This document shows, in pieces, positions 1 to 64,000 of a stretch of DNA of 64,000 nt (the stretch's first letter is position 1; each line of letters starts with the position of its first letter). Origin of the DNA: Meghimatium bilineatum (lineage: Eukaryota > Mollusca > Gastropoda > Stylommatophora > Philomycidae); NCBI GenBank assembly GCA_034231615.1, contig CM067310.1, positions 947,501 to 1,011,500 on the forward strand, given 5' to 3'. The translations under genes were made by a program, and so were the position numbers. A model generated the notes under the pieces. That model did no database searches, was not told the DNA's origin, and saw only the letters and a program-made list of their open reading frames with translations.

Positions 1-3000
1 AAGAAGACTGGTTCACAGATGTCTGCAAATATCTGAACATAGAAGAAGACTGGTTCACAGATGTCTGCAAATATCTGAACATTGAAGACTGGTTCACAGA
101 TGTCTGCAAATATCTGAACATTGAAGAAGACTGGTTCACAGATGTCTGCAAATATCTGAACATTGAAGACTGGTTCACAGATGTCTGCAAATATCTGAAC
201 ATAGAAGAAGACTGGTTCACAGATGTCTGCAAATATCTGAACATAGAAGACTGGTTCACAGATGTCTGCAAATATCTGAACATAGAAGAAGACTGGTTCA
301 CAGATGTCTGTAAATATCTGAACATAGAAGACTGGTTCACAGATGTCTGCAAATATCTGAACATAGAAGACTGGTTCACAGATGTCTGCAAATATCTGAA
401 CATAGAAGAAGACTGGTTCACAGAATGTCTGCAAATATCTGAACATAGAAGACTGGTTCACAGATGTCTGCAAATATCTGAACATAGAAGACTGGTTCAC
501 AGATGTCTGCAAATATCTGAACATAGAAGAAGACTGGTTCACAGATGTCTGTAAATATCTGAACATAGAAGACTGGTTCACAGATGTCTGCAAATATCTG
601 AACATAGAAGACTGGTTCACAGATGTCTGCAAATATCTGAACATAGAAGAAGACTGGTTCACAGAATGTCTGCAAATATCTGAACATAGAAGACTGGTTC
701 ACAGATGTCTGCAAATATCTGAACATAGAAGAAGACTGGTTCACAGATGTCTGCAAATATCTGAACATAGAAGAAGACTGGTTCACAGATGTCTGCATAT
801 ATCTGAACATAGAAGACTGGTTCACAGATGTCTGCAAATATCTGAACATAGAAGATGACTGGTTCACAGATGTCTGCAAATATCTGAACATAGAAGAAGA
901 CTGGTTCACAGATGTCTGCAAATATCTGAACATAGAAGAAGACTGGTTCACAGAATGTCTGCAAATATCTGAACATAGAAGAAGACTGGTTCACAGATGT
1001 CTGCAAATATCTGAACATAGAAGAAGACTGGTTCACAGAATGTCTGCAAATATCTGAACATAGAAGAAGACTGGTTCACAGATGTCTGCAAATATCTGAA
1101 CATAGAAGACTGGTTCACAGATGTCTGCAAATATCTGAACATAGAAGACTGGTTCACAGATGTCTGCAAATATCTGAACATAGAAGACTGGTTCACAGAT
1201 GTCTGCAAATATCTGAACATAGAAGACTGGTTCACAGATGTCTGCAAATATCTGAACATAGAAGACTGGTTCACAGATGTCTGCAAATTTCTGAACATAG
1301 AAGACTGGTTCACAGATGTCTGCAAATATCTGAACATAGAAGACTGGTTCACAGATGTCTGCAAATATCTGAACATAGAAGACTGGTTCACAGATGTCTG
1401 CAAATATCTGAACATAGAAGACTGGTTCACAGATGTCTGCAAATATCTGAACATAGAAGACTGGTTCACAGATGTCTGCAAATATCTGAACATAGAAGAA
1501 GACTGGTTCACAGATGTCTGCAAATATCTGAACATAGAAGAAGACTGGTTCACAGATGTCTGCAAATATCTGAACATAGAAGAAGACTGGTTCACAGATG
1601 TCTGTAAATATCTGAACATAGAAGACTGGTTCACAGATGTCTGCAAATATCTGAACATAGAAGAAGACTGGTTCACAGATGTCTGCAAATGTCTGAACAT
1701 AGAAGACTGGTTCACAGATGTCTGCAAATATCTGAACATTGAAGACTGGTTCACAGATGTCTGCAAATATCTGAACATTGAAGACTGGTTCACAGATGTC
1801 TGCAAATATCTGAACATTGAAGACTGGTTCACAGATATCTGCAAATATCTGAACATAGAAGATGACTGGTTCACAGAATGTCTGCAAATATCTGAACATA
1901 GAAGAAGACTGGTTCACAGATGTCTGCAAATATCTGAACATAGAAGAAGACTGGTTCACAGATGTCTGCAAATATCTGAACATTGAAGACTGGTTCACAG
2001 ATGTCTGCAAATATCTGAACATAGAAGAAGACTGGTTCACAGATGTCTGCAAATATCTGAACATAGAAGACTGGTTCACAGATGTCTGTAAATATCTGAA
2101 CATAGAAGAAGACTGGTTCACAGATGTCTGCAAATATCTGAACATAGAAGAAGACTGGTTCACAGATGTCTGCAAATATCTGAACATTGAAGACTGGTTC
2201 ACAGATGTCTGCAAATATCTGAACATTGAAGAAGACTGGTTCACAGATGTCTGCAAATATCTGAACATTGAAGACTGGTTCACAGATGTCTGCAAATATC
2301 TGAACATAGAAGAAGACTGGTTCACAGATGTCTGCAAATATCTGAACATAGAAGACTGGTTCACAGATGTCTGCAAATATCTGAACATAGAAGAAGACTG
2401 GTTCACAGATGTCTGTAAATATCTGAACATAGAAGACTGGTTCACAGATGTCTGCAAATATCTGAACATAGAAGACTGGTTCACAGATGTCTGCAAATAT
2501 CTGAACATAGAAGAAGACTGGTTCACAGAATGTCTGCAAATATCTGAACATAGAAGACTGGTTCACAGATGTCTGCAAATATCTGAACATAGAAGACTGG
2601 TTCACAGATGTCTGCAAATATCTGAACATAGAAGAAGACTGGTTCACAGATGTCTGCAAATATCTGAACATAGAAGACTGGTTCACAGATGTCTGCAAAT
2701 ATCTGAACATAGAAGAAGACTGGTTCACAGATGTCTGTAAATATCTGAACATAGAAGACTGGTTCACAGATGTCTGCAAATATCTGAACATAGAAGAAGA
2801 CTGGTTCACAGATGTCTGTAAATATCTGAACATAGAAGACTGGTTCACAGATGTCTGCAAATATCTGAACATAGAAGACTGGTTCACAGATGTCTGCAAA
2901 TATCTGAACATAGAAGAAGACTGGTTCACAGAATGTCTGCAAATATCTGAACATAGAAGACTGGTTCACAGATGTCTGCAAATATCTGAACATAGAAGAA

Positions 3001-4225
3001 GACTGGTTCACAGATGTCTGCAAATATCTGAACATAGAAGAAGACTGGTTCACAGATGTCTGCATATATCTGAACATAGAAGACTGGTTCACAGATGTCT
3101 GCAAATATCTGAACATAGAAGATGACTGGTTCACAGATGTCTGCAAATATCTGAACATAGAAGAAGACTGGTTCACAGATGTCTGCAAATATCTGAACAT
3201 AGAAGAAGACTGGTTCACAGAATGTCTGCAAATATCTGAACATAGAAGAAGACTGGTTCACAGATGTCTGCAAATATCTGAACATAGAAGAAGACTGGTT
3301 CACAGAATGTCTGCAAATATCTGAACATAGAAGAAGACTGGTTCACAGATGTCTGCAAATATCTGAACATAGAAGACTGGTTCACAGATGTCTGCAAATA
3401 TCTGAACATAGAAGACTGGTTCACAGATGTCTGCAAATATCTGAACATAGAAGACTGGTTCACAGATGTCTGCAAATATCTGAACATAGAAGACTGGTTC
3501 ACAGATGTCTGCAAATATCTGAACATAGAAGACTGGTTCACAGATGTCTGCAAATTTCTGAACATAGAAGACTGGTTCACAGATGTCTGCAAATATCTGA
3601 ACATAGAAGACTGGTTCACAGATGTCTGCAAATATCTGAACATAGAAGACTGGTTCACAGATGTCTGCAAATATCTGAACATAGAAGACTGGTTCACAGA
3701 TGTCTGCAAATATCTGAACATAGAAGAAGACTGGTTCACAGATGTCTGCAAATATCTGAACATAGAAGAAGACTGGTTCACAGATGTCTGCAAATATCTG
3801 AACATAGAAGAAGACTGGTTCACAGATGTCTGCAAATATCTGAACATAGAAGACTGGTTCACAGATGTCTGCAAATATCTGAACATAGAAGACTGGTTCA
3901 CAGATGTCTGCAAATATCTGAACATAGAAGACTGGTTCACAGATGTCTGCAAATATCTGAACATAGAAGAAGACTGGTTCACAGATGTCTGCAAATATCT
4001 GAACATAGAAGAAGACTGGTTCACAGATGTCTGCAAATATCTGAACATAGAAGACGACTGGTTCACAGATGTCTGCAAATATCTGAACATAGAAGACTGG
4101 TTCACAGATGTCTGCAAATATCTGAACATAGAAGAAGACTGGTTCACAGATGTCTGCAAATATCTGAACATAGAAGACTGGTTCACAGATGTCTGCAAAT
4201 ATCTGAACATAGAAGACGACTGGTT
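1..4225 (+). repeat. 39/42-bp minisatellite expanded from a LINE tail
   Basis: About 100 head-to-tail units, 39 bp or 42 bp (an extra GAA). In the + frame each unit reads DWFTDVCKYLNIE or the same with EE. The length is a multiple of three, so long ORFs appear on both strands; they are not host genes. Rare units with one inserted A (CAGAATGTC at 422, 664, 952, 1037, 1877, 2527, 2930, 3219, 3304) shift the frame. The array starts before the window. A decayed LINE copy at 33380-33418 carries one nearly identical unit, and the LINE sequence continues after the array at 4226, so the array is an internal expansion of a LINE C-terminus. Confidence 0.95.
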
Positions 4226-4455
4226 TCAATATCACAAAAATTCAAACTTATTTTGGACATATAAAGAGACACAATGGTTTAGAAAGATGGAGGGAAAGTT
4301 CCATTAAAGATAAAAAGAGGCAGACCAACACAACCATGGACAAACAATATCGATGAACATGACACTGGAAGAGGCTGGGCAGCTTGCACAGAACTGAAAG
4401 GCTTACAGAGTGGCAGTGAGAGCAACGTTGTGTACAGGACAAGTCACATAGATAG
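4226..4455 (+). mobile_element. LINE C-terminal remnant flanking the array
   Basis: Translates, with breaks, to a YKETQWFRKM stretch, then KRGRPTQPW and a GRGWAACTELKGLQSG tail. It runs parallel to the fragment at 33419-33690 (EHDTGTGW, then a VQN-EAYSMEV tail). This is the basic stretch and tail downstream of the reverse transcriptase in many LINEs. It is the unexpanded right flank of the large array. Confidence 0.75.
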
Positions 4456-4479
4456 AAGAGTCCCAACTCTCAGCGGTAT

Positions 4480-4720
4480 GTAATGCTTTGAATAGAAGCC
4501 TCGTACTCAGAGAGGATAATGTAGAAGCCTCTGAAACGCATGAGGAGTGAGGGGCGATAGAAGGCAGTAGAGGCAGACCAAGACGTCGTTAGACAAGAGA
4601 TATTCAGAAATACATGCACATGTCGCTAGAGGAAGAGGGACAATTTGCCAGAAATAGCAGGAATTTCAGGAGATATATAAGGGTATACCAAGATAACCAT
4701 GTCATACCAGGAACGTAGCA
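4480..4720 (+). mobile_element. second LINE C-terminal tail fragment
   Basis: Contains a GRPRRR-like basic motif followed by TRDIQKYMHMSLEEEGQFAR, the usual form of a LINE tail (basic GRPRRRW, then helix, then AEDR-type end). Stops are present and it is not coding today. Confidence 0.6.
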
Positions 4721-5383
4721 TATGCTGGACCAAGTCATTCAGCATTCTTCCCTCAGATCTGTTGACCAATATGCATTTCCCCGTCACCTAAGACTCTGCG
4801 ACAAAATTGCAATGTCCACTAACCCGTATCTTTTCATCACCTATGACAATCATGTGTCAGGAAAACAAAAGTAAAACTTTGATCCGATTTTTTCATTGAT
4901 CTCGTGCGTACTTTGAATCTCCAGCTGGTATGACCAGTCTGTAGAACATATATTTTGAGAAGGGTTTAACCGGAATAGCTGGAGAGAATATAGCGTTACC
5001 CTTTCCAGACAGCACAAGGTGTAATCACCAAAGTCTGCTTTGATGAGCACTTGTCAAGTAAACAAGAAAAACGTGTAATGCCACTTTCCAGTTAAGCGGA
5101 TAGGCATATTTGTGTTTTATGTTTACAAAAATGCATTTTAGGCAAGCCTTGTGTTGACATGTTAATATGTCACTGTTCGTTGATAAAATAATGGCTTATC
5201 TGAGTATTGTTAATGTGGATAATATGAAACTTCACACGAACCGAGAAAAGTTACCAGACAAATATTTTATTTTATTAATTAATATAAATATTCATTTATT
5301 TACCTAAATGTTAGCATGTAAGTTCCAACAATATGGCAACATTGATGCTATAGTCTCATATTTTTCTTTGATTTTACGAACAG
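4721..5383. other. stretch with two weak exon candidates, no firm gene
   Basis: On +, a good acceptor (TTCCCTCAG, about 4740-4755) opens a 38-codon frame with a CUB-like NPYLFITYDNHVSG, but it ends in a stop and no donor matches the phase-1 exon at 5384. On -, 5050-4853 reads ADFGDYTL and then FRLNPSQN, like the end of an Ig-like domain. Neither can be confirmed. The rest is AT-rich and featureless. The upstream exons of gene 1 are not identified. Confidence 0.3.
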
Positions 5384-5479
5384 AGGAAGTTTGGGATGAG
5401 CGTCCAGATGCTTCGTGCAGTGAATCCCACCCAATGCAAGGAGGAGGCATCATATCTTTTACTGGGGCAGCTTCCTCTG
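5384..5479 (+). CDS. Gene 1 exon: CUB N-terminal part
   Basis: Acceptor GAACAG, donor GGTAAAT, phase 1 at both ends. It encodes a short linker (EVWDERPDA), then SCSESHPMQGGGIISFTG, the opening cysteine and first strand of a CUB. The upstream exon is unknown. Confidence 0.8.
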
Positions 5480-8400
5480 GTAAATATGTCTACCCAAGAG
5501 ATGAATGTAACAGTTGTATTTGAATGAATAAATTGTACATTATGATTGATCGATGGGTGCATGGATGTGGCTTGGTGACTGGATGACTTAACCGATGAGC
5601 AAATCAATGGATCTGTGGCTGGATGACTTGCCGGATCAGTAAATGGATGACTGATGATGAATGTGTAAATGGATGACTGTGACTGAGTTGATGGATGAGT
5701 AGTTGGATGACTCATCATTTAAAAAAATCTCGTTCTTTCATTTTCGACTGGCAGATCATGTTTTCGTCTGTCAGATTTGTGGCATAGAAAACATCATTTA
5801 AAAGAAATAATTTTTTTATTGTTTGTAATGAATATAGCGAGTTTCCGCCAACATGTTTTGGCGGTCAGGACCCAATTGTTATAATGGGATTTGACAGTGA
5901 CCAACAACTAGAATGGCTACAAGAAGTAGGCCCATATGAAAATATATTTTTGTACACTATTTGCAGAGCCAACGTTCTACGACTGTGTGTGGCTTATCAA
6001 AAGATACAACAGTCATAACACAGCAGATGCTGTCGTCTTACGAGTCAGGGAAGTTCTACTTGGCGATGGTAAGTTCTACTTGGTGATAAGTTCTTCTCGT
6101 CGATGGTAAGTTCTACTCGGCGATGGTAAGTTCTACTCGGCGATGGTAAGTTCTACTCGGCGATGGTAAGTTCTACTCGGTGATGGTAAGTTCTACTCTG
6201 CGATGGTTCTACTCAGTAAGTTCTACTCGTTCATTGAAAGTTGTTCCTAGAAATGTTGTAGTTATCTGTGTGGATGGCTTCAGTAAACATGATGTGTGTT
6301 ATAGCGTACGGCCTACACAGTATGGCTAGACAAGATTCAGGATACCGCTGTCTTTGACACATCTGGTATCACTAGCATTAAGACATTATTCTGATGAGAC
6401 ATGGATTCATTGGGCAGGTCATGTGGTACGTATGCCAGATCATCACCTGCCAAAGATTCATCTCTATGGTGAATCTCATAGCAATTAAAAAACTGCTGAA
6501 CTCCAATCCTGGCCTACAGCGTGTGGTATTCCTGACAGATGAACTCCAACCCTGGCCTACAGCGTGTGGTATTCCTGACAGATGAAAGTCAGTGCTTCAA
6601 GCTCTCCAGTCTGGAAAACTAACAGTCCTGCAAAAACTACTTAATGAACTGTCTTACCATGCAGTAGATATCCTCTCACTGTGGAATACCAGGAAATGAA
6701 AAAGCAGACCAACTGGCTAAGGAAGGTGCTGCAGAAGACCAACAAGATGTACCAATCATCTACCATAAGAAAAAACAGATGATCAAGTCAATAAGAAAGC
6801 CACAAACACCAACACAAGATGTCTATCACATTTTGAATAGATCAGAACAAGTTGTAATTCTATGCCTCAGAACAGGACACAACTGACTCCGCAGTCTCAT
6901 GTACACAAAGTTCAAGATTGGCAACACAGCCATGTGCACATGTGGGTAGGCAGCACAGAGTGCCAAGCATATACTTCAAGATTATAGGTATAAAAAAAAA
7001 CTCATCTGCAGTGGTCATCCCATGCCAAACTGCGAAATGTCCAAATATATTTACGGACCAGAGTAGAACTTATCCGCCATCTACGAACTCAGTCAAGGAC
7101 ATAACTCTAAACTGAATTTCATAAACTGGGTGTAATCAATACCATGACTAGTGATGGACAAACAGCAGGGCCTATACAATAATTGATGACACGAACACAT
7201 TATTATTTCTTCATCTTCATCGTACATTCTCAAACTCCTGCTGGATCTCCCTTGTAGCAAGACCATTGTCCTACTAGATTTCTAGCAGGATGTAGTCCAG
7301 AGAATGGAAATGCGTTGTGTCGTTGTTTTATTTGTGCAAATGGCCCGACACATCCGTCTTCGGCGGGGATTATTTATTCAAATTTGTAGCATATCCAATT
7401 CAGAATTTAGCCATCAATTCAGCATTTTGACTATAGTAATAAGTTTGGCACTATTTACATACAGTAGTTTGCCATTGCTTTATTAGAAGTCTGAAGAAAC
7501 AGCTGCCTATGTCATTAGCCATCTACGAACTATTAGGCATGGTCATAATTCTAACTGAATTTTCAAAAGTGGATGCAATAAAATGGTCATCATCACTTGT
7601 GATGGACGAACACACACCTGCCTGCGTACATACCTACCTTGCTGCCTACATACCTACCTGCCTGTCAAGCTACCTACTTGCCTACACTCTTACCTTGTTA
7701 TCTAGATACCTACCTACTTACATACCTGTCTACTTATCTTGCTGCCTACATACCTACTTCTCTACCTACATATCTCTCTGCTTACCTAGCTGCCTACATA
7801 CCTACATATCTCTCTGCTTACCTAGCTTTCTAGCTGCCTATTAAAATCTTTACCCACAAACTACCCATTTCTTCTCTCATGTAACAATTTGTAGCCAATT
7901 TATCTTCTCAGGATGGCTACAGTACGGTCGCAAAAACAGTCTTGAGGTTCGTAAAGGTTCCAACTCAGACTCCCCTCTTCTAGCTCGTTTTACTGCCAGA
8001 AACCTGACGGACATTGAGATGTCTTATACATCTCATGATGGTCTGTACATGCGACTTCAAGGAGGATTCTACAGTACGGATAAACTGTCGTTTACTTACA
8101 CAGCATTCAAGAATGTCACCAAAGGTTAGTCAAGTCATTGTGTTGTATTAGTTCTTATGCTCAAGATCCTTCAGGAACTGTTTCATATGAAGGACTAAGA
8201 AGAGTCCATCGTGTACATGTGTATCGTCACTTGTCCGTGTGACAATTGGCTGCTAAGATGGATGTCTATCAAAAAAGAGCAGCTCCCTCCAATATGTCAT
8301 ATGTCAGGTATTTTCAGATATGTTTGAGCTACCGTATGATATTAGTCGGCACAATGTGTTTCTGTTAATGCTGTAAGTCGGGCGGCATCTGCTCATCCTG

Positions 8401-11400
8401 TCAACCTGCACTGTGCCAACAGCTTGGGGCAGAGAAGCACATGTGTGAGGGTGCGGGTGGAGAAGCACACATGGGAGGGTGCGGGCGAAGGAGCACATGT
8501 CGGAGGGTGCGGGCGGAGAAGCACATGTGGGAGCAATAATTGTTGCAATAATTTTCCCCCAAAATTATGATAATTTTCTATAATGTTAAAAAAAAAAAAA
8601 TTCAACTTTTTTGGTGTTTTATAAAAGATCTTTGCTAATTGGACATCATTCAACACATCGACTATGTCCACCTGGTCTTTACCTTCTCATGATTACCTAT
8701 ATTGTACTCACCTCATGAGGTCATGAAAGAGGTAGAGGTTAAAAACTACATTTTTGGTAACAATAACTCGTGACAGGTTCACGAGAATCCCATGAAACTT
8801 AATGAACACAAAACTCTCTGACCATATTATTGAATGAATGTAAAAGATTGATGACCCTTGAATAAATTCAGTTGAGAATTCAATGTGCAAGTATGGCTCG
8901 TCTCACTACAGAACAACGATACATCATCTGTAGATGCTTACGTACTAGATGATAACAAAGTGTAGCTGTCAGACAATTTCATGTGGTTAGAAGCACCATT
9001 AGTCGCCTTTAGAGACAATTTCAACAAACTGGCTCAGTGGCAGACGGGTGGCGCAGTGGAAGACCCAGAGTCTTAATTCCTGTCGAATACCGCTTCATAC
9101 AGTTGTGTTACCTCAAGAATCTATTTGTATCTGCTTCTTCCATAGTCCACCAGTCAATGCCAACAGCTTGTCCAGTCAATGCCAACAGCTTGTCGAATTT
9201 CAGATCAAACTGTCGGGAACGCTGGCACGACACTGGTCTTTGCGCAAGAAGACACTGAAGTCCCTGTTCTTACGTATCGCCAGAACCAATTACATTGTAC
9301 GAACCAGCATCGTCACTGGACCGTTGGGAATGACTGGAGATGGGTTTAGTTTGTTTACAATCTTAAAGTTTCCTCATGCCAAGGTTGAAACAAAGTCGTA
9401 AAATAAAAATTTGGTGCGCATTTGAAATAATGTTGTGTTTTTTTTAAATACTATATAATTGTTACAATCATTTTCTATGAACATGATTACAATGGGTTTC
9501 TACAATCCTGGTACTGATATGTATTGACAATAATTTTATATTTTTTTCTTCAAGATGGTGAGGGTTGCCCAGGCTACTTTGATTTTCTTTGTCGTAACTT
9601 GCTGTGTATCGACCAGGAGTTGATGTGTGATGGAGTTGATCACTGCGGTGACGGTTCTGATGAACATCCGTCTATTGATTGTTCTGTCTCAGGTAAGTTG
9701 CTAGATGGAAGATGTTTAGATCAGGGTGTAAGCTGTTATGATGAAAAATGTCTACAGCACAATGCAAGCTGCTAAGATGGAAAATGTTTAGAATAGGATG
9801 TAAGATGTTTAGAACACTGTGTAAGCTGTGCTGGTATGATGAAAGATGTCTAGAACATAATTTAAGCTGCTAAGATGGAAGAAAATGTAAGCTATTATGA
9901 TAGAACATGTCTAGAACAGGATGTAAGATGTCTAGAACAGGATGAAAACTTTAAGATGGAAGATGTCTAGAACAGGATGTAAGCTGCTATGTTGGAAGAT
10001 TAGAGCAGAATGTAAGCTGTAAGATAGATGTCTAGAGCAGGATGTAAGATGGAAGATGTCTAGAGCAGGATGTAATCTACTAAAATTAAAGATATTTATA
10101 GCTGGATGTAAGCTGTTTTGCTGAAAGATATCTGGTACAGGATGTAATCTATTAATATGGAGGATGTCTAGAAAATGATGTAGGCTGTTGTGATGGAAGA
10201 TGTTTAAAGCAGGATGTAAGCTGCTAGATGGAGGATGTCTAGAACAGGATGTAAGCTGCTAGATGGAGGATGATCAGAACAATAGGAATCATGCTCGTCT
10301 TATAAGCAATGTCTGGTCAACAGTGCGGGTCTCACACAGCCATGGCCTACTGGTTGCTGCAAACAGTGTGGGTCTCACACAGGCATGGCCTACTGGTTGC
10401 TGCAAACAGTGTGGGTCTCACACAGGCATGGCCTACTGGTTGCTGCAAACAGTGCGGGTCTCACACAGCCATGGCCTACTGGTTGCTGCAAACAGTGTGA
10501 GTCTCACACAGCCATGGCCTACTGGTTGCTGCAAACAGTGGGGGCAGATATGGACAATTTAAAAAAGCAATGATAACTACAAAGAAAGTTCTAGAATATC
10601 CTATTTAGAACATAGCTACCGATACAGGATTTGTTGACTGTAGCCATGTTTTATGAGCAATATTTTGTGTGTGCAGTAGGTTGTCATTAATCTATGATTG
10701 GTCTGACTATCATAGCACTCAATGTCACAGTTAATTGCTTAAAATAGCTTCAGCAATATAAATACATGGAAACTCAGATGTCATCTCAATTTCCTGTGGT
10801 GGAAAGTGAATCTAGTACTCTGACCATCCAATATCAACCTACTAAACATAAAGCTTTGCCTAGAAAGTAACAACGGTAAAAAATTACATCAAATTACATC
10901 AAGAATTGGATGCACTATCAAGAAATTAGAATAGGGCGGTCAAAGGCAGTGTTGCTAAAATGAAGGATAAACTGTGTCATATGTTCCTGTCATTAGAGGC
11001 GAGGAAGAGAGTTGGTCAGAGCTACATAATACAGATTCTAATATATGCATGCAAATCATGGACAATAAATAAATAGTGGAGGCAACAGAGATGTGATTCT
11101 ATAGACGAATGCTAAGAGTATCATGGACACTTAGAAAAACTGATGAGGAAGTGCTGACAAAATGAATCCCTCAGATTGAAGAATGGTACTAATGTTAATC
11201 AAATATTTTACTGTTACACTTGTATATTTTACTGTTATACTTGTATATTTTACTGTTATACTTGTATATTTTACTGTTATACTTGTATATTTTACTGTTA
11301 TACTTGTATATTTTACTGTTATACTTGTATATTTTACTGTTATACTTGTATGTCCCATGGAAGTTAAAACTCGCAATAGCTTAGGTTGATTAGGGACTAC

Positions 11401-14400
11401 CCTAGTCCTACTGTCAAATAACCTTATATAACTAGACTTAAAATGTGATTTCTATTTCCTTTTTGCAGGTTTATGGAAGCACAGTTTCAAATGGAGCATG
11501 GCCTACATAGGTTTGTATGGAAAACACATTTGACTGGCATATATCTAGCCATATTTCCAAATATTGAATTAACAGTATTCCTTAAGTTTCATTCTGAGTT
11601 TTATTTTGTCTGCACTTCATTAGTTTCTCTAGGCGTTGATGTTACTCTCAGCATTCTTATATTGAACAAAATATCTGTCGCCTCTAAATAGCCTGGCTCT
11701 GTGTCGGCATGGTACAGCGCTTGTCTGTCACAATCACTGTACTTAGTTCGAATCCCGCTACAGCAATTGTGCATCTAGACCGTTGAGAAAGCAATGGTAA
11801 ATTGGTAGCATATCCTTTACAGAAATTAGCTATCAACCCAGCATTTGTTGGCTGTGGTGATTTTCTAGGCAATATAAATATGTTCAGTAGTTTGCCATTA
11901 CTTTCTGAATGGTCCGGATACACAATCGCTTGTGGTGGGTATCGAACTCGGTACCTTGGCTGTCACAGACACGTTCTCTACCACTTCCAGATTTATTTTT
12001 ATTGTCTATAAAATCACTACAGCCAAAACACGCTGGGTTGCTGTTAGTTAATTCCTTTGGTGACAAGAGTGACACATAGGGCAGAAGTCATGTTTCTCCA
12101 TGCCTGCAGTTCGCTGCAAGAGTGATACATAGGGCAGAAGTCATGTTTCTCCATGCCTGCAGTTCGCTGCAAGAGTGACACATAGGGCAGAAGTCATGTT
12201 TCTCCATGCCTGCAGTTCGCTGCAAGAGGTTGTAGTTCATCATTAACAGGATATGCTAACAATTATTTAACTCCCTGCAGAGCATAAGGGCTTAACAAAC
12301 CTCTTCCATTTTGTCTTGTCTTAAGCAATCTTCCAGTTCTCTCCATGTCCTACCCTTTCTGTATGTATTAGTGTCTTTGTCTTTTCTCTCTGTGTTTGTT
12401 CACGTGATCTACTGTCCTGAAGTGTTGCTGTCACAGATGACAGACATAGCAACCTGGCAGTCCAGGCGAGCTGCTATTTTCAGAAGACAGTGTTTTGACT
12501 GTCGCTGCTGCGATGTGTTACTCTGACATTGTATTATACAATAAATTCTCATTCAATCTTGGTTTGCACTACCCGGACACCATCCATAAAGAGTTAGCCA
12601 GATGTCTTGACACGAACTTCGCAACTATCTATTTCTATTTTCACGTGCTCTATCAGGAGATACTTTAGGATCTTGGTTGTTTGCTAGCCCCGAGATTACG
12701 GGAGAGAAATGCAAAACTCTTCACCCTAAAGCAACAACTAACAAACACACAGCTGCAGATAGCACTATATGGCATTGGACTGAAGCAAAGGTGACAAATG
12801 TTCACTAAAGCAGAGTATAAATTGTCAGAAGCTGTCTATTTACTCCTTGTACTTCTATTTAATCTTTGCATGTCTATTTACTCTTTGTATGTCTATTTGC
12901 TCTTTATGTACCTATTTAATCTTTGTATATCTATTTAATCTTTGTTTGTCTATTTAATCTTTGTTTGTCTATTTAATCTTTGTTTGTCTATTTAATCTTT
13001 GTTTGTTTATTTAATCTTTGTCTATTTAATCTTTGTCTATTTAATCTTTGTTTGTCTATTTAATCTTTATTTGTCTATTTAATCTTTGTTTGTCTATTTA
13101 ATCATTGTTTGTCTATTTAATCTTTGTTTGTCTATTTAATCTTTGTATGTAACCAACTTTTAAATTTTATACTCAAAGAGGACACAACTCCAGCTAACAA
13201 ACCAACGTGCAGTGGAATTCTATGTGGAAGAACATGTCTGACTTTCAACCAGATCTGCGATGGTGTAGTAGATTGTCCTGATAGGGAAGATGAAGACAAC
13301 TGTGGTAAGTGTATTTATTGAAAAAGGGCAGGGATGTGCAGTGTTCTCTTCATTGAGACACTTGATAAGTTGCCACATTTTGTTGAGTCTTTCCCATGTT
13401 GAGTGATGCTGTTGAATTTTTCTCTCCTGAAAATTGCTTGCAGTCTATTGTGTTCAATGATATTGGTTTCTGTTGGTCTAGTTTCCATCTTGGATCTTGC
13501 AGCATTCCTCATCATGCATAGCCTGGAGGTTTCTGTTGCAGAAGGGTTTGTAGTTTTGTCTTCTTCCTCTAGGTATACTCTTGTTGGCAGCTTCCAGGAT
13601 TATTCCTGTTATTAATTTTGTATCTTTTCGTATATTTCTTGTTGTGAGGTGTGTTTATAGTTTTTCCTCTGTAAGGTGTCGGTAAGTGTCCCAGTTTGCA
13701 TTTTTGTAGTTCCAGCTAGCGATTTTGTGTTGTTGTTTTTTTTCTTGTGGTTCCCTTTTATTGTTAATATTATGGGCTTGTGGTCACTCCCACCAAGCTG
13801 TCGTGCCACTACTCTTTCTGTCACACGTTGGATGTTCTCTGTTGCAATGGCAAGATCTGGAGTGCTCTGAGATTTCCATCGTCTGGAGTAAAAGGTTGGC
13901 TCTGATAGATGTTCATTTATAAGGATTAGCCTATTTTCTATCATCCAGTCTTCTATTTCTTCTACTCCCAAATATGTATCCCGATTTCTCTAGTGTTGTG
14001 TCTAAGAATCTGATGTCAAATCTGTATAGTCTGATATTTCTCTAGTGTTGTGTCTGATGTCAAATCTGCATCCCCTGCGCATCTTTTGGTAGTTGTGTTG
14101 AGATAGACTACCTCGCCTAAGCTAGAGTGCTGAAAATTCAGAGGAAGGGTCTTCTTCCTCCAAGATAAGATAAATGGAACACTTAGAAATTCTCCCAGTA
14201 TGAGGATGAAGTTTTCTTCTTTCGTTCTCTTGGAATATGCATATATCTAAAGAGGATGCAGGTTGAAGCCATTACTGCTGCCCTCCAGTTGCTCACTCAA
14301 ACTTCATTTACTAGGGTGGTTGTCATGTGCGACAGAGTACATACTGCAAAAGATTCAGAACGGTCAGTGTCACTATGAGTGGATGTCATCTGTAACCTCT

Positions 14401-16556
14401 TCTAACCTCCGTAGCTTCGTGTGATCTACTGTCCTGGGGTGACTTGTATTCTTGCTGTCACAGATGTCGGAAGTAGTCCAAGCCAGCTGTTATTTTTAGT
14501 TGTGCTGCGACAGTATTTTGACTGTCGCTGCTGGGATGTTATTCTGACATATTGTTTGTCTTGTACAATAAATTCTTATTAAATCTCGGTTTGCACTACC
14601 CGGACACCATCCATAAAGAGTTAGCCAAATGTCTTGACACGAACTTAGCAACTATCTATTTCTATTTTCACGTGCTCTATCAGGAAATACTTTAGGATCT
14701 TGGTTGTTTGCTAACCCCGAAATTACTGGAGAGCAATGCAAAACCCTAAAGCAACAACTAACAAACACACAGCTGCAGAAAGCGCTATATGGCATTGGAC
14801 TAAAGCAAAGGTGACAAATGTTCACTAAAGCAGAGTATAAATTGTCAGAAGTAGAAATTGTATAAATTGTTAATCTTTGTATATCTATTTAATCTTTGTC
14901 TATTTAATCTTTGTATGTAACCAACTTTTAAATTCTATATTCAGAGGACCCAACTCCAGCAAAAAACCCAGATTGCAGTGGAATTCCATGTGGAAGAACA
15001 TGTCTGACTTTCAACCAGATCTGCGATGGTGTAGTAGATTGTCCTGACAGGGAAGATGAAGACAACTGTGGTGAGTATTTATTGAAAAAGGCAGGGCTGT
15101 GACATGCTATGATGAGAGGTGACCGCAGCAGGCGGCACCAATCAAAATACATTGGGGGTTGGGGGGGGGGGACATTTCGGGAAAAATTTGCCATGAAGAG
15201 GAGGGGGGAAGCGGCATTTAGAATACTTGCATCATACTTAAAAAATGTAATGCGCGCGCCAGCAACTGGTCGCTGTGGGATAAAGATAGCCAATTGTAGG
15301 CTACAGCTGGGTCGACTAGAGGAGTGTTTGTGTCAGGCACGAATCACAACTAGGGTGTGGTTTCGGACCTAGCATGCTGTAACCCAATGATAGTAAGCAA
15401 GCACACTATCAACTAGGCTAAAATCTGGCAAACTGTAACCTAATGATAGTAAATCTCACTATCAACTAGGCTAGAACCTGGCAAACTGTAACCTGATGAT
15501 AGTAAGCAAGCTCACTAACAACTAGACTAGAACCTGGCATGCTGTAACCTGATGATAGTTAGCAAGCTGACTGTCAAACAAGGATAAAAGTTCCAGTATC
15601 GAGTAACAACCTTAAGGAAGAAATGGATGGCTGGCGTAACATGGGGAAAATATCAGAATGAGCAAAAATAGGTATATGTGTTGCCAGGGAGGGCACAGCT
15701 GGAGAGGGTTGTAGAAATCAGGGAAAAGACGCTGATGTAGAGAGACGTGGGAAGCAGGTGCAGAATAAAAAGGCACCAGTTTAGGTGGAGAATAAAGGAA
15801 CAGTAATCGAAGACCGTGATGGAAGGAGGCAGACCCGGAACTACAACCACAGCATGTGAAATGGTAGGATGGCACCATGGGAAAGGTATTGGTTCATCGT
15901 ACATGATTAGTTGGTGTCATGGGACCACCATGTCGTGGTTAGTGGAGGTTGGTGTGGCAGACGTCCAGATGAAATATGATGGACCAAGGTCACAACCGCA
16001 ACGACATGTAACTGAAGCCATGTGTTGGGAAATGTGACGGGTTACATAACCGAAGCTGATATAAGGATGAACCATCCGCACGTCGCAACTCATATGTGGG
16101 TATTATCTGCACTGTACACTAGCTCAAAGTGGTTGATTTGAAAGTATCAGAGAATTTGTTGCTTTGTTTAGGGAAATCAGTGAACTTTGTTTGGGGAAGA
16201 GTCAATGAACTTGTTGAATTGTTCAGATCAGTTTACTTAACTTGTTGAATTGTTTAGGGAAGAATCAATGAACTTGTTGAATTGTTTAGGAAAGAATCAA
16301 TGAACTTGTTGAATTGTTCAGATCAGTTTACTTAACTTGTTGAATTGTTCAGATCAGTTTACAACTTGTTGAATTGTGTAGGGAAGAGTCAATGAACATG
16401 ATTTATTTTGGTTATTTTTTTTCAGTGAAACAACCAAGAATTAAAAACAGGACAATGAGAAACATTGGAACAAGACTATCAACAAGTCATGTGACCAAGG
16501 TGATACTCATGATAGTAGTGCTTCTACACCTGACAAAATTTTCAACTCAAAGATGA
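5384..16556 (+). CDS. Gene 1: CUB + 3x LDLa protein, partial (5' end missing)
   Basis: Seven exons, all joined in phase 1, give about 310 residues. Residues 1-137 form a CUB domain (opening Cys, GGGIISFTG, the core CVWLIK, then SLEVRKG and YMRLQGGF). Residues 139-183, 185-225 and 227-267 are three six-cysteine LDLa modules with acidic calcium-site ends (CGDGSDE, DCPDREDE). The last exon adds a basic stretch and a short hydrophobic run, VILMIVVLLHL, near the C-terminus. That run could be a weak membrane or GPI-type tail, or the end of a secreted form. CUB and LDLa modules are extracellular binding modules, so a cell-surface or secreted role is expected; the ligand is unknown. The start codon and signal peptide were not found and may lie left of the window. 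The CUB resembles the last CUB of gene 2, which converges from the other strand. Confidence 0.85.
5540..5720 (+). repeat. degenerate GGATGACT-type repeats in intron
   Basis: Irregular repeats of TGGATGACT and TGGATGAGT in the intron between the first two gene 1 exons. No coding content. Confidence 0.6.
5800..5900 (+). mobile_element. partial pogo-like MITE
   Basis: Shares GAATATAGCGA and TTGTTATAATGGGATTT with the element at 20488-20755 and includes its terminal repeat. Only one end is recognisable. Confidence 0.55.
5967..6068 (+). CDS. Gene 1 exon: CUB middle part
   Basis: Acceptor TTTGCAG, donor GATG|GTAAGT, phase 1 at both ends. It encodes EPTFYDCVWLIKRY up to REVLLGDG, including the C-x-W pair of the CUB core. 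Its last 18 bases and the donor are the founder of the tandem array that follows directly. Confidence 0.88.
6051..6235 (+). repeat. 20-bp array built from an exon end plus splice donor
   Basis: The unit is AAGTTCTACTCGGCGATGGT with small variants. The first unit starts inside the exon (AAGTTCTACTTGGCGATG) and crosses the donor. GATGGTAAGT occurs six times: the real donor and five downstream copies, so five extra candidate 5' splice sites sit within about 130 bp. Twenty is not a multiple of three, so use of a copy would shift the frame. Confidence 0.9.
6375..6480 (+). mobile_element. LINE-B C-terminal fragment
   Basis: Reads GHVVRMPDHHLPKIHLYGE, matching GHLVHMPDHRLPQILLYGE of the LINE at 51490-52700. 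It joins LINE-A RNase H sequence directly, so this is a mosaic of two element types. Confidence 0.75.
6480..6985 (+). pseudogene. LINE-A RNase H fragment, decayed
   Basis: Similar along its length to the RNase H and C-terminal zinc motif of the LINE at 37784-38400: KLLNSN, VVFLTD, LQALQSGKL, then frameshifted NEKADQLAKEG and CTCG-type sequence. A segment of about 46 bp ending CCTGACAGATGA is directly duplicated (about 6495-6585). Several frameshifts and stops. Confidence 0.8.
7000..7190 (+). mobile_element. LINE-B 3' end with zinc-finger remnant
   Basis: VVIPCQTAKCPNIF corresponds to VVIPCPNCPRTF of the LINE-B copy at 51490-52700, followed by a decayed copy of its RIGLISHLRTH finger half, then the 3' untranslated GTGATGGACAAACA. 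Confidence 0.65.
7205..7380 (-). mobile_element. SINE-Y copy
   Basis: Interspersed element seen at least seven times here. On its own strand it runs from a GACGGATGTGTCGGGCCA-like head through CTGGACTACATCCTGCT to GGAGTTTGAGAATG and a GAAGAAG-rich tail. Confidence 0.8.
7385..7490 (+). mobile_element. tRNA-SINE (type Z) body fragment
   Basis: Shares GTAGCATATCC, CCATCAATTCAGCATTT and CAGTAGTTTGCCATTGCTTT with the body of the SINE pair at 11690-12005. No tRNA-like head is present. Confidence 0.55.
7500..7612 (+). mobile_element. LINE-B 3' end
   Basis: Begins TCATTAGCCATCTACGAACT and continues into AATTTTCAAAAGTGGATG and GTGATGGACGAACA, as in the 3' end of the LINE-B copy at 51490-51740. Confidence 0.65.
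7612..7845 (+). repeat. degenerate CTAC/CATAC simple repeat
   Basis: Irregular TACCTACCTGCCTACATACC-like sequence following the LINE-B 3' end, just upstream of the pyrimidine tract of the next gene 1 acceptor. The ORFs here are composition artefacts. Confidence 0.85.
7912..8124 (+). CDS. Gene 1 exon: CUB C-terminal part
   Basis: Acceptor TATCTTCTCAG, donor AAAG|GTTAGT, phase 1 at both ends, 213 bp. Encodes GWLQYGRKNSLEVRKG, ARNLTDIEMSY, GLYMRLQGGFYS and FTYTAFKNVTK. Two sequons are present (NLT, NVT). SLEVR plus Gly recurs in gene 2 (SLEVRGG at 36594-36791), supporting common ancestry. Confidence 0.9.
8125..8865. other. intron sequence with a small GC-rich repeat
   Basis: At about 8425-8535 a unit of roughly 30 bp (AGAAGCACATGTG plus GGAGGGTGCGGG) occurs four times, G-rich on +. 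The rest is AT-rich with an A-run at 8588. No gene seen. Confidence 0.6.
8880..9400 (+). pseudogene. Tc1/mariner transposase remnant
   Basis: Starts MARLTTEQRYIICRCLRTR, then a stop, then VRQFHVVRSTISRL, QFQQTGSVADGWRSGRPRV and RFIQLCYLKN. This is the helix-turn-helix plus GRPR region of Tc1-type transposases. The end carries RHWTVGNDWRWV, the tract before the second catalytic Asp. The DDE core is largely deleted and stops are frequent. Fossil insertion in a gene 1 intron. Confidence 0.8.
9555..9692 (+). CDS. Gene 1 exon: LDLa module 1
   Basis: Acceptor TTCTTCAAG, donor TCAG|GTAAGT, phase 1 at both ends. Encodes a complete LDLa: CPGYFDFLC, NLLCIDQELMCDG, HCGDGSDE and the last Cys in IDC. One exon equals one module. 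Confidence 0.92.
9693..10262 (+). repeat. about 35-bp array starting at the LDLa-1 donor
   Basis: Irregular units containing ATGTAAGCTGCTA and GATGGAAGATGTCTAGA, many ending CAGGAT. The first unit begins exactly at the splice donor (CAG|GTAAGTTGCTAGATGG), and later units keep a GTAAGC or GTAAGA core, so weak donor-like sites recur for 570 bp. Confidence 0.8.
10318..10548 (+). repeat. 43-bp array
   Basis: Five units with GGTCTCACACAG, CATGGCCTACTGG and TTGCTGCAAACAGTG. The length is not a multiple of three, so overlapping ORFs appear in all three + frames. Not coding. Confidence 0.92.
10600..10740 (-). mobile_element. degenerate tRNA-SINE (type Z) fragment
   Basis: Similar to the SINE body (GATTTGTTGACTGTAG, GCAGTAGGTTGTCATT, TGATTGGTC) found at 11690-12005 and 35030-35195. 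Weakly conserved. Confidence 0.4.
10985..11195 (+). mobile_element. LINE C-terminal fragment
   Basis: Reads LIYACKSWTIN, then a broken MLRVSWTLRKTDEEVLTK-like stretch, the ..YGCESWT..K..NEEVL pattern typical downstream of LINE reverse transcriptases. A 21-bp array follows directly. Confidence 0.65.
11196..11358 (+). repeat. 21-bp array
   Basis: Seven units of TTTTACTGTTATACTTGTA plus two bases. Divisible by three and open on both strands; abuts the LINE fragment. Confidence 0.93.
11469..11510 (+). CDS. possible 42-bp phase-1 microexon of gene 1
   Basis: Preceded by TTCCTTTTTGCAG and followed by GTTTGT. In phase 1 it is open (GLWKHSFKWSMAYI) and a multiple of three, so it could be skipped or included without a frame change between LDLa 1 and LDLa 2. 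The donor is weak and the peptide is not a known module. Confidence 0.25.
   Translation, partial: VYGSTVSNGAWPT
11690..12005. mobile_element. two tRNA-derived SINE heads in inverted arrangement
   Basis: A + head at about 11695 has an A-box-like GGCATGGTACAGCGC and a perfect B box GTTCGAATCCC (11746-11756). A - head near 11990 reads AGAGAACGTGTCTGTGACAG and then GTTCGATACCC. The two run toward each other and share the central body. Confidence 0.65.
12066..12228 (-). repeat. 53-bp triplicate derived from a LINE tail
   Basis: Three units containing ACATAGGGCAGAAGTCATG and CCATGCCTGCAG. On - they read LQAWRNMTSALCVTLA, matching the tail NWRDLTSALCANFSA of the LINE at 60645-61275. Confidence 0.75.
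12838..13150 (+). repeat. 19-bp pyrimidine-rich array before an acceptor
   Basis: About 16 units of TCTATTTAATCTTTGTTTG with variants, ending 28 bp before the acceptor of the next LDLa exon. The duplicate locus has only about three units (14870-14920), so the expansion followed the duplication, or copy 2 contracted. Confidence 0.92.
13179..13304 (+). CDS. Gene 1 exon: LDLa module 2
   Basis: Acceptor ACTCAAAG, donor TGTG|GTAAGT, 126 bp, phase 1 at both ends. Encodes TCSGILCGRTCLTFNQICDG, then VVDCPDREDEDNC, a complete six-Cys LDLa. Nearly identical to the exon at 14945-15070. Confidence 0.9.
13312..13990 (-). pseudogene. LINE-A endonuclease fragment
   Basis: Reads on -: IEDWMIENRLILINEHLSEP, TFYSRRWKSQSTPDLAIA and RQLGGSDHKPIIL, matching LINE-A (ENNLILINQP, TFYSRAWHTTSTPDLAF, KQLGGSDHRPV). 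GSDH is the catalytic end of the APE-like endonuclease. Downstream linker sequence continues to 13315 in another frame. It lies between the duplicated LDLa exons. Confidence 0.85.
14155..14245 (-). mobile_element. LINE-A type 3' tail fragment
   Basis: On -, CCAAGAGAACGAAAGAAGAA resembles the LINE-A 3' end TTTCAAGTGAACGAAAGAAG (37745-37790), with a similar ATATAT..CAT stretch before it. Short. Confidence 0.5.
14430..15085 (+). repeat. segmental duplication, copy 2
   Basis: Partner of 12400-13310; differs by point changes and a much shorter pyrimidine repeat. Carries the LDLa-3 exon. Confidence 0.88.
14945..15070 (+). CDS. Gene 1 exon: LDLa module 3 (duplicate of module 2)
   Basis: Acceptor CTATATTCAG, donor TGTG|GTGAGT, 126 bp, phase 1 at both ends. 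Encodes DCSGIPCGRTCLTFNQICDG and VVDCPDREDEDNC. From GRTC onward it is identical in protein to LDLa 2. Either both exons are used in series, or they are alternatives; both keep frame. Confidence 0.9.
15367..15565 (+). repeat. about 57-bp array
   Basis: Four imperfect units with CTGTAACC(C/T)AATGATAGTA or CTGTAACCTGATGATAGT, AGCAAGC and TCAACTAGGCTA. Confidence 0.85.
15580..16130. other. gene 1 intron, no feature recognised
   Basis: Purine-rich sequence with short ORFs on both strands that show no known motif. A run of nine G lies just upstream at about 15163-15171. Nothing further supported. Confidence 0.6.
16135..16385 (+). repeat. about 32-bp array before the last gene 1 exon
   Basis: Units with AACTTGTTGAATTGTTTAGG or TTCAGATCAGTTTACTTAAC, in six to seven imperfect copies, ending about 40 bp before the terminal acceptor. 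Confidence 0.85.
16426..16556 (+). CDS. Gene 1 terminal exon
   Basis: Strong acceptor (TTATTTTTTTTCAG); phase 1 joins LDLa 3. Encodes VKQPRIKNRTMRNIGTRLST, then KVILMIVVLLHLTKFSTQR and TGA. NRT is a sequon. The 11-residue hydrophobic run is short for a membrane helix. The frame and stop position are consistent with a real 3' end, and AATAAA follows 130 bp later. Confidence 0.65.
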
Positions 16557-16685
16557 CACAGGTGTTAGTCGTCTTGGAAGTGGAGGAATTTTGTTCATTA
16601 TGGAATGATATGCCCACATTTTTAACGAAACAAATTATTTCAAAATAATAACGAAACCATGCATTATTTATCATAACAAACTTTC

Positions 16686-16691
16686 AATAAA
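16686..16691 (+). terminator. candidate polyadenylation signal of gene 1
   Basis: AATAAA 130 bp after the gene 1 stop codon, the first canonical signal downstream. Confidence 0.55.
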
Positions 16692-16699
16692 GGTGCATA

Positions 16700-17030
16700 C
16701 AATGCAGCATTCATTCAATCTGCGTACAATGCACTGAAAGGTCCCCTTCCCTGGAAGACCTTTTAGGGGGTACATGGAATGATCGCTAGCAGAATGATTG
16801 GATATTTTCTATCTCCACATCTCAAAAGTTGTATGAAATCAATATTAAAAAGTAGAAATGTAGGCTTATTATTCCGTATATAAGCGAATAAATATTGTTT
16901 ACAAAAATAAGCTGCCTTTTGATTGGTGAACATGGATCATATGAAACACAGTATGCAGAAAATATGAATTAATTTCATTACTGGGAGTAAATTGTAAAAT
17001 TTGCATACTAGTAATTATGCAAATTTACAT
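16700..17030. other. intergenic, no feature recognised
   Basis: AT-rich sequence following gene 1. No ORF, RNA gene or repeat seen. Confidence 0.6.
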
Positions 17031-17034
17031 AAAC

Positions 17035-17405
17035 AGGACTGTGGTAGCTGGTGAGTTTCTGGCACCATGAGCAGGACTGTAGTAGATGGTGAGTTTCTGG
17101 CACCAAGAGCAGGACTGTAGTAGTTCGTGAGTTTCTGGCACCAAGATCAGGACTGTAGTAGTTTGTGAGTTTCTTGCACTAAGAACAGGACTGTGGTAGT
17201 TTGTGAGTTTCTGGCACTAAGAGCAGGACTGTAGTAGTTTGTGAGTTTCTGGCACCAAGAGTAGGACTGTAGTAGTTTGTGAGTTTCTGGCACTAAGAGC
17301 AGGACTGTAGTAGTTTGTGAGTTTCTGGCACCAAGAGCAGGACTGTAGTAGTTTGTGAGTTTCTGGCACTAAGAGCAGGACTGTGGTAGATGGTGAGTTT
17401 CTAGC
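17035..17405 (+). repeat. 38-bp array
   Basis: About ten units with GCAGGACTGTAGTAGTTTGT and GAGTTTCTGGCACCAAGA; CACCAAG and CACTAAG variants are mixed. Confidence 0.93.
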
Positions 17406-17654
17406 ACCTTGTTAACTATGCCAACTATTGCGCACATTTTCTGGAAACTTATTAACAAGAGCAATTATTGTGCTAGCCTATCTATTCCTTCTTAGACCTT
17501 GTTAACCAAAGCAAGTATCTGTCAATTTCTTAGAAATTGTTGATCACGGGTCTAGCAATGTTATCTTTTTGGGACTGGAATATGACCTCACTGTGTGCCA
17601 TGGGTGCAGCATATTCAGTGGAGTTCCCTGAGAAACATTTTCTATCTTTGAACT

Positions 17655-17815
17655 AAATAAATCCCGCCGAAGACAGATGTGTTGGGCCATTGGCGCAAAT
17701 AAAATGGCGACACAACGCATTTCCATTTTCTGGACTACATCCTGCTGGAAATATAGCAGGACCATGATCCAGCTAGATCCAGTTGGAGTTTGAGAATGAA
17801 CGCAGAAGAAGAAGA
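17655..17815 (+). mobile_element. SINE-Y copy
   Basis: From CGCCGAAGACAGATGTGTTG through CTGGACTACATCCTGCTGG to GGAGTTTGAGAATGAACG and a GAAGAAGAAG tail. One of the best preserved copies. Confidence 0.85.
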
Positions 17816-18325
17816 ACTAAATTAATGAATGAATTGAGAAAGAGGCGACATCGTGAATGTATTGAGCGCGTGATTGCATTTACGATAAATTGGGTTCAAT
17901 TTATGAAAAAGTAGTATAATAATTGAATTTTTGATGAGTTAAATTTGTGAGTTTTTGAAATTGAAGATGTAGATGGATTATAAAAGGAGTGATGGAATGT
18001 ATGAATTTATAAAAATATAAATGTTTGCAGAGAAATAGTTGTCAACATGAAGAAAAAACTTTTGTGTACAAAATAGGTACTTGAGCATAAACCATGGGTA
18101 ATTTTGTGTACGACAGAAGTTTGAAAATCTTTTTTGGGTCTGTGGGGAATGAGCATATTTAGTCTGTGACATGGGTACTTGTGTACATGATTGGAGAGTT
18201 TTCCTGCACCTGTTGTGTGACATGGGTACTTGTGTGTGACATGGGTACTTTTGTGTGGACAGCATAGATTTTTTTCACACCAGGTTTATTGGTTGCTGAT
18301 CCAGCGGTCCATGCCCTTTGACCCT
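17816..18325. other. intergenic, short duplicates only
   Basis: GTGTGACATGGGTACTTGTG is repeated two to three times at 18165-18255. No gene supported. Confidence 0.6.
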
Positions 18326-18327
18326 CC

Positions 18328-18476
18328 CATACTTAATGAATTGTCTTACCATATAGGTTAACCATGCAGTGGATACCCTCTCACTGTGGAATACCAGGAA
18401 ATGAAAAAGCAGACCAACTGGCTAAGGAAGGTGCTGCCGAAGACCAACCAGATATACCAATCACCTACGTGTAGGA
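18328..18476 (+). pseudogene. LINE-A RNase H fragment
   Basis: Reads QWIPSHCGIPGNEKADQLAK and EGAAEDQPDIPIT after LNELSYH-like sequence, almost identical to the LINE-A RNase H end (38150-38290 on -). NEKAD holds the last catalytic Asp. Cut off on both sides. Confidence 0.88.
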
Positions 18477-20485
18477 AACTTATCACCCACATCATTTGAA
18501 ACGCTTGCACAGCAACAGATTGAATACTTTGTCATTTATGTTAACTCCCCTTACTTAAATATTTTGTAACATTATTTTTTCACATAACATAGTATAACAT
18601 TTGAACCATATCTCTGATCAAGAACTTGAAGGGTTCATCTGAAAGATACCATTATTTTTTATGTGTATATAAAATTTCATTAAGATATCTTTGTTAGTTT
18701 TTTAAGGTAGAAACCTAATGACAGGCCCATAGATTTCACAATTTTGTGGCATAAAACATCACATTTTCAGCAAAATTTCCAAAATTATGCTCATTTTACC
18801 CCAAAAAGTTACATTTCCTGTTCTTTAACCCATTATATATCAATTGAAAGCACTGCTTGCAGTTTATGCAATCAATTTCTATTGGGGGGGGGGGTGGGTG
18901 GTTAACCTGACCTCAAGTGTAAGGAGGCCAGCTGTAGAAGAACTAACCCAATTGTAAGGAGGCCAACTGCAGAACAGTATTGAAATATGGTGTTAAATTG
19001 TCACAGTACCACCAATGCTAGAGACAAGAGGGTGTTTGAAATTTGTTTCAGTTCATCTCTGATGTAGAGATGGCACTTGATCTGATTGAATTCTTAAAGG
19101 AAATATGTACAATATCAACACAAGATGATGATGCATGGAAGTAGACAGCAGCATACATGGTTGATGTTTTGACAAAAAAGGCCTTCATAAAGTACTGGAC
19201 ACACATTAAAAATCTATCAGAACAAACTGCAACTAAAGACATTGAGTTTTTTACATTTTTAATAGTTGTAAAGATGGCAACATATTAGAATGCTAGTTTT
19301 CTAGAAACTGGGTTCCCCACTTATTCTTAGCAATCTTTTGTTGATGAATGATAACTCCCACATAGAAACTTGTATAATAGATCTTCTGTGAATGGAGAGT
19401 CTTCATCTCCTACAGAAAGATTTGTATATAGATCTGTGAATAGAGACGTACTTGAATATAACTTCTGTAAATAGAGGAAAAACATTGAACAACTGCTAGA
19501 TATTTAAGAGTTATTCCTTTTTAAAAAAAAAACACTTTATCACAAAGTAACAATCAATATTTATGAATAATTTTAGCATTAACAGATCATTTAATAGTAG
19601 TGTGTGGTGTGCGTTTCCATGTATTGTTGGGGGGGGGGGGGGGGGGAGAGTTTTATGGGAAATTAATGCTTGAAGCTAGGGAATTAAGTTTGCCAAGTTC
19701 ATATGGAATAAAATAATAACTGGCCTGTAAAATGCATCAGAATCTAGCATACATCTTGGAGGAAAGTGTAGATATAATTTTCTAATGGTGGTTTAAAAAA
19801 AAAAAAAAAAAGAATGTTCTGTGTAAGACTGAGAATAGTGGGTTTATAATGTGAATGAACTTACCCAAACATTTATCTTTTGTTTGAAACATTGCACGTT
19901 ATTTTCTATCTTCCAACATGAAATGACAATGCATTGTCTAAAATAAATCAATGCCAGATATGGACACATTTTACAGACCAGTATTATGTTTCTGGTGCAC
20001 TGTTTGCTGACAGATGAAGTACATATGAGGAAATTGCAGTCATCTTCTACATCCTGTGAACACCTACACAAGAAGCATATTGCATTATCTTCTTGGATCG
20101 TAATAGTGAAGGAACGTGTAGAAACTATTACATGAGCACCTGCAGGTTATAGACACTGCGATTGGAAGAAATTAAGTTAGTCTAATTGTATACTAGTAGA
20201 ACTGGATGCATGCGGGACAGAATGAAGACCTTGTCTAACTAGTGAGCCACAAGAACCATCAGCATATATACCCTTTAATATCTGCTGGGAAAGACATAAA
20301 TCTATAAATACACATAAGTTATTCATGATGAAGTGTGTAAATATAACCCATTGCCATTTTTGCCTTAAAATATTCTGCGATCCAGCAACCAACATTTTCA
20401 TTTGATCAGAAAAGATTATAACTGTTAAAATAGCAAATATATTCAGGTATTGAAAGCTGTTACAATATTACATCCAGTTTATCAA
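18477..20485. other. intergenic, one protein-like fragment
   Basis: At 19049-19288 (+) a frame interrupted by one TAG reads ISDVEMALDLIEFLKEICT, then AAYMVDVLTKKAFIKYW and EFFTFLIVVKMATY. It looks like a decayed coding segment, possibly a transposase, but the family is not recognised. A run of 18 G lies at about 19629-19646 and an A-run at 19796-19811. Nothing else seen. Confidence 0.45.
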
Positions 20486-20487
20486 AG

Positions 20488-20755
20488 CAGTGGAATCCCG
20501 CTATAGCACATTCTTTTATTTAAAAAATGTCCCTATATAATATTTTTCAAAATCCCCAATTATATTTAATTGATATTGTTTGTACTGTATATAGCGAATT
20601 TCTTATTACATACATATTTTGTTGGTCTGGACCAAGTTGTTATAATGGGATTTCACTGTATAATGTTGGTCTGGACCAGGTTGTTATAATGGGATTTCAC
20701 TGTATAATGTTGGTCCGAAACAAGTTGTTATAATGGGATTTCACTCTATAATGGG
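20488..20755. mobile_element. pogo/Tigger-like MITE with its 3' end triplicated
   Basis: The left end CAGTGGAATCCCGCTATA and right end ATAATGGGATTTCACTG are inverted repeats (CAGTGRAATCCC). The last 44 bp, from ATGTTGGTCTGGACC to the right end, occur three times in tandem. No transposase ORF. Confidence 0.65.
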
Positions 20756-20864
20756 GGCGTTATTAAAAATATTATCTAGTTCATAAATATAAAAGAAGCT
20801 GTTAAGTAATATATGTTTCTATGTTCAGTGTGTTGTACAAAATGTTATCTAAAATATATATCAA

Positions 20865-21125
20865 GGTATAGGGAACCATTAAAAATGTAAAATATATTCA
20901 GGTATAAGGAGCTGTTAAAATGTAAAACGGATCCAGGTATAGGGAGCTGTTAAAATGTAAAACGGATCCAGGTATAGGGAGCTGTTAAAATGTAAAACGG
21001 ATCCAGGTATAGGGAGCTGTTAAAATGTAAAACAGATCCAGGTATAGGGAGGGAGCTGTTAAAATGTAAAACAGATCCAGGTATAGGGAGGGAGCTGTTA
21101 AAATGTAAAAATAGATTCGGGCATA
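20865..21125 (+). repeat. 35-bp array
   Basis: About seven units: AGGTATAGGGAGCTGTTAAA, then ATGTAAAACGGATCC; the last units carry a GGGA insertion. Confidence 0.93.
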
Positions 21126-22005
21126 GCGGAGCTGTTAAAATAATAATTATATCCGTGTGTAATAAGTGGCTGATATACCAAAGTATAATCAGGTATACAG
21201 AAATGTTAAGATATGAAATACATCCAAGCATATAGAACTGCTAAAATATCAAACCATATGAATTAAATAATAAATATATTCAGGCTTACAACGGAGAAAT
21301 GTGAAAATAAGTGTCCAGGCTTATATAACCGAAATGATATGTGAAAAATATTGTATTGAGTTTTGCAGACATGTCTCATACAATCTGAATGTTTCATGTG
21401 AGAATGTTATTCTTTTGTGACAATAAATACTTTAAATTTGTTTCAATATGATTTTCTGAAAAACTTGCACAGGAACGCAGTACAAGCAGAGATGAGGAAT
21501 ATCAAGTTGCTGCGACAGAGAGCAAGTTATTCAAATAGATAACGGCAACAATATATTCTTATCATTTTGTGTTGGAATAGGACTACAGTTGTACAAACAA
21601 TTGAGATGTAAACGACCTAAAGTCTAAAGAACTAATTAACAGATGAGAGGGATCTAGTGCAAATGGACACAGCACTTTCTCAATAAAACCTTCCTCCTGG
21701 GTAAACAGTAGGACACACGTGTGTGTGTGTGTGAAACTCTCAGTAATTGACACTGGTCAGCTTCATCACCAACTCTAAAGATGCAAATGGCCATAATTCT
21801 TATTATGTCTGAACATCATTATTTGACAATATTGTTGTATAATTCTTATATTTTGCTGTAATTATATATATTTATAATTTTTAAAAATAAAAAAAAGTAA
21901 TTTGTCTTTGCTTGGTAGCAAAATATATAAATTTGTTTTCTGTTGCTGCACATATGACTGCCATCTAGTCACTCACAATAATACACATTTAACATAAGAT
22001 TCTTA
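21126..22005. other. intergenic, no gene seen
   Basis: Degenerate continuation of the previous array to about 21310, a short (TG)n at 21719-21732, otherwise AT-rich unique sequence. Confidence 0.6.
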
Positions 22006-22007
22006 GA

Positions 22008-22600
22008 TCACATAAAAAAAAGACCCATAACCCGCCAGGGTTGTAAATATTTGCTGCATTGGAGACAATCAATCAAATGCCATGCTGAATGGTGTAGGTG
22101 ATCATGTTTCTTCATGACTCTGTCTCTTGTGTTGTCAATAACTTCTTGTGTTGAACTTCTACCCTGCCACAATACTAGTCCATCTAGTAACTTTTCTCTT
22201 TGTCGTCGCCTGTCTCTTCTCCCCTTGATCTTTCCAGTGGTTATTAAATGTTCAAGCTGTGTTCTTCTCAGCACATACCTTAGGGACCATGACTGTCTGC
22301 CACTAATGTTTGATATAATTGATCATTTTACACCAGCATCAATGAGAATATTAGTTTTCTTAGCTGTCCATGGTATTTTCATCATTATTCCCAGAAACCA
22401 TATCTCTATAGCCTCCAGTACATTTTGAATTTTTTTTGTTAACAGTCCAACACCAACACTGGAGACATCATCACAAAAAAGTCCTCCAACCACATCTGTC
22501 TTCAGCCATTCAGACGAGTGTAGAAAAATTATGCCCAGAACATTTCTTGATGTCAATCCATGATTTTCTCTGGCCGTCACCTCTCATTCTACCCTTGATT
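22008..22600 (-). pseudogene. LINE reverse transcriptase C-terminal fragment
   Basis: On - it reads EAIEIWFLGIMMKIPWTAKK, TNILIDAGVK, then RTQLEHLITTGKIKGRRDRR and DGLVLWQG. The A-F-E-x-W...IPWT..TN pattern and the GRR-R-RQ basic stretch are the signature after LINE RT domains. Frame breaks are present. Confidence 0.85.
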
Positions 22601-22639
22601 GTTCTTGCATAATAGTTTTAGCTATCCAATCAGTTCCAA

Positions 22640-23760
22640 ATCCAATCAGGAGTTCGCCAGGGGTGTGTTCTATCCCCCCTACATTTTATAACATATATCG
22701 ACCACATCTGCAAACTAACAAGTACCAACGAATAAGATAACACGACAGACAAATTGAACAATCTACTCTTTGCAGACGACCAAGTACTAATAACGACATC
22801 AGAAGAACAATTGCAAGAACATATAAACAAGACTCCACACAACATGTACAAAAATCAACATGAAGGTTAATATTGAAAAGACCGAAATAATGGCCAAAGC
22901 AAAGAAAGAAAGAAATATCTCCATCAATAATAAACAGGTAAATGAGTTCACTTGCTTAGGAAGCATTATAACGAGTGAAGGGAAAAAACAGTAAAGAGAT
23001 ACCAGATCTTAGGAAAAATTACACACATTTTTAAGAACAAAAAATGTAAACATAGACACTAAAGTTGCATTATACAATACTATTATTATCCCATCACTGT
23101 GCTACCAGTGCCAAACCTGGACAATGACAGTACAAGACAAAAGAAAAACAGTGACATCAGAAATGAAATGTCTACAAAGAATACTAGGAGACACTATTAA
23201 GAGACAGAATTAGAAACAATAACATCAGACAGATAACCAAAGCAATATCAGTATTGGAACACATCAAAAGATCAAGTGTTGAATCAAGAATGAACCCAAT
23301 CACGCCCACGTGGTGCCGATGCCCGAAAGGGGAGCAAAGAATAGCAACACTGTTTACCTTCCATGCATGTCGTAAAAGGCGACTAAGGAGGTTATGGGAT
23401 GGAGTTGGCTGTCCCATCCCATATAGGATCAGTGAGCCAAAGCCATGCTGAAGTCGGATATGTGAAGCCGAAAGGCGCAGATATCGCAGCAGTGCTGTAA
23501 ACCATGACACAACGCATTCCGTTCTCTGGACTACATCCTGCTAATTTGCAGGAGTTTGAGAACGAACACAGAAGAAGTGGTTTTCACATACTTCCAGACT
23601 ACCAACAGACAACATGACACATAGACATAACAGCTATAAAGCCAGAGGTAAAAGATGGATCAAAGAAGCCACAGGAACAAGCTTACCAACAGCACACAGG
23701 AAGGCCATCTCAAGAGAACTCTTCTACCCCTGACACCACAAGGGACACTGTATATATAGA
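22640..23760 (+). pseudogene. LINE reverse transcriptase fragment, split by a SINE
   Basis: Frameshifted RT: GVRQGCVLSPLHF (template-grip motif), LLFADDQVL (catalytic FADD), then EFTCLGSIITSEG, PSLCYQCQTWTMT and KCLQRILGD. A SINE interrupts it at about 23285-23577; the LINE resumes with HILRLPTDN-like sequence and KARGKRWIKEATGTSLP. Confidence 0.85.
23285..23577 (+). mobile_element. SINE-X copy nested in a LINE
   Basis: Contains CCCGAAAGGGGAGCAAAGAA, CATGTCGTAAAAGGCGACTA, GGGATGGAGTTGGCTGTCCC, CTGGACTACATCCTGCT and GAGTTTGAGAACGAACACAG with a GAAGAAG end. The same order on - is at 30872-31146. Confidence 0.88.
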
Positions 23761-23774
23761 TCAAGACACATCCA

Positions 23775-23850
23775 TATGTTAGAATCAGTGTTATGTAGCT
23801 CTGAGAATCAATGTTATGTAGCTCTGAGAATCAGTGTTATGTAGCTCTGA
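23775..23850 (+). repeat. 23-bp triplicate
   Basis: GTTATGTAGCTCTGAGAATC-type unit, three copies. Confidence 0.85.
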
Positions 23851-24440
23851 AGTACTATCTTCCCACCTTCTATTGGCAGGGACAAATTACACAAAATATT
23901 CTTCATTTTCAGAAATGCTGTCTTTGTCTGCCCTCTTTCTTATCTCTATTGAACTTCTTCCATCTGGTAACTGACAATAAAAGAAATCTAACATAAAATT
24001 CTGAATTCACATCAAAAATTGTTTAAATTTTGTCTAAATAATGGAATTGGTGGCACTGTTTGAGTATTGAGTCACTGACTATAATCTAGCTAGCTTGGTG
24101 ATTGTATTGCTTAAAAACATCACTTCTTGTCATGGAATGATACAACAATATAAAACATACCAACATGAAATGCATATGAAAATGTACATACAAAATGCAA
24201 TCTGGCAACATTGATTGTCTTGTGCTTGTATAAAAATCCAGCTTGTATACACAACAAAGTAGCACTGGGTTAAGTAAACTTTATATACAAATATTCTCAA
24301 TAAATGCCGCCCCCCCCCAAAAAAAAATGTGTATTCTACAAATATGTGTTCAACAAACAATAAATAAATCCAAAATTATTTTTTTTTAAAACAATCCACA
24401 AAATTTGTTCATATTTATATACATACATTAATATTTTTTG
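23851..24440. other. intergenic, no feature recognised
   Basis: AT-rich with short C- and A-runs at 24309-24327. Nothing supported. Confidence 0.55.
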
Positions 24441-24590
24441 TAGGTGTTCGTTCTCAAACTCCCGCTGGCTCTCTCTTGTAGCAGGATAATGGTCATTCCA
24501 GATTCTAGCAGGATATAGTCTTGAGAACAAAAATGTGTTGTGTTGATGCTTTATTTGCAACAATGGTCAAACACATCTGATTTTGTCGGT
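24440..24590 (-). mobile_element. SINE-Y copy, diverged
   Basis: TCGTTCTCAAACTCCCGCTG, TCTCTTGTAGCAGGATAATG and GCTTTATTTGC match the family; the GAAGAAG tail is lost. Confidence 0.7.
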
Positions 24591-24649
24591 ATATACATTT
24601 ATATAATATATATTATGTGTGTGAAAAAAGTGGAATGTTTATTTATGGG

Positions 24650-24840
24650 TTACCACATCAATGATGTTCAAGATGGATGTCCTGCACTAGTGATCCCAAA
24701 TGTGGGTTACCACATCAATGATGTTCAAGATGGATGTCCTGCACTAGTGATCCCAAATGTGGGTTACCACATGAATGATGTTCGAGATGGATGTCCTGCA
24801 CCAGAGGCCGCAAATTCGGGTTACCATATCAATTTGTTTC
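24650..24840 (+). repeat. 57-bp triplicate
   Basis: GGGTTACCACATCAATGATG, TTCAAGATGGATGTCCTGCA and CTAGTGATCCCAAATGT, three times with the last diverged. A multiple of three, hence an open frame; no known domain. Confidence 0.88.
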
Positions 24841-24861
24841 ATACTGCAGAAATTGGACATG

Positions 24862-25683
24862 ACATCTGCCAAGTCTTACTGTAGGTGAGCACATTTATAT
24901 ATGCCAAGTGTCAAGTCTTACAGTAGGTGAGCACATATATGCCAAGTGTCAAGTCTTACTGTAGGTGAGCACATATATGCCAAGTGTCAAGTCTTACTGT
25001 AGGTGAGCACATATATGCCAAGTGTCAAGTCTTACAGTAGGTGAGCACATATATGCCAAGTGTCAAGTCTTACTGTAGGTGAGCACATATATGCCAAGTG
25101 TCAAGTCTTACTGTAGGTGAGCACATATATGCCAAGTGTCAAGTCTTACAGTAGGTGAGCACATATATGCCAAGTGTCAAGTCTTACTGTAGGTGAGCAC
25201 ATATATGCCAAGTGTCAAGTCTTACTGTAGGTGAGCACATATATGCCAAGTGTCAAGTCTTACTGTAGGTGAGCACATTTATATATGCAAAGTGTCAAGT
25301 CTTACTGTAGGTGAGCACATTTATATATGCCAAGTGTCAAGTCTTACTGTAGGTGAGCACATTTATATATGCAAAGTGTCAAGTCTTACTGTAGGTGAGC
25401 ACATTTATATATGCAAAGTGTCAAGTCTTACTGTAGGTGAGCACATTTATATATGCCAAGTGTCAAGTCTTACTGTAGGTGAGCACATTTATATATGCCA
25501 AGTGTCAAGTCTTACTGTAGGTGAGCACATTTATATATGCCAAGTGTCAAGTCTTACTGGTGAGCACATATATGCCAAGTGTCAAGTCTTACTGTAGGTG
25601 AGCACATATATGCCAAGTGTCAAGTCTTACTGTAGGTGAGCACATATATGCCAAGTGTCAAGTCTTACTGTAGGTGAGCATAT
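24862..25683 (+). repeat. 38/42-bp array downstream of gene 2
   Basis: About 21 units with GCCAAGTGTCAAGTCTTACT and GTAGGTGAGCACAT; 42-bp units carry extra TTTA. It lies 38 bp past the gene 2 stop, so it may be in the 3' UTR. The nearest antisense AATAAA is at about 24638, beyond the array. Confidence 0.93.
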
Positions 25684-25720
25684 GCATAACATCATCACTT
25701 AACATCACTACCTTGAACTA

Positions 25721-26752
25721 CTACTCATACAATCTATTTCTATGTTTTCTTGCTGTGCAACTGTCATTCAGTTTGTCATCCCACACTTGACACGAATTCA
25801 AACATCTCTTGACAAAAACATCACCAACACCAGCATAACTAAATCTTTTGTCTGCGTCCAGATTTTCCTCAAATACACCAGCCAACATTCCTCTACCAAT
25901 ATTCAGTGACAAGTCCGTACAACTTCTTGCTTTTGTTCCAGACATTCCTTTAGGAATACCCAGATTCAAGTTAGCAGTGTCCACAATGGAACAATCCTCA
26001 AAGTCTGTCAGTACCTCATCCCTACAGCATCCATGATCAGAGTTTACTAAATAAATATCGCACATCTGCTGTTCTCGTCTCCTGATTTTCCTACCGTCTT
26101 CAACATCCTCAACCTTATTTATGTCCTCCAGTTGTTGACCTTCAGCATCACTATACAGAGAGTTACCATGGTAAGAACTTCTATTTCTAAGATTAAAATC
26201 GCTGATGATATCTCCAATTATAGTTTTATCCAGCTGATTTTTATTATCATATGCAACATTTTTATCAACTATGGATTCTATATAATTATCACTTATATTG
26301 TTATCTTTTTTCCCCGGGCAAATCGAACGATACACAACCAGATTTTTCCTATTCCAAAATTGATTTGATTGTGAATTAGTATCATAGTCTGATCTGTTGC
26401 CATCGTTTATGGATGTTTGACAATCAATATTTATCTGAGATTGTTCATTTCTAGATGAAACATCAGAGGATGATGTGACATCGAGCAGAGGAGAGTCGGC
26501 AGAGAAATCATTACTTGATGAACCAGATGAGAACGCATCTGTTTGTGTACACATGGCATCTGGAAGTGTGGCAGCCATGAATGAGAATGAATCTGGCTGT
26601 TGCAGGCTTAGCGCTGTTTCACTGTGAGATTCATTACTGCTGTTTGCTGTGTGGATGTCATTCTGTGGGGCCCCACTTGATGCTGGTGAGATAGCTTCTT
26701 CGTATGATGGTGGCTGCATGAAAGCATTTTCACAAGGAGACCACGGATATGC
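25721..26752 (-). CDS. Gene 2 terminal exon: cytoplasmic tail
   Basis: Phase-0 acceptor TTCTAAATGCAG; 343 codons and a stop. Begins AYPWSPCENAFMQPPSYEEA. It is rich in Ser, Asn, Asp and Gln with no folded domain recognised (SFSFMAATLPDA, LLDVTSSSDVSS), and ends RKHRNRLYE. This is the largest exon and the only one whose ORF stands out without splicing. The PPSYEEA motif repeats the PPSYEDV of the preceding exon. Confidence 0.92.
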   Translation of the reverse strand, partial: AYPWSPCENAFMQPPSYEEAISPASSGAPQNDIHTANSSNESHSETALSLQQPDSFSFMAATLPDAMCTQTDAFSSGSSSNDFSADSPLLDVTSSSDVSSRNEQSQINIDCQTSINDGNRSDYDTNSQSNQFWNRKNLVVYRSICPGKKDNNISDNYIESIVDKNVAYDNKNQLDKTIIGDIISDFNLRNRSSYHGNSLYSDAEGQQLEDINKVEDVEDGRKIRRREQQMCDIYLVNSDHGCCRDEVLTDFEDCSIVDTANLNLGIPKGMSGTKARSCTDLSLNIGRGMLAGVFEENLDADKRFSYAGVGDVFVKRCLNSCQVWDDKLNDSCTARKHRNRLYE

Positions 26753-29700
26753 CTGCATTTAGAAAACAGAAACTCAAAATATACAGCAACAATTGTATAC
26801 TATCAAATACTAACGTAAAACTAGATAAGTTATGACACTGATGTAAAACTAGAAAAAATTATGATAATTATGTAAAACTAGAGAATTGATACTGATGTAA
26901 AACTAGAAAATATATGATACTGATGTAAAACTAGAAAAAATTATGATAATTATGTAAAACTAGAGAATTGATATTGATGTAAAACTAGAAAATATATGAC
27001 ACTAATGTAAATCTAGATAAGTTATGATACTGAAGTAAAACTAGAAAATATGACACTGATGTAAAACTAGAAAATATATGACACTGGCGTAAAACTAGAA
27101 AATATATGACATTGAAGTAAAACTAGAAAATATATAATGCTGATGTAAAACTAAATATATATGACACTTATGTAAAACTAGAAAAATGACACATGTAAAA
27201 CTAACAAATTAGTTAGCCGTTGGATTATTGTCACTGTGTTCCAGACAAGTCCGTAGGTGCTCAGATCTCTTCTTAGTGTATGCGCCATTACACGTTGACT
27301 GATGGTCCCAGTACGCTGTTGATTGATCATCATTCTTTCTCGCCCATGAAACCACTCCTTTCTATCTACACCACATTTCAAATCAAGCTCCCTTATTCTA
27401 GTCATGGAACAAGAGTCATCGTCACTTATACAGTCATTTGTTTTCCATTTCCCGTAGGGCATTCAAAATGTCTGCCCAATCCATCGCTCCGCCAACAGCC
27501 GTAGGAGCCGCTATCTGCCAATTTATCTGCTCTCTCATTACCCCGGACTCCTGCATTTCCCAGAACAAAAATATAAAAGTCATTTTACGCATACAGGAAT
27601 TCTTAACTGCAACCAGCCACTGTTCCCGAAAAGGACTAACAAAATCCACCTGACAATGAAAGGACTAACTTGGAGTTGCAGCATTATGGTCATCAAGAAA
27701 TCCAAGAGCACTCTGTTATAAGCATCTTCCAGGTCTATCATAGCCGCGCACGTCTCCATTCGTACGTCAAAACTTTCAAACACATCTTGTGTGAATACGC
27801 CGATGTCGCAATAAGTCTGCTTACCTGGACAATAGCCACCCAATGTTGAGGGTAGTCTGTTATTCCTCTCTAGATGTAAAGGACAATTTTCATGCAACAA
27901 TCTTTTCTAACAACCTTCTGATCGTATTCTGCATGATTATGAGTCTGAAACCCTGTATCTGTGCATGACTCTTGCCAGACTTGGGAAGTGGGATTATATA
28001 ACTATACAACCAGGCTTCTTCTAATGTGCCATTCGCTAGGCTCTTGTTAAACAACATTGCCAGCTCCTTAAGGTCCTCGTCTGACCTGCCTCTGAGATCA
28101 TCTTACCTAATGCCATCAGGACCTGGCGCTGAGTTTCTTGAACTTTTCAGTGCGTCTGTAATATCTTCAAGAGTAACTGCATTATCACTTTCCATAACTT
28201 GCTTGTTGCACATGTCTGTGACTGTTTTCACGATCTCATTGCAATTCCCTACGTTCCTCTGACCAATTTGTGCCTTTTAATGAGCCAGCAGTGCTGCACC
28301 CTTATTCTCATCTGTCTTCTGCTATACCAAGTCTGTGCTTTGGAAATTGGGGATTGTTTTATGCTTCCTTGGGTCGTTCATTGATTTATGCAGGTCCCAG
28401 AACAGTTTTAGTGACTTTAAGTTTGCAATCCTTTTTTTCTTCTTACAAGAATCAAATAATAATAGCAGCTCATAATGCTGAGAATAGACTTAACTGACAA
28501 ATATAATCATGAATAAATAATCAGAATATAATCATGAATAAATAATCAGAATATAATCATGAATAAATAATCAGAATATAATCATGAATAAATAATCAGA
28601 ATATAATCATGAATAAATAATCAGAATATAATCATGAATAAATAATCAGAATATAATCATGAATAAATAATCATGAATAAATAATCATGAATAAATAATC
28701 AGAATATAATCATGAATAAATAATCATGAATAAATAATCAGGATATAATCATGAATAAATAATCAGAATATAATCATGAATAAATAATCAGAATATAATC
28801 ATGAATAAATAATCAGAATATAATCATGAATAAATGATCAGAATATAATCATGAATAAATGATCAGAATATAATCATAAATAAATGATCAGAATATAATC
28901 ATGAATAAATAATCAGAATATAATCATGAATAAATGATCAGAATATAATCATGAATAAATGATCAGAATATAATCATGAATAAATAATCAGAATATAATC
29001 ATGAATAAATAATCAGAATATAATCATGAATAAATAATCAGAATATAATCATGAATAAATAATCAGAATATAATCATGAATAAATAATCAGAATATAATC
29101 ATGAATAAATAATCAGAATATAATCATGAATAAATAATCAGAATATAATCATGAATAAATAATCAGAATATAATCATGAATAAATAATCAGAATATAATC
29201 ATGAATAAATAATCAGAATATAATGATGAATAAATAATCAGAATATAATCATGAATAAATAATCAGAATATAATCATGAATAAATAATCAGAATATAATC
29301 ATGAATAAATAATCAGAATATAATCATGAATAAATGATCAGAATATAATCATGAATAAATGATCAGAATATAATCATGAATAAATAATCAGAATATAATC
29401 ATGAATAAATAATCAGAATATAATCATGAATAAATAATCAGAATATAATCATGAATAAATAATCAGAATATAATCATGAATAAATAATCAGAATATAATC
29501 ATGAATAAATAATCAGAATATAATCATGAATAAATGATCAGAATATAATCATGAATAAATAATCAGAATATAATCATGAATAAATAATCAGAACATAATC
29601 ATGAATAAATGATCAGAATATAATCATAAATAAATGATCAGAATATAATCATAAATAAATGATCAGAATATAATCATGAATAAATAATCAGAATATAATC

Positions 29701-32700
29701 ATGAATAAATGATCAGAATATAATCATGAATATATAATCATGAATAAATAATCAGAATATAATCATGAATAAATAATCAGAATATAATCATGAATAAATA
29801 ATCAGAATATAATCATGAATAAATGATCTGAATATAATCATGAATAAATAATCAGAATATAATCATGAATAAATAATCAGAATATAATCATAAATAAATG
29901 ATCAGAATATAATCATGAATAAATAATCAGAATATAATCATAAATAAATAATCAGAATATAATCATGAATAAATTATCAGAATATAATCATGAATAAATA
30001 ATCAGAATATAATCATGAATAAATAATCAGAATATAATCATGAATAAATTATCAGAATATAATCATAAATAAATGATCAGAATATAATCATAAATAAATG
30101 ATCAGAATATAATCATAAATAAATAATCAGAATATAATCATGAATAAATAATCAGAATATAATCATAAATAAATAATCAGAATGACAGAAACTTATACAT
30201 AAACTAAGACAAAATGACAGAAATTAACACAACATGACACAGAATACATACAGGTATATATAAAATATTGTGAGAAATTCCAGGAGATTTGTTTGACAAA
30301 CATGCAACAGGGAGAAGGTGGTTACAGCGATAGTAAGAAAAGAAAATATTCATACCATATTTAACTGTCCAATGGGAGTGCTGTGGATAACATCCTCGTA
30401 GGATGGAGGATGTTCTCCTGAACTTATTGTTACATTCATCAAGCCACCTCCGTTACGCCATGACCAAGGTCTGCCTAAAAAATACATTAACCATCAGTGA
30501 TATCATTAGAAACGGGTTTAAAATGAAAGTCATGAATTCAACTCTGAAGGAGATGAAAGTCATGAATTCAACTCTGAAGAAGATGAAAGTCATGAATTCA
30601 ACTCTGAAGGAGATGAAAGTCATGAATTCAACTCTGAAGGAGGTGAAAGTCATGAATTCAACTCTGAAGGAGGTGAAAGTCATGAATTCAACTCTGAAGG
30701 AGGTGAAAGTCATGAATTCAACTCTGAAGGAGATGAAAGTCATGAATTCAACTCTGAAGGAGATGAAAGTCATTAATTCAACTCTGCAGGAGATGAAAGT
30801 CATTAATTCAATTATGTATGTTGCAGAATAGCCACACAATCCAGAGAATTAAACTTTCTTACAAGCTATATTCTTCTTCTGTGTTTGTTCTCAAACTCCT
30901 GCAGATTAGCAGGATGTAGTCCGGAGAACGGAATGTGTTGTGTCATGGTTTTTCAGCATTGCTGCGATATCTGCTCCTTCCGGCTTGACACGTGACTTCA
31001 GCATGGCTTTGGGTCACTGACCCTATATGGGATGGGACAGCCAACTCCATCCCATAACCTACTTAGTCGCCTTTTACGACATGCATGGAAGGTAAACAGT
31101 GTTGCTATTCTTTGCTCCCCTTTCGGGCCCCGGCAACACACGGGCGTTACAAGCTATATATGTTAGTGTTTCACTCAAAGATAAACAAGAACTTCTTACA
31201 AACTACATCTGTTAGTGCTGCTTTCAACCAATTATGGACAATCAGAAACACTTCTTACCTCTTCTCTGCCGTACATAATCATTAGATGACCTATATGTGG
31301 CATTGCGTAGGCGGCGACACCGACGGATTAAGATGATGAGTAAACAAACAATGCCGATGCCGAGAATAGCTGAGACAACCATTGGGATAATGACATGTAT
31401 ACTGAGTGAGTAGTCATAACCATGAGAGTTAGCATTGCTGACATTGTTGGAGGAGTACTCTGGTGAGAGAACAAACGTTAAGCATACGTAAGGCAATTGT
31501 AAGCAAAAGCAATACTCTATAGTATTCTGTGGTGACTCATGTCTCTGTAAACCATACATTCTCACTGCACATCGAACCATAAATGCTCAGACCTTCTAAA
31601 GCTATCCCTTATCATGTTGTGACTGACTACACACAATGTACTGCCGAGTCCCCTGATTACCTGCATAACATTCATGTTTACTCACATACCTCAACATTAT
31701 TTTCATGTAGGCTGCTCAAGGTTGCAGATTGACAAATATTTGTTGCTTTGGTCACCCATCCTATCTCCATAAGGGTATTCGGAACATCAGTTTGATCCGC
31801 TGCTTGTGTGGTTTTCATGATTGTCTAACAGCAAGACTGTCTGCACGTTTATATCCTCGGATCCTAGCATGTTCAGGTACAAATATGCAGTTGAACTTCC
31901 TGTAAACTGGCATGCGATAACAGCTCGGTTTTTCTGTGGCCGTAGAAGTTTTGTAGAGGAGCTGGGCACCACCATATTAAAACAAGCCCACTCAACTATT
32001 ATTTTGAGACAATAGGTATGTGTTGTAGGTTATCCATAAAAAAGATGTTCTTCAAGGTATGTGGAGGGTGAAAGAAGATGGGGTGATCAGAAGAAGACAT
32101 GACTGGATAATATCCAGGACCTGACAGGGTGTTGGGTTTCCAAACTCACAGGATGATAGAGGACAGAGATGTGTTGTGATCTTTCTACACCAAATGTCTC
32201 ATGATGCCACCGACCATGACAGGTTTTATTATATTGATTCTTATAGATTCTATGCTACATTCCCTATGACTGTGTCACATTCACAGATTCTATGCTACAT
32301 TCCCTATGACTGTGTCAACATGTGTTGAGATATTTGTGTGGGACACCACCTTTCATCCCTACCTCCATCACACTACATAGACTATTCACGATGAGGATCT
32401 GTCTGTCTCAAAGAACACTGCGGGCAATCTACAAGTGTAAGAAGTGCTAGGACAAATCCAAAAACACTCCTACCCCGAACCTTCAGCACTCCTGCAAGCA
32501 CTGCAATAGAACTTTCTGGACCCGAATCTGACTCATCAGGCATCTACGAACTCACAAACCAAATTAAATATTATCAATTTTTGTTCTTTAACGTGTTTAT
32601 TGTATTTATTGTTTTACATGCAATGCTCATCTTTGCTTGCGAAGGAGGAACATCATCACAATACCAGCTGTCCCACCATGTCTTGTCACAACTTAGAAAT

Positions 32701-35700
32701 CTTGTGTTTCCCATGGACTCAAGTGTGTCCATCATAACATCAAAGGACATTTTTTAAAATGTCCATAACATCAAAGGACATACTCAAGTGTGATAAGACC
32801 CCCTCAAACCTAGTATTTTTTTGGCACTGGCGAACTTAAGCCCCATCTTTATAACAGATGGGCTGGTCTAGATGGCAAATTAATAGTGTATAAGTTTATA
32901 AAGTTATTATTTCATAAGTTAGTAGTGTATAAGTTTATAATATTATAATTTTATGAAGTTAGTAGTATATAAATTTATACTGTTATAATTTTATGTAGTT
33001 AGTAGTGTATAAGTTTAAAAAGTTATAATATAATAGTTTAGAGAATTATAATTTTATATAGTTAGTAGTGTACCAACTAAAAATGTCAACAATTTAGAAT
33101 ATCTCGGTTCAACCATCAACACCACATGAGAATGAGATGTGAGAGATCAGAAATTGATAAGTAATAGCCCTACAAAAACATAACAGATGAAAAATTGATG
33201 GCAAGGGGCAAACAGAAAAATAAATGTTACAACTATTTAGAAGCTATATCTTTCCAGTGACAATATATGGCTGTGAGACATGGACAAGAAATCCGTGATG
33301 GAAAAGAAAGTATCAGCATTCAATATGAAATGTTACAGAAAGGTTCGAAGAATATCATTGGCAGAAAGATGAACCAGCGCAGACGTCTGCAAAGACTTGA
33401 ACATAGAAGACTGGTTCCTCAAAACTATATAAAATTCAAGTAAACCTATTTTGGACATATAAAAAGTCAATTGTTTAGAAAGATTAATCAAGTAAAAAGT
33501 TCCAGGAAAGAGAACATGAGGCAAACCAAGACTACGATAGACACAATAACATTGAAGACCTTCTGAACACGACACTGGAACAGGCTGGTAGGTAGAGAAG
33601 CTAGTACAGAACTAAGAGGCTTACAGTATGGAAGTGAAGACAATGTTCTGTACAGGATACGCCAAACACAGGATGGCAGTGTACAAGGTTTGATAGTTAT
33701 TTCATGAAGTTAGTAGTTTATAAGTTTATAACGTGATTTTTTTGGAAGTTAGTAGAGTATAATTTTATACTATAGTTTTCCCTTACCACCTTGTGATGTT
33801 CTAATTTTTGAGCTGACACGACCTTCACAGAAGAAAAATGAAATTGTGTTTACATTATAATCTAGAATAGAAATTTCATAAAATTGCGGAACACAAAAAA
33901 TGGGAACAAATAAAGCAAACTGTGAGAAATACATCGCAATATAGAATCTGAAACAAATAAAATAGAACTTCTCCCACATACCCATCTATTTCAATGTATA
34001 CAACTACAAGCTAGACAAGAACTTCTCTCACCATGTCCATCTATTTAAAACACTTTATATGAGATTCGATTGAACTTACATAAAACACTGGTTTATATAA
34101 TCGCTTCACTCAGACACGACAGACTATAACTAGTGGGTAATGATGTGCACACAAGAAAACATACCAATACACTAAACATATTTAACGTTTCAACCAAAAG
34201 GTCTTTATCAAGATAAACACAAAACATCAAAAGTCGACGAATGGAAAACTTATCACATCAAACAAACATTCGTCATCTATTTTTCCATTCGTACTGACTA
34301 CATGTATATCATGTCTGACTTGTACTGACTACATGTATATCATGTCTGACTTGTACTGACTACATGTATATCATGTCTGACTTGTACTGACTACATGTAT
34401 ATCATGTCTGACTTGTACTGACTACATATATATCATCATCTTTGATTATGCAATCTTCATATTTGGTGGTCTCAAAGTGGTAGCATACCTATTGAAGCTC
34501 CATTACTTCTCCACCCAAAAATCAAAAGACACAATATCTACAATTTTTATACCAACACTCTCTGCTACCAATGTCAAACATGGACATGGTCTTTAACAGC
34601 TTTGCAGCAGAAGAAAATCATGACAAGTGAAATGAAGTGTCAGAGAAAAGCTGCAATGGTTTTACTAAACTAGATCAAATAAGAAATTAGGAAAATAGTT
34701 GGTATAATATCACATATTGAAAGACAGCAAGTAAAATGGTGTGGTCACCTTATGAGAATGAACATAAACCAAATACCAATAAGAGCATATAACAAAAGAA
34801 TATCCAGACATAAGGCCAAAGTCAGACCAAGAAAACGGTGGATAGAAAACATCAAGATCACCTTGAACAAACATAGACTTAATGACACCAAGGACACATC
34901 TGGCCATAGAATGACAACTGAAGCTCCCACTTCTATGCCTAATGGTGGCAAGTGTGGATGCTATCAACCATCATTCACCTGTGGATAGGTAATAAATAAT
35001 CCTATTAAGAATGAAACGATCAATCCAGTATTTTCGGCTGTACTGACTTCATAGGCAATATTTACATCAGTAGGTTGCCATTGTATTCTGAATGGTCCAG
35101 ATATACAACTGTCTGTGGTGGAAATTGAACCTGGTATATTGGCTGTCTGAGGCGTGTAATCTGCTTATCCACCACAGAACTGAACTGTTTCGAGAGAAAC
35201 TTCATGAATCTCACTCTGGACATCCTTGCCTGACTGGATCACTTGATGAATCTCATTCCAGACATCCGTGTCTGACTGAATCACTTGATGAATCTCACTT
35301 CGGACATCCTTGTCTGACTGAATCACTTAATGAATCTCACTCTGGACATCCTTGCCTGACTGAATCACTTGATGAATCTCACTCCAGACATCCTTGCCTG
35401 ACTGAATCACTTGATGAATCTCACTCTGGACATCCTTGCCTGACTGAATCACTTGATGAATCTCACTCCAGACATCCTTGTCTGACTGAATCACTTGATG
35501 AATCTCACTCCAGACATCCTTGTCTGACTGAATCACTTGATGAATCTCACTCTGGACATCCTTGTCTGACTGAATCACTTGATGAATCTCACTCCAGACA
35601 TCCTTGTCTGACTGAATCACTTGATGAATCTCACTCCAGACATCCTTGTCTGACTGAATCACTTGATGAATCTCACTCCAGACATCCTTGTCTGACTGAA

Positions 35701-38700
35701 TCACTTGTTAATTAAGGAACACTTATCCTTCATTGTTCCAATCAAAAACCAAAAAAATGATTTTTAAAAAATCTTTCAGTTTGTACTTTTTTAGAAATCC
35801 GAGAAATATGTATACCAGGAAAACTACATACCACACATGCTCGGGATCTCGTCACTGTTATCTCCGCAGTGATCATATGAATCACATTTCAGATGCTCAG
35901 ATATGCACTGCCCATTGTCACATTTGTAATACTCTCTGTAGTCACTGCAACCTGCAAGCAAATATTTCACATTTTTAAACAATTTATTGCAATCTGCAAG
36001 CAGGCATTTGACATTTTCAAACAATTTGTTGCAATCTGCAAGCAGGCATTTGACATTTTCATACAATATGTTGCAATCTACAAATGAAATACTTCTAATT
36101 AAACTACTAACTAAAATTCCATTATTTTTGTAGTATGCACATAAAATCTAAGTATTATGCTTCCTTGATCTACCTGCTTAACCCCCCTCCCCCAAATCCT
36201 AATCTTTCCTCTCCATGCTACAGGATTTCTGGTATCCTGTACCCATGATTCCTGTATCATACATATCCAGCTTGTAACCAGATCTCTCTTGTCCCTCAAA
36301 GTCAGATGTGACAGGCTGGAAACTAAGGTTAGTCATGCCCTTCCCTACATCAAGTAGGACCATAGTCCTACCCAAGCAAGCAAAGGTGCAGAGTTGGTGC
36401 TGACACCAGGCCTAGAGACCCTCCAGCAACAATAGTATCACACAATACAAATAAATAATGTAAACAAATAAATAACGTCTTCAAAAAAAATAATACACAA
36501 AATACTGGTTCTACAACTAAAATCTAAATTTTTAAATGCATGTAACTCAAGCTGTCCTCGCTGATGACATGTACACACCCAGTATTTACTTACCATATGA
36601 ATACATTGCATATGATATAACTACAGAATCGTCTACGTAACAGCCTTTAATTCGAATATAAAAGCCATTCTGAGATCTCTGCACTGCATCGCTGAGAATG
36701 TGATCATTAGGTCTCATCTTCAGACGTTGCTCTTCTGTGGATGTAAGGCCTCCCCGAACTTCCAGACTGTAATCACAGGAGTCCATCAATTCTTTAAAAA
36801 TATAAAGCATCATTTGTGAAAGGAAGGGGAGGAAAAAAATCTGATATAAAAATTAGAAGGAAAACAAATCTAATATAACTTACGAAAGTAGGAGGATGTA
36901 GTGGCATGCTAGTTGTGTGTGTGGGTGTATGTTTGGCTATGTACGTCGTTGGTTGTGTGTTAATTTCCTTTTAGTATGTCCCTTCATCCTTATAATAACG
37001 AGATTACACAATATTATTGAATGCATTATTATATTTTCTCCACCTTGGTCTATAAACAGATTTTAGACTTTGGACACTTTCGAGATGCCAAAATCACATC
37101 CATTGCATTTTTTGGATGGGTTTATACATGGAAATTTAGGATACTGCATGCACCATGAACAATATATGTAAGATGATGTGTTAGTTGCTTGTAAGTGACT
37201 TTACCACTATGCTCTAGCAACCTCTTGCTGCTGTAAAAACTAGTTTCCATAATTATACAAAAAAGGGACCATTTCCAAAATAAGGGTCTACCTTTTTTAC
37301 GGCATGCGAAACAAAATAAATGTCACAGGAGAGACAATTGTTTTCTCATGATTATTTCCCTTGGCTACAATTTCTGATCACTGGCTGGAGCTCGAGATAT
37401 TTCATTTAGGAGGATTGTACGGGTGGGCCTCTCAGTGGGCAGTATTCACAATGGGGAGGGGTGTTCCTCTCAGTGGGTAACAGGACTTTCTGCATCCGCA
37501 GCAATCCTCGCAACTGTAACATGCATACTGCATCTTTATTGGTCACAAGTAAACTCAACATTCTAATGGTAGCCATTTTGTATCCAAGTCTCAATCAGTA
37601 TTCAGTGATGGCACAAAATTACAATCTTTTGTATCAGCACAGATTTCATAAAAAGTGTGAAGGTTGTGTGTGTGTGTGTGTGTGTATATAAACAAACTCC
37701 CTACATTATTTTTTTTTCTAGGCTGTTTGATACGGTTAAAATATTATTTTTTCTTCTTCTTCTTTCGTTCACTTGAAACATGTCTATATCTGTAATTCTG
37801 TCTCCTTAATAAAACTCACTGTCTTTTGTAGTTCATACAGTGTCCCATAGAGTTTTGATTCCAGTGTTGTTTCCTCTGGCCAATATGTCTGCCTCAGCGT
37901 TTCATGCTCAGAACACTCTTGAAGTATATGTTTGGCACTCTGTGCTGCCTGTCCACATGTACACATGGCCGTGTTGCCAATCTTGAACTTTGTATACATG
38001 TGACTGCGGAGTCGGTTGTGTCCTGTTCTGAGACGTAGAATTATAACTTGTTCTGATCTGTTCATATTGTGATAGTCATCTTGTGTTGGTGTTTGTGGCT
38101 TTCTTATTGACTTTATCTGTTTTTTCTGATGGTAGGTGATTGGTATATCTGGTTGGTCTTCAGCAGCACCTTCCTTAGCCAGTTGGTCTGCTTTTTCATT
38201 TCCTGGTATTCCACAGTGAGAGGGTATCCACTGCATGGTTACCCTATACTGGTAAGACAATTCGCTAAGTAGTTTTTTCAAGTCTGTTAGTTTTCCAGAC
38301 TGGAGAGCTTGAAGCACTGACCTTGCATCTGTCAGGAATACCACAGGCTGTAGGTCAGAGTTGGAGTTCAGCAGTTATTTAGCTGCCACACTAATTGCCT
38401 GGATTTCTGCATCATAATTATTGCAGAATTTTCCTGTCGGTGTTCTGATTGTATCTCTAGGCTTGTGTGGATATTCTATATATACACCTGCACCTCCATT
38501 CCTCACAGCATTCTGTGCTGACCCATCTGTGTACACTCTGACCCATATATCTTGTGGATATTCCTCATCCAGGAAACTGAGGGTGACTGTCATTCGCTGC
38601 ACACTGTTCTGTTCGTCCTCGCTTAGTATTCCTTTCACATGGGTCTGAATGTATATTGGCATTCCATGGCTTTCACTCCACGGGGTTTGCTCTGGTACAG

Positions 38701-41700
38701 ACCTTAAGGGGCTGCCAACTTCAGGTAGGTCTGTAAGTTGTCTACGGAGTCGTTTAGCTTGATGGATAAAGCTGCTCCTTTTCAGTCGTCCCATTGCTAG
38801 ATTTTGGAATCTTTCCTTCATTGGATGGCTTGGCATACACTGAAACTTTTCTGCTTGAATTAGTACTTTTGTGTCTCTGCGTTCGCCAAGTGTTTGCAAT
38901 CTTCCCATTTTCTGCATCTCTGCTATGGGTGTTGATTTCATTGCTCCCAACATTATTCTAAGTGCCTGGTTTTGCACTTTATCTAGATCTTGTAATGTGG
39001 TGTTTGATGCAGGACACCACGCAGCTGAACCATATTCCAGGTGTGGTCTTATGCCTTGCTGGTAAACTTTACTGAGTATATTCCCACTGGCTCCCCATGT
39101 GGTTCCACTTAGTTTTCTCAGGATAGCTAACTTCCTCCTGGCTTTTGTTGTTGCTTTGTTTATGTGCTGCTTCCATGTCAGTTTATCATCAAAAGTAACT
39201 CCGAGGTATGTGGGTTGTTTGTCTTCTTTCAAGAGCTCTCCATCTATTTTGATATGACCGGCTTTTTGTTTTGGTGAGAGGGTAAAAAGTGTAGTGCTGC
39301 ACTTATCTGTGTTAATGCTGACGCACCATCTATTAGCCCATAAGGTTAGGGCATCGATAGCTCTTTGTATTTGTTAGTGGCCACTGTCGCATGTTCTTCT
39401 GTGCACCAGATCACCAGGTCGTCAGCATACATTGCCACTTTGATCCCGTGTGGTAGTTCAGCAACTAGGTCATTGATGTAAACCAAGAAAAGTGTGGGCG
39501 ACAGGACTCCTCCCTGGGGGACTCCATGACGCAGTAGAACTTTCTTGCTCTTGCGACCATCTAATTGTACCCTGGCTCTTCTATTATGCAGGTATGCTTT
39601 TACCCATTTATACATTCTTGAGCTAACCCTGCAATTTCGCAATTTTTTTAGGAGCCCTTCTTTCCAGACCTTATCAAATGCTTTTCTGAGGTCTATCCAT
39701 GCTGCTAGTACCAGTTTCTTTTCTTGGAAGGCATCCTCAATCTCTTGGGAGAGGTAGGTTGCCTGATCTTCAGTAGAGTAGCACTGTCTGAAACCTGTTT
39801 GCTGTGATACCAGAAGGTTTCACTTTCAAGGTACCACTGCATCCTAAGATTGATAATGCGTTCCATTGTTTTGCATAGACAGCTTGTGAGGCTGATGGGC
39901 CTGTAGTTGGAGACTGTGTTGCCATCTTTTCCTGATTTGAGGAGTGGTATCATTATTGCTTCTCTCCACGCCTGTGGTACATTACCCGTGGACCAGCTTG
40001 TGTTAAAGATCTGCAGTAGCTTTGCTCTTGCTGCAATTCCCAGGTTTCTAATCATTTCATTGGACACTCCATCAGCTCCAGGGGACTTTTTCATTTTCAA
40101 TTTGGATATTGCATGCTCCAGTTCTCTCATTGTGATTGGTGCCTCCATGACTTCAGGTATAGGTTCACCTTGTCCAATGTTTTGCTGGTTCTCTCGAACC
40201 TCCTGTTGTTTGTCTGGGCTGACTTTGACGTTATTGTCTTCTGCAAAGTAATCAGCTGCATGTTTACCTGTTAAAATGTTTCTATCTTTATAAAGTGTGA
40301 TCCTGGTATTTCTCCCTGTACCTTCATCATTTAGTTGTTTTACAAGTTTCCATAATTTCCTAGTATCTCTTTCTAGGTTCAGCGACTCTGTTTTTTCTTT
40401 CCAGCTGCTCCGTCTGGCTTGTAACTTGGCTCTTTGAAATTTAGCCTTTGTTTGCTGATATTTGTTGTGATGTTCTTGGCTAGGTCTGTTCTCAGCCTGC
40501 TGTCTAGATGTTTCCATCTCATTTTGCAGCTTTTCCAGTTCATCATTCCAGTAGGGTTTGTAGTTTTTGCGTGCTCCCCTGTGTATGGTTTTACTAGCAG
40601 CATGTAGTATACATCTATTAAATTCACTCACTGCTCTATTGATGTCTTTGTCCAAGTTCATGTCCTTAGCTAGAACACTGGTTAAATGCTGGTACATTTT
40701 CCAGTCTGCCCTTTTATAGTTCCACCTAGTGAGCGTGCTGCTGTCCGTGGTAAATTCATTGTGGATTTCCAGAAATACTGGTCTGTGGTCACTACCTCCA
40801 AGCTGCTTTCCAACAACACGTGTGATGTTCCATTCCAAGCCTGGTGAGTGGAATGCTAGGTCTGGTGTAGAGGTGGTGTGCCATGCTCTCGAGTAGAAGG
40901 TTGGCGAGTCTGCTGGCTGGTTAATAAGGATGAGATTATTTTCATCCTGCCAGCTCTCAAGTTCCTCACCTCTCTTGTCGATATGATCGTAGCCCCAGCT
41001 CTGAGAGTGGCTGTTGAAGTCACCACACACCATAAGTCTCTCTTTGTCTGGAATTGTGTCTAGTGCCAATGGTTTATCATTTGGGCAGTAGTAGTTCAGG
41101 AGATGGAATTCTGCACTGTCTGTTTTTAGGTGGAGCATCTGGTATTCTGCCCCTTCCATATATACTTCAAGCTGACATGCGCTGATATTGTTTTTAACAA
41201 GTGTCAGAATTCCACCCTTTCGCCTTCCTTTCGGTCAGATCGGTAGCACTGGTAGCCTCTGATTTTGAAGGCTATGTCGCTGCTGAGGTGTGTTTCTTGG
41301 ATACAGCATATGTTAACTTGTTCTTCACTGAGGACATTTTCAAGTTCCAATTTTTTGCTGTATCCATCTCTTTTACTGTTGACACCCTCAGCATTCCAGT
41401 GCATTATTTTTATTGGTCGTTTGTTTGTTTGGCCAGTAGCTCTATTCCCTTGCCTCCTGGCTCCTCGGGGCAATTGAAAAGGACTTCCAGTAACTGAGGT
41501 TGGGCCCTTTCGAGGTATAGGGCCCGGCACCGTCCCTGCCTGAACGTCCACCACAGGGCAGGCACCATAACTATTTATAGATGTAGACATGTTTCCATTG
41601 TGTTTTGTGCGTGGCATCCTGATTATCTGTGCGCCTTTTGGCTGGATGCCTCCGTCTTCAGCACTCTGCTTACTAGGGCAGGACTATGGTCCTGCTCGAG

Positions 41701-44700
41701 TGGGACTGCCCGACCAGTCTTAGTTTCCAGCCCCTGATGGCTGAACTAAGCCCCATCACCTCTGCACGGTGCTGGTCTCGATGGAGTATTTTTTCTTGAA
41801 AAGAACCTTGTTGTTTAGCCACCACTATGTTTTACTTTCAATATAGATATTATCTGTCATTCTAAGTTCTGTAACATTTTGTTGAAAATGCTGCAATTGT
41901 TCTCATTAATTGGTGATTGTCCATGATTCACATCCATATATAGCAACTTGGAATGTGAAGACTGTATACAAAAAAATGTTATGGCCAGCCATGTACTATC
42001 TTCTGTGTACTGGTGGATTGGGACATTTCCCTATTTTAAAGGTCTATGTATTTCAACCATCTAGTCAAAGCTGTTTCCTGGGGATTGGCAAGTCTTACAC
42101 AAGCAGACACACAAATGAGGAGCCATATCTGAGCTGAAATGTAGTTGGGTTAACTGGAATTCAGGCATTTGTCAGAATAGAAAGTGTTTTAAATTTGTCA
42201 GAATAGAAAGTGTTTTAAATTTGTCAGAATAGAAAGTGTTTTAAATTTGCAAAAACACTAAATCAGAAAGATTGACACTGACTTACCATAACGAGTCTTG
42301 TATCGAATAATCTTCAAGTAAACACCATGATAGCTGGGAACTTTCTTTATGATCCATATACAATCTCGGTTCAGTCCATCAGCTGCAGCATTCAAGTGCA
42401 TAATCCCTCCCTCAGATGCAGTAACCATATAATCACAGCCTGCAGCAACACAATATTATTTATATAAAAACATTGCTACTTTATGAATGTGAATCATGGA
42501 CAATGAGTAAACAAATAAGTGACTTCAAGCAGCAGAGATATAGATCCTTGAGAAAAGAGTAATGCAGATGTTGCACTGCCGTATAATCAAATGTTGAAAC
42601 ATTAAAGATAATAACAATAATTGCAGGCAATCTTCATTGTGGAGATGGCACTTGATGAAGATGAATAAAAGTAAACAATTCTAGCTTCTGCTGTTAGGAA
42701 GAGAAGTGTGGGTGATGTCAATAGTGACACAGAAAGTGTGGGTGATGTCAATATTGACACAGAAAGTGTGGGTGATGCCAATAGTGACACAGAAAGTGTG
42801 GGTGATGTCAATAGTGACACAGAAAGTGTGGGTGATGTCAATATTGACACAGAAAGTGTGGGTGATGCCAATAGTGACACAGAAAGTGTGGGTGATGTCA
42901 ATCGTGACACAGAAAGTGTGGGTGATGTCAATAGTGACACAGAAAGTGTGGGTGATGTCAATAGTGACACAGAAAGTGTGAGTGATGTCAATAGTGACAC
43001 AGAAAGTGTGGGTGATGTCAATAGTGACACAGAAAGTGTGGGTGATGTCAATAGTGACACAGAAAGAAGTGTGGGTGATGTCAATAGTGACACAGAAAGA
43101 GAAGTGTGGGTGATGTCAATAGTGACACAGAAAGAGAAGTGTGGGTGATGTCAATAGTGACACAGAAAGAGAAGTGTGGGTGATGTCAATAGTGACACAG
43201 AAAGTGTGGGTGATGTCAATAGTGACACAGAAAGTGTGGGTGATGTCAATAGTGACACAGAAAGTGTGGGTGATGTCAATAGTGACACAGAAAGTGTGGG
43301 TGATGTCAATAGTGACACAGAAAGTGTGGGTGATGTCAATAGTGACATAGAAAGTGTGGGTGATGTCAATAGTGACACAGAAAGAAGTGTGGCTGATGTC
43401 AATAGTGACACAGAAAGAGAAGTGTGGGTGATGTCAATAGTGACACAGAAAGAGAAGTGTGGGTGATGTCAATAGTGACACAGAAAGAGAAGTGTGGGTG
43501 ATGTCAATAGTGACACAGAAAGTGTGGGGGATGTCAATAGTGACACAGAAAGTGTGGGTGATGTCAATAGTGACACAGAAAGTGTGGGTGATGTCAATAG
43601 TGACACAGAAAGTGTGGGTGATGTCAATAGTGACACAGAAAGTGTGGGTGATGTCAATAGTGACACAGAAAGTGTGGGTGATGTCAATAGTGACACCGAA
43701 AACAGCAAAAATGGTAAAACAAGTTTGACAGCGGGTTTGAGGTTGATGCCCCATGTGCAGTACGGGAAACAGGTTGCAATGTATGACTGGACTACTAGAA
43801 ATATAGTTACTTACATTCACCATTCAGCGGTATACACCCACCATTCAGTGGTATACACCCACCATTCAGTGGTATACACACAGAATGTATTAGTCACCAG
43901 TAGCAAATATGGATGTGTTGAGTCATTGGTACAAAAATAAAACAACGACATCATACATTTCTGTTCTCTGGACTACACCCTGCTGGAACTCTAGTGAGAC
44001 TATCCTGCTACAAGAGAGACCTGGTGGCAGTGTTAGATAGATGCAAAAAGCATATATGAGATATGATATTTTGGAAGATTTACTCCATTTCAGATTCTGA
44101 CACTTGAGACAAAATGCATGATTGATCCACATTATAATTTTTGATGTGGGAATATTATATAAAACAGTTATTCCTAAATACTACAAAAAATAATCATGCT
44201 AGTAATCACCGCTGTTTGTTTCCCTTGATGGTGCGCAACATTCAGAGAACCCAGCATTGAATAATAAATTTGGGAAACTCCAGCTGTGACCATGGCCACA
44301 GCAGTCGACATTTTCATGGTTCCCTAGCTGTGATGGCACATGGATCGTTATGAAAGACAGATCCAAGCAACATGTGACATTCTTTGGAAGAGTCCAGAAT
44401 CAGGCAAACATATTAAACTTGCATAATTGGATAACCATCTTGGACTGCACAGATGGCTGTCCCATCCACCCCAGTGACCTGAGTCCGGAGCTGGGTTGCT
44501 AAGGACTCCTCCAACACGTAAGGATCTGTGGTAGGAGACAAACTCATGACACCAAATTCACATATTGCAGAAAGATAGAATAGCCACAAATTCCCTGGAG
44601 TTTACACCCCCCCCTCCCAGTAGGAGACCTCTCCTCATAGCATTTTACACCGTTGACATTTGGTACACACCGCTGACATTTGGTGCACACCAAGTGATTT

Positions 44701-47700
44701 GAGTTTCTTCTGGGTATGAAATAAAGATCTTGACGAAGCTTCCCCATTGCACACAAGGGTACAAGAGTGTTATGGATCATATTTCCAGGGACTGATACAA
44801 ACAAAATCTTACCTGTCACAACATGAGGTATGTCTATAAGCCCTGGGAAAAAAAATGGACAAAAACTGTATAACTCAAAAAGATAAAAATGACAAAATTA
44901 AAGAAAATTTAAGGGAAAAATGGTAGCATTACCAAAACATTACATAATTAAAACTAAAATCAATATTATCATCAACACTTGTCACGCCTGCATGCACAAG
45001 ATGGTTATGGATGGTTGGTTGCTGATTCAGTGTTTGTGAGCTGTCAGTGTTTGTTCCATATAATGTGTTCCATTTATCTGGCCCTGGAGGGAGAAGCATT
45101 TTCCTGATGTCATCCAAAAAGGTGGTGGTCAACTGTTTCATAGGGATGTGTGCACAGCCCGGAGCATATAGTGGTTGTATTCTGTTCAAGAGATTGTCAA
45201 GCTGTACATGTGTGTGAAGTCAGAAAATCATACTCTGGTCTTTCCTTCCCAGGAGGTTGATGTTGTCTTTAGGATATGGGCTGGTCATATATTTATAGAT
45301 TTCTCTACAAGTGTTCCCAATGGCCCATCTGTTCATTCAATTCTCTTTGTTCACAGATTTCAACATCATTTTAACTTTGTGCATGGTTGTTTGTGTATAA
45401 GGCTGTTCTTGTTGAGCTTCCATCTTTGCTTGTCTGTCTGCCTTGTCATTGCCATGTGTGTTTGAGTGACCAGGAATCCACTACATAACAATGCTGACTT
45501 CATAAGATGTAAGCAGCTGGTTGGCATGGTGATATATTTGAACTAGTTCAGGTTTACAATGCCGATCACATTATAGTGCTTGAAGAGTGGACATAGAGTC
45601 TGTAAAAATGTTTTGGACTTTTGATGGAAAGGCATAAAATATGAGCTTCAGGTGGTACAAGGCAACTTCTAGTGCTGTTATTTCAGCTTCATAGTTAGAA
45701 CATATATCCCCACAGGCATCAAACAATTCATCAGATGTTTTGTCTGGATATTCTATATAGACACCATAACCTGCATTGATGATGGTTTTGAAAGCAGACC
45801 CATCTGTATAGACATGAATCCATTCTGGGTGTCTGTTGTTTTCTGTTTTGCTTTCATAAGACTTCCTGGGTTGGAACCTTTCGCTGTATTATCTCTTAAT
45901 TGTGTCTAGATTTCTGGCATGTTAAAACATGCCTGTTGTGGTAAACATTTTTCTACTCTTTTCAGTTCTTGTCTCTTGTCTGGGAGGTGATTGCTGTCTT
46001 TTATTTCATTGACATGGCTGAGGAACAGTCACGAAGAGATTGACAGAGAAATGAAGATATCAGGAAAGAAATAAAGACCATCTCAAGTTAAGACTACATC
46101 AAGAGACAGCAAACCAGGAGATTTGGTCACACTATATTTAACTAGCACTTCATGCCTACAACAGCATGAGATCTGGCTACAAGAACTAGCACTTCATGCC
46201 TCAACAGCAGTAGATCTGGCTACAAGAACTAGCACTTCATGCCTACAACAGCAGTAAATCTGGCTGCAAGGCATGAGAATGATCAAGAACTAGATTGTGG
46301 AGACAATCAAAGATACTTTGTTTCTTGGCCATGGCCAATGCGACCCAAATGGCAACAGACAGACAATTCCAATTTCCTCCCATGATGCTTAATGTCACAA
46401 GTGCAAATGACAATAGATATATTATATATATTCACTAATAGTTCAGGTTGTACAGATTTAAAAAAAATATATATTCACTAATAGTTCAGATTAAAAAAAA
46501 TATGGCTGAAATATCTTACTGTTATAAAATCTGACCACAGCTTTAAATCCTAGAAAGCTTAGATTACTAAATACTCTTCTGTATTCCCCGGTGCTAAAAG
46601 TCATGTTCATTGATTGTCCATGAGATACGATATAAGGTCGTATATTTAATCCAGAAATTCGGTTGACAACATTAGCTCCCTCGAACTGGAAATACAAAAA
46701 AAGCTAACAGTATTAATATAATATAATTTTTATTTTAAAAAAAGAACATAACCAAATAACCAAGAAACAATGAAAATAAATAAGTAATTTATATGTTATA
46801 AATAAGAAAGCATATTTCGAGTAGCAATCTATGGTTGTGAAACATGGACACTTATAAAACATTGGCATAGAGAATTGCTGCGATTAGAATGAGACACTAC
46901 AGAAGGATTTTTAGAATACCACAGACAGCACAAAATATGAATCAATAATGATAAGCGCTTTAAATGTCGAAGATTGTTGACTCCTAAACAATATTATAAA
47001 AGCTGAGGTTTTTCTGTCATATAAAGAGACAAAACAACATGGACATAACAACAACATAATTGAAGGCACCCTCGTTGGTAACAGGGGTAACATCCAAGAC
47101 GATGTATATGAGATATCTCAGATTGTTTAAATATGCCCTTAGCTGAAGCTGGTCAACACATTCAGAAATATGCCCTTAGCTGAAGCTGGTCAACACATTC
47201 AGAAATATGCCCTTAGCTGAAGCTGGTCAACACATTCAGAAATATGCCCTTAGCTGAAGCTGGTCAACACATTCAGAAATAGCACCTGAATGAAATAAAA
47301 GAATATGTTCCCTGAATGACATAGAAGAATATGTTCCCTGAATGAAATAGAAGAATATGTTCCCTGAATGAAATAGAAGAATATGTTCCCTGAATGAAAT
47401 AGAAGAATATGTTCCCTGAATGAAATAGAATATGTTCCCTGAATGAAATAGAAGAATATGTTCCCTGAATGAAATTGAAGAATATGTTCCCTGAATGAAA
47501 TAGCAGAATCTGTTCCCTGAATGAAATAGAAAAATATGTTCCCTGAATGAAATAGAAGAATATGTTCCCTGAATGAAATAGAAAAATTAAGAAATTTGAA
47601 GGAGATTTCATATTTAAAGGTTTTAATCAGAATGTTATACTGTATGTGCATGAATTTAAATATTTTGGGATTATTTTAGAAGACAGAAGAATGAACTGAG

Positions 47701-50700
47701 AGATTTAGGAAAGAATTCAAAAGTAAACTACATAAATTACAAACTTACAAAATTCAAACACACATCTCTTACGATGGAAACCAAATAGATAGATGGAAAT
47801 GACAATAGATAGATCAAAACTAATTCTGACTTATTTGTAATCATCAAACCTGTATGGTAGAATACGGGGCAAGCATCCAGTCATCAAATGTTACTGTAAT
47901 GTAGAAATTCGGCCAGGAGCCCTGAAACATGTATACAAACTGTTCATCACTTGCCAAATAAGGATTCGGAAAATCTGGGCTGGTTATCGTTCGTTGAGAG
48001 CGTGATAGATATATGTTGCTATTAATTACTTGAACTTTTTCTGGAACAGTGAACAAAGAAAGAAAACTTCAACAAAATAATTCATATATGATGATTGGAA
48101 TCACTAGAAGAACATAATCAAGAACCTAACAACTAGATCTGAAAATAAAACATAGAACAATAAATTTATCTTCAAAAATTATCCATTTTTTCTCCAAAAT
48201 TTTTCAACTTATCTCACAAATTTTCAATTTATATTCACAAATTTTCAATTTTGATCATAAACAATTATGAATTTGTCCTCCGAAATCATGAATTTCTTAA
48301 TTTATTCACATATCAAGTATTATAGATTTACTGTAGAGATCATCAATTTGTTGACAGAAACCTTTATCAATTTGTTCACAGAAACCATCAATTTGTTGAC
48401 AGAAACCATCAATTTGTTGACAGAAACCTTCATCAATTTGTTGACAGAAACCATCATCAATTTGTCCACAGAAACCATCATCAATTTGTCCACAGAAACC
48501 TTCATCAATTTGTCCACAGAAACCTTCATCAATTTGTCCACAGAAACCTTCATCAATTTGTCCACAGAAACCTTCATCAATTTGTCCACAGAAACCTTCA
48601 TCAATTTGAAACAGTCACCAGGATTTTTGTCAAGGAGGCGAAAAGTGTAAACATGATTTACCAATGAATTCTTCTTCAGTCAGTCTCAGACTCCTGCAGA
48701 TTAGCAGGAAACAGTCCGGAATGCATAGTCATGATTTGCAGTTTGGCTGCAATATCTGTGCCTTTTGGTCTGATGGATTTGACTTCAGCATAGTTTATGG
48801 GATACTGTGACATTGATGGGACAGGTAACTCCACTTCGTCCCCCACACCAAAAAAATGTTTAGTCTTGCAACAAGGTTACAACGTTCATGATAACAGGTA
48901 AAAGTGTCATTTCTTCTTCTTCTTTCATTCTCAGATTCCTACAGTTCAGCAGGACACAGTCTAGAGAACAAAATATCTTCTTCTTCTTTCTGTCCTCATG
49001 TACCTTTCGGTGTTGAGGGGAGAGTGAGTGTACGGTCTTTTGCCCTTCTATTTGCCTCCTCTGCTGTTATATTTCCAAGTGTCTCTAATACACTATCTAT
49101 CCACCTTTTACGAGGGCGTCCAATAGGTTAAAATATATTGTTTTAATTTATAGCTTTGCTGTGATATCTGCACCTTATGGCCAGACACATTCAACTTCAG
49201 CATGACGTTTGGGTCACTATGCTTTACTCCCCTCCTTAGTCACCTCTAACAACATACATGGAAGTTAAACAGTGTCAGTATGCTTTACTCCCCTCCTTAA
49301 TCACCTCTAACAACATACATGGAAGTTAGTGTGACTATTCTTTACTCCCCTGACAGGCCATATCAACCCACGGTTGAACTTACCAACCACAGTTAGTAGA
49401 AGTCTCATTGTTATATTTAATGGAAAGACATGGTTGGCACAAGCGACAACCTGCAGATGTTTCGACAAACTCTCATATCCTTTGGCTGCTAGAGAACTTG
49501 AAACTCTTCTCCACATCACAGACTTGTACTTGGCATCACTCAGTAGAAGATACACACAGCTGGTGATATACACAACATGAGATTAGACAGAACATGAGTT
49601 TAGATAGAACATCATTTACAGAATATCTTCTTCTTCAGTGTTCATTCTCAAACTCCCGCTGGATCTCTCTTGTAGCAGCACAATGGCCCTACTAGATTTC
49701 ATTCTCAAACTCCCGCTGGATCTCTCTTGTAGCAGCACAATGGCCCTACTATATTTCCAGCAGGATGTAGTCCAGAGAATGGAAATTTGTTGTGTTGCCA
49801 TTTTATTTGCACCAATGGCCTGATACATCCATCTTTGACAGGATTTACAGAATATGAGATTAGATAGAACATCATATACAGGGCATGAGATTAGATATAC
49901 AGAACAAAGAGAAAATATGAATATAGGATATTATCTTCTTCTTCTTCAGTTCATTCCCAAACTCCAGCTAGATCTCTCTTGTAACAGGACAATATACATT
50001 GGACAACAGTAAATGTGCTGTATCACTGTCTTATTTGTGCCAATGGTTCGACACATCTGACTTCGACGTAATATTAGATATAATATCAAACAATGAGATA
50101 GATCACCAAATAAAACAGGAAGCAGAGGCAGCATTTGTCAACTGTGGTTTGACATAGAAGGAAAGTTTGAATTTGGAAGATGTTACTTCAGGAAGGTGTT
50201 CACGGCAATGAAAGCACAGATTGGCAGGCATTTATTATTAATGTGTTGGGTGGTAAAAAATGGATACCACTGACATACTGAACTACTTATGAGAAACAGG
50301 GGGTCAGTAAATTAAAGAGGATGACGATTTCTTGCCCATGTACAGAATAAAGTAGTTGTTGGGTTTAAAATTTGGCATGGCCAGAAATGAAAGCTAATGT
50401 GGACTTTAATTGAACTACCAATGAGACAGGATACAACTAAAATACTTCTCCAGGAACACAACTAAAATACTTATCCAGGAACACAACTACTAATGAGACA
50501 GGATACAACTAAAATACTTATCCAGGAACACAACCAAAATACTTATCCAGGAACACAACTACTAATGTGACAGGATACAACTAAAATACTTATCCAGGAA
50601 CACAACTAAAATACTTATCCAGGAACACAACTACTAATGAGACATGATACAACTAAAATACTTCTCCAGGAACACAACTAAAATACTTCTCCAGGAACAC

Positions 50701-53278
50701 AACTAAAATACTTACCCAGGAACACAACTAAAATACTTACCCAGGAACACAACTAAAATACTTATCCAGGAACACAACTAAAATACTTACCCAGGAACAC
50801 AACTACTAAAGAGACAGGATACAACTAAAATACTTACCCAGGAACACAACTAAAATACTTACCCAGGAACACAACTACTAAAGAGACATGATACAACTAA
50901 AATACTGACCCAGGAACACAACTACTAAAGAGACAGGATACAACTAAAATACTTACCCAGGAACACAACTAAAATACTTATCCAGGAACACAACTAAAAT
51001 ACTTATCCAGGAACACAACTAAAATACTTATCCAGGAACACAACTAAAATACTTACCCAGGAACACAACTGCGGTTAATTCCACCATTTTGATGGCATTC
51101 TGGAATATGAAACAGAGGTTCAGCACTATTGACTTTGATACGACAGTGATCGCAGGTTTCAAAGGTTGCCACACATGAATCAGAATCATATAGTGTAGAT
51201 TGGTGTGTCCAGTTGACATAAATGTACATGAAGTCCCCTGGATGTGAGAGCGCAGCCTTGATCTGAGCCGACTCTTGACTGCAGATGTCATATTCTGTGA
51301 CAACAGAATATGGAATATGATAACACGCTATGTGTGTGTGTGTGTGCATGTATATATGCATATATGTAAGCCTATGCATGTGTGTGTGTATATATATCTT
51401 ACTCATCATTTTTGCTGTGTATATATACTTGATAAAGACCTTTTGGTCGCAATGTCGATTTGTGTGTGTTATTATGTGTGTTTCTAGCAATCACAAAAAA
51501 TCCATTACCCTGTTACAAACTTTACCTATATGTTCATGTTGTTCGTCCATCACATGATGATGATGTATGTGTTGTTCGTCCATCACATGATGATGATGTA
51601 TGTGTTGTTCGTCCATCACATGATGATGATGTATGTGTTGTTCGTCCATCACATGATGATGATGACCATTTGTTACATCCACTTTTGAAAATTCAATTTT
51701 AGTTATGTCCTTGATTATGAGTTCGTAGATGGCTAATGAGCCCTATTCGAGCTGTAAATGTCCTTGGACAGTTTGGACATGGAATAACGACTGTAGACGG
51801 ATCTTGGTCCATCCGTGACTTTCTAGCTGCTCTCCGCTGCATTTCTCTTCTTTTCACAAGATGATGCGCTCTTTTTTATTTTAGAACGCCATGTAGATCT
51901 ATTTTGTGCAAGTTCTTCCCAGGCTTTCAGTGAGTCCTTTAACGAGTCCTTGTAGCGCTTCCTTTGGCCACCTCGAGATCGTATACCCTTCTCTAGCTCA
52001 CCATAGAGAAGTATCTGTGGCAGACGATGGTCTGGCATATGCACCAAATGACCTGCCCAACGAATCTGTGTCTGCATCAGGATCGTGTCAATGCTTGGGA
52101 TACCAGCTCTATCAAGGACAGTGGTATCTGGAATCTTGTCTTGCCATCTGATGTTCATAACTTTTCTGAGACAATTTGCATGAAAATGATTGCGTTTTTT
52201 CACATGACGTCTATACACAGTCCATGTTTCACTAGCGTAAAGCAGCACTGGAAGTACCACTGCTCTGTAAACTTTCAGCTTAGTCTGTAGGTTAATGCCA
52301 TTTCTACGCCAAACATTTGCGTACAATCTGCAGAAAGTACTGCTTGCTTTGGCGATCCTTGTATACACTTCATCATCAACGTTGGCATTTTGTGATAACG
52401 TACTGCCTAGATATGTGAATCTATTCACAACTTTCAGTGCTACACCATTTACCTTTATGCAGGGCTCGAGATAGCTTTTGCCAAGTGCTGGTTGTAACAT
52501 GACTTCTGTTTTCTCTGTGTTAATGGTAAGCCCAAAGCTGGTACAGGCTTTGGAGAATCTGTCTATAATACATTGTAGATCAGCCTCAGAGTTGGCATTT
52601 AGGGCACAGTCATCAGCAAATAGAAGATCCCTGATTGTGTGTGATTTAATTTGGTTTTTGCTCGAAGCCGCCGAAGGTTGAACAATTTTCCATCTAGAGA
52701 TATATATATAAACACACACACTAAGTGTCCATTAAGTCACAGTGCACTCTTTTACATGTCTGGTGGCACTAGAACACATCACATGGTGTTTTTTCCTCAT
52801 GTCACTGAAAGTACTTTTAGCCATTGAAATTCTCCTGTTAACTTCTCTAACACATCAAACATGATTTGTGTTTATGTGTCAGAGATATTGGAAATTATCT
52901 ACTTGTTCTAGCATCTCTCCATGTATTTTAATATTTATCAACTGTTTTCTTCAATTTTGTCAATCATCAAAATTAATATAGAAGAAATATTATACAAACT
53001 TAACTTTTTAAATATATATCTTACGTCAACGACCGATGTGTCTGGCCATTGCCGCAAATAAAACAGTGACACAACGCATTTCCATTCTCTGGACTACATC
53101 CTAATGGAAATCTAATAGGACCATTGTCCCGCTACAAAAGATCCAGCGGGAGTTTGAGAATGAATGCGGAAGAAGAAATATATACCTAAGCATTTATAAG
53201 GAACCCAAAAGAAAAAAAAACAAGAATGTATTCTGTATAACTGACCTGTTGGTAAGTCTTCCAGAGATAGAGCATCAG
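25721..53278 (-). CDS. Gene 2: CUB-CUB-CUB-LDLa transmembrane receptor with PPxY tail
   Basis: Twelve exons with matching phases give 885 residues; the initiator exon is not identified. Layout: linker 1-11; CUB-like 12-150; CUB 151-268 (TSPDFPNPY, ITVTFDDW, FLGFKAVVRF); linker 270-278; CUB 279-395 (GGIMHL, CIWIIKK, SLEVRGG); LDLa 396-435; membrane helix about 458-480 followed by RRCRRLR; cytoplasmic tail about 405 residues. The tail has PPSY at 525-528 and 556-559, the class of motif bound by WW domains of NEDD4-type ubiquitin ligases. Sequons are frequent outside (NWT, NRS, NIT, NMT, NLS). The CUB...LDLa-TM order resembles Neto and LEV-10 auxiliary proteins of neuronal receptors; that is a similarity of layout only. 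Single-pass type I surface protein is well supported; the function is inferred. Confidence 0.9.
26810..27195 (+). repeat. about 27-bp array in gene 2 intron
   Basis: Irregular units of GATGTAAAACTAGAAAATAT and ATGACACT; AAAATTATGATAATT variants are mixed in. About 14 units. Confidence 0.88.
27200..28275 (-). pseudogene. LINE fragment (RT fingers and RNase H)
   Basis: In several frames on -: ITDALKSSRNSAPGPDGIR (RT finger motif), LANGTLEEAWLYSYIIPLPK, LGGYCPGKQTYCDI, MIDLEDAYNRV (catalytic F/L-D motif A), then a GNAGVRGNERADKLA-type RNase H end and RVMAHTLRR. Many stops. A third LINE lineage, distinct from LINE-A; inserted in the last gene 2 intron. Confidence 0.8.
28497..30182 (+). repeat. 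25-bp AT-rich array, about 66 units
   Basis: Unit AATCATGAATAAATAATCAG plus AATAT; common variant ATAAATGATCAG. Six or so units are shortened (28665-28740, 29730). Homogeneous over 1.7 kb inside the last intron of gene 2. It is extremely AT-rich and could act as a DNA-unwinding or matrix-attachment element, which is only speculation. Confidence 0.96.
30356..30474 (-). CDS. Gene 2 exon: start of cytoplasmic tail, first PPSY
   Basis: Acceptor is TTTTTTAG (30475-30477), not the CAG four bases downstream, because only the first keeps the frame open. Encodes GRPWSWRNGGGLMNVTISSG, then EHPPSYEDVIHSTPIG. Enters in phase 1, leaves in phase 0. Confidence 0.85.
30520..30815 (+). repeat. 30-bp array
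   Basis: About ten units of GAAAGTCATGAATTCAACTC plus TGAAGGAGAT. Contains an EcoRI-type GAATTC in most units; open on both strands because 30 is divisible by three. Sits 45 bp upstream of the gene 2 acceptor. Confidence 0.95.
30872..31146 (-). mobile_element. SINE-X, intact copy with 13-bp target duplication
   Basis: Flanked by perfect direct repeats TTACAAGCTATAT (30859-30871 and 31147-31159). On - it has CCCGAAAGGGGAGCAAAGAA, TGTCGTAAAAGGCGACTAAG, GGGATGGAGTTGGCTGTCCC, CTACATCCTGCTAATCTGCA and GAGTTTGAGAAC, ending in GAAGAAGAA. It defines the family borders at 275 bp. A tRNA-like head is not obvious, so the 5' end may be truncated. Lies in a gene 2 intron. Confidence 0.93.
31259..31459 (-). 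CDS. Gene 2 exon: stalk and transmembrane helix
   Basis: Acceptor TCTCACCAG, donor GAG|GTAAGA, phase 1 at both ends. Encodes EYSSNNVSNANSHGYDYSL, the hydrophobic IIPMVVSAILGIGIVCLLII and the stop-transfer RRCRRLR, then YRSSNDYVRQRR. Confidence 0.95.
31460..32040. other. gene 2 intron, no feature recognised
   Basis: Unique-looking sequence with short ORFs lacking motifs. Confidence 0.6.
32045..32225 (+). mobile_element. LINE tail fragment
   Basis: Decayed GRPKKTWLDN-like stretch: TWLDNIQDLTG, then VSKLTG and EDR, the familiar LINE C-terminal end. Stops present. Confidence 0.55.
32370..32575 (+). mobile_element. LINE 3' end with zinc-finger remnant
   Basis: Contains CKHCNRTFWTRI and LIRHLRTH, the same C2H2-like ending as LINE-B (CPNCPRTF, RIGLISHLRTH), cut by a stop. 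Confidence 0.6.
32880..33775 (+). repeat. AT-rich array (about 40 bp) split by a LINE insertion
   Basis: Units with AGTTAGTAGTGTATAAGTTT and ATAAAGTTATAATTTTAT run to about 33072, and the same motif resumes at 33695 (TGAAGTTAGTAGTTTATAAG). The LINE fragment between them was inserted into the array. Confidence 0.8.
33075..33690 (+). pseudogene. LINE fragment carrying the founder sequence of the 1-4225 array
   Basis: Reads NNLEYLGSTINTT, SAFNMKCYRKVRRISLAE, then SADVCKDLNIEDWFLKTI. The last segment (33380-33418) is the monomer of the 39-bp array, present once. Downstream the frame decays (GKPRLR, EHDTGTGW) and parallels 4226-4455. Confidence 0.88.
33776..34300. other. gene 2 intron, no feature recognised
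   Basis: AT-rich unique sequence. Nothing supported. Confidence 0.55.
34310..34440 (+). repeat. 31-bp array
   Basis: Four units of GTACTGACTACATGTATATC plus ATGTCTGACTT. Confidence 0.93.
34480..34985 (+). pseudogene. LINE C-terminal fragment
   Basis: TLCYQCQTWTWSL, a KCQRKAAMVL-like stretch, then RQQVKWCGHLMRMNINQIP, RPRKRWIENIKITLNKHRLN. Same family as the - copy at 59985-60335 (GLMRINSNQIPIRAY, RRWIENIKIALNKHGLN). Frame largely open for 78 codons. Confidence 0.82.
35030..35195 (-). mobile_element. tRNA-derived SINE (type Z)
   Basis: On -: GTGGATAAGCAGATTACACG (A-box region), GGTTCAATTTCC (B-box-like), then GTATATCTGGACCATTCAGA and ATGGCAACCTACTGATGT as in the 11690-12005 pair. Confidence 0.7.
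35205..35708 (+). repeat. 42-bp array open on both strands
   Basis: Twelve units: CTGACTGAATCACTTGATGA, ATCTCACTCCAGACATCCTT, GT. + frame repeat LDESHSRHPCLTES, - frame repeat IQSDKDVWSEIHQV. No signal peptide, splice context or known domain, so treated as non-coding. Confidence 0.93.
35832..35951 (-). CDS. Gene 2 exon: LDLa module
   Basis: Acceptor TTGCTTGCAG, donor TGTG|GTATGT, phase 1 at both ends. Complete six-Cys LDLa: CSDYREYYKCDNGQC, HLKCDSYDHCGDNSDE, final Cys in PSMC. One exon equals one module, as in gene 1. Confidence 0.95.
35946..36080 (-). repeat. 42-bp array built from the LDLa acceptor
   Basis: On - each unit reads CAAATGCCTGCTTGCAG, then ATTGCAA; the true acceptor is ATTTGCTTGCAG followed by GTTGCA. 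The unit thus spans the 3' splice site and the first six exon bases. Two close copies and a partial third lie upstream of the real site, giving extra AG acceptors. Confidence 0.85.
36305..36430 (+). mobile_element. LINE-A 5' UTR-like fragment
   Basis: GGCTGGAAACTAAGGTTAG, then AGGACCATAGTCCTACCCAA resembles the - strand of 41640-41770 (GGCTGGAAACTAAGACTGG, AGGACCATAGTCCTGCCCTA). Confidence 0.65.
36594..36791 (-). CDS. Gene 2 exon: last CUB, C-terminal part
   Basis: Acceptor ATTTTTAAAG, donor TATG|GTAAGT, phase 1 at both ends. Encodes ELMDSCDYSLEVRGGLTSTE, RPNDHILSDAVQ, NGFYIRIKGCYVDDSVVISY. Aligns by eye with the gene 1 exon 7912-8124 (SLEVRKG, GLYMRLQGGFYSTDKLSFTY). Confidence 0.92.
36800..37740. 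other. gene 2 intron, one microsatellite
   Basis: (GT)n at about 37663-37684. No coding or mobile sequence recognised. Confidence 0.6.
37745..41790 (-). mobile_element. LINE-A: nearly full-length EN-RT-RNase H retrotransposon
   Basis: About 4 kb on -, in the intron between the two halves of the last gene 2 CUB. Order: 5' leader (41790-41620), APE-like endonuclease, reverse transcriptase, RNase H, CCHC-like zinc motif, short 3' UTR ending CAAGTGAACGAAAGAAGAAG and an A-rich tail. An RNase H after the RT places it with the I/Nimb/Ingi group rather than RTE. No ORF1 is seen, so it may be 5' truncated. Fragments of the same family are at 6480, 13312, 18328 and 36305. Confidence 0.93.
37784..41617 (-). 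pseudogene. LINE-A polyprotein ORF, broken by frameshifts and a stop
   Basis: Open pieces: 41617-41204, 41159-39705, 39642-39346, 39232-38375, 38344-37784. Endonuclease: IKIMHWNAEGVNSK, CCIQETHLSS, GDFNSHSQSWGYD and LGGSDHRPV. RT: KMKKSPGADGVSNEM, YRPISLTSCLCKTMERII, HGVPQGGVLSPTLFLVYIND and the catalytic MYADDLVIW. RNase H: VYTDGSAQNAVRNGG, NYDAEIQAISVAAK, FLTDARSVLQAL and GIPGNEKADQLAKEG. C-terminal CTCGQAAQSAKHILQEC. Breaks: frameshifts near 41210, 39710 and 39345-39240, and a TAA at about 38374. All catalytic residues are still readable, so the copy is fairly young but not functional as it stands. Confidence 0.93.
42175..42252 (+). repeat. 26-bp triplicate
   Basis: TTTGTCAGAATAGAAAGTGT plus TTTAAA, three copies, next to the gene 2 exon that follows. 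Confidence 0.9.
42287..42439 (-). CDS. Gene 2 exon: last CUB, N-terminal part
   Basis: Acceptor GTTGCTGCAG, donor TATG|GTAAGT, phase 1 at both ends, 153 bp. Encodes GCDYMVTASEGGIMHL, then DCIWIIKKVPSYHGVYLKII. Conserved CUB core C-x-W. Confidence 0.93.
42455..42670 (+). mobile_element. LINE 3' fragment
   Basis: NVNHGQ-type remnant of YECESWTMSK, ending NLHCGDGT and two stops, as in the LINE at 61280-61740 (ANLRCGDGT). A deletion removed the middle. The 30-bp array starts about 35 bp later. Confidence 0.6.
42703..43700 (+). repeat. 30-bp array, about 33 units
   Basis: Unit GTGTGGGTGATGTCAATAGT plus GACACAGAAA; some units end AAAGA or AAAGAGAA, which changes frame. + frame repeat SVGDVNSDTE. 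Open in several frames, but with no gene context; regarded as non-coding. Confidence 0.95.
43818..43882 (+). repeat. 21-bp triplicate
   Basis: CACCATTCAGTGGTATACAC plus C, three copies; the third unit is partial. Confidence 0.9.
43925..44040 (+). mobile_element. SINE-Y copy, diverged
   Basis: AAAATAAAACAACGACATCA, TTCTGTTCTCTGGACTACA and CTGCTACAAGAGAGACC match the family; the GAAGAAG tail is missing. Confidence 0.7.
44041..44812. other. gene 2 intron, no feature recognised
   Basis: The - frame that runs on from the 30-bp exon is only intron read-through. Duplicated ACACCGCTGACATTTGGT- and ACACCGTTGACATTTGGT-type motif at 44647-44695. Nothing else. Confidence 0.5.
44813..44842 (-). CDS. Gene 2 microexon (30 bp)
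   Basis: Acceptor TTTTTTTCCCAG, donor ACAG|GTAAGA, phase 1 at both ends. Encodes LIDIPHVVT between the second and third CUBs. Its phase fits both neighbours, and without it the frame is still kept, so it could be a skippable linker. Confidence 0.75.
44945..46020 (-). pseudogene. LINE RNase H fragment
   Basis: On -: ADGSAFKTIINAGYGVYIEY, CSNYEAEITALEVALYHLK, IFTDSMSTLQAL and WIPGHSNTHGNDKADRQAK: the four RNase H blocks, with stops. Related to LINE-A but clearly another family. It lies in a gene 2 intron. Confidence 0.85.
46140..46275 (+). repeat. about 43-bp triplicate
   Basis: GATCTGGCTACAAGAACTAG and CACTTCATGCCTACAACAGC, three imperfect units. Confidence 0.85.
46520..46685 (-). CDS. Gene 2 exon: second CUB, C-terminal part
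   Basis: Acceptor TTGTATTTCCAG, donor AACA|GTAAGA; enters phase 0, leaves phase 1. Encodes FEGANVVNRISGLNIRPYIV, GQSMNMTFSTGEYRRV and FLGFKAVVRFYN, the closing strands of a CUB. Confidence 0.9.
46790..47125 (+). mobile_element. LINE C-terminal fragment
   Basis: RVAIYGCETWTLI, a decayed NVEDC stretch, SYKETKQHGHNNNIIEG, then LAEAGQHIQK. The final AEAGQ segment is the founder of the next array. Confidence 0.7.
47125..47280 (+). repeat. 37-bp array from a LINE tail
   Basis: Four units of GCCCTTAGCTGAAGCTGGTC plus AACACATTCAGAAATAT. Encodes LAEAGQHIQK, the helix that ends many LINE proteins (compare TEAGRLAQDR at 62370-62410). Confidence 0.88.
47281..47590 (+). repeat. 26-bp array
   Basis: About 11 units of GAATATGTTCCCTGAATGAA plus ATAGAA, directly after the 37-bp array. 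Confidence 0.95.
47850..48040 (-). CDS. Gene 2 exon: second CUB, N-terminal part
   Basis: Acceptor CACTGTTCCAG, donor ACAG|GTTTGA; enters phase 1, leaves phase 0. Encodes EKVQVINSNIYLSRSQ, then TSPDFPNPYLASDEQFVYMF, WPNFYITVTFDDWMLAP. SPDFPNPY is the classical CUB opening motif. Confidence 0.93.
48345..48612 (+). repeat. 24/21-bp array
   Basis: About 11 units of ACAGAAACCTTCATCAATTT plus GTCC; the first units lack one codon. Divisible by three, so open on both strands. Confidence 0.93.
48665..48850 (-). mobile_element. SINE-X fragment
   Basis: TCAGACTCCTGCAGATTAGC, CAGTCCGGAATG, GCAATATCTGTGCCTTTTGG and CTTCAGCATAG match the SINE-X order; the far end is missing. Confidence 0.75.
48910..49135 (-). 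mobile_element. SINE-Y tail plus LINE tail fragment
   Basis: 48910-48975 is a short SINE piece (CAGGACACAGTCTAGAGAAC). 48975-49135 on - reads GRPRKRWIDSVLETLGNITA, EEANRRAKDRTLTLP, a LINE C-terminus ending near a TTCTTCTTCTTTC tail. Confidence 0.7.
49140..49370 (-). mobile_element. SINE-X fragment with internal duplication
   Basis: GCTGTGATATCTGCACCTTA, CTTCAGCATGACGTTTGGGT and ACATACATGGAAGTTAAACA match SINE-X. The stretch TATGCTTTACTCCCCTCCTT to CATGGAAGTTA is duplicated. Confidence 0.7.
49384..49559 (-). CDS. Gene 2 exon: first CUB-like domain, C-terminal part
   Basis: Acceptor TATATCACCAG, donor GTTG|GTAAGT. Enters in phase 2, leaves in phase 1, exactly the shift needed between the exons at 51057 and 47850. 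Encodes CVYLLLSDAKYKSVMWRRVS, YESLSKHLQVVACANHVFPL and NITMRLLLTVVG. The phase fit is the main argument; domain assignment to CUB is tentative. Confidence 0.82.
49622..49850 (-). mobile_element. SINE-Y copy with internal duplication
   Basis: The segment ATTCTCAAACTCCCGCTGGA to GCACAATGGCCCTACTA occurs twice (49647-49690 and 49701-49752). Then CAGGATGTAGTCCAGAGAAT and GCACCAATGGCCTGATACAT. Confidence 0.82.
49935..50075 (-). mobile_element. SINE-Y copy
   Basis: CTTCTTCTTCAGTTCATTCC, CTAGATCTCTCTTGTAACAG and GCCAATGGTTCGACACATC. Confidence 0.78.
50414..51069 (-). repeat. 25-bp array built from an exon end plus splice donor
   Basis: Unit on +: CCAGGAACACAACTAAAATA plus CTTAC or CTTAT. On - it reads AGTTGTGTTCCTGG|GTAAGT, the last 14 bases of the gene 2 exon and its donor. 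GGGTAAGT occurs seven times, counting the real site; other units have ATAAGT or AGAAGT and one has GTCAGT. Longer units add ACTAATGAGACAGGATACAA. Six extra consensus donors lie within 400 bp downstream of the true one. Confidence 0.9.
51057..51294 (-). CDS. Gene 2 exon: first CUB-like domain, N-terminal part
   Basis: Acceptor TGTTGTCACAG, donor CCTGG|GTAAGT; enters phase 1, leaves phase 2. Encodes EYDICSQESAQIKAALSHPG, FMYIYVNWTHQSTLYDSDS, FETCDHCRIKV and HIPECHQNGGINRSCVPG. Seven cysteines, more than a plain CUB, so the domain may be CUB-like or a Cys-rich variant. Confidence 0.85.
51320..51400 (+). repeat. TG/TA microsatellite
   Basis: TGTGTGTGTGTGTGCATG and GTGTGTGTATATATAT in the intron before the exon above. 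Confidence 0.9.
51490..52700 (-). pseudogene. LINE-B: RT C-terminal half with zinc-finger end
   Basis: A 298-codon open frame (52719-51823) reads RDLLFADDCALNANSEADLQ (catalytic FADD), SFGLTINTEKTEVM, NRFTYLGSTLSQNA, LPVLLYASETWTVYRRH, CLRKVMNIRWQDKIPDT and RGGQRKRYKDSLK. After a stop at 51823 it continues VVIPCPNCPRTFTARIGLIS, HLRTH, a C2H2-like finger. Upstream RT motifs are absent (5' truncated). The start Met lies in host (TA)n sequence, so no intact protein is made. Fragments at 6375, 7000, 7500 and 57910. Confidence 0.9.
51538..51668 (-). repeat. 33-bp array at the LINE-B 3' end
   Basis: Four units of GTTGTTCGTCCATCACATGA plus TGATGATGTATGT. The LINE-B 3' UTR normally has one GTGATGGACGAAC (7595-7608), so the array is an expansion of the element's own end. 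Confidence 0.88.
52720..53027. other. gene 2 intron, no feature recognised
   Basis: Short TA-rich run at its start, otherwise unique AT-rich sequence. Confidence 0.6.
53028..53180 (+). mobile_element. SINE-Y copy
   Basis: CGACCGATGTGTCTGGCCAT, GACACAACGCATTTCCATTC, CTACAAAAGATCCAGCGGGA, GTTTGAGAATGAATGCGGAA and GAAGAAAT. Imperfect flanking AATATATATCTTA / AATATATACCTAA may be the target duplication. Confidence 0.88.
53246..53278 (-). CDS. Gene 2 microexon (33 bp), first exon found
   Basis: Acceptor TTGTTTACAG, donor ACAG|GTCAGT, phase 1 at both ends. Encodes ADALSLEDLPT, joined to EYDIC of the next exon. As with the 30-bp exon it is short, phase 1 and acidic/aliphatic. The exon carrying the start and signal peptide must lie upstream. 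Confidence 0.65.
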
Positions 53279-53564
53279 CTGTAAACAAAAACACAAGTTA
53301 GTGATCATGTTATCAAACAATAAAAACACAAGTTAGTGATCATGTTATCAAACAAGTCATGTGACTAAAAAAACTATCAATACTGCATGTTTCCCATTGG
53401 GGAGTTGCTGGTAGGCAATGTTCCCTCTAAGGTGCACAGCCTCTCATATCACAAGTGAGTATCGATCACAAAATGCACGCATAAAATTCTAGCAAAATAA
53501 AGTTCTAGCAAAATACCTTAGTTAAAAAATGTGTTTAGGCAGCAGATACCCACAATGAAAACAT

Positions 53565-53675
53565 TCACTGCTCAAACTACTACAGATAGCAAATCACTGC
53601 TCAAACTACTACAGATAGCGAATCACTGCTCAAACTACTACAGATAGCGAATCACTGCTCAAACTACTACAGATA
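53565..53675 (+). repeat. 29-bp array
   Basis: Four units of CACTGCTCAAACTACTACAG plus ATAGCGAAT. A separate 34-bp duplicate with AAGTTAGTGATCATGTTATC is at 53285-53357. Confidence 0.92.
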
Positions 53676-53929
53676 AGTGAATAACGTTTGAGGGAATGTC
53701 GCAGGTAAGTGGTACTTGTGACTGCGTGATAAATGTTTCCTGTTACCATGTCATGTACAGGGTGAGTTTTAAAATTTACTCTCCAACAGAAAAGAACCCA
53801 GTCCTTACTGGGAGACAAACCCTACATCTCACTGATACGCGACCAATAATCTAACCTCTCGGCCATGCAGGACACTCTATAGTAAGGTGAGCATGTGTGC
53901 ATTGTAATGTTATTGAAAATTGTTTTAAA

Positions 53930-54270
53930 ACTGTTTTCCAACTCCTGCTGAATCTCGCTTGTAGCAGGACAACAACCCTACTGAATCTAACTTGTAGCAG
54001 GACAATAGTCCTACTGAATCTCACTTGTAGCAGGACAATAGTCCCACTGAATCTCACTTGTAGCAGGACAATAGTCCTACTGAATCTCACTTGTAGCAGG
54101 ACAATAGTCCTACTGAATCTCACTCGTAGCAGGACTAGCAGGACAATAATCCTACTGAATCTCACTCTTAGCATACAAAAGCCCCATTGGATTACCAGAA
54201 AGATATAGTCCAGAGATGAATTGTTGTGGTATTATTTGTGTCAATGGCCTGACACATTCTGCTTCAGCAG
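53930..54270 (-). mobile_element. SINE-Y copy with its middle expanded into a 34-bp array
   Basis: The SINE segment CTGAATCTCACTTGTAGCAG plus GACAATAGTCCTA is repeated six to seven times (53944-54175). SINE sequence continues on the right (ATATAGTCCAGAGATGAATT, GTCAATGGCCTGACACATTC). Confidence 0.88.
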
Positions 54271-54364
54271 TGGTATATATATGTTAAGTATTTCACTCAT
54301 TCATTTACTTGATGTCCACACCATCAGACATGTCTTATGGTTTGTTGTCTAAAGTTGTTCCTTG

Positions 54365-54480
54365 GTTCCATATATATTTGCTTGCAGGTGTGGGTGAGTG
54401 AGTCTTACTCAATGTTTCATACCGGGGACAGTTCTGCAGAAAATGTTCAAAGGTTTCTTCATCTGTTCTACAAGTGCATG
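54365..54480 (-). mobile_element. LINE RNase H C-terminal fragment
   Basis: On -: CTCRTDEETFEHFLQNCPRY, ETLSKTHS, equivalent to CTCGQAAQSAKHILQECSEH of LINE-A. It borders and founds the next array. Confidence 0.75.
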
Positions 54481-54815
54481 TTGCAGATCTGTCACAGGCA
54501 AAGTATGGCGACATGTCCCTGTTGCCGATCTGTCACAGGCAAAGTATGGCGACATGTCCCTGTTGCCGATCTGTCACAGGCAAAGTATGGCGACATGTCC
54601 CTGTTGCCGATCTGTCACAGGCAAAGTATGGCGACATGTCCCTGTTGCCGATCTGTCACAGGCAAAGTATGGCGACATGTCCCTGTTGCCGATCTGTCAC
54701 AGGCAAAGTATGGCGACATGTCCCTGTTGCCGATCTGTCACAGGCAAAGTATGGCGACATGTCCCTGTTGCCGATCTGTCACAGGCAAAGTATGGCAACA
54801 TGTCCCTGTAGGTTT
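54480..54815 (-). repeat. 41-bp array from a LINE zinc-motif region, open in all + frames
   Basis: Eight units of GATCTGTCACAGGCAAAGTA plus TGGCGACATGTCCCTGTTGCC. Because 41 is not divisible by three and the unit lacks stops on +, all three + frames are open for over 110 codons. On - it reads GNRDMSPYFACDRSATC, leading into the CTCRTDEE of the flanking LINE fragment. Confidence 0.92.
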
Positions 54816-55119
54816 AGATAATGGTAGATGTCTAAGTTTACTAATATTTATTGCAGAAATACAAACAAATGTTTATGTTAATTATGCATTAAATGACACA
54901 CTTACTAAACAGAGTCACTACGTAGAACAAGATTAATATGATGACTGCTGAATGAGGAATATGAGACGCCATCTTGACCTATATCTCAAGCGTACATCCA
55001 TGTATGAAAGAAGATTCTCCCAATATGATCTGATGTTGATGAAACTGAAATATGAAATATGAAATAGTCGGAACAGTTTGTTATGAGGTTTAGCTAGAAA
55101 TAATGAATTCTAATATTAA

Positions 55120-55795
55120 ATTGCAACATCAAAGTAGATGGGATCAATCTGAAGGAGGTCAACATATTCAAATATGTGGATACATTAATAACATCAGATG
55201 GAAGATTTATTAAAGAAGTCAATTGTAGAATTGTTTCACGCAAAAGCAACATTTCACAAGATGATGAAAATCTTATGTAATATTTGTCAATTCAGCTGAT
55301 AAAGTGAGTTCTTTGAAGTTATATAGAACCAATTCTGATGTATGGATGTGAATCTTGGACAATAAGCAGAACAGTAAAAAATTATATTGAGACAGCAGGG
55401 ATGTGATTTTATAGAAGAATGTTATGAACACCATGCACAGACAAACAGCGTAATGAAAATATTGTGAAAGAAGTTAATTTAAAAAGACAGCTGCTTACCC
55501 GCATCAGAAAGAGACAGTCCACATTTTATGGACACATCACAAGAAAAGGTAAGATAGACACATTGTAACAACAGGCAAATTGAAGAGCGAGAGAGGTAGA
55601 GGAAGACCAAGAGAGAAGATGCTTGACAACCTGGAATTGTGGCATGGGAGAACATTGGTATTGGAAATGATTGACAGCACATGAAATAAATGTGAAAAGA
55701 CATGATAACCAACAACACACGGCAGGGATCATCAGAAGAAATAATTCACAACACAAGAAATAAAAAGTCATGGATAGACATGATACCCAACGTCA
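55120..55795 (+). pseudogene. LINE RT C-terminal fragment
   Basis: FKYVDTLITSDGRFIKEVN, EPILMYGCESWTISRTVKNY, FYRRML, EVNLKRQLLTRIRKRQSTFY, GHITRKGKI and RGRGRPREKMLDNLELWHGR. Stops and frameshifts. The protein tail runs into the 29-bp array. Confidence 0.87.
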
Positions 55796-57475
55796 CATGA
55801 CATGATGTCACACGGCAGGGACTATCAGAAGTGATGTCACACGGCAGGGACTATCAGAAGTGATGTCACACGGCAGGGACTATCAGAAGTGATGTCACAT
55901 GGCAGGGACTGTCACAAGTGATGTCACACGACAGGGACTATCACAAGTGATGTCACACGGCAGGGACTATCACAAGTGATGTCACACGGCAGGGACTGTC
56001 ACAAGTGATGTCACACGGCAGGGACTATCCGAAGTGATGTGACACGGCAGGGACTATCACAAGTGATGTGACACGGCAGGGACTATCATGTGACACGGCA
56101 GGGACTATCAGAAGTGATGTAACACGGCAGGGACTATCAGAAGTGATGTAACACGGCAGGGACTATCCGAAGTGATGTGACACGGCAGGGACTATCCAAA
56201 GTGATGTGACACGGCGGGGACTATCCGAAGTGATGTGACACGGCAGGGACTATCCGAAGTGATGTGACACGGCAGGGACTATCACAAGTGATGTGACACG
56301 GCAGGGACTGTGACAAGTGATGTGACACGGCAGGGACTGTGACAAGTGATGTGACACAGCAGGGACTATCACAAGTGATGTCACACGGCAGGGACTATCA
56401 CAAGTGATGTCACACGGAACGGACTATCACAAGTGATGTCACACCGCAGGGACTATCACAAGTGATGTGACACGGCAGGGACTATCAGAAGTGATGTGAC
56501 ACGGCAGGGACTATCAGAAGTGATGTGACACGGCAGGGACTATCAGAAGTGATGTGACACGGCAGGGACTATCACAAGTGATGTGACACGGCAGGGACTA
56601 TCCGAAGTGATGTGACACGGCAGGGACTATCACAAGTGATGTGACACGGCAGGGACTATCGGAAGTGATGTAACACGGCAGGGACTATCAGAAGTGATGT
56701 AACACGGCAGGGACTATCAGAAGTGATGTAACACGGCAGGGACTATCACAAGTGATGTGACACGGCAGGGACTATCGGAAGTGATGTAACACGGCAGGGA
56801 CTATCAGAAGTGATGTAACACGGCAGGGACTATCAGAAGTGATGTAACACGGCAGGGACTATCACAAGTGATGTCACACAGCAGGGACTATCACAAGTGA
56901 TGTCACACAGCAGGGACTATCACAAGTGATGTCACACGGCAGGGACTATCAGAAGTGATGTGACACGGCAGGGACTATCAGAAGTGATGTAACACGGCAG
57001 GGACTATCAGAAGTGATGTAACACGGCAGGGACTATCAGAAGTGATGTGACACGGCAGGGACTATCAGAAGTGATGTAACACGGCAGGGACTATCACAAG
57101 TGATGTGACACGGCAGTGACTATCAGAAGTGATGTGACACGGCAGGGACTATCAGAAGTGATGTGACACGGCAGGGACTATCCGAAGTGATGTGACACGG
57201 CAGGGACTATCCGAAGTGATGTGACACGGCAGGGACTATCCGAAGTGATGTGACACGGCAGGGACTATCACAAGTGATGTGACACGGCAGGGACTATCAG
57301 AAGTGATGTGACACGGCAGGGACTATCCGAAGTGATGTGACACGGCAGGGACTATCCGAAGTGATGTGACACGGCGGGGACTAGCCGAAGTGATGTGACA
57401 CGGCAGGGACTATCCGAAGTGATGTGACACGGCAGGGACTATCAGAAGTGATGTGACATGGCAGGGACTATCCGA
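55795..57475 (+). repeat. 29-bp array, about 58 units, from a LINE tail
   Basis: Unit GTGACACGGCAGGGACTATC plus AGAAGTGAT; variants CACAAG, CCGAAG, GTCACAC, GTAACAC. The flanking LINE has one earlier, unexpanded ACACGGCAGGGATCATCAGA (55717-55737). Blocks of variants recur (for example GGAAG-AGAAG-AGAAG-CACAAG at 56655-56755 and 56770-56870), showing multi-unit duplications. Confidence 0.95.
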
Positions 57476-57479
57476 AGAT

Positions 57480-57905
57480 TGAATTGCTCATTTGAATCTG
57501 TAGATCATCATTCTTGCGTCAGGAAAGCAGGTCTCATTTACTGAATTTCTTCTTCTTCTTCTGTGTCAATTCCAAACTTCTACAGTATCACCCTTTGTTG
57601 AGGTGGTCAACAGTTCTATGTAGACCTAGTCTAATACATTATCAGTAATTCAGGGGGGGGGAGGACGTCACCCTTTTTCAGGGTTGTAAACTGTTCCATG
57701 TCAGCCTAGAACAAATATAGATCATACAAATATAATTCAACTGTACAGCTCTCAGTTGTGTTGTTACTGTACAGCTCTCAGTTGTGTTGTTACTGAACCC
57801 AAAACCCACACTCACAGTAGACCTAACCTGTCAATTATTGATTATCAGAATTTTGCATTCATTCTCTGATAAACAACATGACAGATAGAGTGTGGTACTT
57901 CATAC
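57480..57905. other. spacer with a 26-bp duplicate
   Basis: TGTACAGCTCTCAGTTGTGT occurs twice at 57743-57790; a G-run at 57653. TTCTTCTTCTTCTGTGTCAA at 57547 resembles a SINE tail. No gene. Confidence 0.6.
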
Positions 57906-57909
57906 TCCC

Positions 57910-58560
57910 CAGTGAAAATCATACAAACTGTTGTTGTGCATCTATCACAAGTGATGATGACCATTTGTGTTATATCCACTTTGTAATTCAGTTAGAGATA
58001 GGCCCATGTCATTGGCTATGAGATCGTACAGGGCTAAAATGGCTTATTCAAGCCACAAATGTCCTTGGAGAGTTTGGGAATGGCATGACCACTGTAGATG
58101 GTTTTTGGTCTATCTTTGATTTTCTCTCCGCTGTTGAACTTCTGCTTTTCCTCAGACACTTCCCCCCTTTTTTTTTTACTGTAGCTCTATGATCTATGTA
58201 GCTTTACTTTACTGTGTCAATTAAGTGCAAGTTCTTCCCAAGTATCTTGGTCTATTTCAAAGGCTTTTTTGTCAATGAGGTCTTCAAGTTTAACTGTATT
58301 ATAGGGCCTAATTAAAATAAAAATATGTTTACATTAAATTAAGCCAGTTCTTGCAGTGAGGTCTTCTAGCTAGTGTATGTATTGTATTACTATTTTGGTC
58401 ACTTTGACAACGTACTGTGTCGTACTGCAACTAAACTAGTGACCATAGAGAGAAAGTCTCTTTTTTAGGCAATGACCTAGTATAATAACTTAATAAGTAA
58501 CACATGACCTGCCAAACGAATCTGTCTGCATTAGAATATAGTTCAGTTAGCGTCATTGAC
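57910..58560 (-). mobile_element. LINE-B 3' region, highly decayed
   Basis: Matches 51650-52080 in order: GATGATGACCATTTGT, CTATGAGATCGTACAGGGCT, AAATGTCCTTGGAGAGTTTG, GACCACTGTAGATGG and, at 58500, ACATGACCTGCCAAACGAAT, with deletions and other sequence between. Confidence 0.75.
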
Positions 58561-59110
58561 ACTGTCATGTGTCAACGCTAGGCAGACAGCTGCACTCAAC
58601 ACAACCACTCCACACAACACCAGACAACACTGGCACTCAACCAACACAGCAGTCAACAACCAGTCACACCAGACCTCACCACTGGCACAATACTATTCAA
58701 TATAATGAATATTTACAATTATAACATTATTATTATATTATTTTATTACCATCACGTATACATTATATATTGGTTCACTTAATTTAAAAAACGAAATGGT
58801 CATTACACACTATGTAGTGTACATTAGGGTCTAAGTAGGTCGGCCCCTACCTGCTGTTACTCCTACCTACTGTTAGTATATATTAATATAATATATAGAG
58901 GCCTATATAGGCTATATTATATTATAATCATATTATTGACATATTATTATTTATAAATTAAATATAATATGAATTATGTTAGAACGAACAACTTGCATTA
59001 AAACAATGGGATAAATTAGGCTCCTGTACATTTTCAAAAATCCGATCATCCCACAACGATACCGTTGCAGGTGGAAACATTGGTACGCGGAAACATTTAT
59101 TACAAAAATA
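58561..59110. other. upstream intron of gene 2, no feature recognised
   Basis: Begins with a C/A-rich ACACAACACC-type stretch (58590-58690) and an imperfect hairpin (GTCATTGACAC / GTGTCAACGC), then AT-rich sequence. Confidence 0.5.
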
Positions 59111-59118
59111 GTACGTAC

Positions 59119-59240
59119 CTTATGGTAGAAACTTGATGAGATGTACATCTTCTACTCGGCCATTGTTGCTGCAATTCTACAAACTGTGATGACGTCAGAA
59201 GGTGCTTCGTGAAAAACGAAACCGGAAGTATCACCTTTAT
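59119..59240 (-). promoter_or_regulatory. likely promoter and 5' leader exon for gene 2
   Basis: On - strand, in order: CCGGAAGT ETS-type site (59222-59229), perfect palindromic CRE TGACGTCA (59190-59197), CAACAATGGCCG (YY1-like, around 59163), then a splice donor ACCATAAG|GTACGT at 59119/59118. Locally CpG-bearing in an AT-rich region. It points toward the first gene 2 exon found, 5.8 kb away. The frame after ATGTACATC (59148) does not give phase 1, so the exon is more likely untranslated. The link to gene 2 is inferred. Confidence 0.5.
59152..59163 (-). promoter_or_regulatory. four-codon upstream ORF
   Basis: ATGGCCGAGTAG in a good start context (CAACAATGG) within the presumed leader exon. 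It encodes Met-Ala-Glu-stop and could dampen translation if the leader is real. Confidence 0.35.
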
Positions 59241-59244
59241 TATG

Positions 59245-59980
59245 TAAGCAAATAATACAAACACGGGAGAAGAAATTCTTTTGAATACAAATGTCTTAAA
59301 CAATTCTGAAATATTGGTTGGGAACAATTCAAGTCAAACATGCAAGTAAAAGAAGACAGCAAACAACAATATGTCTCTGCAATAATAAGCAGAAAACAGT
59401 GGACATATATCTGGCATGTAGGTCTACTTATAATAAAAGAAAACAATCACCTACAAGCATTAGAATAGGTACCAGATGACACAAGAAAAAAGGAAGAGAG
59501 ACTCTTCACAGTACAATCATCAAAGAGGGTATGACTGTGGGTGTCTGCAAAAATTTCACAGATTAGCACCACATAGCTGGAACTCGAGTGCTTTGATTTC
59601 CTGTCATATGCAACTAGTTGGACGCTGAAAGAACATTAGATAAATAGATAGACAGACAGATATAGGCCTATAGATACACTACTTTTTTTTCTAGGAAACA
59701 AAATTTGTATATGCTTATATTTACAGCCAGTGAAAGCCCCCCCCCCCCAACTTATATACAACACACAAACACAATTGATTACTTGAAAATATGAATAAAT
59801 ATATTGATATAGCCTATAAAACTAAGCTGGAAACAGTTTGATATTTCGCTAGAAATCGATCTCCCATCCTCCAAGCTCATTTGTGTGTTTCTGAATTGTT
59901 GGAGTATTTGCAACACCACACATAATGTTTATTTGTCACAAAATCACATCAACTAACAATGTATTTCACATATTGTCTAT
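59245..59980. other. upstream flank, no feature recognised
   Basis: Short ATAGATAGACAG repeats at 59641, a C-run at 59738-59748. No gene seen. Confidence 0.55.
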
Positions 59981-59984
59981 TGTC

Positions 59985-60335
59985 TGTCCTCAGGTGAATA
60001 ATGGTTGATCGTATTCACACTTGCCGTTAAGTGTAGGGGTAGCAGCTTAAGCTGTCGTTCTAAGGCCGGATGTGTCGCTGTGGTTGCATTTAGTCCATGT
60101 TTGTTCAAAGCTATCTTGATGTTTTCTATCCACCTTCTTTTTTTTGGTCTACCTTTGACGTTACGCCCGGATATTCATTTTGTATATGCTCTTATTGGTA
60201 TTTGATTTGAGTTTATTCTCATTAGACCGAACCATTTCTCTTGCTGTCTTTCGATATGTTGAATACATGATATTATACCAACTCTTTTCCTAATTTCTTC
60301 ATTTCTTATTTTATCTAGTTTAGTCACTCATGTGA
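59985..60335 (-). pseudogene. LINE C-terminal fragment
   Basis: On -: GLMRINSNQIPIRAY, NVKGRPKK, RRWIENIKIALNKHGLN, ERQLKLLPLHLTAS. Same family as 34480-34985. Confidence 0.82.
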
Positions 60336-60640
60336 AGATGACGTAAATGACCGAATTAAAATGAATAAAGACAAAGACCACACCAACCAAGAACTAGAAT
60401 AAAAAGACTTGAGGATACCCAACTTTTAAAACAATAACACGATTTTCTAGAGCGTACCTAGATCTATCATTGGTGGCGCAGGATCTGATGGCAGTGACCT
60501 GAATATAAAGAGCACCATGATGGCAATCGAAGTTGATGTGTGTGGCAACAGAAGTGGGTGTTCTGTGCTTGATGGCATGAAGATGGTTACAGAAACAGTC
60601 GATCAATCTTTAGCTGGTTTCCCCAATGCATTGCTTGCCG
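60336..60640. other. no feature recognised
   Basis: A short + frame (GNRSGCSVLDGMKMVTETVD) has no known motif. Nothing supported. Confidence 0.5.
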
Positions 60641-60644
60641 CAGC

Positions 60645-61275
60645 GTTTAGATATGATCGCGTAAATAACATTCATTCATTAATTTTCCTTTTGCGCTGAA
60701 GTTAGCGCATAAGGCAGAAGTCAGATCTCTCCAATTCTGTCTGTTCAAGGCTATTCTGTGCAGTTCTTGAATAGTATGGATATTGATTGTATTCCTTTCT
60801 CTAAGTATTGTTATTCTGAGTGTTTCTCTTGGTCTACCCCTGGCTCTTTTGCCTTTAGGTATCCATTCAAGAGATTGGTGGTGTATTCTGTTGATGTCTG
60901 CGCGTAGGACATGCCCGATGTAGGACCAACGGCGTTTTCTAATAACGTCTGTGATGATATTATGATGTGTCTCTTCTCTGATTTTATCATTAGATTTGAA
61001 TTCACTCCAATGGGTGTTAGTTATCCTACGAAGACATTTGTTCTCGAAACTCAGTAATTTCTTTTCTGAAGATAAAGAGATTTTCCAGCTCCCACATCCA
61101 TATGATAGCACCGGGATATCGCAGGAAATATATAAGCGCATTTTCGTGTGTGTGCTGATTGACTTTGACCGTCAGATATTAGACAGTCGGTTAAAGGCAC
61201 TTGATACTAATGCAATGCGAGTTGTAATTTCTGACATGACATCACCGTCGAGTGTTAATTTGCTTCCTAGATAGA
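60645..61275 (-). pseudogene. LINE RT C-terminal fragment (third family)
   Basis: LGSKLTLDGDVMSEITTRIA, LSYGCGSWKISLSSEKKLL, CLRRITNTHWSEFKSND, RRRWSYIGHVLRADINR, GKRARGRPRETLRITI, NRQNWRDLTSALCANFSAKG. Open for 164 codons. It is the source-type tail for the triplicate at 12066-12228. Confidence 0.9.
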
Positions 61276-61279
61276 AGAA

Positions 61280-61740
61280 GTTAAAAATGAGAATTATAAA
61301 ATGCTACATCTATTCCATATTAATGTATGGCTCAGAAACACGGACACTAAATAAACAATTAGAAGACAAAATTGATGCCTTTGAGATGTGGGTATATAGA
61401 AGAATAGGGAGAACATCATGGAAAGAGAAGAAAACAAATAAAGAGGTGCTAAAAACACTTAATATGAAGAAAGAACTACTAAGAGAAATAAAGATCAGGC
61501 AAATAAAATACTTCGGACACATTAAAAGACATGACACCCTATTGAAGACCTTACTTTAGGGTAAAGTCAAAGGGAAGCGAGCAAGAGGTAGGCAGAGATA
61601 CAAGTGGGAGAGTAACATTACACGATGGACAGGTTACAGTCTAGCAGAGTGCACCACCAAGACAAGAGACAGGAGATGTTGGAGATACGTTGCAGCCAAC
61701 CTTCGTTGCGGAGACGGCACTTGATGATGATGATGAGATA
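61280..61740 (+). pseudogene. LINE RT C-terminal fragment
   Basis: SILMYGSETRTLNKQLEDK, DAFEMWVYRRIGRTSWKEKK, TNKEVLKTLNMKKELLREIK, QIKYFGHIKRH, GKRARGRQRYKW and the end ANLRCGDGT. One stop after 90 codons. NKEVLKTLNMKKELL corresponds to ADVCKDLNIEDWF, the array monomer. Head-to-head with the previous fragment. Confidence 0.9.
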
Positions 61741-62004
61741 GAAGAATTTGTGTACCTTTTCAAGTTGTTGTCCAATTAAAAAATTAATAAAGTTCACGTT
61801 CAGACCAAGTTTTAATTTCTTAACGATAAATACTAAGTTGATACAATGATGTTACTGTACAGCCTAACTCTCACAGATTAAATGAAATAAGAGAAAAATA
61901 TTGAGTTGATGCAATGATTGCTATCGCGTCAAAGAAGCTGCTACAAATGAAAAACATATGACTGAGCTGCTGCAACGAATGTAAAAACTAACGTTCTAAA
62001 ACTA

Positions 62005-62465
62005 ACGTTAACAACAAAACTAACGTTCATAAGAGCTTGCATATTCCCAGTGATAATATATGGGTGTGAATAATGGACAATCACCAACAAAGTGATAAGA
62101 AAAATAGCATTTGAAACAAAATGTGACAGAAAAATCCTCGGAATACCATGGACCAAAAAGATCACAATTATAGCCACCCGGAGAGAAATTAACGTAAAAG
62201 AAAACTGGCTATACGATATGGTTCTTTTCAGAAAGCTACACTATCTTGGCCATATCAAACGAAATGGCAGTCTAGAAAAGATCATAATGGAGGGCAGGAT
62301 GCCAGAGGGACGAACAAGAGGCAGACCAAGAAGAAGATAAACGCAAAATATCAAAGACCAACTGAACATGACAGTAACAGAAGCAGGAAGACTGGCTCAA
62401 GATCGACAGATTTTTCGAAAGTCTGTGATGACTGCTACATCCTATGCAGGATGTGGTACCTGATG
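62005..62465 (+). pseudogene. LINE RT C-terminal fragment
   Basis: FPVIIYGCE, CDRKILGIPWTKK, INVKENWLYDMVLFRKLHYL, GHIKRNGSLEKIIMEGRMPE, GRTRGRPRRR, then TVTEAGRLAQDRQIF. Stops at two places. Confidence 0.88.
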
Positions 62466-62584
62466 ATGTTGTTACTATATGGTATAAATATCATATATAA
62501 ATAACACGAGATGTCATTATATTGTTTACAATTTGACTTTATTCATAAAACAAGTTCATAAGTTACATTCTTTTTATTCACCCG

Positions 62585-62690
62585 CTGCCTTCACGGGTTA
62601 GTACAGGAGTGTCTTAGACTAAGGGAGTAAACCCCTACGGGTTAACACAGGAGTATCTTAGACTAAGGGAGTAAACCCCTACGTAAAATA
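62585..62690 (+). repeat. 44-bp duplicate
   Basis: CGGGTTAGTACAGGAGTGTC or CGGGTTAACACAGGAGTATC, TTAGACTAAGGGAGTAAACC, CCTAC; two copies and a partial. Confidence 0.88.
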
Positions 62691-62799
62691 CAGAGAATAA
62701 ACTCTAAGGCAGATGATGATGTGTTAAACCAGATTCTGGTATGTCCTTCAGTTCTACTTGTTTTCAAGCATATTGACTTACATTGTTTATGGGGTGCAG

Positions 62800-63190
62800 A
62801 GACGTTGGAGCGAGCACCTGTGCTCGCTTCGCTCGCCAGGACCAGGACTCATACTGGTCTAGACCTTGCTACGCCTCCCCGCGGAGCACCCTGGGCAACA
62901 GAGAAATCTGGCCAAGGTAGCAAGGATCGGACGATCTCCAGCTGAAGGGGGAACCTGCTGTGGACTTGGAAACTTCCAAGAGAGGAAAGACTCTTCTTAT
63001 CCGCAGTACGTCCCGAGATTGTAGACAAGCTTCAGCAAAACTTTCGACAGCCTTTTTGACAAGGCTCAAGAACTTTTCGTCAGTTCCCTGTCAGCACCCA
63101 GCGTCGCGATATAACCAAAAAGTCCTTCTTAGGACTAGGTTGAAAGTGACGTGACTAGGCATCCCGAGATGGCCTAGTCGAATCCACTAC
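62800..63190 (+). other. GC-rich block, probable interspersed repeat
   Basis: Unlike its surroundings in base composition (CTCGCTTCGCTCGCCAGGAC, CTCCCCGCGGAGCACC). It ends GAGATGGCCTAGTCGAATCC, ACTACTTAACAAACAAACAA, reminiscent of a SINE end with a CAAA tail. No other copy in the window. Confidence 0.4.
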
Positions 63191-63549
63191 TTAACAAACA
63201 AACAACAAAACAAACAAACTTACATTGTTTATTGGTTATATCGATGGGGTCTTTGTTACCTCTAATATTTTATGGTAGTGTGTCCTGATATAACCTAATT
63301 GGACTTTGTCCGCTGGTTGAAAGGGGCACGCCTCTCCAAAAGAGAGGCAAACTCATTAACTACCTACCTACCTACCTACTACATACTAACATTGGAACTA
63401 ATAAACAGAGCCACGAGGGTATTACTGCAAACAGGCATGGAACGTGAAACGTGCCAGTACAAGCAGTCATTTGTGAAACGTAGCGACTGTGTGTCTCTAT
63501 TGCTTCCTGACTGTTTGTACAGACAGCAACTTACGAATTTCTGAATAAA

Positions 63550-64000
63550 GGAGATGTGTTGAACTTGATGGATAAAGTAGAAGTGTTGAACTTGATGGAT
63601 AAAGTAGAAGTGTTAAAATTGATGGATAAAGTAGAAGTGTTGAACTTGATGGATAAAGTAGAAGTGTTGAACTTGATGGATAAAGTAGAAGTGTTAAAAT
63701 TGATGGATAAAGAAGATGTTTTGAACTTGTTGGATAAAGGAGATGTGTTGAACTTGATGGATAAAGGAGATGTGTTGAACTTGATGGATAAAGTAGAAGT
63801 GTTAAAATTGATGGATAAAGACGATGTGTTGAACTTGATGGATAAAGGAGATGTGTTGAACTTGATGGATAAAGAAGATGTGTTGAACTTGATGGATAAA
63901 GGAGAAGTGTTGAACTTGATGGATAAAGGAGAAGTGTTAAAATTGATGGATACAGGAGATATGTTAAAGGAGATGTGTTGAACTTGATGGATAAAGGAGA
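63550..64000 (+). repeat. 27-bp array running off the window
   Basis: About 16 units of GTTGAACTTGATGGATAAAG plus TAGAAGT; variants AAAATTG and GGAGATG. + frame repeat VLNLMDKVE, open because 27 is divisible by three. No start context, domain or splice site; treated as non-coding. Confidence 0.94.

What the first reader, a model, noticed from the sequence alone, without database searches (positions are those of the whole stretch)
50414..51294. Second exon-edge minisatellite: 25-bp array of a gene 2 exon end and its donor
Independently of gene 1, the last 14 exon bases and GTAAGT of a gene 2 CUB-like exon are amplified about 25-fold. Seven units keep a perfect GGGTAAGT; many others have mutated the donor (ATAAGT, AGAAGT), which could reflect selection against decoys or plain drift.
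Basis: partly seen in the sequence, partly recalled or inferred. Interest (0 to 1): 0.8.

Follow-up and report, generated by a model that had tools for sequence, protein, structure and literature searches.

The report
Minisatellite copying an exon's splice donor
The end of one exon of what looks like an animal gene, together with the splice signal that follows it, has been copied about twenty times head to tail into the intron; this looks like a kind of repeat already described in amphioxus genes ("mirages"), in a stretch of genome that is unusually full of tandem repeats, and it is most likely a by-product of repeat growth.

Summary
The array is real and has a clean exon context, but it belongs to a known kind. 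On the minus strand, window 51069-50416 holds 27 head-to-tail units: 20 A-units of 25 bp (13 exon-end bases + donor + ATTTTA) and 7 B-units of 22 bp. Seven A-units keep GGGTAAGT, one has GTCAGT, nine ATAAGT, three AGAAGT. A phase-consistent six-exon model puts the real exon end at the first copy, 51057|51056; each of the seven downstream donors gives an immediate stop. Arrays that repeat an exon-intron boundary are published from amphioxus as "mirages". Tandem arrays cover 18,351 of 64,000 bp; 3 of 19 modelled exon edges lie in arrays against 5.5 expected by random shift, so no attraction to exon edges is seen. The selection idea is suggestive at best: 3 of 4 variable A-unit sites fall in the donor hexamer (P 0.03-0.05, post hoc) and dead units exceed a simple neutral simulation (P 0-0.014), but dead units are clustered as if spread by duplication, and gene 1's own array keeps 6 of 7 decoy donors. 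No RNA was seen; the host species is unidentified.

The parts
51057..51294 (-). Exon 'ex51' of gene 2 (238 nt, phase 1 in, phase 2 out), ending ...TGT GTT CCT GG
   Evidence: acceptor TTCTGTTGTCACAG, open frame, phase-consistent with the next exon; no Pfam or PDB match on its own
51051..51056 (-). Real donor GTAAGT, in the first array unit
   Evidence: phase 2 end matches the phase 2 start of exon 49559-49384; the only one of the 8 GTAAGT/GTCAGT donors in the array that gives no stop; use in RNA is inferred
50416..51069 (-). Array of 27 units: 20 A-units (25 bp) and 7 B-units (22 bp)
50710..50956 (-). Seven downstream decoy donors (first bases 50956, 50909 [GTCAGT], 50862, 50837, 50790, 50740, 50715)
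   Evidence: used as exon end, each gives a stop one codon past the exon end (0-based protein position 79)
50438..50631 (-). Distal part of the array in which all six A-units have a dead donor (ATAAGT or AGAAGT)
49560..51056 (-). Intron of 1497 nt that carries the array at its 5' end
49384..49559 (-). Next exon (phase 2 in, phase 1 out)
   Evidence: the scan of 48060-51056 for open exons of 30-600 nt with a pyrimidine-rich acceptor, a GT[AG]AG donor and phases 2 to 1 returned two rows, both with this donor and differing in the acceptor (49559 or 49538)
47850..48040 (-). Exon with the N-terminal half of a CUB-like domain
   Evidence: phmmer to MASP-1/3 CUB, E 0.0011; phase 1 in, 0 out
46520..46685 (-). 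Exon read as the C-terminal half of the CUB-like domain
   Evidence: phase 0 in, 1 out; its only Pfam row is a sub-threshold DUF3895 (E 0.14), so the CUB assignment is inference
35832..35951 (-). LDL-receptor class A exon; its acceptor lies in another tandem array (35946-36083)
   Evidence: PF00057 above its gathering score; array and repeated TTGCAG acceptors
31242..31459 (-). Transmembrane-type 3' exon, to the in-frame stop
   Evidence: phase 1 in; hydrophobic stretch read by eye; Pfam gives only sub-threshold hits to TM families

Best explanation
This is a mirage-type minisatellite: a tandem array that grew from a segment straddling an exon-intron boundary. Shown: a 25-bp unit (last 13 exon bases, donor position, ATTTTA) is present 20 times, mixed with 7 copies of a 22-bp second type, at the 5' end of a 1.5-kb intron, and the first copy is the exon end in a phase-consistent model. 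Inferred: the array grew by replication slippage or unequal exchange in a genome rich in minisatellites; the splicing machinery uses the first donor, since all seven later donors would produce an immediate stop; the dead-donor variants are a few mutations (+1 G>A, then +2 T>G on that background; +3 A>C gives the weak GTCAGT) that spread by segment duplication. Whether selection helped them spread is open. No function for the gene need be invoked.
For: Unit decomposition. Phases agree across six exons, and the scan for a bridging exon returned only the exon ending at 49384. Stops after every later donor. Tandem arrays cover 18,351 of 64,000 bp, and 3 of 19 exon edges inside arrays is no more than the 5.47 expected by circular shift, so nothing special seems to target exon edges. 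Other edges show the same: gene 1 donor at 6069 in array 6051-6207, gene 2 LDLa acceptor in array 35946-36083. Published precedents in amphioxus Adh3, globin, TnC and PGBD5 genes; the globin paper reports AG/GT signals in many but not all copies and RT-PCR results that suggest regular splicing.
Against: No transcript was seen, so the use of the first donor is inferred. All 20 copies keep the 13 exon-derived bases unchanged while the donor triplet varies, and 12 of 20 dead donors is rare in the simple neutral simulation (P 0 to 0.0139 over five settings); that leaves room for selection. The B-unit's origin is not explained: it shares GTTGT and a TCCTG-like stretch with the A-unit but aligns poorly after that. 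The mirages seen in the papers are from cephalochordates, and the host here is unknown.
Confidence: 0.78

Rival explanations
1. Selection against decoy donors: once the exon end and donor had been multiplied, copies with a working donor caused aberrant, stop-containing mRNA, so that copies with a mutated GT were favoured and spread until 12 of 19 downstream copies were dead.
For: 3 of 4 variable A-unit sites fall in the 6-base donor (P 0.031-0.045) and 2 of 4 on GT itself (P 0.034); 12 or more of 20 dead is reached in 0-1.4% of accepted neutral runs; all 7 later live donors give an immediate stop. The fourth A-unit change (A25G) and one B-unit change (A19G) each remove the A of an AG acceptor dinucleotide.
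Against: Tests are post hoc and rest on four events. Dead units are clustered distally (P 0.024) and in few runs (P 0.025), as duplication of a few lineages would give. Gene 1's array of the same kind keeps GTAAGT in 6 of 7 later listed copies. The simulation has no B-units or gene conversion, one setting had only 387 accepted runs, and the probability is highest at the longest turnover.
Confidence: 0.15
2. The array supplies optional micro-exons: acceptor-like AG sites in it followed by 12 or 15 exon-derived bases and a donor would insert CVPG or SCVPG in frame between this exon and the next.
For: Seven such in-frame, stop-free 12- or 15-nt segments exist, six before GTAAGT and one before GTCAGT (only in-frame combinations up to 200 nt were listed). 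B-units have a pyrimidine-rich TCCTGTCTCTTTAG acceptor. The published intron-gain model for mirages is of this type.
Against: Exons of 12-15 nt are poorly recognised as a rule (general knowledge), the A-unit acceptors look weak, and in-frame length follows from the exon end being copied whole. No RNA evidence.
Confidence: 0.03
3. Assembly artefact: the number and order of units are wrong because reads were collapsed or mis-joined.
For: Arrays with long identical units are a known assembly problem; the amphioxus globin paper rebuilt one such array from trace data because the draft looked wrong.
Against: Units carry distinct variants and two unit types are mixed in a partly regular order; tandem arrays form 56 merged blocks of many kinds over the window. 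No reads were available to test it.
Confidence: 0.04

Closest known systems
Amphioxus 'mirages' (Adh3, globins BflGb6 and BflGb9, TnC, PGBD5); PMC3087553 and PMC3902484, passages seen; the original Adh paper is not held
   Same: Minisatellite-like tandem copies of an exon-intron boundary, at donors and acceptors, with AG/GT signals in many but not all copies, and homogenised copies within the array
   Different: Host unidentified here; 25- and 22-bp units in a mixed order (units quoted in the passages run from 10 to 160 bp); length instability and regular splicing not tested
Intron gain by tandem duplication that carries splice signals (PMC4974935, abstract seen)
   Same: Tandem duplication across an intron-exon boundary
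   Different: There the duplicate creates a new intron; here the copies lie within one existing intron and no new intron is shown
Variable internal tandem repeats of human segmental-duplication genes (PMC2812944, passages seen)
   Same: Minisatellite expansion that may touch an exon-intron boundary and activate cryptic splice sites
   Different: Human paralogs compared with transcripts; on average 30-bp units repeated 4 times
Intronic minisatellites of earthworm metallothionein genes (PMC12783039, passages seen)
   Same: Minisatellite arrays in an intron of an invertebrate gene
   Different: The passages describe arrays within intron 1 and undescribed exon-4 duplications, not copies of an exon edge with its donor

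Membership tests
Mirage (boundary-spanning minisatellite) | Tandem units that contain an exon-intron boundary, one of them being the real boundary | tested here: met
   20 A-units hold exon end plus donor position; the first is the phase-consistent exon end
Mirage (boundary-spanning minisatellite) | Many but not all copies keep splice signals | tested here: met
   8 of 20 keep GT (7 GTAAGT, 1 GTCAGT), 12 of 20 do not
Mirage (boundary-spanning minisatellite) | Regular mRNA splicing in spite of the copies | not testable with these tools
   no RNA data
Mirage (boundary-spanning minisatellite) | Length instability between haplotypes or somatic cells | not testable with these tools
   one haplotype only; the genome search did not complete
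Mirage (boundary-spanning minisatellite) | Cephalochordate host (all cases in the passages read) | not tested
   host species of the window not identified
CUB domain (PF00431) for the exon 51294-51057 | Pfam or PDB CUB match | tested here: not met
   no match; no CUB row for ex51+ex49 joined or for the whole joined protein; the MASP-like match is to exon 48040-47850 only
LDL-receptor class A (PF00057) for gene 2 | Pfam score above gathering cut-off | tested here: met
   27.4 and 24.6 bits against 24.1
Intron gain by tandem duplication | A new intron bounded by the duplicated signals | tested here: inconclusive
   seven in-frame micro-exon segments exist but no use is shown

The most novel reading that the evidence does not exclude
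A boundary-spanning minisatellite whose copies are being disarmed by selection: the exon-derived part stays identical in all 20 copies while donor positions +1 to +3 are hit, making the array a record of selection against decoy splice donors; if the host is not a cephalochordate, it would also show that mirages are a general feature of minisatellite-rich animal genomes.
Probability: 0.15. Interest if true: 0.55.

Novelty: new member of a known kind. Interest (0 to 1): 0.27.

Why it matters
Boundary-spanning minisatellites are natural experiments in how the spliceosome chooses among identical donors, and a suggested route to new introns and exons. This one is clean: a countable set of live and dead donors, a true donor whose position the reading frame fixes, and a contrasting array in the neighbouring gene 1. 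As it stands it adds a case, not a principle.

Tried and rejected
Exon homology by self-comparison: one weak match of ex51 to the plus strand at 31583-31729 (E 0.009, which printed 59 of 184 rows, so the rest were not seen) was looked at and dropped: the plus-strand frame is open over the match but stops soon after, it lies close beside gene 2's own 3' exon on the other strand, and a search of over a thousand fragments is expected to give such a hit. The first self-comparison without masking of arrays was swamped by them and its output was cut. In one search the queries labelled ex51 and ldla were translated in the wrong frame, so those rows say nothing; the masked run used all frames.

Donor content of arrays in general: 3 of 43 array consensus units score above 8 for a donor on either strand, against a mean of 1.7 in shuffled units (120 of 500 shuffles reach 3), so donors are not clearly enriched in arrays. 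The TRF consensus of the array at issue carries the dead donor and is not among the 3. The donor matrix is an approximate human one from memory.

Related DNA: the 24-base unit pattern has no exact match in viral contigs or genome contigs. Paper searches on boundary minisatellites gave the two amphioxus papers and the human and potato cases; an earthworm paper was checked by passages and describes arrays within an intron. Other listed papers, among them one on Conus gene introns (PMC3862624), were not opened, and most subscription papers are not held, so I do not claim that cases outside cephalochordates are unpublished.

Full report
What is there. Read on the minus strand, window 51069-50416 is 27 head-to-tail units. 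Twenty are GTTGTGTTCCTGG-xxx-AGTATTTTA (25 bp), where xxxAGT is the donor position: GTAAGT 7, GTCAGT 1, ATAAGT 9, AGAAGT 3. Seven are GTTGTATCCTGTCTCTTTAGTA or near it (22 bp). Order from the exon (A GTA, a ATA, g AGA, c GTC, B second type): AaaaABcBAABAaAAggBaaBaaBagB.

Where the exon ends. The exon 51294-51057 has an acceptor (TTCTGTTGTCACAG), an open frame, and ends in phase 2 at CCT GG. The CUB-like exon downstream starts in phase 1, so a bridging exon is needed; a scan of 48060-51056 for open exons of 30-600 nt with a pyrimidine-rich acceptor, a GTAAG or GTGAG donor and phases 2 to 1 returned two rows, both ending at 49384, with acceptors at 49559 or 49538. The joined model then runs in phase through 48040-47850, 46685-46520, 35951-35832 and 31459 onward, ending in a hydrophobic stretch and a stop. 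Pfam finds the LDL-receptor class A domain above its cut-off. A PDB sequence search finds MASP-type CUB for 48040-47850 (E 0.0011; 0.011 in the joined protein), but Pfam's CUB model does not match the joined protein. The exon at issue has no match of its own, so "CUB-like exon" is not shown for it. All seven later donors in the array would bring in a stop one codon past the exon end. The first copy is therefore the functional donor by inference; no RNA was seen.

Is it special that an array sits on an exon edge? Tandem arrays of period 10 or more cover 18,351 of 64,000 bp in 56 merged blocks. Of 19 exon edges modelled in gene 1 and gene 2, three lie inside arrays and four within 5 bp; random circular shifts give 5.47 and 5.66 (P of at least that many 0.89 and 0.79). 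There is no excess. The three are gene 1's donor at 6069, this donor, and the acceptor of gene 2's LDLa exon; the fourth is the donor of gene 1's LDLa exon, which is followed by a degenerate array. Three of gene 1's edges were entered one or two bases off, without effect on the count. Genes 1 and 2 share the CUB-end-to-LDLa stretch (25 of 67 residues identical, E 4e-11); gene 1's CUB score, 13.2 bits, is below Pfam's cut-off of 21.4.

Drift or selection? For: of four variable positions in the A-unit, three are donor +1, +2 and +3 (hypergeometric 0.031; binomial 0.045), two are GT itself (0.034). The fourth, A25G, removes the A of an AG. In a neutral growth model conditioned on four segregating changes, 12 or more dead donors of 20 occurred in 0.0016, 0, 0.0018, 0.0048 and 0.0139 of 2462, 387, 4411, 2294 and 3967 accepted runs. 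Against: these are four events looked at after the fact; the dead units are distal (6 of 6 against 6 of 14, P 0.024) and in few runs (6, P 0.025), so unit counts overstate independent evidence; B-units, which have no donor, vary at four of 22 positions among seven copies; in gene 1's array six of seven later copies listed keep GTAAGT, and by eye one further truncated copy lacks it. I leave selection at about 15%.

Known kind. [quoted passage not shown] its Adh3 and RT-PCR data suggest no interference with regular splicing, and it proposes mirages as a route to intron gain. PMC3902484 (passage read) adds PGBD5 and cites TnC. The finding matches in anatomy. It cannot be tested here for length instability or splicing, and the host is not identified, so a cephalochordate origin is neither shown nor excluded.

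A bolder reading. Seven segments of 12 or 15 nt in the array, each with an AG before and a GTAAGT (six) or GTCAGT (one) after, would insert CVPG or SCVPG in frame. This is what the published intron-gain model would start from, but in-frame length follows simply from copying the exon end, and such short exons are rarely used (general knowledge).

Limits. The own-genome search did not complete (ten tries, last), the unit was not found in two public collections, and no transcript data are available.

Noticed in passing
6051-6207: Gene 1 (+ strand) has its own donor-edge array with a 20-bp unit; the real donor GATG|GTAAGT is at 6069 and six of seven later listed copies keep GTAAGT.
   Followed up: partly
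35946-36083: A 42-bp array repeats the acceptor region (TGCTTGCAG) of gene 2's LDLa exon: an acceptor-edge counterpart of the same phenomenon.
   Followed up: partly
9693-10281: After gene 1's LDLa exon donor (CAG|GTAAGT) lies a degenerate, roughly 36-bp array whose units contain CAGGATGTAAGC, possibly an old donor-edge array.
   Followed up: no
47285-47587: A 26-bp array with repeated TTTCATTCAG|G acceptor-like sites inside the intron between the two CUB-like half exons.
   Followed up: no
2-63959: 28.7% of the window is tandem arrays of period 10 or more, in 56 merged blocks, including one of 4.2 kb at its start.
   Followed up: partly
51823-52731: Reverse-transcriptase fragment (PF00078) on the minus strand about 0.5 kb upstream of the exon, followed by a C2H2-finger-like tail read by eye.
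   Followed up: no
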